Below are positions 1 through 64,000 of a DNA stretch of 64,000 bases, piece after piece. Source of the DNA: Sthenelais limicola. Its lineage: Eukaryota; Annelida; Polychaeta; Phyllodocida; Sigalionidae. Where the stretch lies: contig OW804094.1 in assembly GCA_942159475.1 (NCBI GenBank), forward strand, positions 10,051,555 through 10,115,554, in the 5' to 3' direction. The notes under the pieces are model-generated. The model had not been told where the DNA came from and searched no databases. It saw only the letters and a program-made list of their open reading frames with translations. A program made the translations under genes and the position numbers. The stretch's first letter is position 1. Each line of letters begins with the position of its first letter.

Positions 1-98
1 CTCAGATATACCCGGTATTCTTCATTTTTCAGCCTAATTTAGCAGAATTTCCTAAATGTGTAGAGCTGCCAATTGTACATTGTTTGAAAATCTGACCC
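1..98. mobile_element. MITE family A, right part (cut by window edge)
   Basis: Ends in the family's inverted repeat CAATTGTACAT...GAAAATCTGACCC. Family A elements are about 235 bp, start GGGTCAGATTTTCAGAAAAT and end with its inverted copy, so they are non-coding fold-back elements. Confidence 0.8.
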
Positions 99-108
99 TC
101 ATACAACA

Positions 109-328
109 AACTGAACATTTTCTACATCTTGTTCCACTCTTTCCCAAACCATCTAAAAGTAATTTGATAGAAATTTTGTAAAATTGTGTTCAGTTGTTTT
201 GCTAAAGGGCTTCTAAAACGTCCCTACTTGTATTTAGAGGACCCGCCCAAATCCTTACTTATAATGACTTCACCGGCCCAGGCTCACCGGCTGCTGTTTG
301 ACCAATTCTACTTCAAATTCTTTTATAA
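109..328 (+). mobile_element. MITE family F, partial
   Basis: Shares CTGAACATTTTCTAC, CTAAAACGTCC and GGACCCGCCC with the fuller copies at 33148 and 56737. It is cut on the right by the next family A element. Confidence 0.7.
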
Positions 329-568
329 GCAGTCATCAGAAAATGTACAATTCGCCTTCACCAAACCTCTCAAATAACCCAAATTTACGACATGAATCAG
401 GTTCAAAATCCAGTTTAACATAACCAAAGAGATTGTTTGAATCAAGGCAATATCAAATAATATATCTCTATATACCTAGTATTGACCATTTTCCAGTCTA
501 ATTTAAGCATAATTTAGTAAATGTGTAGATTTAATGATTGTGCATTTTCTGAAGATCTGTAAGCCCAA
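329..568. mobile_element. MITE family A copy
   Basis: Diverged ends (TCAGAAAATGTACAATTC and GCATTTTCTGAAGATCTG). It lies 33 bases inside the intron after E10. Confidence 0.75.
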
Positions 569-601
569 TAAAGCAACAAGTGACCGACAGTGACCACTTA
601 C

Positions 602-715
602 CTTTTGTATAGAGTGCTAGCGGTGCGGTGGTAAGCAGGATGGTCATCGGCTGACCGCCAATGAGGGCAAATATCAAACCTCCAAGTGTCTGAGAGTAGA
701 AGACCTTTTTCACAT
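602..715 (-). CDS. SLC4A11: Exon E10 (residues 372-409), last exon in the window
   Basis: The acceptor is TTTGTGTTGCAG and the donor ACAAAAG|GTAAGT; phase 1 at the 3' end. It encodes [20 protein letters not shown] and then [17 protein letters not shown]. The vertebrate match is nearly residue for residue ([30 protein letters not shown]). This is the substrate-site region shared by all SLC4 proteins. The following exon must start beyond position 1. A family A element begins 33 bases inside the next intron. Confidence 0.96.
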
Positions 716-3700
716 CTGCAACACAAACAATAGCCATTAGAACTAGTTTTGAGAACGGAACTTCTCGCAAAATCACGTACTTTGTGGAATGATTTTCATA
801 TCATATATATAAGAAGGTTATTTGAGACAGAAAAAACCATGGCCTTCCACCCACTGCTGTGTCTAGCTATACTAGGCTCTATGTAAAAACTTAATGAATG
901 ATAGACTTGCATCTAACCACTAAGAATAAGATAATAACTTTAATAAGAATAACTTTACTAACAAGCAGGCATTAGGAAGAACGCCGAAAGACGATGCTCT
1001 GTGATTGTTGTATACTGCTTTAAAAAATAATAAAAAATAGAAAAAAATAGAAGGGACTATGTAATTTTGTCTATATATAGATCACGGCAAATTGTCTTGA
1101 AAATCGCCTGAATTAACTTTTGGGCGAAGTGTTCGTCTGCAATTTTTCTGTTGAATGTGAAAATAAAATTCTTTAAAAGAAATACCTACCCATCTTTCCC
1201 TTAGTGTTTGTATCGTTGAATACATATCAACATAGAATAGGCTATACCTACCCATCTTTCCCTTAGTGTTTGTATCGTTGAGTACATATAATGAATGATA
1301 CTATAGACTCTACCTACCCATCTTTCCCTTAGTGTTTGTATCGTTGAGTACATATAATGAATGATACAAGGGACTCTACCTACCCATCTTTCCCTTAGTG
1401 TTTGTATCGTTGAATACATATCAACATAGAATAGGCTATACCTACCCATCTTTCCCTTAGTGTTTGTATCGTTGAGTACATATAATGAATGATACTATAG
1501 ACTCTACATACCCATCTTTCCCTTAGTGTTTGTATCGTTGAGTACATATAATGAATGATACAAGGGACTCTACCTACCCATCTTTCCCTTAGTGTTTGTA
1601 TCGTTGAGTACATATAATGAATGATACTATAGACTCTACCTACCCATCTTTCCCTTAGTGTTTGTATCGTTGAGTACATATAATGAATGATACTATAGAC
1701 TCTACCTACCCATCTTTCCCTTAGTGTTTGTATCGTTGAGTACATATAATGAATGATACAAGGGACTCTACCTACCCATCTTTCCCTTAGTGTTTGTATC
1801 GTTGAGTACATATAATGAATGATACAAGGGACTCTACCTACCCATCTTTCCCTTAGTGTTTGTATCGTTGAGTACATATAATGAATGATACTATAGACTC
1901 TACCTACCCATCTTTCCCTTAGTGTTTGTATCGTTGAGTACATATAATGAATGATACTATAGACTCTACATACCCATCTTTCCCTTAGTGTTTGTATCGT
2001 TGAGTACATATAATGAATGATACAAGGGACTCTACCTACCCATCTTTCCCTTAGTGTTTGTATCGTTGAGTACATATAATGAATGATACAAGGGACTCTA
2101 CCTACCCATCTTTCCCTTAGTGTTTGTATCGTTGAGTACATATAATGAATGATACTATAGACTCTACATACCCATCTTTCCCTTAGTGTTTGTATCGTTG
2201 AGTACATATAATGAATGATACTATAGACTCTACCTACCCATCTTTCCCTTAGTGTTTGTATCGTTGAGTACATATAATGAATGATACTATAGACTCTACA
2301 TACCCATCTTTCCCTTAGTGTTTGTATCGTTGAGTACATATAATGAATGATACAAGGGACTCTACCTACCCATCTTTCCCTTAGTGTTTGTATCGTTGAG
2401 TACATATAATGAATGATACTATAGACTCTACCTACCCATCTTTCCCTTAGTGTTTGTATCGTTGAGTACATATAATGAATGATACTATAGACTCTACCTA
2501 CCCATCTTTCCCTTAGTGTTTGTATCGTTGAGTACATATAATGAATGATACTATAGACTCTACCTACCCATCTTTCCCTTAGTGTTTGTATCGTTGAGTA
2601 CATATAATGAATGATACTATAGACTCTACCTACCCATCTTTCCCTTAGTGTTTGTATCGTTGAGTACATATAATGAATGATACAAGGGACTCTACCTACC
2701 CATCTTTCCCTTAGTGTTTGTATCGTTGAGTACATATAATGAATGATACTATAGACTCTACCTACCCATCTTTCCCTTAGTGTTTGTATCGTTGAGTACA
2801 TATAATGAATGATACAAGGGACTCTACCTACCCATCTTTCCCTTAGTGTTTGTATTGTTGAGTACATATAATGAATGATACAAGGGACTCTACCTACCCA
2901 TCTTTCCCTTAGCGTTTGTATCGTTGAGTACATATAATGAATGATACTATAGACTCTACCTACCCATCTTTCCCTTAGTGTTTGTATCGTTGAGTACATA
3001 TAATGAATGATACAAGGGACTCTACCTACCCATCTTTCCCTTAGTGTTTGTATCGTTGAGTACATATAATGAATGATACAAGGGACTCTACCTACCCATC
3101 TTTCCCTTAGTGTTTGTATCGTTGAGTACATATAATGAATGATACTATAGACTCTACCTACCCATCTTTCCCTTAGTGTTTGTATCGTTGAGTACATATA
3201 ATGAATGATACTATAGACTCTACCTACCCATCTTTCCCTTAGTGTTTGTATCGTTGAGTACATATAATGAATGATACAAGGGACTCTACCTACCCATCTT
3301 TCCCTTAGTGTTTGTATCATTGAGTACATATAATGAATGATACTATAGACTCTACCTACCCATCTTTCCCTTAGTGTTTGTATCGTTGAGTACATATAAT
3401 GAATGATACAAGAGACTCTACCTACCCATCTTTCCCTTAGTGTTTGTATCGTTGAGTACATATAATGAATGATACTATAGACTCTACCTACCCATCTTTC
3501 CCTTAGTGTTTGTATCGTTGAGTACATATAATGAATGATACTATAGACTCTACATACCCATCTTTCCCTTAGTGTTTGTATCGTTGAGTACATATAATGA
3601 ATGATACAAGGGACTCTACCTACCCATCTTTCCCTTAGCGTTTGTATCGTTGAGTACATATAATGAATGATACTATAGACTCTACCTACCCATCTTTCCC

Positions 3701-6700
3701 TTAGTGTTTGTATCGTTGAGTACATATAATGAATGATACTATAGACTCTACCTACCCATCTTTCCCTTAGTGTTTGTATCGTTGAGTACATATAATGAAT
3801 GATACTATAGACTCTACATACCCATCTTTCCCTTAGTGTTTGTATCGTTGAGTACATATAATGAATGATACTATAGACTCTACATACCCATCTTTCCCTT
3901 AGTGTTTGTATCGTTGAGTACATATAATGAATGATACAAGGGACTCTACATACCCATCTTTCCCTTAGTGTTTGTATCGTTGAGTACATATAATGAATGA
4001 TACTATAGACTCTACCTACCCATCTTTCCCTTAGTGTTTGTATCGTTGAGTACATATAATGAATGATACAAGGGACTCTACCTACCCATCTTTCCCTTAG
4101 TGTTTGTATCGTTGAGTACATATAATGAATGATACAAGGGACTCTACCTACCCATCTTTCCCTTAGTGTTTGTATCGTTGAGTACATATAATGAATGATA
4201 CTATAGACTCTACCTACCCATCTTTCCCTTAGTGTTTGTAACGTTGAGTACATATAATGAATGATACAAGAGACTCTACCTACCCATCTTTCCCTTAGTG
4301 TTTGTATCGTTGAGTACATATAATGAATGATACTATAGACTCTACCTACCCATCTTTCCCTTAGTGTTTGTAACGTTGAGTACATATAATGAATGATACT
4401 ATAGACTCTACATACCCATCTTTCCCTTAGTGTTTGTATCGTTGAGTACATATAATGAATGATACTATAGACTCTACCTACCCATCTTTCCCTTAGTGTT
4501 TGTATCGTTGAGTACATATAATGAATGATACTATAGACTCTACCTACCCATCTTTCCCTTAGTGTTTGTATCATTGAGTACATATAATGAATGGTACTAT
4601 AGACTCTACATACCCATCTTTCCCTTAGTGTTTGTATCATTGAGTACATATAATGAATGGTACTATAGACTCTACCTACCCATCTTTCCCTTAGTGTTTG
4701 TATCGTTGAGTACATATAATGAATGATACTATAGACTCTACCTACCCATCTTTCCCTTAGTGTTTGTATCGTTGAGTACATATAATGAATGATACAAGGG
4801 ACTCTACCTACCCATCTTTCCCTTAGTGTTTGTATCGTTGAGTACATATAATGAATGATACTATAGACTCTACCTACCCATCTTTCCCTTAGTGTTTGTA
4901 TCGTTGAGTACATATAATGAATGATACTATAGACTCTACCTACCCATCTTTCCCTTAGTGTTTGTATCGTTGAGTACATATAATGAATGATACAAGGGAC
5001 TCTACCTACCCATCTTTCCCTTAGTGTTTGTATCGTTGAGTACATATAATGAATGATACTATAGACTCTACCTACCCATCTTTCCCTTAGTGTTTGTATC
5101 ATTGAGTACATATAATGAATGATACAAGGGACTCTACCTACCCATCTTTCCCTTAGTGTTTGTATCGTTGAGTACATATAATGAATGATACAAGGGACTC
5201 TACCTACCCATCTTTCCCTTAGTGTTTGTATCGTTGAGTACATATAATGAATGATACTATAGACTCTACCTACCCATCTTTCCCTTAGTGTTTGTATCGT
5301 TGAGTACATATAATGAATGATACAAGGGACTCTACCTACCCATCTTTCCCTTAGTGTTTGTATCGTTGAGTACATATAATGAATGATACAAGGGACTCTA
5401 CCTACCCATCTTTCCCTTAGTGTTTGTATCGTTGAGTACATATAATGAATGATACTATAGACTCTACCTACCCATCTTTCCCTTAGTGTTTGTATCGTTG
5501 AGTACATATAATGAATGATACTATAGACTCTACATACCCATCTTTCCCTTAGTGTTTGTATCGTTGAGTACATATAATGAATGATACAAGGGACTCTACC
5601 TACCCATCTTTCCCTTAGTGTTTGTATCGTTGAGTACATATAATGAATGATACAAGGGACTCTACATACCCATCTTTCCCTTAGTGTTTGTATCGTTGAG
5701 TACATATAATGAATGATACAAGGGACTCTACATACCCATCTTTCCCTTAGTGTTTGTATCGTTGAGTACATATAATGAATGATACTATAGACTCTACCTA
5801 CCCATCTTTCCCTTAGTGTTTGTATCGTTGAGTACATATAATGAATGATACTATAGACTCTACATACCCATCTTTCCCTTAGTGTTTGTATCGTTGAGTA
5901 CATATAATGAATGATACAAGGGACTCTACCTACCCATCTTTCCCTTAGTGTTTGTATCGTTGAGTACATATAATGAATGATACTATAGACTCTACCTACC
6001 CATCTTTCCCTTAGTGTTTGTATCGTTGAGTACATATAATGAATGATACTATAGACTCTACCTACCCATCTTTCCCTTAGTGTTTGTATCGTTGAGTACA
6101 TATAATGAATGATACTATAGACTCTACCTACCCATCTTTCCCTTAGTGTTTGTATCGTTGAGTACATATAATGAATGATACTATAGACTCTACCTACCCA
6201 TCTTTCCCTTAGTGTTTGTATCGTTGAGTACATATAATGAATGATACAAGGGACTCTACCTACCCATCTTTCCCTTAGTGTTTGTATCGTTGAGTACATA
6301 TAATGAATGATACTATAGACTCTACCTACCCATCTTTCCCTTAGTGTTTGTATCGTTGAGTACATATAATGAATGATACAAGGGACTCTACCTACCCATC
6401 CTTCCCTTAGTGTTTGTATCGTTGAGTACATATAATGAATGATACAAGGGACTCTACCTACCCATCTTTCCCTTAGCGTTTGTATCGTTGAGTACATATA
6501 ATGAATGATACTATAGACTCTACCTACCCATCTTTCCCTTAGTGTTTGTATCGTTGAGTACATATAATGAATGATACAAGGGACTCTACCTACCCATCTT
6601 TCCCTTAGTGTTTGTATCGTTGAGTACATATAATGAATGATACAAGGGACTCTACCTACCCATCTTTCCCTTAGTGTTTGTATCGTTGAGTACATATAAT

Positions 6701-9700
6701 GAATGATACTATAGACTCTACCTACCCATCTTTCCCTTAGTGTTTGTATCGTTGAGTACATATAATGAATGATACTATAGACTCTACCTACCCATCTTTC
6801 CCTTAGTGTTTGTATCGTTGAGTACATATAATGAATGATACAAGGGACTCTACCTACCCATCTTTCCCTTAGTGTTTGTATCATTGAGTACATATAATGA
6901 ATGATACTATAGACTCTACCTACCCATCTTTCCCTTAGTGTTTGTATCGTTGAGTACATATAATGAATGATACAAGGGACTCTACCTACCCATCTTTCCC
7001 TTAGTGTTTGTATCGTTGAGTACATATAATGAATGATACTATAGACTCTACCTACCCATCTTTCCCTTAGTGTTTGTATCGTTGAGTACATATAATGAAT
7101 GATACTATAGACTCTACATACCCATCTTTCCCTTAGTGTTTGTATCGTTGAGTACATATAATGAATGATACAAGGGACTCTACCTACCCATCTTTCCCTT
7201 AGCGTTTGTATCGTTGAGTACATATAATGAATGATACTATAGACTCTACCTACCCATCTTTCCCTTAGTGTTTGTATCGTTGAGTACATATAATGAATGA
7301 TACTATAGACTCTACCTACCCATCTTTCCCTTAGTGTTTGTATCGTTGAGTACATATAATGAATGATACTATAGACTCTACATACCCATCTTTCCCTTAG
7401 TGTTTGTATCGTTGAGTACATATAATGAATGATACTATAGACTCTACATACCCATCTTTCCCTTAGTGTTTGTATCGTTGAGTACATATAATGAATGATA
7501 CAAGGGACTCTACATACCCATCTTTCCCTTAGTGTTTGTATCGTTGAGTACATATAATGAATGATACTATAGACTCTACCTACCCATCTTTCCCTTAGTG
7601 TTTGTATCGTTGAGTACATATAATGAATGATACAAGGGACTCTACCTACCCATCTTTCCCTTAGTGTTTGTATCGTTGAGTACATATAATGAATGATACA
7701 AGGGACTCTACCTACCCATCTTTCCCTTAGTGTTTGTATCGTTGAGTACATATAATGAATGATACTATAGACTCTACCTACCCATCTTTCCCTTAGTGTT
7801 TGTAACGTTGAGTACATATAATGAATGATACAAGAGACTCTACCTACCCATCTTTCCCTTAGTGTTTGTATCGTTGAGTACATATAATGAATGATACTAT
7901 AGACTCTACCTACCCATCTTTCCCTTAGTGTTTGTAACGTTGAGTACATATAATGAATGATACTATAGACTCTACATACCCATCTTTCCCTTAGTGTTTG
8001 TATCGTTGAGTACATATAATGAATGATACTATAGACTCTACCTACCCATCTTTCCCTTAGTGTTTGTATCGTTGAGTACATATAATGAATGATACTATAG
8101 ACTCTACCTACCCATCTTTCCCTTAGTGTTTGTATCATTGAGTACATATAATGAATGGTACTATAGACTCTACCTACCCATCTTTCCCTTAGTGTTTGTA
8201 TCATTGAGTACATATAATGAATGGTACTATAGACTCTACCTACCCATCTTTCCCTTAGTGTTTGTATCGTTGAGTACATATAATGAATGATACTATAGAC
8301 TCTACCTACCCATCTTTCCCTTAGTGTTTGTATCGTTGAGTACATATAATGAATGATACAAGGGACTCTACCTACCCATCTTTCCCTTAGTGTTTGTATC
8401 GTTGAGTACATATAATGAATGATACTATAGACTCTACCTACCCATCTTTCCCTTAGTGTTTGTATCGTTGAGTACATATAATGAATGATACTATAGACTC
8501 TACCTACCCATCTTTCCCTTAGTGTTTGTATCGTTGAGTACATATAATGAATGATACAAGGGACTCTACCTACCCATCTTTCCCTTAGTGTTTGTATCGT
8601 TGAGTACATATAATGAATGATACTATAGACTCTACCTACCCATCTTTCCCTTAGTGTTTGTATCATTGAGTACATATAATGAATGATACAAGGGACTCTA
8701 CCTACCCATCTTTCCCTTAGTGTTTGTATCGTTGAGTACATATAATGAATGATACAAGGGACTCTACCTACCCATCTTTCCCTTAGTGTTTGTATCGTTG
8801 AGTACATATAATGAATGATACTATAGACTCTACCTACCCATCTTTCCCTTAGTGTTTGTATCGTTGAGTACATATAATGAATGATACAAGGGACTCTACC
8901 TACCCATCTTTCCCTTAGTGTTTGTATCGTTGAGTACATATAATGAATGATACTATAGACTCTACCTACCCATGTTTCCCTTAGTGTTTGTATCGTTGAG
9001 TACATATAATGAATGATACAAGGGACTCTACCTACCCATCTTTCCCTTAGTGTTTGTATCGTTGAGTACGCCGAATGCGATGGAGGGCAGAACACAGGCG
9101 AAGTAGAGGAAGACAACGGTGGAGGCTGTCTTCTGTAACGTCCTGTGGCCAACCACACCTGCAGGAGACACAAGTAGTAGTATTGCAATCATCTTTGTAT
9201 ATAAAAATTTTGAAACTTGATGCTTAATTGGATATTTTTTGAAGATATTCTATTGAAGTTTTCCAACTGTGGTATTTTGGTTGAATCATAAGTATGAGTA
9301 ACTGTTGCTGTTTAGGTTAGTATATTTCTTCTTGTATAATGCTAGGCAACGCAGGAAAACATTGACCACGTCGACATGCGTCTTTATTATTATGATTAAA
9401 TGTATGGCCTGTTTGTAATAAAACAAATAACTGTATTCGATAAAAATAATATGTTGGTGAAATATTGATTGGAACATAGATATCTTCATTGTCATTGTCA
9501 CTTTTTTTGTAAGTTACTTTTTCGCCAAACACGGACGTTGGAAGTGCATTAATGAAACACATGTGATGTGTTGGAGGAAAACGAGTCACAAGTCTAAAAA
9601 AATAGATTTTGAGATATCATCATATTTGAAACCATGAGATCAAGCGGATTCCAATGATAGTAAACTGTAGAACTTTTGATCAGTATTTCTATATTTTAAA

Positions 9701-12700
9701 TTTGATATCTTTGAAAAATATTTCTGCGTGGCCCATTACTAGTAAAGTAGCTAAAAATACTCTATAGGATGATCTTAGAAACGCATGTATATATTTAATA
9801 CACAGCCTTGAAATTTGGTACATGTATTCATACGACGTAAAACGGCACATCCTCCAAAAATGAGAACATTCCCACCAAGAGATCTTGTCAATAAGAGATT
9901 GAAAAATATCAATTTTGCGACTTGTGACTCATTTTCCTGTAACACATCAAATATACGGATTATATTCTCGCATGGCCTGTAGTATAAGGTTATCTGATCT
10001 TGTAGATCAGAACTAATATCAAGGCCCTAAACCACTGCAAAGGTGATGTTACTATGTGATATGGTCCTCCTGACTTAATATGAGAGCTGTTGCAAGCAAA
10101 GAGCTTGCTCCTCTGGACAAAGTTATCATTTTAATCACTATTATTACTACTATTATTACTACTTAAAACATATTAGTTCTTTTTGACTGGGATAAGATGC
10201 GAACTTTTTAAAACAAAATTAATCTAAACCTAAACAATTAGCAATAAGCAAGAAGGCAGCGCCTGAAAACGTTCACGATGGATAGTGGGTTTTTTTTCTT
10301 GTAATATCTGTATTAAATATCTTATTAGCCTGAAATGTAATTTTTAAAAAAACACCAGAAATGGTTTTCAGTGAACGACAAAAACTCACCATCCTTGAAG
10401 TCAGATGCATAGTGAGGCAACCGTCGCCAGAAATCTTCTCGAAGTCCGGCGCCAAAAAGACATCGGTCTTTGGTCTGCAGAGAGAGAAACAGTGAATTAT
10501 AGGCTTAGCTGACAGTGGGTGTGGAGAGACCAAACTCATTTTTTTTCTATTTTATTCAAAGCTATTTGAAGACCATCTTTTAAAGATATTCTACCCTGTT
10601 ATTCCACATAACCTCGCATGTAAAATCCTCCTAGTTTTCTAAGTGTACAGTTTTCCTTCAAGGTCTGCCATTCATATTAATGAGCCACATATGGATAGTT
10701 AGTAATATGTAAATATTCACATGTTTAAAAACTTTCTGAACAATTTTTATCTTATTAAGTTCTATCTTGCGCGTGGTGCTGTTTGCACTAAATTTAAAAT
10801 ATGTAAACCAATCTCTGCAAAGGCCTCCCTACTGTCGTCGACCCTAGGGAGTATTGTTACCTTTGCACATAAAATGAATAATATTACTACGGTAGGGCTT
10901 TAGATCCTCCCTATGTAGGGAGTTTAGTTCCCACCGATAGTGTCGTTTTGTACACATTTAAGTACAGATAATTAGGTTCTAACCGAATCAATAGGCGAGT
11001 GAACCAGGTGGGTCAGATTTTCAGAAAATGCACAATCGCCAGCTCTACACATCTATCAAATTCTGCTAAATTAGAGTGAAAAGTTATAAATACTAGGTAT
11101 ATCTGAGTGTATTCTGTATTGTATTCATTCAATAAATCTTTCTGGATATGTTGAACTGTATTCTGAACCTAATTTTCTTTTTAAATTTGAGTTATTTGAG
11201 AGGATTGGTGAAGGCCAATTGTACATTTTCTGAAGACTTGATCCCCATGCTCCTAATATTTGGTATTAAAGTTTTTTATTCAGACAAAAGCATTGTGTAA
11301 CAGGTACATTATTCTCAAAGTTTGCTGACTCTAATTTTAACAAGTATTTATACAAATTATTTAGTGCCGATGTTGATCACAAAAAAGATTATTTATCTGT
11401 AAGCAAATAGACAATAAAATACTAATACATAGATGTATAAAAGCGAACACCAGCGCGTTGTTCAACATCATGGCAGTCATATAAATATTTCATCTAATTC
11501 TTTCTGCATTATCAAATAGTCAAAAATATGTATTCGCACGAGCAGACATTACACTAATTAATATGAAATACAGCTACATTTAACCCACCCCGTTTTACCC
11601 ACCTTTATCTCATCTTCCAGGTCGGATTTGTCCCCAGAGAGTTTGCGGTCAGGATGGCTCTGCTCTTCAGCCAACTCCTTAGTGTGTTCCCAAAGTAACT
11701 TCTTAAACTCATCCTCCGAGTGAACCGCCAACAGCTTCTGTCTCAGTTCCATATCAGCAAAGAGTGTAGCAAACGTCCTGCCCGTCTCCAAGGCGTTCTT
11801 TGTGCCTTTCTGTTAATAATAACAACGATATTTTGTTTATTTTGGCAAATAGGTACATTTAGACACAGAACAAGACATCTTATGTGTTCCAGTAAAATGA
11901 GTCACAAGTGGCAAAATTGATATTTTGCAAAGTGTTTTATTCACAAGATCTCTTTATTCAAATGTTCTGATTTTTAACGGGTTTAGCACTCAGTCATATC
12001 AATCCATGTTACAAATTCCAGGACATTGTATTAAATATATCCCTGCGTTTTGAAGGCCTTTGTATGGTGTATATTTAGTTGCTTTACTGGTAATTACCCA
12101 TCCAGAAACATTGCAATCTTTTAAAAAAAAAAATAAAAAAATATCAAACTTAAAAATATATAGAAATACTTATTAGGTGTCCTAGTGTTTACTATCATTA
12201 GAACCACCTTGATCTCCTCTTTTCAAATATGGTTATATCTCAAAGTCCGTATTTTGCGACATATGACTCAATTTCCCAAAACGGATCACATTTTATTTTT
12301 CATTTTGGCAAATAAAAAATGTTTTTAAAATAGCGTTTGATTTGAAAAGCAGATTCTCATTATGTTTCATGAATTATCCAATCTCATCAGATATTAAAGT
12401 TTTAGAGTATTAAATTCTTTTGAAGCCAAATTCAATTAATTAATTCAATACATCAAATAAATGATATATTGAATTAAATTGAAGTTGCTAATTGTGTACA
12501 CGTTGTCTTGGCGATCTGAGTATAATAAGTAAATGTCACCTCAGTCAGGGGTGTCTTTGTCTTTATACAGAGTATGATCAACTGTGTTTTATGAGGTAAC
12601 TTTCTATGTGATGTGTTCCAGGACAATGAGTCACAAGTCGCGGAAAATGGATTTTGGAATTTGAGATCATCATATTGGAAACTAGAGATCAAGCCGATTA

Positions 12701-15191
12701 CTAGTAATTATCCACTCAAAAAAACTTTTTTTTCAAAAATAAGAATATCAAACCTAAAATATAGAAATACTTAGTAGCTGTCCTGATGTTTACCAACATT
12801 GGACTCCGCTTGATCTCATCTTTTCAAATATGATGATATCTCAACATGAATTTTGTTGTGCCTAATGACTCATTTTCCTGAAACACATCATATTTGGTTA
12901 TGGTCTTACCTCCTTGGTGGGGGCCACAACCAGGATTAGGAAGTATACTTCCTGACTGGTGCGCCCAAGATTGGCTGGAGTCCGGAGTCGGGCGATGGCG
13001 ACATGGCGTTTGGTTAGGGTAGGCATCGTACATCTAGAAATACATCAATACTCAATATTACAGAGAATAGATAATTGTAAATTCCCATGTTTGGTTAGGG
13101 TAGGCATCGTACATCTAGAAATAGATCAATACTCAATATTACAGAGAATAGATAATTGTAAATTCCCATGTTTGGTTAGGGTAGGCATCGTACATCTAGA
13201 AATAGATCAATACTCAATATTACAGAGAATAGATAATTGTAAATTCCCATGTTTGGTTAGGGTAGGCATCGTACATCTAGAAATAGATCAATATTCAATA
13301 TTACAGAGAATAGATAATTGTAAATTCCCATGTTTGGTTAGGGTAGGCATCGTACATCTAGAAATAGATCAATACTCAATATTACAGAGAATAGATAATT
13401 GTAAATTCTCATGCATTGTGCCAAAGATATGGCCTCACTTCCATGCAATCTCCTATATGGGTCAGATTTTAAGAAAATGTACAATTCACCTTTACCAATC
13501 GTCTCAAATAACCCACATTTAAGACTAAAATGAGCTTCAAAACATAGTTTAACACAGCTAAACAGATACTTTAAATCAACACGATACCAAATATACCCAG
13601 ATATACCCGGTACTCATCATTTTTCAGCCTAATTTTGCAAATTTCCTAAATGTGTAGAGCTGACAATTGTACATTTTCTGAAAATCTTCCCATATATGTT
13701 TTAACAGGAAATTTTAAGTGCAGTGACCAATTGAGATACATGAAACAGTATGCCATATAATGGGTCTGACTTTTAAGGAAACAATCGAACGTCCGGAGAC
13801 TAGGAGGACTATTGAGAGAAGGAAATGCCTTAAATCCGCAACAGGAATCTGGTATTTCCATGTGTGAAAGACCCTCATTTGCTCGTATATTCACTTCCTC
13901 ATTGGCCTGGGGTATAGGCAGAGTGACTATTTTTAGCAATAGAAAATGCTGACCAATGAGAGGGCCGGATGGGATAATGCCGGCTCAGCGTTTTTTCTAC
14001 AGAGGTAAGTGGGATAACAAATGTCCAAAACCCTAATAACTAACGTTACGGACTCAAACTGGGTCCGATAACTATTATCGATGCCTATTTGGAATATTTA
14101 GAATTCATGGACTATTTTCATTAATTTCTCTCAAATTATTCTCAATTGGAAATAAATAGATATATGGGTCAGATTTTCAGAAAATGTACAATTGGCCTTC
14201 ATCAATCTTCTCAAATAACCCAAATTTCAGACGAAAATAACGTTAAAAACACAGTTCAACCTAACCAAACTGATTGCTAGAATCACTGCAATGCCAAATA
14301 TACTCGAATTTACCTAGTATTGACCAAATTTCAGCTTAATTTAGCAGAATTTACTAATTGTGTACAGCTGCCAATTGTACATTTTCTGAAAATCTGACCC
14401 ATATACGAAGGTTTTTGTTCATGTTTTGGGTTTACTAGATCCCCCTATCTCCCTTATCTCTACCACTAATACTAGGCCGGGCACATCGGAATGATAAGAT
14501 TAGAAGATGAAGCTCGTTAATATCAGACTAAGTAGTAACCGGAGGGCAGGCAGAGATGAAAGTACGGATGGGAAACTGGGCGATTGGGTGGTACACAGGG
14601 ATTCTTAGCTTCAAAGGTACATCGGGAGACGAATGGAGGGAGGGAGTGTGTGTGTATGGGTCAGATTTTCAGATAATGTACAATTCACCTTCACCGATCC
14701 TCTCAAATAACCCACATTTAAGACAGAAATAAAGTTCAAAATACAGTTCAACCTAGCCAAACAGATAGCTAGAATCACTGCAATGCCGAATATACTCGAA
14801 TGTACCTAGTATTGACCAAATTGCAGCCTAATTTAGCTGTTTACAGCTGCCATTTGTACATATTCTGAAAATCTGACCCGTATGTGTAGGGGGGGGGGGG
14901 GATAGATGGAAGGTAGGTGGGTGATTGCAGTGAAGTATAACAGCAGGAAGGAATAGCAATGGAAAGAAAGAAGAAGATGATGAGAGAGAGGGAGGAAAAA
15001 ACAAAGGGACGGGAGGGAAAAGAGGGGGAGGCAGATGAGAAAGGAGAGGGGGAGAGAGAGGGGGAGAGAGAGAGGAGAAAGAGAGAAAGGAGAGAGGGAG
15101 AGAGAGGAGGGAGAAAGGAGAGGGTAGAGAGAGTAGAGAAAAAGGAGAGAGGAGAGAGAGAGTGAGAGAGGAGAGAGAGGAGAGAAAGGAG

Positions 15192-15249
<58 letters not shown>

Positions 15250-18200
15250 GATGGGAGGGAAAGGAGGGAAGTGAAAAAGTAAGTGGGGATAAGAAAGGAA
15301 TGAGTGACTGAAGGTAAAAGGAAAAGTGTGACAGATAGGAGACAGTAGGATAAAACATTAGAAAAGGGAAGGAGACAAGCAAGAGAATGAAATATGCCAA
15401 ACGAAGAGAGGTGTGGTGGAGAAAGGACAAAATACGATGGCAACTGGAGGAGGAATAACAAGGGCAGGTATGAGAAAGACAAGGGGGGAGGGCAATGATG
15501 AGATAAAGGGGGATAGAGTAGGGATACAGATACTGTGGGACACACAGAGAGAATCACAGATAACCTGGATATCAATAGCCAATCGCAGGCCATATCAGAT
15601 GTCACATGACCTATAGATGAGCTCTAGCAAAGACTCACTCACCGACTGTCCCTGCCCCTAGTGAGATCTGTTGAAACTACTGTTAAAACTGCAGCTAAGG
15701 CCAAAAAAAAAATAGGTGTGTTTCCGATTTATCTGGCTGAAAACTAGGTAGGGGGGGTGGATTTTTTTATTTTTTTTGTTAATTTTTTTTGTTTGGAAAC
15801 CAGCTCCCAGGAACTGAGAAAAATGTCTTTTTCATAACAATAGTTGTTTTGAACATGGGAAATGTGCTTTTTGAGTTTCAGGTTAGCAAAACACATTTTC
15901 CTGCTTTTATAAGCTATTTTGTCAAAAAATGCAAAAAAAGTAAGATATGATGGGGAAAAAATCAGATATGGTAAAACAAATTTTAGGTAGGGTAAGGTTT
16001 TTCTAGGTAGGGGTGGGGGTAAATCGGAAACACACCTATTTTTTTTTTGGCCTAACGTAAGTCAAAACTGAACATTTTCTACTTTTTGTTCTGTTCCTTA
16101 AAGTCATTACACCAAATTTCTGGAGGATTTTGTCCAGTAGTTATTGCTAGAGGGCTTCTAAAACGTCCTCATTTGTATTGGGAGGACCCGCCTCAGTCAT
16201 TTGTTATGATGACTTCACTTATTATCGCTCACCGGCGGCAGTTTTCTCTCGACGGTTAGACTCCAAATACCAACAGCGTAATATTAATAAATCCAGTCCT
16301 ACAAGTCATAACATGAGTGAATCTGGTAAGATGTGTTTTGTTGTAATAGCTGAGAAAGCAGCTTTAAATGGGTCGGAGGCTCAAGGGTGTAACGAACTTG
16401 TCCTATCTAGCCATGAACAAATGATACACTGTAATTTAGAGATCAGTCATGAAATTAATCTCAACGCCTTGTTTTGTTGTTTATTGTTTGCATATAATTA
16501 TAGAATCCTTGTACAAAATGACTGATTCTCTGCATCCTAAATAGAGAATGTAGAAAAAATATGGTCTTTTCACATTAAGATCAGTAGTATATTTTTAAAA
16601 TGTTAAAGTTGCAATAAGACCAAAAACCCTTTTGCCTGCCCAGATGGGTTTGAGAAGGGTATTTTATTTCTTTTAGATGTACATTATTTGAATCCAACGT
16701 TTCAGCGATGTTGTGATGCCTTCTTCAGGGATTGTCTATGTCTCTGAATTCGTGAGGAATATTAATAATGTGTATGATTGAAATTAGACCGTTGTCAAGG
16801 ACACATTGTCGTTACCATATGTGATGTGTTTCAGGAGAATGAGTCATAAGTCGGGAAAATTGGTTTTTGAGATATCATCATATTTGGAAAGATGAGATCA
16901 AGCCGATTCCAATGAATGTAAACATTAAGGACATCTAATAACAACTTTTATCCTTTTAGTTAGATACTTTTACTTTTGAAAACAATTTCCGATATTTCTA
17001 GGTGGATAATTACCAGTAAAGTAGCTAAATATGCTCAATAGGATGATCTAAGTAACGCACTGATATAATTGATAAACAGTCTTGAATTTTGGTGAATGTA
17101 TTCATACAACCACAAGGGCTAGACACTCCAAAGACGAAGATATTCCAACAAAGAGATCTTGTAAGTAAACAACTTTGAAAAACACCAATTTTGCGACTTG
17201 TGACTCATTTTCCTAAAACACATCACATATTTTAAAATATCTTACTTATAATGAACTTTCTATCGAGGAAATATGGAAATATGTCAAATACACATGGTAC
17301 CGGATTTCAGATGATTGGCCACTGATAAATACGGCACAACTATAGATTAAATTGGGCCAATGCCAATAGTCAATCCAGCACCCACAACTTCTACTGTGAA
17401 ATTTGCAACTGTTCTTGTCAAAAGGATGTTTGACGAAATGACTTTGTACAAATGACTTTGTATTTTTATACAATTCATTTGTAATGTGATTGCTCTTGCT
17501 GATTCTCAATGTTTAAGAGTAACCATAATAATAACAATATGATTAATAATAATGATGAGATGGTCTCATTATTTGAGAGTAAATCACTGCCTCACAGCCA
17601 GTCAGGCTCTCAGCCAATAACAATAAATTCTTAATTACCATGAACTTCAAAACATCACGAAACACCAGTTAAAAGAGTTTTATATCTTTGACACATCTGC
17701 TGGTGTGATTAGTCTATGGCTACAGCCAGGCAACCATCCTAGAGCCGTATGTGTGAGTATTCTTGCAACAGGCTTCATATGTGATCCGTTTCATTAAAAT
17801 GAGTCATACGTCGCAAAATATGGATTTTGAGATATCACCATATTTGAAAAGAGGAGATCAAGGTGATTCCAATGAATGTAAACGTTAAGGACATCTAATA
17901 AGTACTTTTATCTTACCTATTATGTTAGATATTTTTATTTATTTTTGAAAAAAAAGTTTGCAATATTTCTGGGTGGATAATTACCAGTAAAGTAGCTAAA
18001 TATACTAAGTAACGCACTGATATAATTGATAAACAGTCAACAAGGACTAGAGACTCCAAAGATATTTCAACAAAGAGATCTGGTAAGTAAACGACTTTGA
18101 AAAACACCAATTTTTAGACTTGTGACTCATTTTCCTGAAACACATCACATATTGAGAGGTTTGCCGCCATATGTTTTGGGTGGATGTTGAAATAAACGTT

Positions 18201-20665
18201 CTTCATTAAAGCACTACTCTCAGTTAACATCGGTCAACAACTGAACATTTTCTACTTCTTGTTTCATTCTTTTCCAACTCATCTAAAAGTCATTTGAGCA
18301 AAGTTTTGGAGGATTTTGTCCAATTGTTTTTGCTAGCCCTGACTAGTCACAATTACCACGCGATTCAGCATTGTTTCATGCAGTAGGTGCCGAGGATGTG
18401 GTATAGCCATATGTATGCGCATTCGTTTGCTCGGACAATAAGTTTTAACTTAATACTTCTTTGGGGACGTTGAAATATATTTTTTGTATTAATCGGAGTA
18501 TTGATTTTGACTATTGTAGGTCGCCCTGGCTCTTGACAATGAGCGTTTACGGCTTCCTGACAAGATTAAATACGCTGTCACAATCAGCTAGTGTATCAGC
18601 ATTATTTCATGCAGTAGATACTGAGAATGTTATACAATGCAAGTATTGCCCTAGCAGCCGGTTTTAATCCGTTATTCCTTATTGGGGTAATGTTGAATAA
18701 TGTCCCTTTCTTATAAGGATAGGCAGTAATAGTTTACAAGTTTTGTAATAGGGGGGTTGCATGTGCCACTGCGCATGCCTGTACAGTGCATCATGGGATG
18801 GATTCTTTTGAAATCTGACATACAAATATTTGGCATGATTTTGATCGAAAATGGCAAGAATGTCTTCACCAATATCAGAGCTTGTATTAATGATCTCTAA
18901 AAACCAAATGCATGATGGGAAAGATGGAGACGTGTGTCATGGAATCATGTATAATACAAAAATATTGATTTTAGAGCATTGAAAAATAGGCCATGCTGAA
19001 CATGATATGTTTTCAATAGATTTTAGACGGTACCATTAGTCCCATAATTCCATGTGAATCAAGATTCAAAATGGCGGCTATGCTAGTCCCCTATTAGATA
19101 ACATTGTATTTCTTTAAATTCTCATCTGACTACACCAGCTCTAAATACCGTTATTATTTTTATATTAGGGAGGTTCCGCAAGCAAACATCTCAATTACGT
19201 AACCATATCAATATCTTTTTTGTGAATTAAGTCATATTTTTATATAAACAAAATAAATTGTCAAATGCTGGCCATTATATATATAACTGACATTCCTGGC
19301 ATTCCATGAGAGTCAAATACATGATGCATTCCTCATTATAATTCTTTTGTCGGATTTATATCAGATAGTGTATTTATTTATTTTTAATAAATTTTATTGA
19401 CAAAGTTTCACAGAGTGATAGTTCTCATTCGTCTCATTCGTCATTTATGATTTTCACAATTTAAAAGCCAGCATGGATCGTTAACTCAGAGTAAAGGCAA
19501 TTTTCAAATTTGATTTTTCCAAATTGGACATTTTACAAAAAAAATAAAACAGGCATGCAATAAATAATGATTGATAAAAAAGAAATAGAACATTTACTTA
19601 CAGAACACATATCCATGATTGGTCGTAATCGATGCAACCGTTGTAGGTTATACACGTACCCTGGATGGTTTTGGCCAGTTTGTGAACTAGAAAAAGGACA
19701 GAGGCAAAAGATTAACATCTTATACGATAAAGCACTCATCATTTAAATTCCAATACTACATTTGGATCAGATTTTCAGAAAAATGTACAATTCACCTTCA
19801 CCAATCCTTTCAAATAACCCAAATTTAAGTAAAAAGTGGCGTTCAAAATGCAGTTTAACAGAATGAAAGAGATATTTTTAATCAATACAATGCCAAAGAT
19901 ACTCTGATATAGCAATTATTTATAGTTTTTCTGTCTAATTTAACAGAAGTTACCACATTTGTAGATCTGCCAATTGTACATTTTCTTAAAATCTGACCCA
20001 TTTACTGCTGACCATCTATAGGGAGAGCAAGAGAGAGTCAACAAGTCAAGGGAGTGTTTCTACATGTGGGTTGTTTACTGAGGTGCGAATCAAGACATAT
20101 AAGGTAGGGAGATCCGTTAATACATACTTATTCCATATTAGGCAATGCTGGGATAAACATGTGTTATAGTACTTTATAGGTTACAAAATGATGGGGAGGG
20201 AGAATTGAGAGAAATTGAGGGCGGGGGAGAAGGAAAGGGGAACAGAGGGGAGAGATATGGTAGAAAGAAGACATTGGAAGGGCGGCTGAGGGGAACTTGT
20301 TTAAAAAATGGTTGGGTGGGTAGAGTGAGAGAACATGAAAGCATGTAGATAGATATATACAAACATGTTGCATATAGATGGATCGGAAAAGGGGACAATA
20401 GGAAGGTAACGAGTAAGTGAGGGAACATGATGAAAACGATGTCCAAGGCGAAAAAAGAAAGATACGAGGCAAGGCCAGGGGGGGAGGTGTTTTTATTAAC
20501 ATTACATCAAGATCAATTGCTTAATGACAGACGTTTTTATATTAAATAGATTTATGTCATCTTTCCTACCTACTAATTATTCAATGGGATGAGTAGTAAA
20601 GACAGAGGAGGAGATAAAAATAGACAGACGGATAGGAAATACAGAGACAGAGAGGGAGAGATAGA

Positions 20666-20697
<32 letters not shown>

Positions 20698-23600
20698 GAC
20701 AGAGAGGGAGGGAGGGAGGGAGAGAGAGACAGAGAGGGAGACGGAGAAGCAGAGAGAGGGATGCAGAGAGAGACAGAGACTGAGAGTGGCAGAGAGAGAC
20801 AGTGACAGAGAGAGAGGGAGAGACAGACAGAGACTGAGAGACAAACAAACAGACAGACAAACAGACAGGGACCTACACCCAGCATCCAACCTGGCATACT
20901 GGAGGTGGTAGCAGCAGGAGGAGGAAGAGTAGGAGCAGGAGGAGGAAGAGTTCTTGTTTCCACATAGGAATTTAATGGGAAGTGCAGGAGAGCGAGGAAC
21001 TCATCAGTGGTTCCCATGGCAACAATCCCGACATAAACCTGGCCGTGGTTATCTCTTACATGGGCCGCCATATTTGGACTGGAGGAGAGAGAGGAGAGGA
21101 GAGGAGAGAGGAGGGACGAGTGGTGCAGCCGCCCAACCATTCACTAAAATGCCAACCGTGCACCATTCAAGCAATCGTAGCTTTTACACATCCCACTCAA
21201 GGCCTTGTTTGTGTCACTGGCATATCATTCGTCACTTATCACTGTTGTTATTATTAGAGAGGTTCAGCAAGTATACGTAAACGTAAACGTATCCGTATCT
21301 CTGATATAAAAGGTTCAACATGGTGGGAAAAACGTAACGTTAAATGTCAAGAAAAGTGTTTCATCTCGCAATTTATTTTTTATACGTGAACATGCAAAAA
21401 TTGACAAAAACGATACGGATACGGGAACGTAACTGAGATAAGTTTGCTTGCGGAACCTTCCTAATATGGATGACTAGCTGTTCAATCGTCAATTTTGAGA
21501 TATACGCAGAATTGAGTGAATGTTGGTATAAAAAGAAAGGTAGGGATAGTTGGGTTGATATTTATCAAACCGGATTATTACCTTTGCTACAAAAATTATT
21601 CCATTCTGTTCATGAAACCTTTACTCGTCATTGCTATGATTATTTTATGGAAGATTGTAGAAATGAATAGTTTGCCTACAAAAAGGCGCTAACACAGGGA
21701 TAGATCGAGGAATCGATACACGAGACGAATGAGCGAATAGAGAAATTTAAATGGATAGCATTGAATGAGATAACGTAATTATCTGAGTGAAAGGATTCTA
21801 AATAGGAGAAAATAAATAAGGCTTTCTAGAGTTGAGCAAGTGACCATGTTTAGAAACATGGATAAAAAGACTATATAAGTCGCGTAATGGGAAGAGAAAT
21901 GCTTATGTGGCATATATATGTGTACTTCATGGGTGGTAATAGGTAAAAAGGTGTGTGTGTGTGGGGGGGGGGGGGGGGGGTGGAGGGGGAAGGGTGGAAG
22001 GGGGGAAACAGGGATAGCAGAGCAGTAAAAAGAAGGGATGAAGAAATGGCGAAGAGAATGGAAAGGAGAGGGGAGAGATGAAGGTAGGTGGAAAAGGCAA
22101 GGGATTGAGGAAAACGGTAAAGGGGGATAGAAAGGAGTGTGTGTGTGTGGGGGGGGGGGGAGGGGAGGGGATAGAGAGGATGGGAAAGAGAAGACAGACA
22201 TGAAATGTGATGTGTTCCAGGAAAATGAGTCACAAGTTGCAATCATTATATTTTCCAAAGTGATTTTTTCACAAGATGTCTTTGTTGGAATGTTCTGATT
22301 TTCGTTTAGCGCATTAAGGTATATGAATGCATGTACGAAATCTCAAGAAATGTATTAAATATATCCTTACGTTTCGAAGGTCATCCTATAGAGTACATTT
22401 AAGTACTTTACTGATAATTGCCCACTCAGAAATATTACGAACTTTAATCAAACATAAATATATTAGACAAAGTATAGAAATACTTATTAGATGTCCTTAA
22501 TGTTTACTATCATTGGAATTGGCTTGATCTCATCTTTTCAAATTATATATGATGGTATCTCAAAATCCATTTGTTTGCGACTTGTGACTCATTTCCCTGT
22601 AACACATCACACATAGGGCATACACTGGGACATGTGTTAACACAAAACGAAGTACAGGTCCCTCCCACGCCTCTGGAACTCTCACTGCTGTGACAGTGAA
22701 GTTAACATGGGAAAAGGTCCCTTGTTACCTCGCTGCTCTTCACCACAAAGTGAATTCACATACAAAAGTCATAAATGATATAAACAAAACTTCAACATGA
22801 CGAATTTAACATCCAGCTTACGTCAGGTAAAATGACTCAGCCAGGACTAGTTCACATAGAGTCCCACAGGTAGAGTTTAACATACATATAATACTAGTAA
22901 TACAATTTGACAGTTGACCTACGCTATGGCACAGGAATACTCGACTTTAAGGGCGAGGCAACCAATATATATACAATGAAATATGATTATTAATTCTTAT
23001 ATTTTAAGATTTTCCTGAATATAAAAAAGTGATATCGAAATTTCGATGAAAACAACTTCATCCTTTATTCTCAGTTATTTGCTAGGTTTGGTTAAATTCA
23101 ATTAATTGCAAATGATGTTTGTACATATTTTGGTGCTCCGACCCAGATAAAAAGAGGGAAATATTTCAGTCCAGTATCTAAAACAGTGCCTACTCCGCTA
23201 TACACATATGCACACCTAGTTGACTGCATAATTGCAATGATAATTATGTCCAATCATAAAGACAGGAATAAGAATAGGACCACTATAGCAAGTACATCAT
23301 TTTTGAGTATATCAATAAAATTCTAAAAATGGAAGCGAAAGTATAAAATGTTGGACATCTTAGAATCGGTGACAAAGACAATATTCAGATTCAACAGGAA
23401 AATATTTAGCGGTCTTAAGGCCCTAGTCCACTAAACCGATTCTCGTGCGATTTTGCGTCACAGAGGACCCTTTTCCACTTAATTATGTGAGAATCGCGTG
23501 AGAATCGGCTTAGTGGATAAGAGCCTTTACTATGTTTTTTGCTTAATTCCCACATCCCAAATATACATATTTTGCAGGCCAGATCCACCTCCATTAAAAG

Positions 23601-26600
23601 ACCCTTAAATTCTCGTATATACCTCAAAGCCACTCCGTAATCCATCCCACAGTATGGAAGCACTTGAGCCTAGACCTAAATATGGGATGGTAACAATGTA
23701 ATGTGCCCACTCCAGTCATTGGCCTTCTCAAAAAGACACGTATGTGTGCCGTTAACGGCGCTATTTATGAAGGAAGGCAAATTCTGCAGAGGGTAGGAAA
23801 CTCGCTTGTTTCCTATTGAGGGAATTAAGCAATGAATATATAGAGTTTATACTAAAGCCAGCTGAACTGTTCATGAAGCTGAATCCTACATGGCATATAT
23901 ACGCTATTCTAGCGATGGGTGGCAAGAAATTAATGTATAAAATATAACATAAAGAGGGAACTACACTGGTTGCGGTAAGCTCTGCGGTAAGCCTTGCGAT
24001 GGTTTGTGCAGGTTCTGTAGGTGGTGAGGAATGATGAGGTCCTATCTACAGTGTTCACTGGCCATGTAGGCAGGACCTCGCCACTCCTCACCATCACAGC
24101 ACCATCACAAGTCTTACCGCAGAGCGACCGCAGAGCTTACGCAGCCAGTGGAGTCCCCTCTTTATACTGCAGGGGGAAGCCAGCTAAGCACTACATAACA
24201 TGCAGGCTAGTCTAACGCGGCTATACAGACATGTTCATACCCAAGTCACGTTGTGAATGGGGACTTTAAATATCACATTATCAATCAATTATGTCTGTAT
24301 TTCTGCGCCTAGTTTGGCTATGATGGTTGTTCTGATACAGCCAAGGTATGATGGCAATAGAGGGTGTCCCACACCACATGTGCATCACTTTATAGGGATG
24401 TATAGGTTGCAACTACCTTACAAGTATTCACTGTTAAACTCCAAACTCCTTTACAGCTCATCGCATGCTTAAACGGTGGTCTCCACTGGCTGTGGTAAGC
24501 TCTGCGGTAAGCTCTGTGGTAAGCCTTGCGATGGTGTGTGCTGGTTCTGTAGGTGGTGAGGAATGACGAGGTCCTTGCCTCCATGGTCAGTGAACGATGT
24601 AGGCATGACCTCGCCACTCCTCAACAACACAGCACCATCGCAAGGCTTACCACAGAGCAGCCAGTGGAGACTACCCTATATACAAGCGGTTCAGCCACTG
24701 TTGACATCTTTGGCGATGAGCTAGTTGATAAGAATTCTACACCTTCATGGGGGAATGGGGGAAGCAATGGCTGGTTACCAGAGGCTACATACTACAGATT
24801 TATTTTGGACAATTTGCCAATTTGGCGATGAGCTTATCGATAAGAATTTTGTAAAATTCTTACTGTAACTGCTGCTACAAGGCTTGTTCGGGTCTACAGT
24901 CTAGGCTCAAAGATGAGAGAGTCTCTTCAACCTGAGACCAAAATATTATTAAAATTCCATTAGGACACCTAGTCTTGGGCCAGGAAACCTATTAGCGCAG
25001 TAGGCGTCCAATCACTGACATCCCAATCTTATCTGAGAGGCTTTGAGCCTAGACTGTCCAAATAAATTTGCAAACAGGTTTGCTATGTCCTAGAAGCTTA
25101 CAGTACATGTTGACATGCCCCTCATGAATGAAAGGTGCATTAAATGATCTAATATATAATGTAAATACACAGATACATGAACGGGTATGTGTGTATAGAG
25201 TAGAAGATGCTGAACTTACAGTCTTCTATATGGTGAGAAAGGAAGATAGAAAGCAGAGAAAGTTTCAATATAACACATGAGGCACAATGTGTCCAAGTTG
25301 AGTTACAAGCCCTTGCGATCTTATTGCCACTTTTGTGCCATATTTGTAAGCACAGCAAACCACGTTTAGGTATTTAGAAGTAGTTATTTTATCATTGAAT
25401 GAGCAATGAGTTTCTTTTCAAATGTTTCTTATCGTGAACTGAAGAACCAAATAGGAAATTGATAATGATTTGCAATGAGGTCACAAGTATTTTATAATTT
25501 CGAGTATGATCCGGGTGAACCACAGGTGGTGTGATCCACAAATCAGTCGATAAACACTGCCTTGGATTAAAGACCACTGATGTCAATTAACAGATAGTCC
25601 ATATATTGCAGTATAAGCTGACAAAGGAAAAATGCAGAGTCATCATCATTTAGGTGGAAGGAACGGATTCCATGTATCCCCATGAACAAACGTTACCACA
25701 TCAATAATACATCTATAAACACATCAAGTTACCTGGTTGTGCTTTAGCTACAAATGCTGTAATTTTTGTAATTTTTTTTTTTTTAAAACATAGCAACATT
25801 ATTTCATCAATCCTGCCAACTAGGCTTCAACATTTCTAACACTCTCGCGCAAACGACCTTCTATATTCAAGCTACTTTTATTTTTTATTACAAGGACTTT
25901 GTTGACTTGCATTTTGTTTATTTTTTGTAGGTTTAATATGAATATAAGTTTGGTGGAGAACCCAAATGTTTCTGGTTGGCTGGAGTTGCTAGGAGAAGGA
26001 TATATACTGCAGGCCCTTCGCGCTTTTGGACTGAAGAAATTCAAGGCTTTTCAAGGCCTTTTCAGGCCCATTGAAGTGATTTTCTAGGCCAATATCAGTG
26101 AATTTAGAACCTAGATGACAGGACCTGGGGGTTGTAGTTATTGTTCTTCATATGCCATTGATTTCTTTAACAAGTTTTATATTCATATTTTATATCAATC
26201 ACCGTTTTTCAACTACTTTATGAGTCACTCTGTGGAAGGTGTACAGTGTACAGTAAGAAATGGCCATTTAATGGATTCCAATAGGATTCAAGGTTTTCCA
26301 GGCTATTCAAGGCCTTGAATTTATTTTTCCAATTTCAAGGCTTTTCAAAGTCCTACAGAGACCCTGTACTGTGATTGTCTACTGGATATTGGGATCTGAG
26401 CAGCGATGTTGGCAAGACATTCGCTTAAACTAACCAACTAAACATTTGGCCACATAGGTGCTACTTCCATCTGTATCCACCTGGTGTGCTATATATTAAA
26501 GGATTAATGACCGACATTGAGGGGCTGGTGATGCACTGTTTGGCGTAGCTGAGGGAATATACACAAACAGTGCACCAGCAGGCCCGAAATGGAGGTTATT

Positions 26601-29600
26601 AATCTGTTTAGTCCCTGTTTAGTCTTTGTTATAGCCCTTGGCCTGCACAAGGCACTGACTAAAGGCTAATGGTCAATCTCAGATTGAGTTGAAATCAGGT
26701 AATTTAACATAGGGTTCAATGGGCAGCAGCTGTTGTTGTCACCAACAATCCCGAGGCGTTCTCACCACCGACTGCAGCGCCACCTGCAAATGCCTGGATT
26801 CCCATCTCAAAGAGTATATCATCACCTTGCATGGCCTGCACCAACACGGAGGGATGCATTTCTAATAGAGGAGAAATATGAGACTTATTCCTGGCTTGTC
26901 ACTGTTTTATCAAAGGTGAGAGATGAGAGGGAGAGAGCAGGACAAGGGTGTGGTGGATTATAGATGAAAGACTTCTCAGAACGCTAGCTAGCACGCTCAC
27001 AACTCAATGCTATATGTGATGTGACGTAACGGTCGCCCTCTGCTTTGTCAGGCTCGTCAGGCTCGTCAGGCTCCTTCTCCATCCCCTCCTGCACCCCCCC
27101 CCCCCCCCGCACACACACACACTTATATATGGGTCAGATTTTCAGAAAATGTACAATTGTTAGCTGTAGACATTTAATAAATTCTACTAAATTACACTAA
27201 AATATAGCCAATACTATGTAAATTCGAGTATATTTGGCATTGTATTGATTCTAGCAATTCGTAAGGCTAGGTTGAACTGTGTTTTGAACTTTATTTTCGT
27301 CTGAAATTTGTGTTATTTGAGAAGTTTGGTGAAGGTAAATTGTACATTTTCTGAAAATCTGACCCTTATATTATAGTTTTATTTCAAAGTACATGTACAT
27401 CGAAATCGAAATACAATACTGCAGATCTTCCAATTGACCCTCACAGCGTACTCGGACTTTAGAATATGGTATCTAACTACACTGTAAATAACTTTGCATA
27501 TGAAGTACACTTAACCTCCCCTTCTCCATCTCTTCCTGCTCCTCCTCCCCCTTCCCTCAGCTCCTCCTCCATCTCTTCCTGTCCCACCCCTCTTAACCTT
27601 CCTGCTCCTCCTCCACCGTTTTTATTAATTAACTCTAATCACTGGTGTCCACTAAAAGTGCAGACAATATTTAACCAACACTTAACATTCGGTTGAGCAC
27701 CAGAATGAATTCAATATTAAAGTTTGTTTTCAATCAAACTAATATACCATTACTTTTATTATTTATTACTATTCATTTATGTACTATTCATCATTCTATT
27801 ATTATTTATTTTGCCTACAACTTTCTGTATACGCCCATGCCATGGAAGTGGGTTACTTTTTATACCTCATCAACCACAAACATAGCATCTATAAAGGAAC
27901 TTTCAGCTTTGGCCGCATTCTTCTCCGTATCATGCCAAAATTCTCGCCACTTACGGGGCCATGGTTGAGGGCTCAAAGGCACTGGTGACTGTGGTGTTAG
28001 GAAGTTGTATGTATTGACACGAGTAGAGCGTTAAAAGGATCGCTACACCTCCATCATAACATGGAGGTTAACAGAGGTCATGGTCATGAAGTGTGTGTGT
28101 GAGGGGGGGGGACAAATGGAGAGGATGGATTGGAAGGGGGGGAGGGGGCTGATGTTTATACCAACCGTACAGCTTCATTCATTCTTACACTGTTATTTTA
28201 GTCAAAAGATAAATATTATATTTTTTTCAGTTTATTTATTTTCTGCCTGCCTGATAGATGTCTGGCAATCAGTCTATTGTCAGTCTATTGTCTACAATCA
28301 ATATAGTCTACAATCAGTCTATTGTTTCCATTTTCACGTTCATTTTATAAATAATTCTGTTCTCTTTTCTCTCTTTTATTGTAAATTAAGGGACCTGAAA
28401 TGAGTCAGTCTGCTTTTTCCATTTGCACGTTCACTTAAAGTATTCGGTTTTTTCCTTATTTCTCTCTTCTCTCGTCTATTCTACTCGTCTATTCTAAATT
28501 AAGGGACTTGACTTACAATACACTGGACCACCTTTCACTGTCAACCACCACCCCCACCACCACACACCACACACCACACACCACCACCACCACCACCACC
28601 ACCACCACCACCCCACACACCCTGACCTGAGGTTAACACTTGAGTGGTGCCATTAGTACAATACATATACAGCTCCCACTCAGTACTCGTGTCCTTTCAT
28701 GAGTACATGGGGGAAATTTCCAAAAAATGTACAATTCACCTTCAGAAACTCTCCCAAATAACCCAAATTTAATACATAAATCAGACTCAAAACACAATTC
28801 AACATAACCAAACACATCCCTTGAATCAACTTGATGCCAAATATACTCAGATATAGCTAGTTTTTATTATTTTTTAGCAGAATTTAGCAGAATTTCATGA
28901 ATGTGTAGAGCTGTCAATTGTAATTTGCTGGTGATCTGACCCACCCTATTTATAATATCAATACTCCCTGTATGTGAAAATTTGGTAAGATTTGTATTGC
29001 ATGCTGTTCTTTATAAGTTATTTCTGCGATAATTTTACCCACATAACATATTACTCATCCTAACCTTATTTCATACATATAAATTAATAGCGCTAAAATA
29101 GTTGCTTGAATATTATTTATCTTTCAAAATGTATTATTATTATATTCATCATGTATTCATATCTTTTTTTTAGTAGTTTAAATTATTTAGTCAGTAATAT
29201 ATAATACTAATTTTAAATGAAATAATATTATAGGGTGTAAAGGTCAATTAAAAATATCAAATCCTCCTTACCATTTAATATCATTTTTTCAACTGACTGT
29301 TTTAACAATTCAGTTTTTAAACACTGTGATTCTTTCTGAGTATAAATTGTAGGAAAGCATTTGGTTACCAAATGATCGAAATATGTTACACCAAAAAATA
29401 TGCTCTGAAACCCTCTACAAAGTATACACAGTAAGAAATATCTCTATCGCAAACACTCTTGGAATAGAACTCAAGTGTCCATAATGGTGAGGACACCATA
29501 TTGAAGAGGTCACTCAAATGGGTCAGATTTTCAGAAAATGTACAATTGGCAGCTATACACATTTAGCAAATTCTGCTAAATTAGGCTGTTATTTGGTCAA

Positions 29601-32600
29601 TACTAGTTAAATTCGAGTATATTCGGCATTGCATTGATTCTAGCAATCTGTTTGGTTAGGTTGAACTGTCTTTTGAACATATTTTTCGTCTGAAATTTGG
29701 GCTATTTGAGAAGATTGGTGAAGTTAAATTGTACATTTTCTGAAAATCTGACCCAAATAGGTCAAGTGACCATTCAAGGAACTGGTCCATAATAATGGGG
29801 TGTCCGGATAACTGAGTGGTCATTAAATTAAATGTGAACATTCAGGGGACAATTATGTGCTATTAAACTAGATGGGCACATTAGAAGAGTAGAGCATGAG
29901 TCCATAACAGTGGGGTATCCAGACAAACGAGGGGTAATAAGGGAGTTGCATGTGCCACTGCACATGTCTATTACAGTGCATGCTGGGATAGATTGAGCTC
30001 AAATCTAACATAGAAATATTTGGCAACATTTTTATTGAAAATTGCATGAATGTTTTCACCAATATCATAGATTGTATAAATGATTTATGAAAACCAAATG
30101 TATGATGGGAAAGATGGAGGCTTGTGTTATGGAACCATGAATAAAACATGGATATTGATATTGAAGCACCGATAAATATTCCATGCTGAACATAACATGT
30201 TTTCTTTAGATTTTATACTGTACTATTACTCCCATAAGTCTATGTGAATCAAGATTCAAAATGGCGGCTACGCGACTCCCCTATTGGGCTTGGCCATCAT
30301 AACGATACACAATATATTGAACATGGCATGGTTTGTATAGTTTTCACGCCGACTAGTCCCACAATTCTGTGCGAATCAAGATTCAAGATGGCGGACATAC
30401 AAGTCCCCTATTAAGTCAGATGGACACATTCAAAGGACGGGTTCTAACCGTCCATAATAGTGAGGTGTTCAGATTGGCGAGGTGTTTGTGTTTAGAGGGT
30501 CCGCTGTGTGAGCACATCATTTCTGAATTGATGGAGTAACTGTAATGGGTCAGATTTTCAGAAAACGTACAATTGGCAGCTGTACAGATTTAGTAAATTC
30601 TGCTAAATTCTGCTGCAATTTGGTCAATACTAGGTAAATTCGAGTATATTCGTCATTGCATTGATTCTAGCAATCTGTTTGGTTAGGTTCAACTGTATTT
30701 TGAACATTATTTTCGTCAGAAATTTGGGTTATTTGAGACGATTGTCGAAGATGAATTGTACATTTTCTGGAAATCAGACCCTAATGCTTTATATTAAATG
30801 TTTCCCGGGTGGCAAGCATCCAGCTGGACACAAGTACATGGGAGGGGGCGGGGGGGGAGGGGTTATTATTGTAGGGAGAGGGTACCTCTGCCAATAAAGA
30901 GTCAGCCAGGCTGGGTAATGTTATATTATTGTCGATTAGCCTTGTTTTTACACACGGGCCTGAGAGGAAAGAGGAAAGGGGGAGGCCCAAATAGATCCCA
31001 CCCCACAGTCCCAGTACTCATCATGAAAATCCTGATTGATATTCATTAAGTTAAGAATGTGTATAGAGACACTAAAAACCAACCTCGACTAATATCAATA
31101 GTAATTTTAACAAGCCAGGAGTTTATCATCGCATTTACCATTATTATTATCAGTACGTTTAAATTTCTTTTTCTTATTTGTTGTATGAAATCGTTATTTT
31201 TTTTTATTAAATGTAACAATAATATAACAGGGACACATAAAAGTTAGGATGAAAATGTTTAACAGTATACTCGGAACGCCTTAAGATGACAATTTAACTC
31301 AGGACACAACGCAAACCACATTGTTTCTGAGAGTGTATCTATTTTGATATCCTGAATAAAAATATTTAACAAAATAAAAAAACCCAAAAGTATCTTATTT
31401 ACTGATTTTAGGAATATTACATTTCGGGGCAAAGCTATCACCCACTAAAGATATAGGTCAAGTCCTTGGCAGTTTTACTAATCAATTTTCACAAGATTTT
31501 GCCAATAATGAGAAATAGTCAATAGGGGATTTGCATGTGCCACTGCGCATGTCTGTTACAGTGCATGCTGGGATGGATGCTCATTCAACCTGACATACAT
31601 ATATATATGTAGCAGCACTTTTACTCAAAATAGCTCGAATATTTACAACAATCCTCTTCCTTCTAATATAACAATGATCTATAGATTCCGAATGCATGAT
31701 GGGAAAGATATACACGTCCTATTACATGATGTATAATACATGGCAATGTACATTCATGGACTGATGTACATTCCGCGATGAACATGGAATGTTTTCTCTA
31801 GTTTTTACATTGACGTACAACTCCCATAACTCCTTGCGAATCGGGATTCAAGATGGCGGCTATGCAAATCCCCTATTGTCTAAAATTGGCAATAGTGAAG
31901 ATAGTCATTCGGGTGGTGTGGACAGAACAGGGCTATATAGACCCCCCTCCCCCCCCCCCCCCCCCCACACCACACACAGACAGCATCAAGAAATCCATCA
32001 AATGAATAGAATTCCTTTGCCAAAACTGTCCCACAAAAACCATCAACATCATAAATCTTGCGGCCAATTACTTTCACATATATGACTCATTCCATATAGA
32101 GGTGTTCAGCCGTATAGTGGGAGGCAGAAGTGATATTGGAAATATGTCAGGTAAATATGTCAGGTTCATTCAAGTACATTTCAGACTATAACCAAACCAT
32201 GAAGACATGAAACGATTCTTTCGAAAATGAAATTCCAGATTTTAAATACATGTTCCGGTTCAGTGAAATATTTATCAACAAGCTCAGAGGGGTGCATTGA
32301 GTGCATACATATGAATACACATACATAGACATACAAATATTTAGCAACATTATGATCAGAAATGCAAGAATGATTCCATCAATATCATAGGTTGTGTAAA
32401 ATGATCTGTAAAAACCAAATGCATGATGGGAAAGATGGAATCTTGTCTCATAAAAGACCTGGCTATTTACTAGTAAAGATCATTATTAAAAATGCGATGC
32501 TAAACAGAACAAGTTTTCTATAGCTTTAAAACCTTTGTTGTCCTGAATAAACATAATTTAAAATAAAAATTCAGCTTTTGAACTGTATCATTACTCCCAC

Positions 32601-35600
32601 AATTCCATGCGAATCGAGATTCATGATGGCGGACATGCAATTCCCCTACTCCCTGATGACAATTGACAAACTAATTGATGTCGACCTTCATAGATGTAAA
32701 TGATTTTAGCACTTGCATGAAATAAAAAAGATATTTAATACAAATATCTTTTTGTATTCGTTGTTTAATTCTTCTGACACGAGCGTTAAACAGCGGGACA
32801 GAGGACTACACTTTCAAAAAGAAAAACAGGATCTTGTTCAGTAGAAAGTTGAGGATTGTCCAAAAAGTTGTTTACGACTGCGAGTATGTGATTATATGAT
32901 AAGAAAAATCACTTTCCCAATATCACACTTGTTCATAAATAGCCAGCCTCCTTATTCCCATAGCTTTAACCAGTTGTGTATGTTGTAAACAAGCTATTGG
33001 ATAGGGTGGTGGTAGCCGTGGTGGTGATGTGATGCTGGATTTTATAGGTTACCAGTAATTGAAATGATCTCCAGAGAGGAAATTGACCGTGCTCCTAGGT
33101 TACCTATTTACCTCGTCCTCGCATACCAGTCTATCCCGCTTACAGCGACACATCGGTCAAAACAGAACATTTTCTATTTCTTGTTCCATTCTTTTCCAAC
33201 CCATCTAAAAGTCATTTGACTACAATCTTGGAAGATTTTGTCCAGTTGTTTTTGCTACCTGGCTTCTAAAACGTCCTTGTTTGTATGTGGAGGACCCGCC
33301 CGAATCCCTTCCTATGGTGACTTCACTTATTATCGCTCACCGGCGGCAGTTTTCTCTCAGTGATTAGACTTCAAATTCTTTCATATAACATATACCAGCA
33401 GCGGAAAATTGATAAATTCAGTCACATGAGCCATAATATAAATGAATTTTGCAAGATTTGTTTTGTTGTAATAGCTGAGAGTGCAGCTTTAAGGGTTGGT
33501 AGCACTAGGGACATTGGGAAGGACTTTTCTTGCAATAGCTCATTCACTGAGACATTGGTAATCGTAATCTTTATGTGGCCCATCTCATCAAAATGGATAG
33601 AATGAGTAGCCATGCAATCTCTTGAAACTTTTTCACTTCATAGGATAATTATGGCAGTATTTGAAATACAGAGTACCGACATTGTGTTTTGATTCAATAA
33701 TTCTGGAATAAGTGTGATAAATGGGCACAGAGAAATGGGTTCAGCCCCAATAGGGTGCTGCTCCCATGCCCGAAGTGGACAGAAAAGTAACTGCTGTCAT
33801 TCCTGAATGACCAATCACAACCCTGTATCTTCCGGTGACCATACCAAAAATAAATACAGTGAACTAGACCCCACCCCAAAACCGTTTTTAACTTTCACAG
33901 CGAAATGAATTTGCTCTCTGTTGCGACCAATATCTTTTAACATATAGATTACATAGTTTTGACATAACCAGGGATTAGTAAGTTCGGTTAAGGTGTACCA
34001 GACACTAGAAGATTGAGTAGAAATTCCATTACTTGTGAATCAAGGCCAGAACAGTAAGAAGTGTCACTTTAAATATGCATTACATTATATATACCTAACA
34101 ACTCTATATGTTCAGGTATAAATCTGGGAATTTATACATCTTTAGACATTGCCTTGAGGTGTCCAGGGGCTATAACAACCTAAGGCAGAGACTAAAAAGA
34201 TTAATAACCTCCATTGTGGGGCTGCTGGTGCACTGTTTGGTGCATAAACCCTCAGCTTCGCTTCGTACCTAACAGTGCACCAGCAGCCCTGAGATGAACG
34301 CCATTCATCCTTTAATATACGAAGCATGTATGTACATACATGCTTATAAAGGTATGTATATAAGGTAGTTCCTATAATAGTTATAACTATATATAGGCAT
34401 AACTATTATAGGAACTTGAATAAATCACGATAAGATTCACTGGCATCATTCTTATCAGGAGCCTCATATCCTTATCATCCTGAAATCTAAGAATGTTAGC
34501 AGCATCAAGCACCCAGGAGTAACAATAGATAACAGTAGATAAAGGTGCTGCTGATGAGATCAATTGTCATGTGTTCCAGGAAAATGAGTCACAAGTTGCA
34601 AAATTGATATTTTGAGAGTTTTATTCACAAGATCTCTTTGTAGGAAGTTTCTCATTTTTGGGGTATCTAACGCCGTAAGTCGTATTAATACATGCATTTA
34701 ATTTCAAGACAGTGTATTAAATATATCAATGCATTGCTAAGGTCATGCTATTGAGTATATCTGGCTACTTTACTAGCCACTGTCCCCTCAGAAACATTGC
34801 AAACTTTTTTTTCAAACATAAAAATACCACACTTAAAATATAGAAATATTTTTCATTTGCCTCAATGTTTACCATCATTGGAATCGGCTTGACCTCTTCT
34901 TTTCAAATATAATAATATCTCAAAATCCATATTTTGCGACTTGTGACTCATTTTCCTGAAACACATGACAATTGAACCAAACAAACCAGTCAATGAGATG
35001 AGATAAGATAAGGTGCCTCAGCCTACCTGAGTCATGGGTGAAGATGGCTCGTTTAGCCTCCTCAATGCTGGTGTTGGGCTCCTCATGATCAAGCAACATC
35101 TGAAGCATGCGCTCCAGGATGGCATCCGTGGAAGCATCTGACACGTCAAGAAGAAGCACCGCGGAGTTGAGGAAATTCTCCACATCCATCGATGCTCTAA
35201 TCTCAGCGCCGAAGTCTTTCATTGGGATTTTCTGAAATTGAATGGTTTATATGAATTTTTCAGGTTCCTGAAGGTTCAGGTTCATGTTTAGGTTCATGTT
35301 TGGGTTAATGTTTAGGTTCAGGTTTGGGTTAGGTTTAGGTTCAGGTGTTGGTTTAGGTTTAGGTTAAGATTCATGTTTAGGTACAGTTTTGGGTCCATGT
35401 TTAGGTTCAGGTTTAGGTTTAGATTCAGGTTTAGGTTCAGGTTGGGTTTAGGTTTAGGTTCCAGTTCAAGTATAGGTTTAGGTTTAGATTAAGGTTTGGG
35501 TTTAGGTATAGGTACAGTTTCGGGTTCATGTTTAGGTTCAGATGCCGATATTTATTGTAATAAACTACTTCTCCCATATAACCAACCATGCATAGCTTAG

Positions 35601-38600
35601 ACCTCTAGAAAAATATAGCCTTCATATGAATATGAATAAAAAATGTAATTAAATGATTTTGGCCTGCTGGTGCACTGGCTGCTGGTGCACTGGCTATTGG
35701 TGCATAACACCAGCAGCAGAGATGGAAGTTATTAATCCTTTTAGTCTTTCAATGGGATTTTCTGCAATTGAATGGTTTGCATGGATCATTCAGGTGTTAT
35801 GTATGTTAAGGATTAATGACTGACATCATTGGCCTGCCGGTGCATTGTCTGGTGGTGCATAACACCCGTATATAGGTTGGAAAAGAACCAAACAAAAAGT
35901 AGAAAATCTTTAGTTTTTGACCAATGTTAACTGAGAATGCAGCTTCAAACATATAGTGAAACCTCTACTCGCAGACATCTCGCCAATCTGGACACCTCAG
36001 TATTATGGACAATGAGACCAATTCAAGCTAGTCCCTGTACTCCCTTATACATTTCTAATCAGGATTTTTTGTCAGAGCGGTGGAAGTCGTGGATCCCAGC
36101 CTTTTTGGACACATACCCTTTATATGGTGAATTCTCATGCATTTGTGATGAATAGGTACACTTTTTTACACTTGTATTTGAAGGCAAATTTACACAAATT
36201 TACACAAAGGATGAGATCAAGCCGATCTGCTGTCATTTCCGATGTAATGGTATGATATAGGGGTCACCAACGGGTTGGTCCACAAGTGGGGTGCCGTCAG
36301 TGGGGGTTTCCCAACCTAGTTAGAATGAGGTCACAAGACTAGCAGCCCCTGTTCTCAGCGCAGCGCAGCGCAGCAGCACAACACCCCGGTGCCACACTTT
36401 AGTTAGAACCCTGAGCTATCCCCTCATCAGAGTAGACACTTAAATACTGATGGATGGATCTGATGGTGTTAGTGTCTTCCCTAATTACTACTATACTACC
36501 TCAATAGCTTGAATTAAATAAAGTACACTGACCGAAACATGATACTTCCATGTTATATGACAAGACAGTGAGAGCCTTTTTATACTACAGATTAATGGGG
36601 TGGGGGAAGTTTCTTTTCTTTTTTATCTTTCCTTTTTGTATCCTCTCTTTTATACACATTTTTATAAACCATAAAATTGGAGTACCCAAGCATTTTGATA
36701 TAATATTCAAGGATGGTAAGGAAGAAATGTTACAGTAGGGGCAAAAAGGTGGAGGCACTATTTACAAGAAGAAAAGTGATCTGATAAGTGCAGAAATAAA
36801 GAGTCGGCACTCACTGTAATCCTTATAATGTAATATATTTATAGTAATAAAAGGGACCCGCTGGCGCTCCTAAACAAGACACTTCAACACTGGTACACTT
36901 GAGTGCAAGTCCCATAGAGATATCCACAACGGAGAGGTTTTGTACTCAACACCAGGTATGATGAATAAAAGACAAAGGCTAAAGTCACCATCTTGTTTAC
37001 ACAAGGATCAGATCACCAGAAAGTGTAGAATCGGCAGCTCTACACATTTAGTAAATTCTGCTAAAAAGGGATAAATACTAGCCATATCTGAGTATATTTG
37101 GCATCAAGTTGACTCAAGGGATATGTTTGGTTAGGTTGAATTGGGTTTTGAGTCTCATTTTTGTATCAAATTTGGGTTATTTGGCAGGGTTTCTGAATGT
37201 GAATTGTGCATTTTCTGGAAATTTCACCCAGAACTATTGATAGTCATCTGATCCATCATCAAAGAAAGGGATGAATGTTTTACGGTGGGCTAATGAGTGG
37301 ATAACCAGATAGTTGGACGGGTGCCAAGTTATTTACGATCAATGGCGGCTTCAAAGCGTCCGTGTGAGGCAGGAGGATTGCGAATGATCCATCCGAAATG
37401 AAGCCACTCTTATCATTCTTGAATTCATTATCCAATTAAATTCACATCAAATTCAGATTTATATTCTGATCGTTGCCGTGAAATCAGATTGCCCAGGGTG
37501 CATATGGGTCAGGTCGTCAGAAGATTTACAATCAGCAGCTTTAGTAAAATCCGCTAAATAAGGCTAAGAAATGATGATTACCAAGTATATCTGAGTACTG
37601 TCAGGGCTCGAAAAAACGTTTACTTGCCCGGGGCAAGTAAAAAATGGCTCTGGGCAAGTAAAATTTAATGTTACTTGCCCGAGTGGGCAAGTGGAAATCT
37701 CTACGGCCCCGATTTCAAACCCCTGTTGTGATGTCTACTTACAATGAAACAAGATACATACAGATCAGTGTGATTTCGTTTATAATTCTGCAAATAAATT
37801 TGGGCAAGTGAAAAAGGGTGTTAGGCAAGTAAATCTTGGCTGCCACTTGCCCAATGGGCAAGTGAACTTGGTAGGTTTTTTTCGAGCACTGGTACTTTTG
37901 GTTTTGTGAATGTATCTGTTCTGTTATGTTAAACTGTATTTTGAACCTTATTTTTGTCTGAAATGTTGGTTATTTGAGAAGATTGGTGAAGTCGAATTGT
38001 ACATTTTCTGACGATCTGACCCATACCACACTAGAATATCAACAGCAGGTTTCTAATGTCATGGTTACTAGGAAAGAAGAAGAATGTGATGTGTTAAAGA
38101 TCAATGAGTCACAAGTCGCGAAAATTTGGATTTTGAGATCGTTATATTTGAAAAGATGAGATCAAGCCGATTCCAATGATAGTAAACAGGAAGTATTTCT
38201 ATATTTTAAGTTTGGCATTTTTATTTTTGAAAAAAAAAGAAAAAAGATTGCAATATTTCTGCAGTGACATTCACTAGTAAAGTAGCTAAATATACTCTAT
38301 AAGATGACCTTGGAACTACATGGATATATTTAATACACTGTCTTGAAATTTGGTAAATATAATTATTAAGCATTAAGCACTTCAGAAATGAGAACATTCC
38401 CACAAAGACATCTTGTGAATAAATCACTTTGAAAAATATAAATTATGCGACTTGTGACTCATTATTCTGAAACACATCACATATGGTTTATTGGCTCTTA
38501 CCAAGTAAGTTGTTTTGCAAAAGAAACCGGTTGAGATGTAGAAACAGTTACCCCAGGGCAACAAGCAGTAGAAGGGTCAGATCATAAGAAAATGTACAAT

Positions 38601-41600
38601 CGGCAGATCTACACATTTGGTAAATTATGCTCAATTAGACTGGAAAATGATCAATACTAGGTATACTCGGTACTCTAATGTTTGGATACCTCTATTATAA
38701 TTCTTCCTGATTTTACCGCAGGATAGGCTTAGATCAACAGCCGCTGTTCTAAAAGTTTAGACATTCATTTGATGTATGCTGATATACTTAATGTTGTAAA
38801 ATACTTGACCAGAGCTAGCTTTTTTTACCCTGCTTTTGGAAACCTTTGAATATTTGATACTGCCTTGATTAAAACAATCGGTTTGGTTGTGTTAAACTGA
38901 ATTTTTTTAACCTATTTCCTTTCTTAAATATGAGTTATTTGAGAGGATTGGTGAAGGTGAATTGTACAATTACTGGCGATTTCACCCATTTATAAACTCA
39001 TACAAAATCCAGCAGTCATCAACAGCTGGCATGCAATAAAGTTTTGTTTTTTAACAAGATGTTGACGACCGGCTCCGCCCCCTCCACCCACGCATCCATC
39101 TAAAAGCACACGATCAGAAAGGTTTTAGAGTTTGAGAGTTTCACGTTGAAAGCCAATATCTACGTTTATTCGGAACTGTCTAAATTTGAAACCTGGGAAT
39201 ATTTCTGAACAGAATGAAAATTTATTTCTGTCCTACACTCATTTGCTGCTATCATTTCCACCAGATAACTGTCAACTTAATGGGTGAAGTCGCCAGAAGA
39301 TTTTCAATTCTCCTTCACTGATCTTCTCAAATAACTCAAAATTAAGACAGAAATTAGGTTCAAAATAGAGTTCAACATAACCAAATACATTGTTTGAATC
39401 AACCCAATACCAAATATACTCAGATATAGCTAGTATTCATCATTTTTCAGCCTAATTTAACATAATTTACTAAATGTGCAGAGCTGCCAATTGTACATTT
39501 GCTCATAACCTGACCCTTATGTACGTTTTAGCGGTGGGATACGTAAACGTAAGGTTTTGCTGTCCAAGTTAAGCAATTTAACACTTGAAATTTTAAATCC
39601 CAAAATCTCAAAGGTCAAATTATTTTGGATTTAATGAGTGGCATACTTTGTTGCATATAATAGTCTATGATATAAACCTTGTTGATTTATTATTTATTAG
39701 TACATTATATTATATTAAAGCTACACTCTCAGTTACAGTCAGTAAAAAACTAAACATTTTCTATTTCTTGTTCCATTCTTTTCCAACCCATCTAAAAGTC
39801 ATTTGACCACAATCTTGGAGGATTTTGTTCAGTTGTTTTTGCTACAGTGCTTCTAACACATCTCCATTTGTATTTGGAGGACTCGCCCGAATCCCTTCCT
39901 ATGGTGACTTCACTTATTATCGCTCACCGGCGACAGTTTTCTCTCGGTTTCATATAACATATAACAGCAGCAGAATATTGATAAATCCATGTAGCTGAGA
40001 ATGCAGCTTTAATATTTAATTAATATGTAATTAGTTTCTATTCCACATTCTGTTCCTGGATTCTAGGCACCCGTTCTCGTATTGAGCATCCTTGACATGA
40101 GTGTAATGGTAGAGCCACACATAAATGGGAAATGCAATGCATTATAAATCTTACCTCATGTCTCGAATACAACAGCGACACCTCTCCATCATCTGCAAGT
40201 AAAAAAGAAAAGACATGATAAATAAATAATTCAAACGTTCCTTTTCAAGGCGTACCTGGCATGTTTTTATAGTCAAGATACTCGCTCTACATAGCCATAC
40301 AATTAATCATATCACCTGTACATATGTATAGAACCGGCAGATCCATTAATCTATATACATGGGTCAGATTTTCAGAAAATGTACAATTCAACTTCGCAAA
40401 TCTTCTCAAATAACCCAAATTTCAGACAAAAATAAAGTTCAAAATAGAGTCAACCTAACCAAACAGATAGCTAGAATCACTGCAATGCCAAATATACTCG
40501 AATTTACCTAGTATTGGCCAAATTGCAGCCTAATTTGGCACAAGTTACTAAATGTGTACAGCTGCCAATTGTGCATTTTCTGAAAATCTGACCCGAATAC
40601 ATAACACTGTATAGGTCAATATACGAGTAATGACCACTCTATGTAGGTTCTTCTGGAGATGACCTTAGTAGAGCTCAATGCATCCAATACAACCTGCAAT
40701 GTATAGATTTATCTCGACCTTCAACACTAGATGATGTATGAATTGAAAAACATTTTTGAAATGTGATATGGCAATTATGTACAGGGGATCCTGTTTGTTT
40801 GACGGTATAAATGTCTCCACTCGGACATAAAATCTAGATGTTTTAACTACAAAGATATAAAGCAGTCAAATACAGGATGTGCAAATCTATAGCCTCTCCA
40901 ATAAGTAGTTGATGCGGGGAAAATGTGTTTCTTTAAGAAGAGGGCAAAGTGGGGGATTTTTTACTTCTATTTATGACAAGTTCCTCTCAACCCTTTGACT
41001 CGCGAGCCGCTCTTTGCAATCAACCATGGTGAAACAGGGCCAGTATAACCAGCTCTTCCTTCCATGGAAGAGGAAACACAGCTGCTGCACATGGAACAGA
41101 GACAGCGCTATACAATACAGCTGTATATATTTCGCAATGGTCGATCGCAAACGGCGACTCAGGGGGCAAAGGTTTGAAGTCAAATTCCCCCTACTTTTCT
41201 CTATTCTTAAAGAAAACCATTTTCCCTGTGTCAACTCCTTATTGGACAGACTATAGTCATATAGCAATGTATGATGTTGTTAAAATACCTATAGATGAAT
41301 TACAAAGTATAAAGACAACCAAAGAGGCAATCGACTCCAACGATGGTTAACTGATTTAAATGTAAAACCTGATAATTCAGAGTGGAGGCAGACCGGGTCT
41401 GACCCGAGCCACATTAAATATGGCCTTGCCAGCATACCAACCGGAATAAAATTCGTTTTAAAAAACAAAAAAAATATATGAATACATAACTCACAACCAC
41501 TCATAATTAGATATGACATGATCGTATCAGCGAGTCCAGACATATACAAGTATCATTTTGGAGAAATGGAGAAATTAGATCATTACACAATAACAGAAAA

Positions 41601-44600
41601 GTCATGAGGAGTCAGAAGAGCTGAAAATGAAACATAAAACCTTGGTATCCAAAAATATTCCTGCCCATAATAATAATGTCAATTGTTATAATGAAACCTG
41701 CCATGACATGAAACCGAACGATGAAATAACGACCAATACTGTCACCCTGACACGCAACACCTGATGGAGTCGCATCGAAATGGAAATGAAATTGGGAGAA
41801 GCAGAAATTAAAGATAGCTCCGGCAAAATGAGGAAATTCCCTATAGTGCCCAATGTACCCATTTTCTTTACAGAAATCATGGTCTGAAGGAAGATCTAGG
41901 CCCAAAGATGGGAGAGTCCCTTCAAACGGAGGGAAATCCTCTCGCCTCAAAGCGCAAAGTGCCATTATAATTCCATTAAGACCGCAACATTTCGTTATGA
42001 TCCCATTGGTACGCCTTGTCCTAGGCTAGGAAACCGATTAGCGAAGTAGGCGCCCAATCACTGACATACCATTCTTATTGATCTGAGGGTTTGGGCCTAG
42101 ACTGAGATTCAAATATGTGGCCATAACATGACGGAGGATAGGGTGGTGAACATTAGCTGTGCGAAGTAGGCGTCCAATCACTGACAGACTGGTGAATATT
42201 CACTGTACGCTTATATATACTCATTTGATTCTGTTATGGTTGCTATGGAGTCAGGTAATGCTATGGAGTAAGGTAATGGATATTAAATTGAGAATAAAGG
42301 TACCTTGGGGAGACAGGTGATATTTCTTACCTATTCACTCTCACACTGTTCACTCGTTTAGAATTTAATGGCTACCATCTATGAAATGAAATGGCTTCAC
42401 GTAGAATATAAATCATATCCTGAGTAGGATGGTAAGGTGAATCCATATATATGATGTGTTATAGGAAAATGAGTCACAAGTTGCAAAATGGATATTTTTA
42501 AAGTGATTTATCTATAGGATGTCTTTGTTGAAATATTCTCATTTTTTGGATGCTTAGCGCTGCTAGTGGCATAAATACATGTACAAAATTTCAAGACTGT
42601 AATAAATCTATGAATTTTGAAAATCGAATTTTGTGAAATGTTTCTGAAAATTTGAGAATTCCTTTTGAGAATTCTTTTTGAGACACAGGTAAGTTTAGAA
42701 ATGAGGGAATTTGGGTGAATTTGTGGAATCTGTTAAAAATATTGATTACTGATTTCAGTAGAAATACTGATTTCACATTCATCCCTGTAACAGTTTAAGA
42801 TTAATACAAAAAAAATCCAAATAAAAAATGAAAAAAATGAATATATACCCTGCGGCAGATGAAGAAGGTGAATGTTTTGGTTGACATTAGATTCCCTGGA
42901 GGAGGATAATGACAAGGCAGAGGCAGCGGTCACCACCACCCGGGGATTACCGCCCTCCTGCATGCTCTCACACGAGGAGGACAGCCGGACGACGGTCAGC
43001 GGCACCCCGGGGCTTAAGTGTCGGGAGGTTTCAGCTTTGGGCGCAGATACCCTGACACACTCCTCCCCTGGCATGCTTACAACTGAGGTAGTAGTAGTAG
43101 TATTACTACTGCAGAGAATAGCATCAGTAGGTGATGGTGTTGGAGGAGATGGTATGGAGGAGGAAGAGTCCAGGTATGTTAGAGGTTGCTGTTCTTGGTG
43201 TGGCTGAGAGCTGGGTGAGCAGTTATAGGAGGAGTGGGTGAGTGACTCCATGATGTATTGTGCAGGTTGTGAGGGTGGAGGAGGAGGAGGAGGAGGTAAG
43301 GGAAGTGCTGAGCTAGCTGGTTTAGCTGGACTCGTGAGGGCAAGACTAGGCTCTACTGGAGGAGGAGGTGGTGGTGGTGGTGATGGTGGTGGTGGTGGAG
43401 TAGTAGGTGTAGTGATAGTATAGCACTTGTTGTAGGCTAGGGTCATCCACATGGTGACAGGAGAATGCTAGCAAGAATGGCATGGGGCTGTGTAGGAGAG
43501 GCAAGAGCAACAAATATGGTGGTGGTGTTAGTAGTGTTTTTGTGGTGGTGGTCACTGTTGTGGGTGGTGTGGAGGTGGTAGAGGTGGGCTCTACTAGTAA
43601 ACACCCTCCTCATACTGCACCACCTCCCTCTCCTGCCTGCTATCCTCCTATTGCTCCTCCTGTAGCCTGTTGCTCCCTAGAGTAACTCCTCCAGTGGTCT
43701 AAAGTAGTAGTGAGTAGTATAGTGAGAGTGTGGCGAGGTGCTGGCTCCTCACTGGGCGAGTGAGTGAGTGGTGAATGAGCACCTCCTCCACTGTAGTAAG
43801 GCAATGTAGAATGAGCTGCTCATTGCTGGTGACCGGGAGCAGGTCATGAGCAGGTGTGAGTGTATATGGAGGGCCTCACACCAGCTGCAGGTGGGAGCAA
43901 GACATAGGCATGGCAGGAGGAGGAGACACCCAATCCAGGAGTGAAGCAAGGAGGAGGAGGAGGAGGAGGGAGGAGTGAAGCAAGGAGAGGAAGAATAGGA
44001 GGAAGACGAAGAAGGAGGAGGAGGAGGAGGAGGAAGAGCAGGAGGAGGAGGAGGAGGAGGAAGAAGAAGAAGAAGAAGAAGAAGAAGAAGAAGAAGAAGA
44101 AGGAGTGAAGCAAGGAGGAGGAGGAGGAGGAGGAAGGAGGAAGAGGAGGAGGAGGAGGTGATGGTGGAGGAGGAGGTGGAGGTGGAGGAGGTGGAGGTGG
44201 AGGAGGAGGAAGAGTAGGAGGAGGTGGTGGAGGAGGAGGAGGAGGTGGTGGAGGAGGAGGTGGAGGTGGAGGAGGAGGAGGAAGAGTAGGAGGAGGTGGT
44301 GGAGGAGGAGGTGGAGGAAGAGGAAGAAGAAGGAAGAGGAAGAAGAAGAGGAAGAGGAGGATAACATAGATATTAGTATGGCGGGGAAATAAAATATACA
44401 CATTAGAGGTAAGAGGCAGTCCAAGAGCAAGTCCAATGTGATGACAACGCTGATGGTATTGACGCATTCCCTTTTTCCCACCTTCTTGTTTCCATGGTAA
44501 TTAATGAGAAATACACTGCACAAGCTGATGAAGCATACCTTGTATGTTGCTGCAACACAACCTGTAAGTGACTCTGTCAAGTGACAAGTCATTAAACACT

Positions 44601-47600
44601 AATTATACTCATTGCTCCTGAGTAATCAAGGGCCACTTAGTGATGAGAGAATACCATGACATATGATTAATATCCCTACATTCCTTACACCAATTTAAAG
44701 CAACCTTCAAGCTTATCATCTTTGATAGAAGGCAAGGGAGGGGAGGGGGTAGGGAGGTAGGGAGGGAGGGAGGGGGGAGAGTGGAGGATGGTTGTGGAGA
44801 CCTAAATATAGGGCGAGGTAACCGCTTCCTTCTCTGTCTGTCAGGTAATAGAGAAGTTTGCATTGACCCAGAGGCAGCGTATACAGAGGAGATGCTTGAT
44901 CTTCAAAACAAGGCGATCTTTAAGGGTGGTCTCCACTGGCTGCGGTAAGCTCTGCGGTAAGCCTTGCGATGGTGTTGTGCTGGTTCTGTAGGTGGAGAGG
45001 ACTGTCGAGGTCCTGCCTACATGGTTCACTGGCCATGTAGGCAGGACCTCGCCGCTCCTCACCATCACAAATGGACAACAACACCATCGCAAGGCTTACC
45101 GCAGAACTTACCGCAGAACTTTCCGAAGATTTCGTGAACTTCACAAACGTGAATGATTTCATGATCTTTACAAATGACAACTATAGGGCCTAGTTCACTA
45201 AGCCGATTCTCATGCGTTTCTCACAGAATTTAGTGCAAAAGATTCCCCTGCGGCGCAAAATCGCATGGGAATCAGCTTAGTGGACTAGACCCTTTAAACA
45301 ATAGAAATCCCATAAGTGACCTCCTGGATTCAAATGGAGTTAATGTGACTGACTAATGGCCGTGGCCATGCATATCTGTCAATAATAACTTGGCATAAAG
45401 TGCCAAGTCAGATCATTAACTCTAAACTGGATTCTTGCCATTCGTGACATTTCCCACATGTTCCTCCCTCCCCCCCCCTACCCCCACCCCCTCCTCATTG
45501 GCACAACAAGGATGCGAATAATACCACACCATTATTTACTTGGCCAACAATATCAGGACTCGCAGCACCTTTGACATTTGAGCGTATTTCATTACCGTTC
45601 AAACTTATTATGTCTCTCCTCTGAGGAAAACGAACAGGGGGAGACAAAATGAGTGATATATTTGATGATTTTTTTTTTTAATTTTAATTTCATATGAAGC
45701 AAAAATAAAAAACCAAAATCAACTTCCTGTCAGGTGTTAGAAACACGAAATGTCAAAGCTATAATAAACCGGCGAAATAGGTTTGGATAGATTTTCGTTT
45801 TTCTGTTTAATATTGAAGTAATTGATGTCCTTCTCGGAATATAAGGGGGTCGGATTAATGTGAGAAGTGAATTAAATGGTGATACTTTGAGTGTGGGCGT
45901 GAGCTTATCTAACATTGGACGCAAATAATACTGTAGAATAAAACCTAATAAGACTTAAGAAACGGATACTTTGTTAACAAGCTTATTTCGATCCAACCTA
46001 GCTGGAATTGATTCCCAAAAGACTCTCAAATCCTATTTCTAAGGATCTTATTCCATAATTGTAGCACTTAATTCAATCGACTTTACAAGTTGGCAAATGT
46101 CCAAAACATTAGTTGCATTGGAACAAATAACAGAAATAAATTTCGGAAATTAATGCAAAAACTATCACCAAAGATAAGCTGTATTCCAAATGATAGTTTA
46201 TGCTAATCAATGAATATAATGAATTTGAAAAACCTTCTTAGCAAGTATAATATTTAAAGAAAGTGTGAAATTTTAATCGCATATATAAAGTAAGTAATAC
46301 TCTCATTAAATATGTATCTTTATGATGAACATCTCTAGATTAAAACCATAATTATATTATTTTGTTTTGAATTGATGAATGAGAACTATCACAGCTTGTG
46401 AAACTTCGATCAATAAAATTTATTTTAAAAAAGAAATCCCATGTATAAGCAAATTATTATTGATATTGGGTAATAAAAACGATGCAGGGAAATAACTCAT
46501 AATTAACATATAAACACCGGTCTTTTTTAAAATGATGATCACAAAGACAATTCCAATCCAATGCAAAGTTTCGCAAACTTTCACCATATCTATGGGGTAA
46601 CAATCTTATCATAGACTACATGGCTTAAACTGAATCCCAAGGGAGTGGTGGATGGAATGGGTTTAGGATACGGGCAGGTATACATAAGGGGTATGTGTGG
46701 GCGGATATATGTGATGTGTTACAGGAAAATGAGTCACAAGTCACAAAAGATTAATTTTGAGATATTATTATATTTGAAAAGATGAGATCACGCCGATTCT
46801 AATGATAGTAAACACTAAAGACATTTAAGAAGAAGTTTTTCTATATTTTAAGTTTGATATATTTATTTTTGAAAAAGAAATGCTCTGGGTGGACAATTAC
46901 TTGTAAAGTAACAGAATATACTCTATAGAATGAGCTTTGATTTACATAAATATATTTAATCCAAGATCTTGAAATTTGGTACATGTATTCATACGACTTG
47001 GAGCATTAGACACCCCAAAAATAAGAACATTCCTACAAAGAGATCTTGTGGACAAAATACCTTAAAAAATATTTATCTTGTGACTTGTGACTCATCATTT
47101 CCCTGTAACACATCCCATATGTGATGTGTATTAGGGAAATGAGTCACAAGTCGCTAAATATAGATTTTGAGATATAATCATATTTGAAAAGATGAGATCA
47201 AGCCGATTCCAATGAATATAAACATTAAGGGCATTAGGGAAGTATTTCTATCTTTTCAGTTTGGTATTTTTATTTTTGAAAACAACGTTTGCAATATTTC
47301 TGGGTGGACATTTACTAGTAAAGTAGTTAAATATAGTCCATATTATGATCTTCGAAATGCACTAATATAATTAATGAACTGTCTTGAAATTTGGTACATG
47401 TATTCATACGACCACCAGGACTCGACACTCCAAAAATGAAAATATTCCAACAAAGAGATCTTGTAAATAAAACAATTTGAAAAATATCAATTTTGTGACT
47501 TGTGACTCATCATTTGCCTGTAACACTACACATATGTATAATATAGGGATATCCTCTAGCCTCGGTACTCACCCGGCGGTGTCAGATAGTAAGTGACACT

Positions 47601-50600
47601 AGACTTTTCTATGTTTTTATCTTTTTCTCCTGTGGTGGCAGAAAAGTAAGAGAAATGTACATCTATAAATGAATGGGGAAGGCTGCGTACAAGGGCTTCA
47701 CTGAGAAAGTATAACATGTATAGCAATAGGAGAATATACATAAATTATAGCAACTTACAACATGGTCCTGCCTCTAAAATATGTACAACTGATCCTGGTT
47801 AACCTCAAATTATATGAACAAAATAACTGATTAAAATACTAAGATAAGACATAAGAGATAAGAAAATAATAGGAAAAATTATAGATAGTTTGATAAGTAT
47901 TGATATACTGATAATAAATCATAATAATAATAAATTGACAATACATTTTTAATTATTACAAAAGTGTGTACATATTTCGGAGGCCGGTCCCAGTTAAACG
48001 ATAATAACATTGTAAAGTAAAGCTTCACAAAATGAGTGAAGAAGACAAGTGTTAGAAAGAAACAAGAACTAAATAGTCGACTCAGTGCTGGAAAAGAACA
48101 GAGGATGAGCAACAAGCATGATGTAAATTTCTCATTTTGCAGGATTTTAGCATATAAGCAGACACAGTCCTGGGTCTAAAGTCGATTTCACGGCCAATTG
48201 CAGTAACCTATGACCAAGTGGACCAACGGGTCTAACCACAACTATGTGTGGCATCAGTGAGACCCCCGTCGATGTATAGTTCAGGCAATCTAAGCCCTCA
48301 CACACACACACATCAAAATAACAAAAAACCCATGTACAGTTTAGCTTCTAGAGCCCTGTTCTCCGAAACCTGAGCAATTTGCGGGGAAATGATAATTAAT
48401 CTATATACATTGGTTCAGTCAGAGCAGCAGGGAGTATGGAGATCGGTATCATTGCTGTTGCGCTAAACCCAGGACTGGACATGGCTAAACATGCCGGACC
48501 ACGGTCTATGACCGATGAAAAAATTTGATGGAAATTTGATGTTATTTAACTCCAGTGTCTCCGTGCTTTAGCACTGAAGAAATTCAAGGCTTTTCAAGGC
48601 CTTTTCAGGCCCATTTTAGCAGCTGTAAAATCAATGTTAATGAACACGTCTTGGTAAAACAAGTATCAGAAGTTGTTACCAGGTAATAAGCAGGTAATAA
48701 GGCACATCCAATAAACTCAGATGACATTTTACACAAAATGAATCTATGAACAACTAATTTGAAGTCCCTGGGTCGTGTATTTATTAGGCAGTTACTCTCA
48801 TAGTATAGCAAGCTTTGTGCTATAAAGGTGACGGCTGGAAGACCTGGATTTTATCCAGAAACCTGGTTACCTATTTGTCTATTTTCACATGTTGATACTA
48901 CAGACAAATAAAGTAGTTTTCAATTCAATTTAATACAAGGGAAGCAAGGAAAGTGGGTGATGAAAAGACCCCATGATGATCAATGTATGATAGTTTCAGT
49001 GAAAGATGATACGGATGAAGAGTAACAATTATATAATGACCTTTTTTCTATTCAGGATGTTTTCATACAGCAAGTCAAACAATAATAATCAAGTATGAAA
49101 TACATGAATCCGTACAATGAACATCATTATGACGTAGGCTCACGGGTTTAATTCAGATAAACAGTAACCTTTATACCGTATCCCCCCTGATGTCGAGTCA
49201 ACAGATTTTAAGTTCATGATAAAAATCACGAGAGGCGTTTGAATTACAATAATCCAATTGAGATCATGGTTGCTGCAGTGTACGATGTTACCCAGGTGTT
49301 ATACAGGTTTGGGGAGGGGATAAGTAGGCAGCGCCACCTACAGAAACCATGGCGAATTAACTGTATTAATCTTTTTACATAATCTTGATTAACAAAATAT
49401 CTATAATTTAATGTTACACCTTCTTTTGATACCAAGGCAGCAGCAACATACCCTCCCACCCGCCCTAAAAAAAAAACAGACAAAATTATGATCGCCTCGA
49501 TTGCGAATCGTGATCGTGATCGTGATCGTGATCGTGACATGTGATAGTGATATATATGCACCTTTTATATATGTATATAATGTTATGTGAAACCAAGTTT
49601 CCAGATGGAACGTGCAGGGTGGGGATACTCATTGATGAGGAACCCTATACATGATAACCACCAAGCCTTTATACCAAACATATAGCCCCTTATATATGTG
49701 ACATATAGCCCTTTATATATGTGAATGTATAGTAATGGTAGGTGGGAATGGACAGCTTCTTTGAAGGGCTGAATGACCTTGAAATGACCTTGGTCAGAAA
49801 TCAGCCCATCATCAGCCTCAGCCAATCACAATCCAGTGACCCTCCACAGATATTGGCCATTGAGAAGATAGGCTGATATTAGCTAGAATATCAGCCCTTT
49901 GAAATGCCAATATCACAGGGAGGTAAATTATCATTGGTTATGGCAGGTAATATGATATGATGTGAAGGAGCGAGGGTGTGTGAGGTGGGATCTTTTGCTG
50001 AGATTTTCCCGGTGGAAAAGGTATGTGAAAGCTATATGTATGTAGGATTATGTTGGAGTGATACACCTTTATCAATCATATTTTGCAGTAAAAGTAAATG
50101 ATGGGAGTTCTTAAACTCTCTCTCGATATTTTTCCCAAATATTTCCCCAAGAAATCACCAATTTGCTAGATAGTTTTAAGTTTAAGGAGGCCAAATATAG
50201 GCAAGTGGAATATATAATTATATAATTATATATCCGGTTGTCTTTGAATTTTAAATGGATCATGAATATATAATGTATCAAAGATTGCTAGTTTTAATTT
50301 TCTGGATGGTTCAAAACCTCCTCCACGAAAAAAACCCTAATACCTCAAGCCTTAAAGAGTCACTAAACCACAGAATTTTATGAGAAAATCAACTTCTTTG
50401 ATATTATTCAAATGTAGCGGCCCCAGTAGTACTTAATGAAACCTAATATTTACTCAGTTTTAAACATTTAGATGAGGGAAAACTTAGTTCCACAGTTTAA
50501 CACATTCAGGGCGCCAATGTTAGCCTACGTCACAAGGTGGCTAAATCTTGAAATGTACACAAGTCGGGATAGATAGTACTGTAAACGTATTAACGTTTGC

Positions 50601-53600
50601 GCAGTATTTATTTTCGCTATTTTCGCGCACCCACCTCTGTGCGTAAAATAAATCCTGCGCGAAAAGTATAACTTTTGCATAAACAAGGTGTAAGACTTCC
50701 TTTCTCGTATTTAAATCCGCGCGAAAAGGTGTCAAAGTGCTTAGTGCGCAAAAGTAGTGTGAAAGTAAATACGTTTACAGTATGTACATTTCAGGAGCCA
50801 CCTTCTGACGTCACACAGCACCCTTAGTGACCTCTTGTGCTAAACAGACGTGTGAGCGACTATAAGCTAGCCATAAATGGAGGTAAAAAAAAGGTGTTGT
50901 ATTTATGGATCCATAAAGTTTCTTGTCCCGAAAGTGACCATGAGCCCGTTTAGTGACCCTTTAAATTTTGTACCGATGCAACCTGACATTTACTGGAGAC
51001 TCTTCAACTTTGTGCAAAACAAGAACATCAATTTTTTACTGCAAGTTTATGATTGACACAATGTGTGGTCAGCTTTGTGATTGCCATGTATACATGGAGT
51101 TGGTGTGTTTTGGTCTGTTTATCGCAATGTTAATAGCGAATATAATGGAAGAGAAACCGTTGAGATACTTGCATATTGTATGAGCTGGAAGAGAAAGTGA
51201 GATATCGGCATGAAATCACTACTGTGGTACCAAGTCGAGGCTCAAAGTTGAGAGAGTCCCTTCAAACGGAGGGAAAGCCTCTCGGCTCAAACTGCTAAGC
51301 GCATTATAATTCCATTAAGACCGCAAAATGACTTTATATTCCAATTAGAATGCCTAGTCCTAGGCCAGGAAACCGATTAGCGCAGTAGGCGTCTAATCAC
51401 TAACATATCATTTCTATCTGAACTGAGGGTTTGGACCTAGATTGAGCTCGAGTGTAAAATTGACACTGACACAAGTAATGTGTGGTTAATTAAACGTGGT
51501 TTAAGGTCAGGAGAGGAGGAAATGTCTTCGCTGCGATTCCTGTTTTGGATCAACAAGAAAAAGGAAGAATCATTGACATTTATAGAGCAGTTGCCTTTGC
51601 CCCCAGTTCTGTCGGCTACAGACTATCATGAGATTAAATACAACTAGATATAGCACAGAGAAAAATGTATTACCTATCAGTTATTTTTAACAGATTTTCA
51701 GCACTTCAAATTTGGGCAATTATAATCATAAAAACAGTGTGAGGTGTCTTCAATTGATATGATTCCATTGCTTCAATTATAATTATAAAAAGATAATAGT
51801 GAAAATGGTATTCACCCAGGGCCACAACTCATCTAGGTCTACTCTCTTAAATGTCTTTTGTTCAATGTATTCCCATATTGGAAATATACAAACATATATA
51901 TTTATGCCATGACAGCTGTGCGTATCCACAAAAACATGGCCAGATTAGCCCATGGCATATGCATGCAGAGATTACACTAGCGGAATCTGCTTTTCGAATG
52001 CAGCCAATTTACTCCCGCTATTTTGATTGGTTACGTAAATCTAGCTGCGCCAATCATTTCATGACGCAACGTCGTAGACGCTTGTTTTTGCCGAGTCAGA
52101 GGGTTGCAAGACATGAAATGAAGGTAAATAATGATTAAATAACTCTTAAATATTTATCATGGCATAAAAATAGAACTAAACTTGAGCTGCATATGCAACA
52201 ACGCATTCACAAAACATGAGTGGATTTTGGTGAATGTCTTTCACAAGTGCAGGAGGCACGCGTGAAAGACTTCACCAAAAGCCACAAGCGTTTTGTGAAT
52301 GCGTTGTTGCATATGCAGCTTGCGTTAAGTTCTATCTTAATATATATCCTTTACTATGAGGTGCACCTTTAATATTACCTATATAAGCCCCACTCGTACC
52401 AGCACATTGAGGTATAACTGTATAATAGCCCACCTAGGTCTGCTGCCATAAATTCCAGCCTGCCTTTAGTACCTGCATTTAGCTCAGTAGTAGCACAGTG
52501 GTATAAATACCACCCAGCAGCAGCCAGCCCCCAATGCTCCTAATGACAGCACATATAGGATATTACCTGCTCTAGACTGCTCATACACTAAGCTTGGGTG
52601 AGCAGCTCTTGGGATGACCTCATCTCCGCGAGGTGCTCTGCCTGAGTTACTCCATTGCCCACTAATACACTCCAGCATGGCTCATAAGCTAGCGATGAAG
52701 GCCTCCTCCTACTAGGGCGAAATTTCCCGAAAATGGACTTCACATTTAGAAACTTTCCTAAATAACCCGAGTTTAATACAAAGATGAGACTCAAAACACA
52801 ATTCAAGATAAACAGACACATCCTTTGAATCAACTCGATGCTGAATATACTCAGATATACCTGGTTAATATCATTTTTCAGCCTAATTTATCAGAATTTC
52901 ATATATGTGTAGAGTTGCCAATTGTACATTTTCTGGTGACCTCACCCACTAGATCTACACCGATTCTGACTCCTATACCTCTTCATATCCAACACCCAGT
53001 TTTGCCAATGTGCAAATGAGTGAAAGGACCAGAAAATGTACAATTGACCTTCACCAATCCTCTCAAATAATCAAAATTTAAGACATGAATCAGGTTCAAA
53101 ATACAGTTCAACATAACCAAACAGATTGTTTGAATCAAGGGAATATCTAATATATCCATATACCTATTATTATACACGCATTCAATACTGAGGCCCCGAC
53201 AGCCGCACATTACTTGTAACGTGGTATTGGACTAGTACATTACCGGCGCGTTGTCATGGCGACGCAAGTTTGGTGGCGCAAGATTGCCGACGCAAGGTTG
53301 CCGACGCAAGTTTGCCAGTGCGAGTGCTTTCTTTCTCCATGTTTCAACTGTTTCTAGTTCCATTTCTCTTATACGAAACCAGATATTATGGTAAATTATG
53401 TTATTATCTTTTTAATTAAGCACGTTTTACATTCAAATCTAGGCATGTATAATAATCAACTTATAGGGCTCGTTGCCGCACGGACGCGTAAATAAAGGAC
53501 TCGATCTTCGATCTTGTCCTTTATTTACGCGCCGTGCGGCAACTCGTCCAATAAGTGCTAATTATTGACTATTTTTCAGTCTAATTTAGCACAATTTAGT

Positions 53601-56600
53601 AAATGTGTAGATTTGACGATTGTGCATTCTCTGAAGATCTGACCCAAATATGGTTGTGATGTGAACATGGTTGGGGGTTTACAAAAAAAAAAGGGTGTTA
53701 TCATATTATTTTGTGTTTTAGGGATGAGTGAAGTTTACTTCCATTCACTATTGGTTTCAATTGGGGAAACTCGTTGTGATACAAGTTCAGCGGCATAACT
53801 TTTTTTTAGTTCAATGACCCCTTATTTTCTTTAATTTGCAGGGTAGAATAACATGTCAGCTATGTATATGCAGATTTTAAATAAAATCGTATGATTCAAT
53901 CGTCTGCAATTGGGGAAAATGCAGACAATCCCCGTTTCCCCCATAGACTTAGTAGTAAATTTTATCGGTCCCAAAAATAAAAACCAATCCAATGACATAT
54001 GGTTTTGGGGGGCTTTTTGGGTTCCCACGACCATGTTCTTTCTAAATCCAAAGTTTAAAAAAAATTCCATTATTAATTCTTTTGTTTTTATTAAACACTG
54101 GCATTTACCGTTAAACACCTACTGAGTTTAAAACCTATATAGATGTAAATTGATGATGATACTAAGCAGAAGTCCAGAAGATGACTCTCCTCGGAACAGC
54201 CCATATACACTCAGGAAGACTCTATCACTACAATAACATCAACCTTGTATAGTAACTTGTATGGACCAGCAACCGCAAGAACTATTACAAAGGATGGTCA
54301 TAAAATAAGTACAGTGGAACCTCTCTATCAATACCACCCTTGGGACTGAACGATTTTTGGTCTAGCGAGGTGGTGTCTTTCGAGGGCCCTAAATCTAATA
54401 AGAGGGAATAATTCTGGACTGGGAAAACTGGTCTTAATGGAGGGGTGGTCTCTATAATGAGGTGGTCTTTATGCGAGGTTCCACTGTATTAATAATAATG
54501 TAGACTCATTACAAAGACATCTTCCGCAATCAGAGCTGAACCCGCCCGCCCTCATGTTTTAATAGGGGATTTGCCCTGATGTTTTCATAGGGGATTTGCA
54601 AGAACATATATATGTCGCCCACCGGATGAACAGATAGTTTCTATTGCCGTTACTTTTAGATTTAGATGCCATTGACCGGATACCCACCTCGCCCACATCA
54701 GAGTCAGGTCACCAGAAGATGTACAATCGCCAGTCCTACACATTTAGTCAATTCTGTTTAATTCGACCAAACAATGATGAATACCAGCTATATCTGAGTG
54801 TATTTGGTATCAAGTTGATTCAAAGGATCTGTTTGGTTATGTTGAATCGTGTTTTGAGTCTCATTTTGTATTCAATTCGGGTTATTTAGGAGGGTTTCTG
54901 AATGTGAATTGTGCATTTTCTGGAAATGTCACCCATATATGCTACCTGGCCACCGGATGACCAGATAGTTTCTAGTACCTTTACTTTTACATTCAGATGC
55001 GATTAAGGGACCGGAAACCCAACCCGCCCACATCTGCTTCTATCTATGGGTCAAATCTTCAGAAAATGCACAATTCGCTTTCATCAATCCTCCCAAATAT
55101 CGCCAATTTAAGACGAAAATGGTTCAAAATTGAGTCAAACATTAGCAAACTGATTATTTAAACCAACACAATACTAAATATACTCAGATATACCTAGTAT
55201 TTCTTGTTTTTCAGCCTAATTTAATTGAATTTAATGAATGTGTAGAGCTGCCAATTGTACATTTTGTGACGATCTGGCTGTGTGGATATTTAGATGAGGC
55301 AGACTAGAGGTGGGGGATGTAGAGAGGTAGAGAGGACTCCTCCTGCTGCACTATAGGCAATCCCTGGGTGATCAATAGTACCGGTTATATCCCACCAGAC
55401 ACAATTCATCCCTTCTAACCATCTGGGATGTGTTACAGCAAAATGAGTCACAAGAATGTTCACTCGATGTAAAATTTGCTATATGAATAGCAAATAGGTA
55501 GCAACGAAACCCTTAAAACACTTTATTATGGTTCTTTTCACACAGGGTTGCTCGTATTATATATTACTTATTGAGATTTCTACAAATGTTTAGTCTGTAT
55601 GAAGCCGAGATGGCAGGAATATTGAATAAAAGCTTTGCAAAAAAAATGAGACACAAGTCGCGATATTTGTCTGTGTTTTATTCACAGGATCTCTTTGTAG
55701 GAATGTTCTCATTTATGGGGTATCTAACGCTTTAAGTCGTATAAATACATGTAACAAATTTCAAGACTATAAAATATATCTATGCGTTTCTAAGGTCATC
55801 TTGTAGAGAATATTAGCTACTTTACTAGTAAATGTCCACCCAGAAATATTGCAAACTTTTTTTTATAAAAAGATTTAAAAGATCACACTTAAAATATAGA
55901 AACTATTAGATGTCCTAATGTTTATTAGCATTAGAATCCGCTTGATCTCATCTTTTCATATATGATGATATCTCAAAATCAATCTCAGACTTGTGGCTGA
56001 TTTTACAGTGACACATCACAGATGCATCAGCACCTGGGGCGCAGACAAAACTGATAAATATGCTCTCCATGGATCTAGCTGACTGTTCACTTTCTACACA
56101 TTCCTCACGGGTCTTCATTTCAGCCCAATGCGACACTACTTCAGGGACTTTAAGTGTCACTCGGTAGGAAATGCCACCATGCCACCATTTTTATCATTGG
56201 ATTTTGTTTTCTGTACTTTAAATCAAGCAAGTCAAGCATGTCATAAGTGAATTTCCTTTTTTCCAGCAGCAAAATGGGGTGGGAGTGGGGGGTTAGGTAC
56301 CCCCCCTACATTACCTCTAAATCCGCTAGTGTAGAGGGGTGGGGGTGGGGGTCTGGGGGTGGACACTTGTATTATTCATATCTAGATAGAAGGAGGGAGT
56401 GGGCTGCATCTCCTGTCATTGCTAATGAATAATTGGGCTCAACAGCTACCTGCACACCCACTCAACAACCGCGGGCGTGCAATGCCTTACCAATACCACT
56501 CTAGCACACAGACTAGTGGATTCCCCTGTACCTTATAGGGTGGTCTCCACTGGCTGCGGTAAGCTCTGCGGTAAGCCTTGCGATGGTTTGTGCTGGTTCT

Positions 56601-59600
56601 GTAGGTGGAGAGGAATGACAAGGTCCTGCCTCTGGTTCACTGGCCATGTAGGCAGGACCTCGCCACTTCTCACCATCACAACACCATCGCAAGGCTTACC
56701 GCAGAGCTTACCACAGCCAGTGGAGACCCCCTTATATAGCTGCACTCTCAGCTAACGTCGGTAAACACTTAAACATTTTATACTTTTTCTTCAGTTCTTT
56801 TCCAACTCATCTATACGTCATTTGATGACAATTTGTGGTGATTTTGTCCAGTTATGTTTTGCTGCAGGACTGTTAAAACGTCCTCATTTGTATTTGGAGG
56901 ACCCGCCCGAATCATTTCCTTTGGTGACTTCACTTATTATCGCTCACCAGCGGCAGTTTTCTCTCACCGATTACACTTTAACCTGAGTCCTATAAATCAC
57001 AATTTGACTAAATTTGGTGAGATTGTCTTTGTCATAATAGCTGAGAATCCAGCTACACCTTGGTTTTAACTTTATTCAGGTTATTTAGGACTATTTCGCT
57101 TATCACAGAATTTGTATTCTGATTTGATAATTTCATGTGAATTTCAGTGATTTTTCAGATAATAAACGAACCAGGGGGTTGTAGTTATTGTTCTTTGATG
57201 TATTTAGCCAGTTTTATATTCAGATTTTATATCAATCAAAGTTTTTTCAACTTAAGGTGAGAGAGGGGCGAGTCAGGGGAAAGTGTACAGCGAGAAACAG
57301 TATCTTCGAACATTTCAAGGCGATTTAATAAATTCCAACAGAATTCAAGATCCATAAGATGATTTTCCAGGCCCTTCGACCAAGATGCCCATTTCTTTCC
57401 AGGCCTTAAATTCTTATTTCCAAATTCTAGGCTTTTCCCCGTGGAGACCCTGACAATGGACCTGTACTCGTTGGAGACTATTTTACTTAAAAACTCATTT
57501 GCTAAATGCATCCTGCTCAACGGTTCCTTTCAATTTGAAAAGTCTTGCTTTTGAGTACAAAAGTGCTAAATTTGGGTCAGATCGTCAGAAAATGTACAAT
57601 CGCTATCTCTACACATTTAGTTAATTCTTCTATATTAGGTTAAAAAGTGATAAATACAAGGTCAATCTGAGTAGATATGGTAAGGCTTAGATTCAAATAA
57701 TCTGTTTGGTTATGTTAAACTGTACTTTGAACCACATTTCTGTCTTAAATTTGGGATATTTAAGAGGTTTGGTGAAGTTGAATTGTACATTTTCTCACAA
57801 TAGAATAGAATAGAATAGAATAGAATAGAAAAACATTTTATTCAGTCTTTAGACTGCTCTCAAGGGGAGATCTCCGGCAGATGGGAGGTATTCTGGGCCC
57901 TCGGGCATAATATACATTTAGTAAAGTAGAGAACATAACCGAAGCGTTCAATGAAGGCTAAGGCTCCCTACTATTGGTTTTCACTTTCTTAATGTTCTAT
58001 TGCAATTTTGTTGGAGAATATGGTCTTACTTGTTACAGTGGTCTGAATAACCTCGACAATACAATTCTGTTAAAGATAATAAAGATAATATGTCAGTGTT
58101 GACCCTGATATTGCTTTCTTCACGAGCTGGTAAATCTTTAATATCTCTAATCTTTTCATTCCTTTCTATTCCACACAAGATTGCACCCACACAACTCCTA
58201 TTGCTTTGTCACACGGTTTTATCTGATAAAATCTCTATTGAAAATGAAAAGAAAGCTTGAATGAATACATTGTGCTGATGAACCTGCTATGAACCTACCA
58301 TAGCTCACACCTCAACATCTACTCTTGATGGAGGCTAGCGTTCTAATTCTGGTTATAACAGGTAAAAGTATTGGCTACCAAATTAATATAGATATTCTGT
58401 ATAGTCAGATCGTCAGTAAATGTACAATTCATCAATTCTCTCAAATAACCCACATTTAAGACAGAAATGAGCTTCAAAATACAGTTTAACATAGTAAAAC
58501 AGATATGGGTCAGATTTTCAGAAAATGTACAATTCAACTTCCCCAATTTTCTCAAATAACCCGAATTTCAGACGAAAATAACGTTCAAAATACAGTTCAA
58601 CTTAACCAAATAGATTGCTAGAATCAATGCAAGGCCAAATATACTCGAATTTACCTAGTATTGACCAAATTGCAGCCTAATTTAGCCTAATTTACTAAAT
58701 GTGTACAGCTGCCAATTGTACATTTTCTGAAAATCTGACCCATATAGTAAGCCAACACAAAACCAAATATACTCAGATATGCTCGGTATTGATCATTTTT
58801 CAGCCAGAGTTAGTAGAATTTACTAAATGTATAGAGCTGCCAATTGTACATTTTTGACGATCTGATGCAGATAACACAAAGGACACTAGTAGAGAGACTA
58901 TGGACTGTTTTACCTGTCGATAGTGGCCACGTCCATTATAAATTATTGAACAGAAGCTTAACTGCTTTGATTTCTTTTTTAATTTCATTTAGATTTTGTC
59001 TGTATTGATAGAAATATTATAAGCCATTTCTATTTTGTAAGTGACTTAAAAAGTGATATTATACGGTGGCATATGTATGTGATGTGTTACAGGAAAATGA
59101 GTCACAAGTCGCAAAAATGGATTTTGAGATATCACCATATTTGAAAAGATGGGATCAAGCCGATTCCAATGACGGTAAACAGTAAGGACATCTATTAAAT
59201 ATTTCTATATTTTAAGTTTGATATCTTTATTTATTATTTTGTTAAAGTTTGCAATATTTGTGGGTGGACAATTACTAGTGAAGTAGCTAAATATACTCTA
59301 CAAGATGACCTTAAAAATGCTTGGATACATTTAATACACGGTCTTGAAATGTGGTACATATATTGATGCCACAAACAGCGTTAAGCAACCCAAAAATGAA
59401 AACATTTGCACAAAGACATCTTGTGAATAAATCACTTCGAAAAGATGTTGCAACTTGTGACATATGTTTCTGTAACTCATTGCAACACAACTTCAATTCA
59501 GCTCATAAATATCACAAAGATAAATCAACAATCTATACCTCTACTACTAATAAATAATCAATAATCAATAATTATCCCAATCAATACCTCCTTTATCAAG

Positions 59601-59777
59601 TATCCAGATACCAGTTTGGCTGGTATTCCTCCAGGTGAAACGCTCGTTCTTCCTCCTGATACTGCCGTAGTCAGGTGCGGACTGGGTCGGGGACAGGAGG
59701 CCCTGGAGTCGGCCTGGTCGCCCTTCCTCCACCTCACTCTCCTCCACCTCCTCAACAAGCCTCCTGGCTCCATTCAT
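602..59777 (-). CDS. SLC4A11: SLC4A11-like membrane transporter gene, 5' half (10 exons seen, 3' end outside window)
   Basis: SLC4A11 is a plasma-membrane protein of the SLC4 family. It is described as an electrogenic, NH3-stimulated H+/OH- pathway and was earlier proposed to be a Na+-coupled borate transporter. Joining 59588-59777, 47573-47629, 40155-40192, 35027-35231, 19602-19686, 12910-13033, 11603-11809, 10390-10474, 9036-9158 and 602-715 (all minus strand) gives one open frame of about 409 residues. Every junction has a GT donor, an AG acceptor and matching phase. Residues 84-330 match the SLC4A11 cytoplasmic domain, for example TIQG..., KRHV.I.RL, RTFATLF.D...RQKLL and FG.G.RED. Residues 331-409 carry [16 protein letters not shown] (first membrane segment) and [16 protein letters not shown] (conserved re-entrant/TM3 region). 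Vertebrate proteins have about 890 residues, so roughly 45% is here. Introns run from 1.1 to 15.3 kb. Other SLC4 members fit worse in the N-terminal domain. The function is inferred from the family. Confidence 0.95.
716..1184. other. Intron, no feature recognised
   Basis: 469 bp of AT-rich sequence between the E10 acceptor and the far end of the 66-bp array. Confidence 0.6.
1185..9069 (-). repeat. 66-bp minisatellite carrying the E9 5' splice site (119 copies plus the genuine one)
   Basis: On the minus strand each unit reads: the last 34 exonic bases of E9 (encoding [11 protein letters not shown] and the split base), the donor ATGG|GTAGGT, then 32 intronic bases. From 1441 to 9030 there are 115 units of exactly 66 bp with no net length change. 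The genuine junction forms the last partial unit (9031-9069). At the far end, 1185-1440, units of 62, 66, 66 and 62 bp occur. Variation is by few substitutions: donor GTAGGT or GTATGT (about one unit in six), and two alternative spacer forms (…ctatag… or …caaggg…). Units differing at the same positions recur 3,564 bp (54 units) apart. Since 66 is divisible by three, one frame stays open for about 2,600 codons, but it is not the frame of the gene. Confidence 0.97.
9036..9158 (-). CDS. SLC4A11: Exon E9, first membrane helix (residues 331-371)
   Basis: The acceptor is GTCTCCTGCAG and the donor AAGATGG|GTAGGT. The encoded peptide starts [20 protein letters not shown] and continues [20 protein letters not shown]. 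The match to vertebrate SLC4A11 is strong ([22 protein letters not shown]). It forms transmembrane helix 1 and the following loop. The last 34 exonic bases and the donor are repeated 119 more times downstream in the intron (66-bp array). Use of any later donor adds sequence with an in-frame TAG directly after the normal junction. Confidence 0.96.
9562..9948. mobile_element. MITE family B copy
   Basis: Starts TGTGATGTGTTGGAGGAAAA and ends ATTTTCCTGTAACACATCA, its inverted copy. Family B is about 400 bp, has ends TGTGATGTGTTACAGGAAAA, and carries TGAGTCA in each intact end. No transposase. Confidence 0.88.
9949..10389. other. Intron between E8 and E9, nothing recognised here
   Basis: AT-rich; only a short (TAT)n-like stretch near 10138-10162. 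The same holds for 9159-9561 on the other side of the family B copy. Confidence 0.6.
10390..10474 (-). CDS. SLC4A11: Exon E8 (residues 303-331)
   Basis: The acceptor is TTTCTCTCTCTGCAG and the donor GGATG|GTGAGT; 28 codons plus one base. It encodes [20 protein letters not shown], then HYASDFKD. The vertebrate counterpart is [29 protein letters not shown], the conserved stretch just before the first membrane helix of SLC4 proteins. The next exon completes the Gly. Confidence 0.96.
10475..11009. other. Intron between E7 and E8, nothing recognised
   Basis: AT-rich with no repeat or exon signal that fits the gene. 11247-11602 is likewise plain, apart from short palindromes. Confidence 0.6.
11010..11246. 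mobile_element. MITE family A copy
   Basis: Left end GGGTCAGATTTTCAGAAAAT; right end diverged (TGAAGACTTGATCCCC). Confidence 0.85.
11603..11809 (-). CDS. SLC4A11: Exon E7 (residues 234-302)
   Basis: The acceptor is TTATTAACAG and the donor ATAAAG|GTGGGT; exactly 69 codons, phase 0 at both ends. It encodes [20 protein letters not shown] followed by [19 protein letters not shown]. The vertebrate match is [27 protein letters not shown]...EEEFK. The last 25 or so residues are charged and form the linker between the cytoplasmic and membrane domains. A second GT four bases on (GGTGG|GTAAAA) would break the frame with E8. Confidence 0.96.
11881..12291. mobile_element. MITE family B copy upstream of E7
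   Basis: Left end TATGTGTTCCAGTAAAATGA, right end CCCAAAACGGATCACA. It lies 71 bp upstream of the E7 acceptor. Confidence 0.85.
12606..12891. mobile_element. MITE family B copy, internally deleted, next to the E6 donor
   Basis: Ends TGTGATGTGTTCCAGGACAA and CATTTTCCTGAAACACATCA. It ends 18 bp from the E6 splice donor. Confidence 0.88.
12910..13033 (-). CDS. SLC4A11: Exon E6 (residues 193-233)
   Basis: The acceptor is GTATTTCTAG and the donor AAGGAG|GTAAGA; phase 0 at the 3' end. It encodes [20 protein letters not shown], then a short loop, then [14 protein letters not shown]. Vertebrate SLC4A11 has CTM...KRHV.ISRL and EVRFVILVLAPPK here. The first 25 exonic bases and the acceptor belong to the five-copy 81-bp repeat at 13009-13413. 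Only the copy next to the full exon can give a full product. Confidence 0.95.
13009..13413 (-). repeat. 81-bp tandem repeat (5 copies) carrying the E6 3' splice site
   Basis: Five direct copies start at 13009, 13090, 13171, 13252 and 13333. On the minus strand each holds a short intron end, the acceptor TATTTCTAG, and the first 25 bases of E6 (codons for CTMPTLTK). The copies are almost identical. The acceptor AGs lie at about 13034, 13115, 13196, 13277 and 13358; the one at 13034 joins the complete exon. The sequence between a decoy acceptor and the next copy holds an in-frame TGA. The plus-strand open frame across this block is a by-product of the period being a multiple of three. Confidence 0.96.
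13459..13691. mobile_element. MITE family A copy
   Basis: Left end GGGTCAGATTTTAAGAAAAT, right end ATTTTCTGAAAATCTTCCC. It sits directly upstream (gene sense) of the 81-bp repeat. Confidence 0.88.
14166..14400. mobile_element. MITE family A copy, intact ends
   Basis: Perfect ends GGGTCAGATTTTCAGAAAAT and its inverse, flanked by ATAT on both sides. Confidence 0.93.
14658..14879. mobile_element. MITE family A copy
   Basis: Ends GGGTCAGATTTTCAGATAAT and CATATTCTGAAAATCTGACC, flanked by GTAT on both sides. Confidence 0.92.
14886..15260. repeat. Polypurine tract with (AG)n
   Basis: A poly-G run at 14889-14901, then GA-rich sequence and a clean (AG)n run at about 15196-15246. Low complexity; open frames of Ser, Leu and Pro on the minus strand are spurious. 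Confidence 0.92.
15696..16056. mobile_element. Fold-back element with about 35-bp inverted ends
   Basis: The ends read AAGGCC, an A run, then GGTGTGTTTCCGATTTA, matched by the inverse at 16020-16056. The interior is G/T-rich and non-coding. It lies directly at the left edge of a family F copy. One copy only. Confidence 0.85.
16057..16366 (+). mobile_element. MITE family F copy
   Basis: AACTGAACATTTTCTAC at left, AATAGCTGAGAAAGCAGCTT at right. The interior GGACCCGCC and CTTATTATCGCTCACCGGC are shared with other copies. A 115-codon plus-strand open frame here is inside the element. Confidence 0.85.
16819..17228. mobile_element. MITE family B copy
   Basis: Ends ATGTGATGTGTTTCAGGAGA and TTTTCCTAAAACACATCACA. 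Confidence 0.92.
17779..18150. mobile_element. MITE family B copy
   Basis: Ends ATGTGATCCGTTTCATTAAA and TTTTCCTGAAACACATCACA. Confidence 0.92.
18207..18338 (+). mobile_element. MITE family F, left part
   Basis: CTCTCAGTTAACATCGGTCA onward, cut off after TTTTTGCTAGCC. Confidence 0.8.
18747..19094 (+). mobile_element. MITE family E copy
   Basis: Starts AATAGGGGGGTTGCATGTGC and ends CTAGTCCCCTATT. Internal GCATGATGGGAAAGATGGAG and AAAATGGCGGCTATG are shared by all copies. Confidence 0.92.
19165..19260. mobile_element. Partial copy of the element at 21254
   Basis: GGAGGTTCCGCAAGCAAAC matches the inverse of the right end of 21254-21463. The right limit is unclear. Confidence 0.6.
19602..19686 (-). 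CDS. SLC4A11: Exon E5 (residues 164-192)
   Basis: The acceptor is TGTCCTTTTTCTAG and the donor GTTCT|GTAAGT. The 85 nt encode [20 protein letters not shown] followed by DQSWICV. The vertebrate match is HLLSDTIQGV.ATV.GV.Y.QSWLCI. It continues the beta-strand core of the cytoplasmic domain. Split codons join E4 (Val) and E6 (Leu) in frame. The exon stands alone: 15.3 kb of intron precedes it and 6.6 kb follows. Confidence 0.93.
19766..19998. mobile_element. MITE family A copy upstream of E5
   Basis: Ends GGATCAGATTTTCAGAAAAA and TTTCTTAAAATCTGACCC. It lies about 80 bp upstream of the E5 acceptor. Confidence 0.9.
19999..20585. other. Intron, purine-rich but otherwise plain
   Basis: From about 20190 the plus strand becomes GGGA-rich, giving Pro/Ser/Leu open frames on the minus strand. 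No splice signals or conservation support an exon. Confidence 0.5.
20586..20880. repeat. GA-rich low-complexity tract
   Basis: GAGA and GACAGA repeats over about 290 bp. The opposite-strand Ser/Leu open frames are by-products. Confidence 0.9.
21254..21463. mobile_element. Fold-back element
   Basis: AGGTTCAGCAAG and repeats of CGTAAACGTATCC at left face GATACGGATACGGGAACG and CTTGCGGAACCTTC at right. About 210 bp, non-coding. Confidence 0.8.
21955..22200. repeat. G-rich tract with two long G runs
   Basis: A (GT)n plus G run at 21951-21980, a purine-rich middle, and a second GT plus G run at 22137-22160. Low complexity, directly next to a family B element. Confidence 0.85.
22205..22611. mobile_element. 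MITE family B copy
   Basis: Ends ATGTGATGTGTTCCAGGAAA and TTCCCTGTAACACATCACAC. Confidence 0.92.
22612..23416. other. Intron, nothing recognised
   Basis: About 800 bp of unique AT-rich sequence between a family B copy and a family H fold-back. Confidence 0.6.
23417..23527. mobile_element. Fold-back element family H
   Basis: CCTAGTCCACTAAACCGATT faces AATCGGCTTAGTGGATAAGA; about 110 bp. A second copy lies at 45186. Confidence 0.82.
23961..24157. mobile_element. MITE family C copy
   Basis: Left arm GGTTGCGGTAAGCTCTGCGG, right arm CTTACGCAGCCAGTGGAG. Family C is a near-palindrome of about 200 bp. Confidence 0.88.
24475..24675. mobile_element. MITE family C copy
   Basis: Left arm GGTGGTCTCCACTGGCTGTG, right arm CAGCCAGTGGAGACTACCC. 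Confidence 0.9.
24896..25056. mobile_element. MITE family D copy
   Basis: Starts CAGTCTAGGCTCAAAG and ends CTTTGAGCCTAGACTG. Internal AGGAAACC.ATTAGCGCAGTAGGCG is shared. Family length about 160-215 bp. Confidence 0.9.
25990..26370 (+). repeat. Dispersed repeat family I
   Basis: TTCAAGGCTTTTCAAGGCC and GGGGGTTGTAGTTATTGTTC recur at 57165-57455, and a short piece at 48575. Structure unclear; no coding potential. Confidence 0.65.
26498..26625. mobile_element. Fold-back element family G
   Basis: GGATTAATGAC...GATGCACTGTTTGG faces ACAGTGCACCAGCAGG...GTTATTAATC. Fuller copy at 34190. Confidence 0.8.
27066..27122. repeat. C run and (AC)n
   Basis: A run of C (about 27096-27108) followed by (CA)n next to a family A element. 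Confidence 0.8.
27131..27365. mobile_element. MITE family A copy, intact ends
   Basis: Ends GGGTCAGATTTTCAGAAAAT and its inverse; orientation opposite to the copy at 14166. Confidence 0.93.
27366..28545. other. Intron, nothing recognised apart from low complexity
   Basis: CCTCCT-rich stretch at about 27515-27620 and repeated AATCAGTCTATTGT near 28268-28325. The small open frames have no supporting signals. Confidence 0.5.
28546..28622. repeat. (CAC)n/(ACC)n microsatellite
   Basis: About 75 bp of ACC, CAC and ACACC repeats. Confidence 0.9.
28709..28942. mobile_element. MITE family A, diverged subfamily
   Basis: Left end GGGGGAAATTTCCAAAAAAT, right end TGCTGGTGATCTGACCC. The interior ACCCAAATTTAATACA... 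is similar to the copy at 52714. Confidence 0.8.
29520..29754. mobile_element. MITE family A copy, intact ends
   Basis: Ends GGGTCAGATTTTCAGAAAAT and its inverse; flanks AAAT and AAAT. Confidence 0.93.
29936..30286 (+). mobile_element. MITE family E copy
   Basis: Left AATAAGGGAGTTGCATGTGC, right ATGGCGGCTACGCGACTCCC; internal ATGATGGGAAAGATGGAGG. Confidence 0.9.
30330..30412 (+). mobile_element. MITE family E, right end only
   Basis: GCGAATCAAGATTCAAGATG then GCGGACATACAAGTCCCCTA, directly after a complete copy. Confidence 0.75.
30547..30781. mobile_element. MITE family A copy
   Basis: Ends GGGTCAGATTTTCAGAAAAC and TTTTCTGGAAATCAGACCC; flanks TAAT on both sides. Confidence 0.92.
31521..31878 (+). 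mobile_element. MITE family E copy, intact ends
   Basis: Ends CAATAGGGGATTTGCATG and GCAAATCCCCTATTG; internal CAAGATGGCGGCTATG. Confidence 0.93.
32285..32650 (+). mobile_element. MITE family E copy, diverged, with an internal insertion
   Basis: GCATGATGGGAAAGATGGAA and GATGGCGGACATGCAATTCC are present. The left end is worn, and about 60 bp of unrelated sequence interrupts it near 32535-32590. Confidence 0.75.
33148..33493 (+). mobile_element. MITE family F copy
   Basis: ACATCGGTCAAAACAGAACA to AATAGCTGAGAGTGCAGCTT. Confidence 0.87.
34190..34320. mobile_element. Fold-back element family G
   Basis: GATTAATAACCTCC...GCTGCTGGTGCACTGTTTGG faces CAGTGCACCAGCAGC...ATTCATCC. Confidence 0.82.
34322..34420. 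repeat. Two short hairpins
   Basis: GCATGTATGTACATACATGC at 34325 is a perfect palindrome. AGTTCCTATAATAGTTAT faces ATAACTATTATAGGAACT at 34366-34414. Confidence 0.8.
34566..34971. mobile_element. MITE family B copy near the E4 donor
   Basis: Ends TGTCATGTGTTCCAGGAAAA and its inverse, flanked by CAATTG. It ends 55 bp from the E4 splice donor. Confidence 0.92.
35027..35231 (-). CDS. SLC4A11: Exon E4, start of the cytoplasmic domain (residues 96-163)
   Basis: The acceptor is ATTCAATTTCAG and the donor TCAG|GTAGGC; 68 codons plus one base. It encodes [20 protein letters not shown], then a segment rich in Leu and Asp, then [19 protein letters not shown]. The vertebrate counterpart is NFKEEIRAHRDLDGF...EPNC.LDL..AMLFTD. 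This is the first, EIIA-like part of the SLC4 N-terminal cytoplasmic domain, inside the cell. The acceptor and about 19 exonic bases have a diverged second copy at 35743-35794. Confidence 0.95.
35262..35545 (+). repeat. Degenerate (GGTTTA/GGTTCA)n tract, telomere-like
   Basis: About 280 bp of imperfect six-base units such as TTTAGG, GGTTCA and GGTTTA, G-rich on the plus strand. It begins about 30 bp beyond the E4 acceptor, so on the transcript it is a run of CCTAAA/CCTGAA just before the pyrimidine tract. It resembles interstitial telomere repeats, but the unit is mixed. Confidence 0.8.
35659..35742. mobile_element. Family G fragment
   Basis: GGCCTGCTGGTGCACTGGCT and AAGTTATTAATCCTTTTAGT. 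A second fragment follows at about 35805-35870. Confidence 0.65.
35743..35794 (-). repeat. Second, diverged copy of the E4 3' splice site
   Basis: This stretch repeats 35213-35264 with a handful of mismatches over 52 bp. That includes the pyrimidine tract, an AG acceptor (35762-35763, here GCAG instead of TCAG) and about 19 bases matching the start of E4. Translation from the copy would give KIPLKD and then TAA. It lies 531 bp upstream of the genuine acceptor, with the GGTTTA-type repeat between them. Confidence 0.85.
35880..35946 (-). mobile_element. Family F fragment
   Basis: AAAAAGTAGAAAATC and GTTAACTGAGAATGCAGCTT, the inverse of the family's left end. Confidence 0.65.
35947..37004. other. 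Intron between E3 and E4, nothing recognised
   Basis: Unique sequence with a short GCGCAGC repeat at 36358-36375. Confidence 0.5.
37005..37229. mobile_element. MITE family A, diverged subfamily
   Basis: Ends GGATCAGATCACCAGAAAGT and TTTTCTGGAAATTTCACCC. Confidence 0.8.
37506..38022. mobile_element. MITE family A copy, split by another element
   Basis: The left half is 37506-37599 and the right half 37892-38022. The halves join into one element when 37600-37891 is removed. Confidence 0.85.
37600..37891. mobile_element. hAT-like non-autonomous element
   Basis: Ends CAGGGCTCGAAAAAA and TTTTTTCGAGCACTG, flanked by GTACTGT and GTACTTT. CAG...CTG ends and a 7-8 bp target duplication fit the hAT superfamily. 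Internal ACTTGCCC/GGGCAAGT motifs alternate in both directions. No coding capacity. Confidence 0.78.
38085..38482. mobile_element. MITE family B copy
   Basis: Ends TGTGATGTGTTAAAGATCAA and TTATTCTGAAACACATCACA. Confidence 0.9.
38575..38989. mobile_element. MITE family A copy, interrupted
   Basis: Ends GGGTCAGATCATAAGAAAAT and ATTACTGGCGATTTCACCC. About 180 bp of unrelated sequence lies between roughly 38667 and 38846. Confidence 0.75.
39282..39516. mobile_element. MITE family A copy
   Basis: Ends GGGTGAAGTCGCCAGAAGAT and CATTTGCTCATAACCTGACC. Confidence 0.85.
39718..40012 (+). mobile_element. MITE family F copy near E3
   Basis: AGCTACACTCTCAGTTACAG to GTAGCTGAGAATGCAGCTTT. It ends 143 bp from the E3 donor. 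Confidence 0.87.
40155..40192 (-). CDS. SLC4A11: Exon E3, 38-nt micro-exon (residues 83-95)
   Basis: The acceptor is TTTTTTACTTGCAG and the donor CATGAG|GTAAGA. The exon encodes [12 protein letters not shown] and ends in phase 0. It matches the vertebrate segment G.VLLHTSRK just before the conserved cytoplasmic domain. Either E2 or E1alt can supply the first base of its split Asp codon, which makes it the first exon shared by both transcripts. Confidence 0.9.
40361..40594. mobile_element. MITE family A copy upstream of E3
   Basis: Ends GGGTCAGATTTTCAGAAAAT and ATTTTCTGAAAATCTGACCC. About 170 bp upstream of the E3 acceptor. Confidence 0.93.
40595..41892. other. Intron between E2 and E3, nothing recognised
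   Basis: About 1.3 kb. Short open frames exist on both strands (for example 40971-41267), but none has splice sites fitting the gene or a recognisable product. Confidence 0.5.
41893..42104. mobile_element. MITE family D copy
   Basis: GATCTAGGCCCAAAG to GGTTTGGGCCTAGACTG. A partial repeat of its right end (GCGAAGTAGGCGTCCAATCA) follows at 42159. Confidence 0.87.
42451..42612. mobile_element. MITE family B, truncated
   Basis: Left end ATGATGTGTTATAGGAAAAT present; no right end found. Confidence 0.8.
42849..43452 (-). CDS. SLC4A11: Exon E1alt: alternative first exon with proline-rich N-terminus
   Basis: An ATG in strong Kozak context (GTCACCATGTGG) at 43452 opens 201 codons plus one base. An in-frame TAG lies 18 nt upstream of the ATG. 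The exon ends at donor CAGG|GTATAT. The leftover base joins the two bases of E3 to make Asp, exactly as E2 does, so it can replace E1+E2 and gives about 528 residues to the window edge. The peptide begins [13 protein letters not shown] and has two polyproline blocks near residues 18-32 and 53-60. A Ser/Thr/Pro-rich region follows (about residues 60-150), with a charged and Ser-rich end. It looks disordered. Human SLC4A11 also has isoforms with different N-termini, which supports an alternative promoter. The proline blocks coincide with GGT/GGA microsatellite and may vary in length. A chance open frame in repeats is the main alternative. Confidence 0.65.
43260..43420. repeat. GGA/GGT triplet repeat inside E1alt
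   Basis: Runs of GGA and GGT triplets (43275-43297, 43358-43400) encode the proline blocks of E1alt on the minus strand. Length variation here would change the protein without shifting the frame. Confidence 0.8.
43453..43760 (-). promoter_or_regulatory. Leader/promoter candidate of the alternative first exon
   Basis: The sequence upstream of the E1alt start codon continues the skewed CCA/CCT composition. It has an in-frame stop 18 nt before the ATG and no clear TATA box. If E1alt is a true first exon, its 5' UTR and core promoter fall here. Confidence 0.3.
43950..44360. repeat. Polypurine (GGA)n/(GAA)n/(GGT)n tract
   Basis: About 400 bp of almost pure GGA, GAA and GGT triplets on the plus strand, including a (GAA)n run near 44060-44102. 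It lies 500-900 bp upstream of E1alt. Long Pro, Leu and Ser open frames on the minus strand here come from composition only. Confidence 0.9.
44924..45122. mobile_element. MITE family C copy
   Basis: Left arm GGTGGTCTCCACTGGCTGCG; the right arm lacks its last bases. Confidence 0.88.
45186..45293. mobile_element. Fold-back element family H
   Basis: GGCCTAGTTCACTAAGCCGA faces ATCAGCTTAGTGGACTAGAC. Confidence 0.82.
45294..46708. other. Intron between E1 and E2alt region, AT-rich, nothing recognised
   Basis: About 1.4 kb upstream of E1alt and downstream of E2. It includes a C run at 45464-45490. The sequence at 46380-46430 resembles the inverse of 19380-19430 (GAATGAGAACTATCAC), a minor dispersed repeat. 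Confidence 0.5.
46709..47118. mobile_element. MITE family B copy
   Basis: Ends ATGTGATGTGTTACAGGAAA and TTTCCCTGTAACACATCCCA. It abuts the next copy. Confidence 0.92.
47119..47533. mobile_element. MITE family B copy near the E2 donor
   Basis: Ends ATGTGATGTGTATTAGGGAA and TTGCCTGTAACACTACACAT. It ends 39 bp from the E2 donor and directly abuts the copy at 46709. Confidence 0.92.
47573..47629 (-). CDS. SLC4A11: Exon E2 (residues 64-82)
   Basis: This 57-nt exon sits between acceptor TCTGCCACCACAG and donor CCGG|GTGAGT. It adds two bases to the E1 codon, encodes [18 protein letters not shown], and leaves one base that joins E3 to make Asp. It corresponds to the segment around ESIRFFVNVNLEM in vertebrate SLC4A11, with weak similarity. 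The phase fit on both sides and the strong splice signals make it credible despite its length. It would be skipped in transcripts starting at E1alt (43452), which lies downstream. Confidence 0.85.
48575..48617 (+). repeat. Family I fragment
   Basis: CACTGAAGAAATTCAAGGCT and TTTCAGGCCCATTTTAG match 26028-26072. Confidence 0.6.
49508..49537. repeat. (CGTGAT)5 microsatellite
   Basis: Five direct copies of CGTGAT; each overlaps a GATC site. Confidence 0.9.
50351..50964. mobile_element. Fold-back element with a second element inside
   Basis: CTTAAAGAGTCACTAAAC at left faces GTTTAGTGACCCTTTAAA at right. The inserted element is 50577-50782. Confidence 0.75.
50577..50782. mobile_element. Nested MITE with TACTGTAAACGTA ends
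   Basis: TACTGTAAACGTATT faces AATACGTTTACAGTA; the interior is rich in TTTTCGCGC motifs. About 206 bp. Confidence 0.82.
51233..51445. mobile_element. MITE family D copy
   Basis: AGTCGAGGCTCAAAG to GGTTTGGACCTAGATTG; AGGAAACCGATTAGCGCAGT inside. Confidence 0.88.
52164..52340. mobile_element. Long hairpin element
   Basis: GCTGCATATGCAACAACGCA then TTCACAAAAC faces its exact inverse at 52290-52325. The arms extend to AAATAGAACT/AGTTCTATCT. The interior AGTGGATTTTGGTGAA also folds. Confidence 0.85.
52714..52947. mobile_element. MITE family A, diverged subfamily
   Basis: GGGCGAAATTTCCCGAAAAT to TTTTCTGGTGACCTCACCC. Confidence 0.8.
53022..53645. mobile_element. MITE family A copy, split by inserted sequence
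   Basis: The left half runs 53022 to about 53175, the right half about 53565-53645. The inserted 390 bp hold GACGCAAG repeats and the hairpin at 53461. Confidence 0.75.
53461..53554. repeat. Near-perfect 94-bp palindrome
   Basis: CTCGTTGCCGCACGG and GCGTAAATAAAGGAC at left face GTCCTTTATTTACGCGCCGT and GCGGCAACTCG at right, with almost no loop. Confidence 0.92.
54310..54488. mobile_element. Tc1/pogo-like MITE
   Basis: TACAGTGGAACCTC at left faces GAGGTTCCACTGTA at right, with TA at both outer ends. About 175 bp, non-coding. The superfamily is inferred from the ends and the TA target. Confidence 0.8.
54701..54934. mobile_element. MITE family A, diverged subfamily
   Basis: GAGTCAGGTCACCAGAAGAT to TTTTCTGGAAATGTCACCC. 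Confidence 0.8.
55048..55276. mobile_element. MITE family A copy
   Basis: GGGTCAAATCTTCAGAAAAT to ATTTTGTGACGATCTGGC. Confidence 0.85.
55428..56020. mobile_element. MITE family B copy, rearranged
   Basis: A short left end (GATGTGTTACAGCAAAATGA) is followed by about 190 bp of other sequence. Then a second left part starts near 55645 (ATGAGACACAAGTCGC) and runs to the right end ACAGTGACACATCACA. Confidence 0.78.
56538..56731. mobile_element. MITE family C copy, intact arms
   Basis: GGGTGGTCTCCACTGGCTGC faces CAGCCAGTGGAGACCCCC. Confidence 0.92.
56737..57058 (+). mobile_element. MITE family F copy
   Basis: TAGCTGCACTCTCAGCTAAC to TAGCTGAGAATCCAGCTA. These are the clearest ends of the family; it abuts a family C copy. 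Confidence 0.88.
57165..57455 (+). repeat. Dispersed repeat family I
   Basis: ACCAGGGGGTTGTAGTTATT and ATATCAATCAAAGTTTTTTC match 26125-26215. Confidence 0.65.
57574..57796. mobile_element. MITE family A copy, right end lost
   Basis: GGGTCAGATCGTCAGAAAAT to GAATTGTACATTTTCTCAC, then (AATAG)n. Confidence 0.85.
57799..57831. repeat. (AATAG)n microsatellite
   Basis: About six AATAG units replace the right end of a family A element at 57796. The A-rich sequence that follows, AAAACATTTTATTCAG, may be the end of a retroposed sequence. Confidence 0.75.
58402..58866. mobile_element. MITE family A copy with another family A copy inside
   Basis: The left half is 58402-58505 and the right half 58742-58866 (ends TTTTTGACGATCTGAT). 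The halves rejoin around the insertion. Confidence 0.87.
58506..58741. mobile_element. MITE family A copy, intact, nested
   Basis: Perfect ends GGGTCAGATTTTCAGAAAAT and inverse, flanked by ATAT on both sides. Confidence 0.93.
59078..59480. mobile_element. MITE family B copy near the E1 donor
   Basis: Left end TGTGATGTGTTACAGGAAAA, right end worn (CTTGTGACATATGTTTCTGT). It ends 107 bp from the E1 donor. Confidence 0.88.
59588..59777 (-). CDS. SLC4A11: Exon E1, candidate first coding exon (residues 1-63)
   Basis: The ATG at 59777-59775 has an in-frame TGA 30 nt upstream, so translation must start inside this exon unless a further exon splices in. The donor is GGAG|GTATTG and the exon ends in phase 1. 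The next exon supplies the two bases that complete a Gly codon. The peptide begins [20 protein letters not shown] and is acidic and low in complexity up to residue 20. It has no clear vertebrate match, which is usual for this end of SLC4A11, where isoforms differ. The Kozak context (CAAATGA) is weak. The match of phase and frame with E2 is the main support. The 5' UTR and transcription start are not resolved. A weak acceptor-like CTAG lies about 13 nt before the ATG, so an upstream non-coding exon is possible. Confidence 0.75.
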
Positions 59778-59931
59778 TTGACCTCTCTCTAGACTGACCA
59801 CTCAGGATTTAATTAAGGAAGAAGTGACCAGGACGCTAGTGACCACTACTGGTAGCAGTGGTCATCTCTGTGGCTGGAGAGATGATGGCCTAAGGTCTGT
59901 CTGCCCCTCCAGACTACATACCTTCACTAGT
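59778..59931 (-). promoter_or_regulatory. Sequence just upstream of E1 (5' UTR or promoter)
   Basis: This 154-bp stretch separates the start codon from the 32-bp array. It holds a short palindrome (GACCACTACTGGTAGCAGTG, near 59839) and no obvious TATA box. A weak CTAG acceptor-like site lies about 13 nt before the ATG. Placement as leader or promoter follows only from its position. Confidence 0.35.
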
Positions 59932-61180
59932 GGTGTAGATTAGACAGGATTATCTCCTCATGGGGTAGATTAGACAGGATTATCTCACCTCCAGGGGTAG
60001 ATTAGACAGGATTATCTCTCCTCCTGGGGTAGATTAGACAGGATTATCTCTCCTCCAGGGGTAGATTAGACAGGATTATCTCTCCTCCTGGGGTAGATTA
60101 GACAGGATTATCTCTCCTCCAGGGGTAGATTAGACAGGATTATCTCTCCTCCTGGGGTAGATTAGACAGGATTATCTCTCCTCCTGGGATAGATTATACA
60201 GGATTATCTCTCCTCCAGGGGTAGATTAGACAGGATTATCTCTCCTCCTGGGGTAGATTAGACAGGATTATCTCTCCTCCTGGGGTAGATTAGACAGGAT
60301 TATCTCTCCTCCTGGGGTAGATTAGACAGGATTATCTCCCCTCCTGGGGTAGATTAGACAGGATTATCTCTCCTCCTGGGGTAGATTAGACAGGATTATC
60401 TCCTCCTGGGGTAGATTAGACAGGATTATCTCTCCTCCTGGGGTAGATTAGACAAGATTATCTCTCCTCCAGGGGTAGATTAGACAGGATTATCTCTCTA
60501 CCTGGGGTAGATTAGACAGGATTATCTCTCCTCCGGGGGTAGATTATCTCTCCTCCAGGGGTAGATTAAACAGGATTATCTCTCCTCCAGGGGTAGATTA
60601 GACAGGATTATCTCTCCTCCTGGGGTAGATTAGACAGGATTATCTCTCCTCCTGGGGTAGATTAGACAGGATTATCTCTCCTCCTGGGGTAGATTAGACA
60701 GGATTATCTCCCCTCCTGGGGTAGATTAGACAGGATTATCTCTCCTCCTGGGGTAGATTAGACAGGATTATCTCCTCCTGGGGTAGATTAGACAGGATTA
60801 TCTCTCCTCCTGGGGTAGATTAGACAAGATTATCTCTCCTCCAGGGGTAGATTAGACAGGATTATCTCTCTACCTGGGGTAGATTAGACAGGATTATCTC
60901 TCCTCCGGGGGTAGATTATCTCTCCTCCAGGGGTAGATTAAACAGGATTATCTCTCCTCCAGGGGTAGATTAGACAGGATTATCTCTCCTCCTGGGGTAG
61001 ATTAGACAGGATTATCTCTCCTCCAGGGGTAGATTAGACAGGATTATCTCCTACTGGGGTAGATTAGACAGGATTATCTCTGCTCCTGGGGTAGATTAGA
61101 CAGGATTATCTCTAATCCTGGGGTAGATTAGACAGGATTATCTCTGCTCCTGGGGTAGATTAGACAGGATTATCTCCAGC
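59932..61180. repeat. 32-bp minisatellite, about 38 copies, upstream of E1
   Basis: Units contain GGTAGATTAGACAGGATTAT followed by CTCTCCTCC(T/A)G. Most are 32 bp; some are 30 bp and two are cut short at GGTAGATTATCTC. A 372-bp block containing the variants GACAAGATTATC and CTCTACCTG occurs twice (near 60451 and 60823). The array begins about 155 bp upstream of the candidate start codon, so it lies in the 5' flank or 5' UTR. Nearly every unit has GGATTA (TAATCC on the gene strand). Confidence 0.93.
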
Positions 61181-61346
61181 CTAAGGCTCAGTCTGGCTCC
61201 TGTGTATAACTATTCCAGGGTGTGTTTCTTTAGTATAAAAGATAATCCTTTACCATATATAAATACATGTTAAACCACCCTATGACCTTATAAGCTGCTG
61301 GGATATATATCTACCTAGAAACCGGAGTAGGTTGGGTAGTAGTACT

Positions 61347-61522
61347 CAGTCTAGGCCCACAGATGAGAGTCCCTTCAAACGGAGGGAAAGCCTCTTGCCT
61401 CAAACCGCAAAATGTCATTATAATTCCATTAAGACTGCAAAACGTCAGTATAACCTCATTAGAACGCCTAGCTCTAGGACAGGAAACCGATTAGCGCAGT
61501 AGGGGTCCAATCACAGAGATGT
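61347..61522. mobile_element. MITE family D copy, right end lost
   Basis: CAGTCTAGGCCCACAG; AGGAAACCGATTAGCGCAGT inside. Confidence 0.85.
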
Positions 61523-61534
61523 GACCCTGTACTA

Positions 61535-61720
61535 CTAGTAGTAGTAGTAGTCATAGTAGTAGGCGAGTGGTTGCCTTGGCTGATACTGGAGGAGTAGCAG
61601 GAGGAGGAGGAGGATGGGGGGATGGTGTAGTGTTGGTGTGGTGTTGATACTACTACTGCACCCCTCTGCTACCACCACCCACCACCACCACTAGACACCA
61701 GACCCAGGAGGACACCCTAC
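61535..61720. repeat. (TAG)n and (CCA)n repeats
   Basis: A (TAG)n run near 61540-61560, then GGA triplets and CCA triplets near 61670-61690. Confidence 0.7.
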
Positions 61721-61817
61721 CTGTGTGATGGTGGTGCTACCAATACTACTACCAGTGGTCCTCGGGGGAGGAGTCACACCATCTATTTTGTCTATCCCTA
61801 CCAGATCCTTATAATAT

Positions 61818-61992
61818 ATCCATCCATCCATCTGTCTATCTATCGATCTGTCTATCCATCCATCTGTCTATCTATCGATCTATCTATCGATCTGTCTATC
61901 TATCGATCTGTCTGTCTATCTATCTGTCTATCTATCTATCTGTCTATCTATCTATCTGTCGATCTATCTATCTATCTATCTGTCTGTCTACT
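61818..61992. repeat. (TCTA/TCTG)n tetranucleotide microsatellite
   Basis: About 175 bp of TCTA, TCTG and TCGA units. Confidence 0.93.
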
Positions 61993-62368
61993 GAGTGAGT
62001 GAGTGAGATTGGTTGCTTAACGCCCTTATCAACACATTTAAGAAGTTATATCAAGGGCGGGAGAGCTGAGAGGGAGGCAGTTTATGATCATACCCAGGAA
62101 ATAGTGATAGAGAAGAAGGGAGAGAGAGACAGAGAAAAAGAGACAGAAAGCCCCTTTATGGTCATACCCAGGACCTGTCTCTCTATCTATCTATCTATAG
62201 ATCTATCCATCTGTAGAACGAATCATATAATAAATCTTGTAATAGATATTGTTCATGAAAGAGGTATAAGACAAGTGTTGAGTATTGGCGTATTCTAGAC
62301 ACATGACAAAGGTTAAAGGTGGGACCTGAACCAACGGCTTCCTGCTTGGTACTACTGCACCAAGTATA

Positions 62369-62553
62369 CAGTCTAGGCTCAAAGTTGATAAAAGTCCCTT
62401 CAAACTGAGGGAAGGCCTCTCCCTCCACAGTGCAAAGTGCCATTATAATTATATTAGGACCGCAAAATACCATTATACTACCATTGACGCCTAGTCCTGG
62501 CCCAGAAAAGCCATAGATTAGAAAAGCCATGAGAGGCTTTGAACCTAGACTGT
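62369..62553. mobile_element. MITE family D copy
   Basis: CAGTCTAGGCTCAAAG to CTTTGAACCTAGACTG; internal deletion of the GCGCAGTAGG part. Confidence 0.88.
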
Positions 62554-62670
62554 GATTGGTCTCTAGGGCTAATTGTGTCATCTACAGTCACATGTAGGTC
62601 AACTACATGTTTATGTAGGTCAACTACATGTCTGTCATTGAGACTTGTGACTATAATATGACTTCCCAGT

Positions 62671-63022
62671 CAATAGGGGAATTGCATGTCTCACTGCGCA
62701 TGTCTCTTACAGTGCATCATGGGATGGATTCTGATGAAATCTGACATAGAAATATTTGGCAACATTTTTATCAGAAATTGCAAAAATGTTTTCACCAATA
62801 TCTTTGATTTTATAATTGATCTATGAAAATCAAATGCATGATGGGAAAGATGGAGGCTTGTGTTATGGGAACATATATTACACATTGATATTGACATTAG
62901 AGCATGGATAAATATTCCATGCTGAACATGGCATGTTTTCTATAGGTTTTATACTGTACCATTAGTCCAATAATTCCATGCGAATCAAGATTTAAAATGG
63001 CGGCTATGTAAATCCCCTATTG
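62671..63022 (+). mobile_element. MITE family E copy, intact ends
   Basis: CAATAGGGGAATTGCATG to GTAAATCCCCTATTG; internal AAAATGGCGGCTATG. Confidence 0.93.
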
Positions 63023-63654
63023 CAGGACAAATGTCTACATTGCAAGGTCAATGGCCTGCTTAGAAAGAAGTCCTCGACTACCCACATTTCTAGACTTGAT
63101 TTAGTTCCTGGAGCCAGGCCCCAAGTCAGTATACTACTCACACCGACCCACTGGAGGGGACCACTGGAGCAACCCACTGGAGGGATGCACTGGAGGGACT
63201 GCACCTGGTGCTGCCGATGCTCCCCGGGGAAAGAGTAACAGGACAGTGTAGGCCCAGAGTTGAGGGAGAGGTAGAGATCGATGTTAAACTGACTTAAATT
63301 CTTCTTGTATAATGAATCTGTAACACTAAATTTTTGTATTTTGGGTTTGCCAGGATATTTTCATTATATGAAAATGGATTTAGTAAAAAAAATTTGTTCT
63401 TAAACAAGTAAGTAATGTATGCCCTTGGCAGGGTTGAAATAACAGGAGCCCTTACTAACAAGGTCATTATACTCTAGCAGCTAAAACACAAGTTATAAAG
63501 AACAGTACACAGATGCAGATAGACCTGGGGGAGAGAGAGCCTCCAGCCGCACCGACACCAGTGCCTCCCTCTAGTTGCCTCATTACCAACCAGGGGGCGT
63601 AGCAGTGTCAGGCGGTGACAGATGCTGCAGATCATACAGATTGTAGGTGTGGTG
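63023..63654. other. 5' flank, nothing secure
   Basis: It includes short repeats of CCCACTGGAGGG at 63147-63195. No supported exon. Confidence 0.45.
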
Positions 63655-63958
63655 GTGTTGTGAGAGGGAGAGAGTGGGAGTGGGGCGGAGGGAGAGGGGT
63701 GCGGGATTGGGGAGAGATGGGAGAGAGGAGGAGGAGGAGGAGGAGGAGGAGAGAGAGAGGGGGGTGGGGGGTGGAGGGAGGGAGGAGAGAGAGAAAGAGA
63801 CAGGGAGCGCGAGAGTGGGAGAGTGACAGTGAGAGAGCAGAGAGAGGGGGAGAGGGAGAGGGAGAGAGGGAGAGGGAGAGGGGGAAAGGGAGAAAGAGAA
63901 AGGAGAGACATATGGAGGGCGAGACAAAGAGAAAGAGAGAGGGAGGGAGAGAGAGAGA

Positions 63959-64000
<42 letters not shown>
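63655..64000. repeat. GA-rich tract reaching the window edge
   Basis: Purine repeats, including (GGA)n near 63728-63750 and a clean (GA)n run from 63962 to the end. Open frames on the minus strand are compositional. Confidence 0.9.

Follow-up and report, generated by a model that had tools for sequence, protein, structure and literature searches.

An SLC4A11 gene with repeated exon–intron junctions

The window (the whole stretch of DNA analysed, 64,000 nucleotides) carries on its minus strand six exons, termed A–F, that join in one open frame. Exons C–F match human SLC4A11 in the PDB (E 4.9e-45), and the joined, incomplete exon set scores 465.7 bits against the Pfam family HCO3_cotransp. Five more PF00955 (HCO3_cotransp) matches on the same strand lie outside the window, showing that the gene continues there. 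This animal transporter gene has both sequence similarity to SLC4A11 and an HCO3_cotransp domain, as expected of the SLC4 family. When the window exons are joined with those of locus L009, identity to animal SLC4A11 proteins is at most 69% among the best 120 of 1206 matches. In a tree of 42 rows, comprising the window gene and 41 proteins chosen among those 120, the gene groups with Capitella, Helobdella and two metagenome proteins (support 100/99), and the genome thus appears annelid-like, as judged by this one gene. Farther upstream, tblastn against a single protein located a sequence that is probably another exon of this gene (37% identity, E 3e-8). In the list below and throughout, a slash marks an exon–intron boundary.

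35028–35234, minus strand: probable further exon of this gene, upstream of exon A
19602–19686, minus strand: exon A of SLC4A11
12910–13033, minus strand: exon B of SLC4A11, source of the acceptor array
11603–11809, minus strand: exon C of SLC4A11
10390–10474, minus strand: exon D of SLC4A11
9036–9158, minus strand: exon E of SLC4A11 (E9 in the first-pass annotation), 123 bp, genuine donor at 9036/9035
602–715, minus strand: exon F of SLC4A11 (E10 in the first-pass annotation), acceptor TTGCAG/ATGTGAAAA

A 66-bp minisatellite built on the donor of exon E

Directly after exon E, the intron is largely made up of copies of its own 5' boundary.

1183–9069, minus strand: 66-bp donor-junction minisatellite, 120 units (119 extra), defined by TRF and unit splitting

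TRF reports a period of 66, 119.6 copies and 96% matches, and the array occupies 7853 bp of the 8320-bp intron (9035–716). When the minus strand is cut wherever the exonic start recurs, 120 units result, spaced by 66 bp in 117 of 119 cases and by 62 bp in the other 2. Each unit comprises 34 exonic and 32 intronic bases, with the boundary corresponding to 9036/9035. Unit 1 is the genuine exon end, its 34 exonic bases running from 9069 to 9036, and the final unit ends after GTAGGTA, where unique intron resumes. The unit composition and the 119 extra copies behind the genuine junction, both described in the first-pass annotation, are borne out by TRF and by the unit split.

The donor GT is intact in 120/120 units, as ATGG/GTAGGT in 101 and ATGG/GTATGT in 19. 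The genuine donor is of the GTAGGT type, which also occurs in 100 of the 119 extra copies, and the array at the exon end therefore supplies 120 potential donors that are near-equivalent in sequence, as had been proposed. The exonic part, GGGAAAGATGG, was said to be kept in every unit; it is intact in 118 of the 120, so that the description holds for nearly the whole array and not for all of it. Two distal units (type K) carry a differing 21-bp intronic stretch after GTAGGTA, which bears a weak likeness to the common one, shuffles scoring as well in 48/2000 trials against type A and 173/2000 against type B.

The repeated exonic part encodes a conserved stretch of SLC4A11, whose human counterpart is GSLNDENTDGAIDVQK; DVKK follows in the next exon. 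Because the end of exon E is conserved in SLC4A11, the repeats derive from the exon, not the exon from the repeats. An exact 17-mer across the junction, GGGAAAGATGGGTAGGT, has 99 matches in the 1.13-Gb genome, every one within the donor array. Its reversed control gave 0 matches in the same genome, and the exact 17-mer search found no copy elsewhere that would indicate a paralogous donor array. The chance match that the first-pass annotation had named as a possible refutation is excluded by the conservation of the exon end.

Constraint and history of the array

Among the 117 full-length units, 7/34 exonic and 5/32 intronic columns are variable, so that the two halves vary alike, and non-synonymous changes account for 6 of the 7 exonic variants. 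The copies are without visible coding constraint, and a reading of their exonic part as conserved under selection is not supported. The retention of GT in every unit is uninformative on selection, since just 12 of the 66 columns vary at all. A larger periodicity is superimposed on the 66-bp unit.

1810–8937, minus strand: two successive blocks of 54 units, each of 3564 bp with the count started at unit 3, true edges approximate

Aligned to each other, the blocks show 8 differences in 3564 positions. The self-match of unit types at a lag of 54 is 0.80, against a maximum of 0.43 across 500 shuffles, with an exact run of 17 units, against a maximum of 10 across 200 shuffles. The block repeat in the assembly is a higher-order tandem duplication, reflecting either a recent duplication or an assembly doubling, and it speaks indirectly for turnover of the array.

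Predicted outcome of decoy donor use

The reading frame that continues past the junction of exon E meets an in-frame TAG ending at nt 8. Every downstream donor would consequently yield an identical truncation, in agreement with the stop foreseen in the first-pass annotation, and a full-length protein is predicted from the first donor only. GTAGGT is computed to pair with U1 at a duplex energy of -9.5 kcal/mol and GTATGT at -6.0 kcal/mol; of 2981 non-array GTs on the minus strand of the window, 0.4% are at least as strong as the former and 4.2% as the latter. A hairpin around the donor was considered and rejected, since folding of three types of unit is not more stable than that of shuffled sequences (z -0.33, +0.65, -0.36). 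Known structured RNAs gave 0 matches in the window at Rfam gathering thresholds.

An 81-bp acceptor array and further copies in the same gene

A second junction array, overlooked in the first-pass annotation, lies at the opposite type of boundary.

13008–13413, minus strand: 81-bp acceptor-junction minisatellite, 5 copies (4 extra), defined by TRF

Its unit comprises 26 exonic and 55 intronic bases, with the boundary at 13033, and copies the 3' splice site of exon B (13033–12910), TTTCTAG/ATGTACGATGCCTACC... (also written TTTCTAG/ATGTACGATG...). The four extra copies are all upstream of the genuine acceptor. AG is present in 5/5 units, and an in-frame TGA occurs in 4/4 extra units, so that the use of any of them adds a stop. 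The probable exon at 35234–35028 has a non-adjacent second copy of its acceptor region at ~35780–35743, ~530 bp upstream.

An exact 18-mer test of the 7 window exons recovered exons B and E with their arrays, a single 18-mer within a hexamer array for the 35-kb exon, and none for the other four. Among 7 L009 entries, two of which overlap, one had 18-mers repeated 8.2 kb away and six had none.

Junction duplications elsewhere in the genome

Duplicated junctions are found in other genes of the same genome. A myosin gene at locus L049 contains two donor-junction duplications, at 690–823 (with a further copy at 847) and at 2498–2552, and an SLC4 paralogue shows, under a looser test, one 21-bp stretch duplicated at what is probably the end of an exon, with its donor (L045:6758–6798). 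The exact 18-mer test detected junction copies at 0/30 SLC4-family loci, 0/24 SLC4 paralogue exon matches (a set that overlaps the 30 loci) and 1/34 myosin exon matches. The duplication at L049:2498 was detected by TRF and not by the 18-mer test; its exon, assigned to myosin by a motif, was entered manually into a set of 170 junctions (85 exons), biasing the count upwards.

In this set, a nearby copy occurs at 5/170 junctions and at 17/680 control points in the same loci, without enrichment; 3 of the 5 junction matches are in the preselected window, L049:690 is outside these 5, and some of the 17 control-point copies sit in dispersed elements or within junction arrays. When tandem copies alone are counted by hand, with L049:690 added by a looser criterion, the figures become 5/170 versus 4/680 (Fisher p 0.019), and they fall to 3/156 versus 4/624 (p 0.15) without the window. 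None of 26 junctions in loci L054–L056 has a copy. The 194,406 bases examined contain 7 longer arrays (period at least 25, copies at least 2.5, score at least 100), and 2 of these, each belonging to the preselected window gene, sit on known junctions. A paralogue (L046/L021) has a 46-bp × 2.5 array away from exon edges, and other TRF arrays in the inspected myosin loci lie within introns or away from known exons. Junction duplications thus recur in the genome, with no enrichment over other places in the 170-versus-680 test.

Relation to known junction repeats

Tandem duplications of exon–intron boundaries have been named ‘mirages’ in amphioxus, where they are described in Adh3, the globin genes BflGb6 and BflGb9, TnC and PGBD5 (PMC3087553, PMC3902484). 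According to the parts of these reports consulted, mirages affect 5' and 3' boundaries, have units of 10 to ~160 bp, contain GT/AG signals in many though not all cases and undergo concerted turnover (PMC3087553, PMC3902484). Two haplotypes of one globin gene carry 6 units and 3 units, respectively, Adh3 is somatically unstable, and a model of intron gain has been proposed (PMC3087553, PMC3902484). RT-PCR of Adh3 and globin is reported to show no effect of mirages on regular splicing (PMC3087553, PMC3902484). In the literature searched, the name is used for amphioxus only.

The donor and acceptor arrays described here are both minisatellites that span a genuine exon–intron boundary and carry GT or AG in their copies. 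By these anatomical features, both are of the mirage type, sharing with the amphioxus examples the arrangement of tandem units with splice signals across a real boundary. They differ in scale, with ~120 units (7.9 kb) at the donor against 2 to 7 copies in the amphioxus figures seen, which exclude Adh3 and TnC. They also differ in the co-occurrence of donor and acceptor arrays in one gene, in the in-frame stops within the extra units of both, and in their setting, a genome that appears annelid-like in the SLC4A11 tree as opposed to that of a cephalochordate. What is new is the size, the pairing of donor and acceptor arrays in one gene, and the annelid-like genome.

The minisatellite of human IFI6 (6-16/G1P3) resembles the donor array in offering several potential donors at an exon end; it differs in its short, 12-bp unit and in belonging to an unrelated gene. 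It supplies multiple splice donors (Turri et al. 1995, as cited in PMC4526556 and PMC2572611), and, in the text consulted, two of the downstream units serve as splice donors, so that three mRNA species arise (PMC4526556). Decoy use in the SLC4A11 gene would bring a stop 8 nt on. Human internal tandem repeats at exon–intron boundaries, averaging 30-bp units × 4, may form new introns (PMC2812944). Like the arrays studied here, they are variable repeats at a boundary and able to alter gene structure; unlike them, as far as that account was seen, the human cases come with documented alternative transcripts (PMC2812944). Earthworm metallothionein genes contain intronic minisatellites and so share a large minisatellite in the intron of an annelid gene, although the sections consulted describe no junction-spanning units (PMC12783039). 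The first-pass annotation knew of no named class of such minisatellite; that view is incorrect, amphioxus mirages (PMC3087553) and IFI6 (PMC4526556) being precedents.

Proposed origin of the arrays and tolerance by the gene

We propose, with a probability of roughly 0.72, that both arrays are neutral minisatellites that began as tandem duplications of junctions and are tolerated because the exon-proximal sites are the ones used. The starting event would be a mirage-type tandem duplication across an SLC4A11 exon–intron boundary, occurring twice, once at a 5' splice site (a 66-bp unit, growing to 120 units) and once at a 3' splice site (an 81-bp unit, growing to 5). Growth may have proceeded by the turnover usual for tandem repeats, with a recent duplication of the 54-unit block as one step. 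The splicing machinery would mostly pair the sites beside the real exon, namely the first donor and the last acceptor, a choice that fits exon definition in splicing. The extra units, all on the intron side, would then be removed along with the intron, and it is this combination of intron-side copies and preferential pairing of exon-proximal sites that would make the arrays tolerable. If a decoy were used now and then, the resulting early-stop transcript would be expected to undergo degradation. Tolerance is favoured because the exon-proximal site is the sole productive one at both junctions, and it fits the amphioxus reports. Several observations count against this reading: 100/119 decoy donors match the true donor in computed U1 pairing, and the 4 extra acceptors carry C where the genuine pyrimidine tract has G. 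Strength by itself therefore does not single out the true sites. The lack of enrichment at junctions and the absence of copies at most of the exons tested also count against it.

Instead of chance duplications that happened to fall at junctions, some process that targets splice sites, for example through R-loops or U1-bound nascent RNA, could have generated the arrays. The two multi-copy junction arrays in one gene, the duplicated acceptor region of a third exon, the junction duplications in two other genes and the 2 of 7 longer arrays on known junctions (within 194,406 bases, both in the preselected window gene) point in this direction. We nevertheless consider such targeting doubtful, given the lack of enrichment at the 170 junctions, where most of the five matches come from the preselected window, and the rise of the tandem-only p value above 0.1 once that window is removed. 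It is improbable that the donor array is real and owes part of its length to assembly, the 54-unit block having been assembled twice, e.g., from two haplotypes, around a true allele of ~66 units. Allelic copies could differ as little as the two blocks do; however, the 162-Mb contig suggests long reads, and block duplication of this kind is normal minisatellite turnover.

The array could instead be a regulatory decoy: 120 U1-binding donors could titrate or slow splicing, with copy number setting the productive share of SLC4A11 mRNA and the remainder TAG-ended and degraded. The near-equivalence of the donors in computed U1 pairing, the shared TAG at +8 and the IFI6 precedent of two repeat donors yielding three mRNAs (PMC4526556, as far as seen) are compatible with this proposal, which is nonetheless very unlikely, as the column variation across the 117 units gives no sign of selection on the copies and the mirages of amphioxus reportedly leave splicing undisturbed (PMC3087553, in the part consulted). 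A chance likeness is refuted by the conservation of the exon end; with the 34 exonic bases encoding a conserved SLC4A11 stretch and the junction 17-mer occurring nowhere else in the genome, an independent satellite inserted beside the exon is likewise vanishingly improbable.

Significance

The gene constitutes a natural test of splice-site choice, in which ~120 near-identical donors and a tandem of acceptors occur in one gene with one productive choice at each. A bolder and rather unlikely scenario is that a boundary-active process repeatedly amplifies junctions in the annelid-like lineage, as in amphioxus though far above its scale, and that the resulting hypervariable decoys modulate output and seed introns. 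The mirage phenomenon is extended to a genome that appears annelid-like, which makes it possible to test how widely the phenomenon is spread among taxa and whether it is linked to intron gain, as has been proposed.

Duplicated donor junctions outside the host gene

The myosin gene at locus L049 (G000:C1:29858000-29864000, contig C1 of the same genome, G000) carries two small tandem duplications at donor (5' splice site) junctions, and an SLC4 paralogue at locus L045 (contig G000:C6) carries one at a probable exon end and donor. These are listed below, with a vertical bar marking the exon-intron boundary.

L049:690-866, myosin gene, unit of ~53 bp, four copies including the genuine one, GCCTTCAAAAACATGTCCAG|GTAAAC
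L049:2498-2552, myosin gene, 26 bp x 2.1, ATTATCACCTTG|GTATGTATGAACAT
L045:6758-6798, SLC4 paralogue, 21-bp tandem duplication, TCTGATG|GTATGTATTCATT

The final copy of the four at L049:690-866 lacks the GT, and the second copy in the SLC4 paralogue reads GTTTGT. On another contig, C2, adjacent myosin-head matches (G000:C2:128950847-128950945 and 128951579-128951677) both cover profile positions 120-152 and are perhaps alternative exons.

Other repeats of the window

A probable upstream SLC4A11 exon has an acceptor (3' splice site) region (exon and acceptor together 35028-35240, minus strand) reading CCATTCAATTTCAG|AAAATCCCAATGAAAGACT, of which a slightly diverged second copy lies ~530 bp upstream (35743-35780, minus strand); an AGGTTC/AGGTTT array (35272-35538) sits between the two copies. 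No exon was identified near a further minisatellite, 32 bp x 40 (59931-61176, unit TGGGGTAGATTAGACAGGATTATCTCTCCTCC).

Dispersed repeats were compared within the window by BLAST. One contains inner 12-bp units (24490-24524 and 45095-45129, with further matches at 23971 and 56554), gives eight matches including itself, and has the unit CTGTGGTAAGCT, or CTTACCGCAGAA on the opposite strand, with GGTAAG inside. An element of ~400 bp, present at 9560-9960, 16819-17230, 46709-47535 (within a head-to-tail pair at 46707-47537) and elsewhere, gives 32 matches, self and end pieces included, and its two ends match one another in inverted orientation, resembling terminal inverted repeats (TIRs). Another, of ~225 bp (14180-14410 and many further sites), gives 39 matches including itself, with 71-100% identity across the 25 listed, and looks like a short mobile element.
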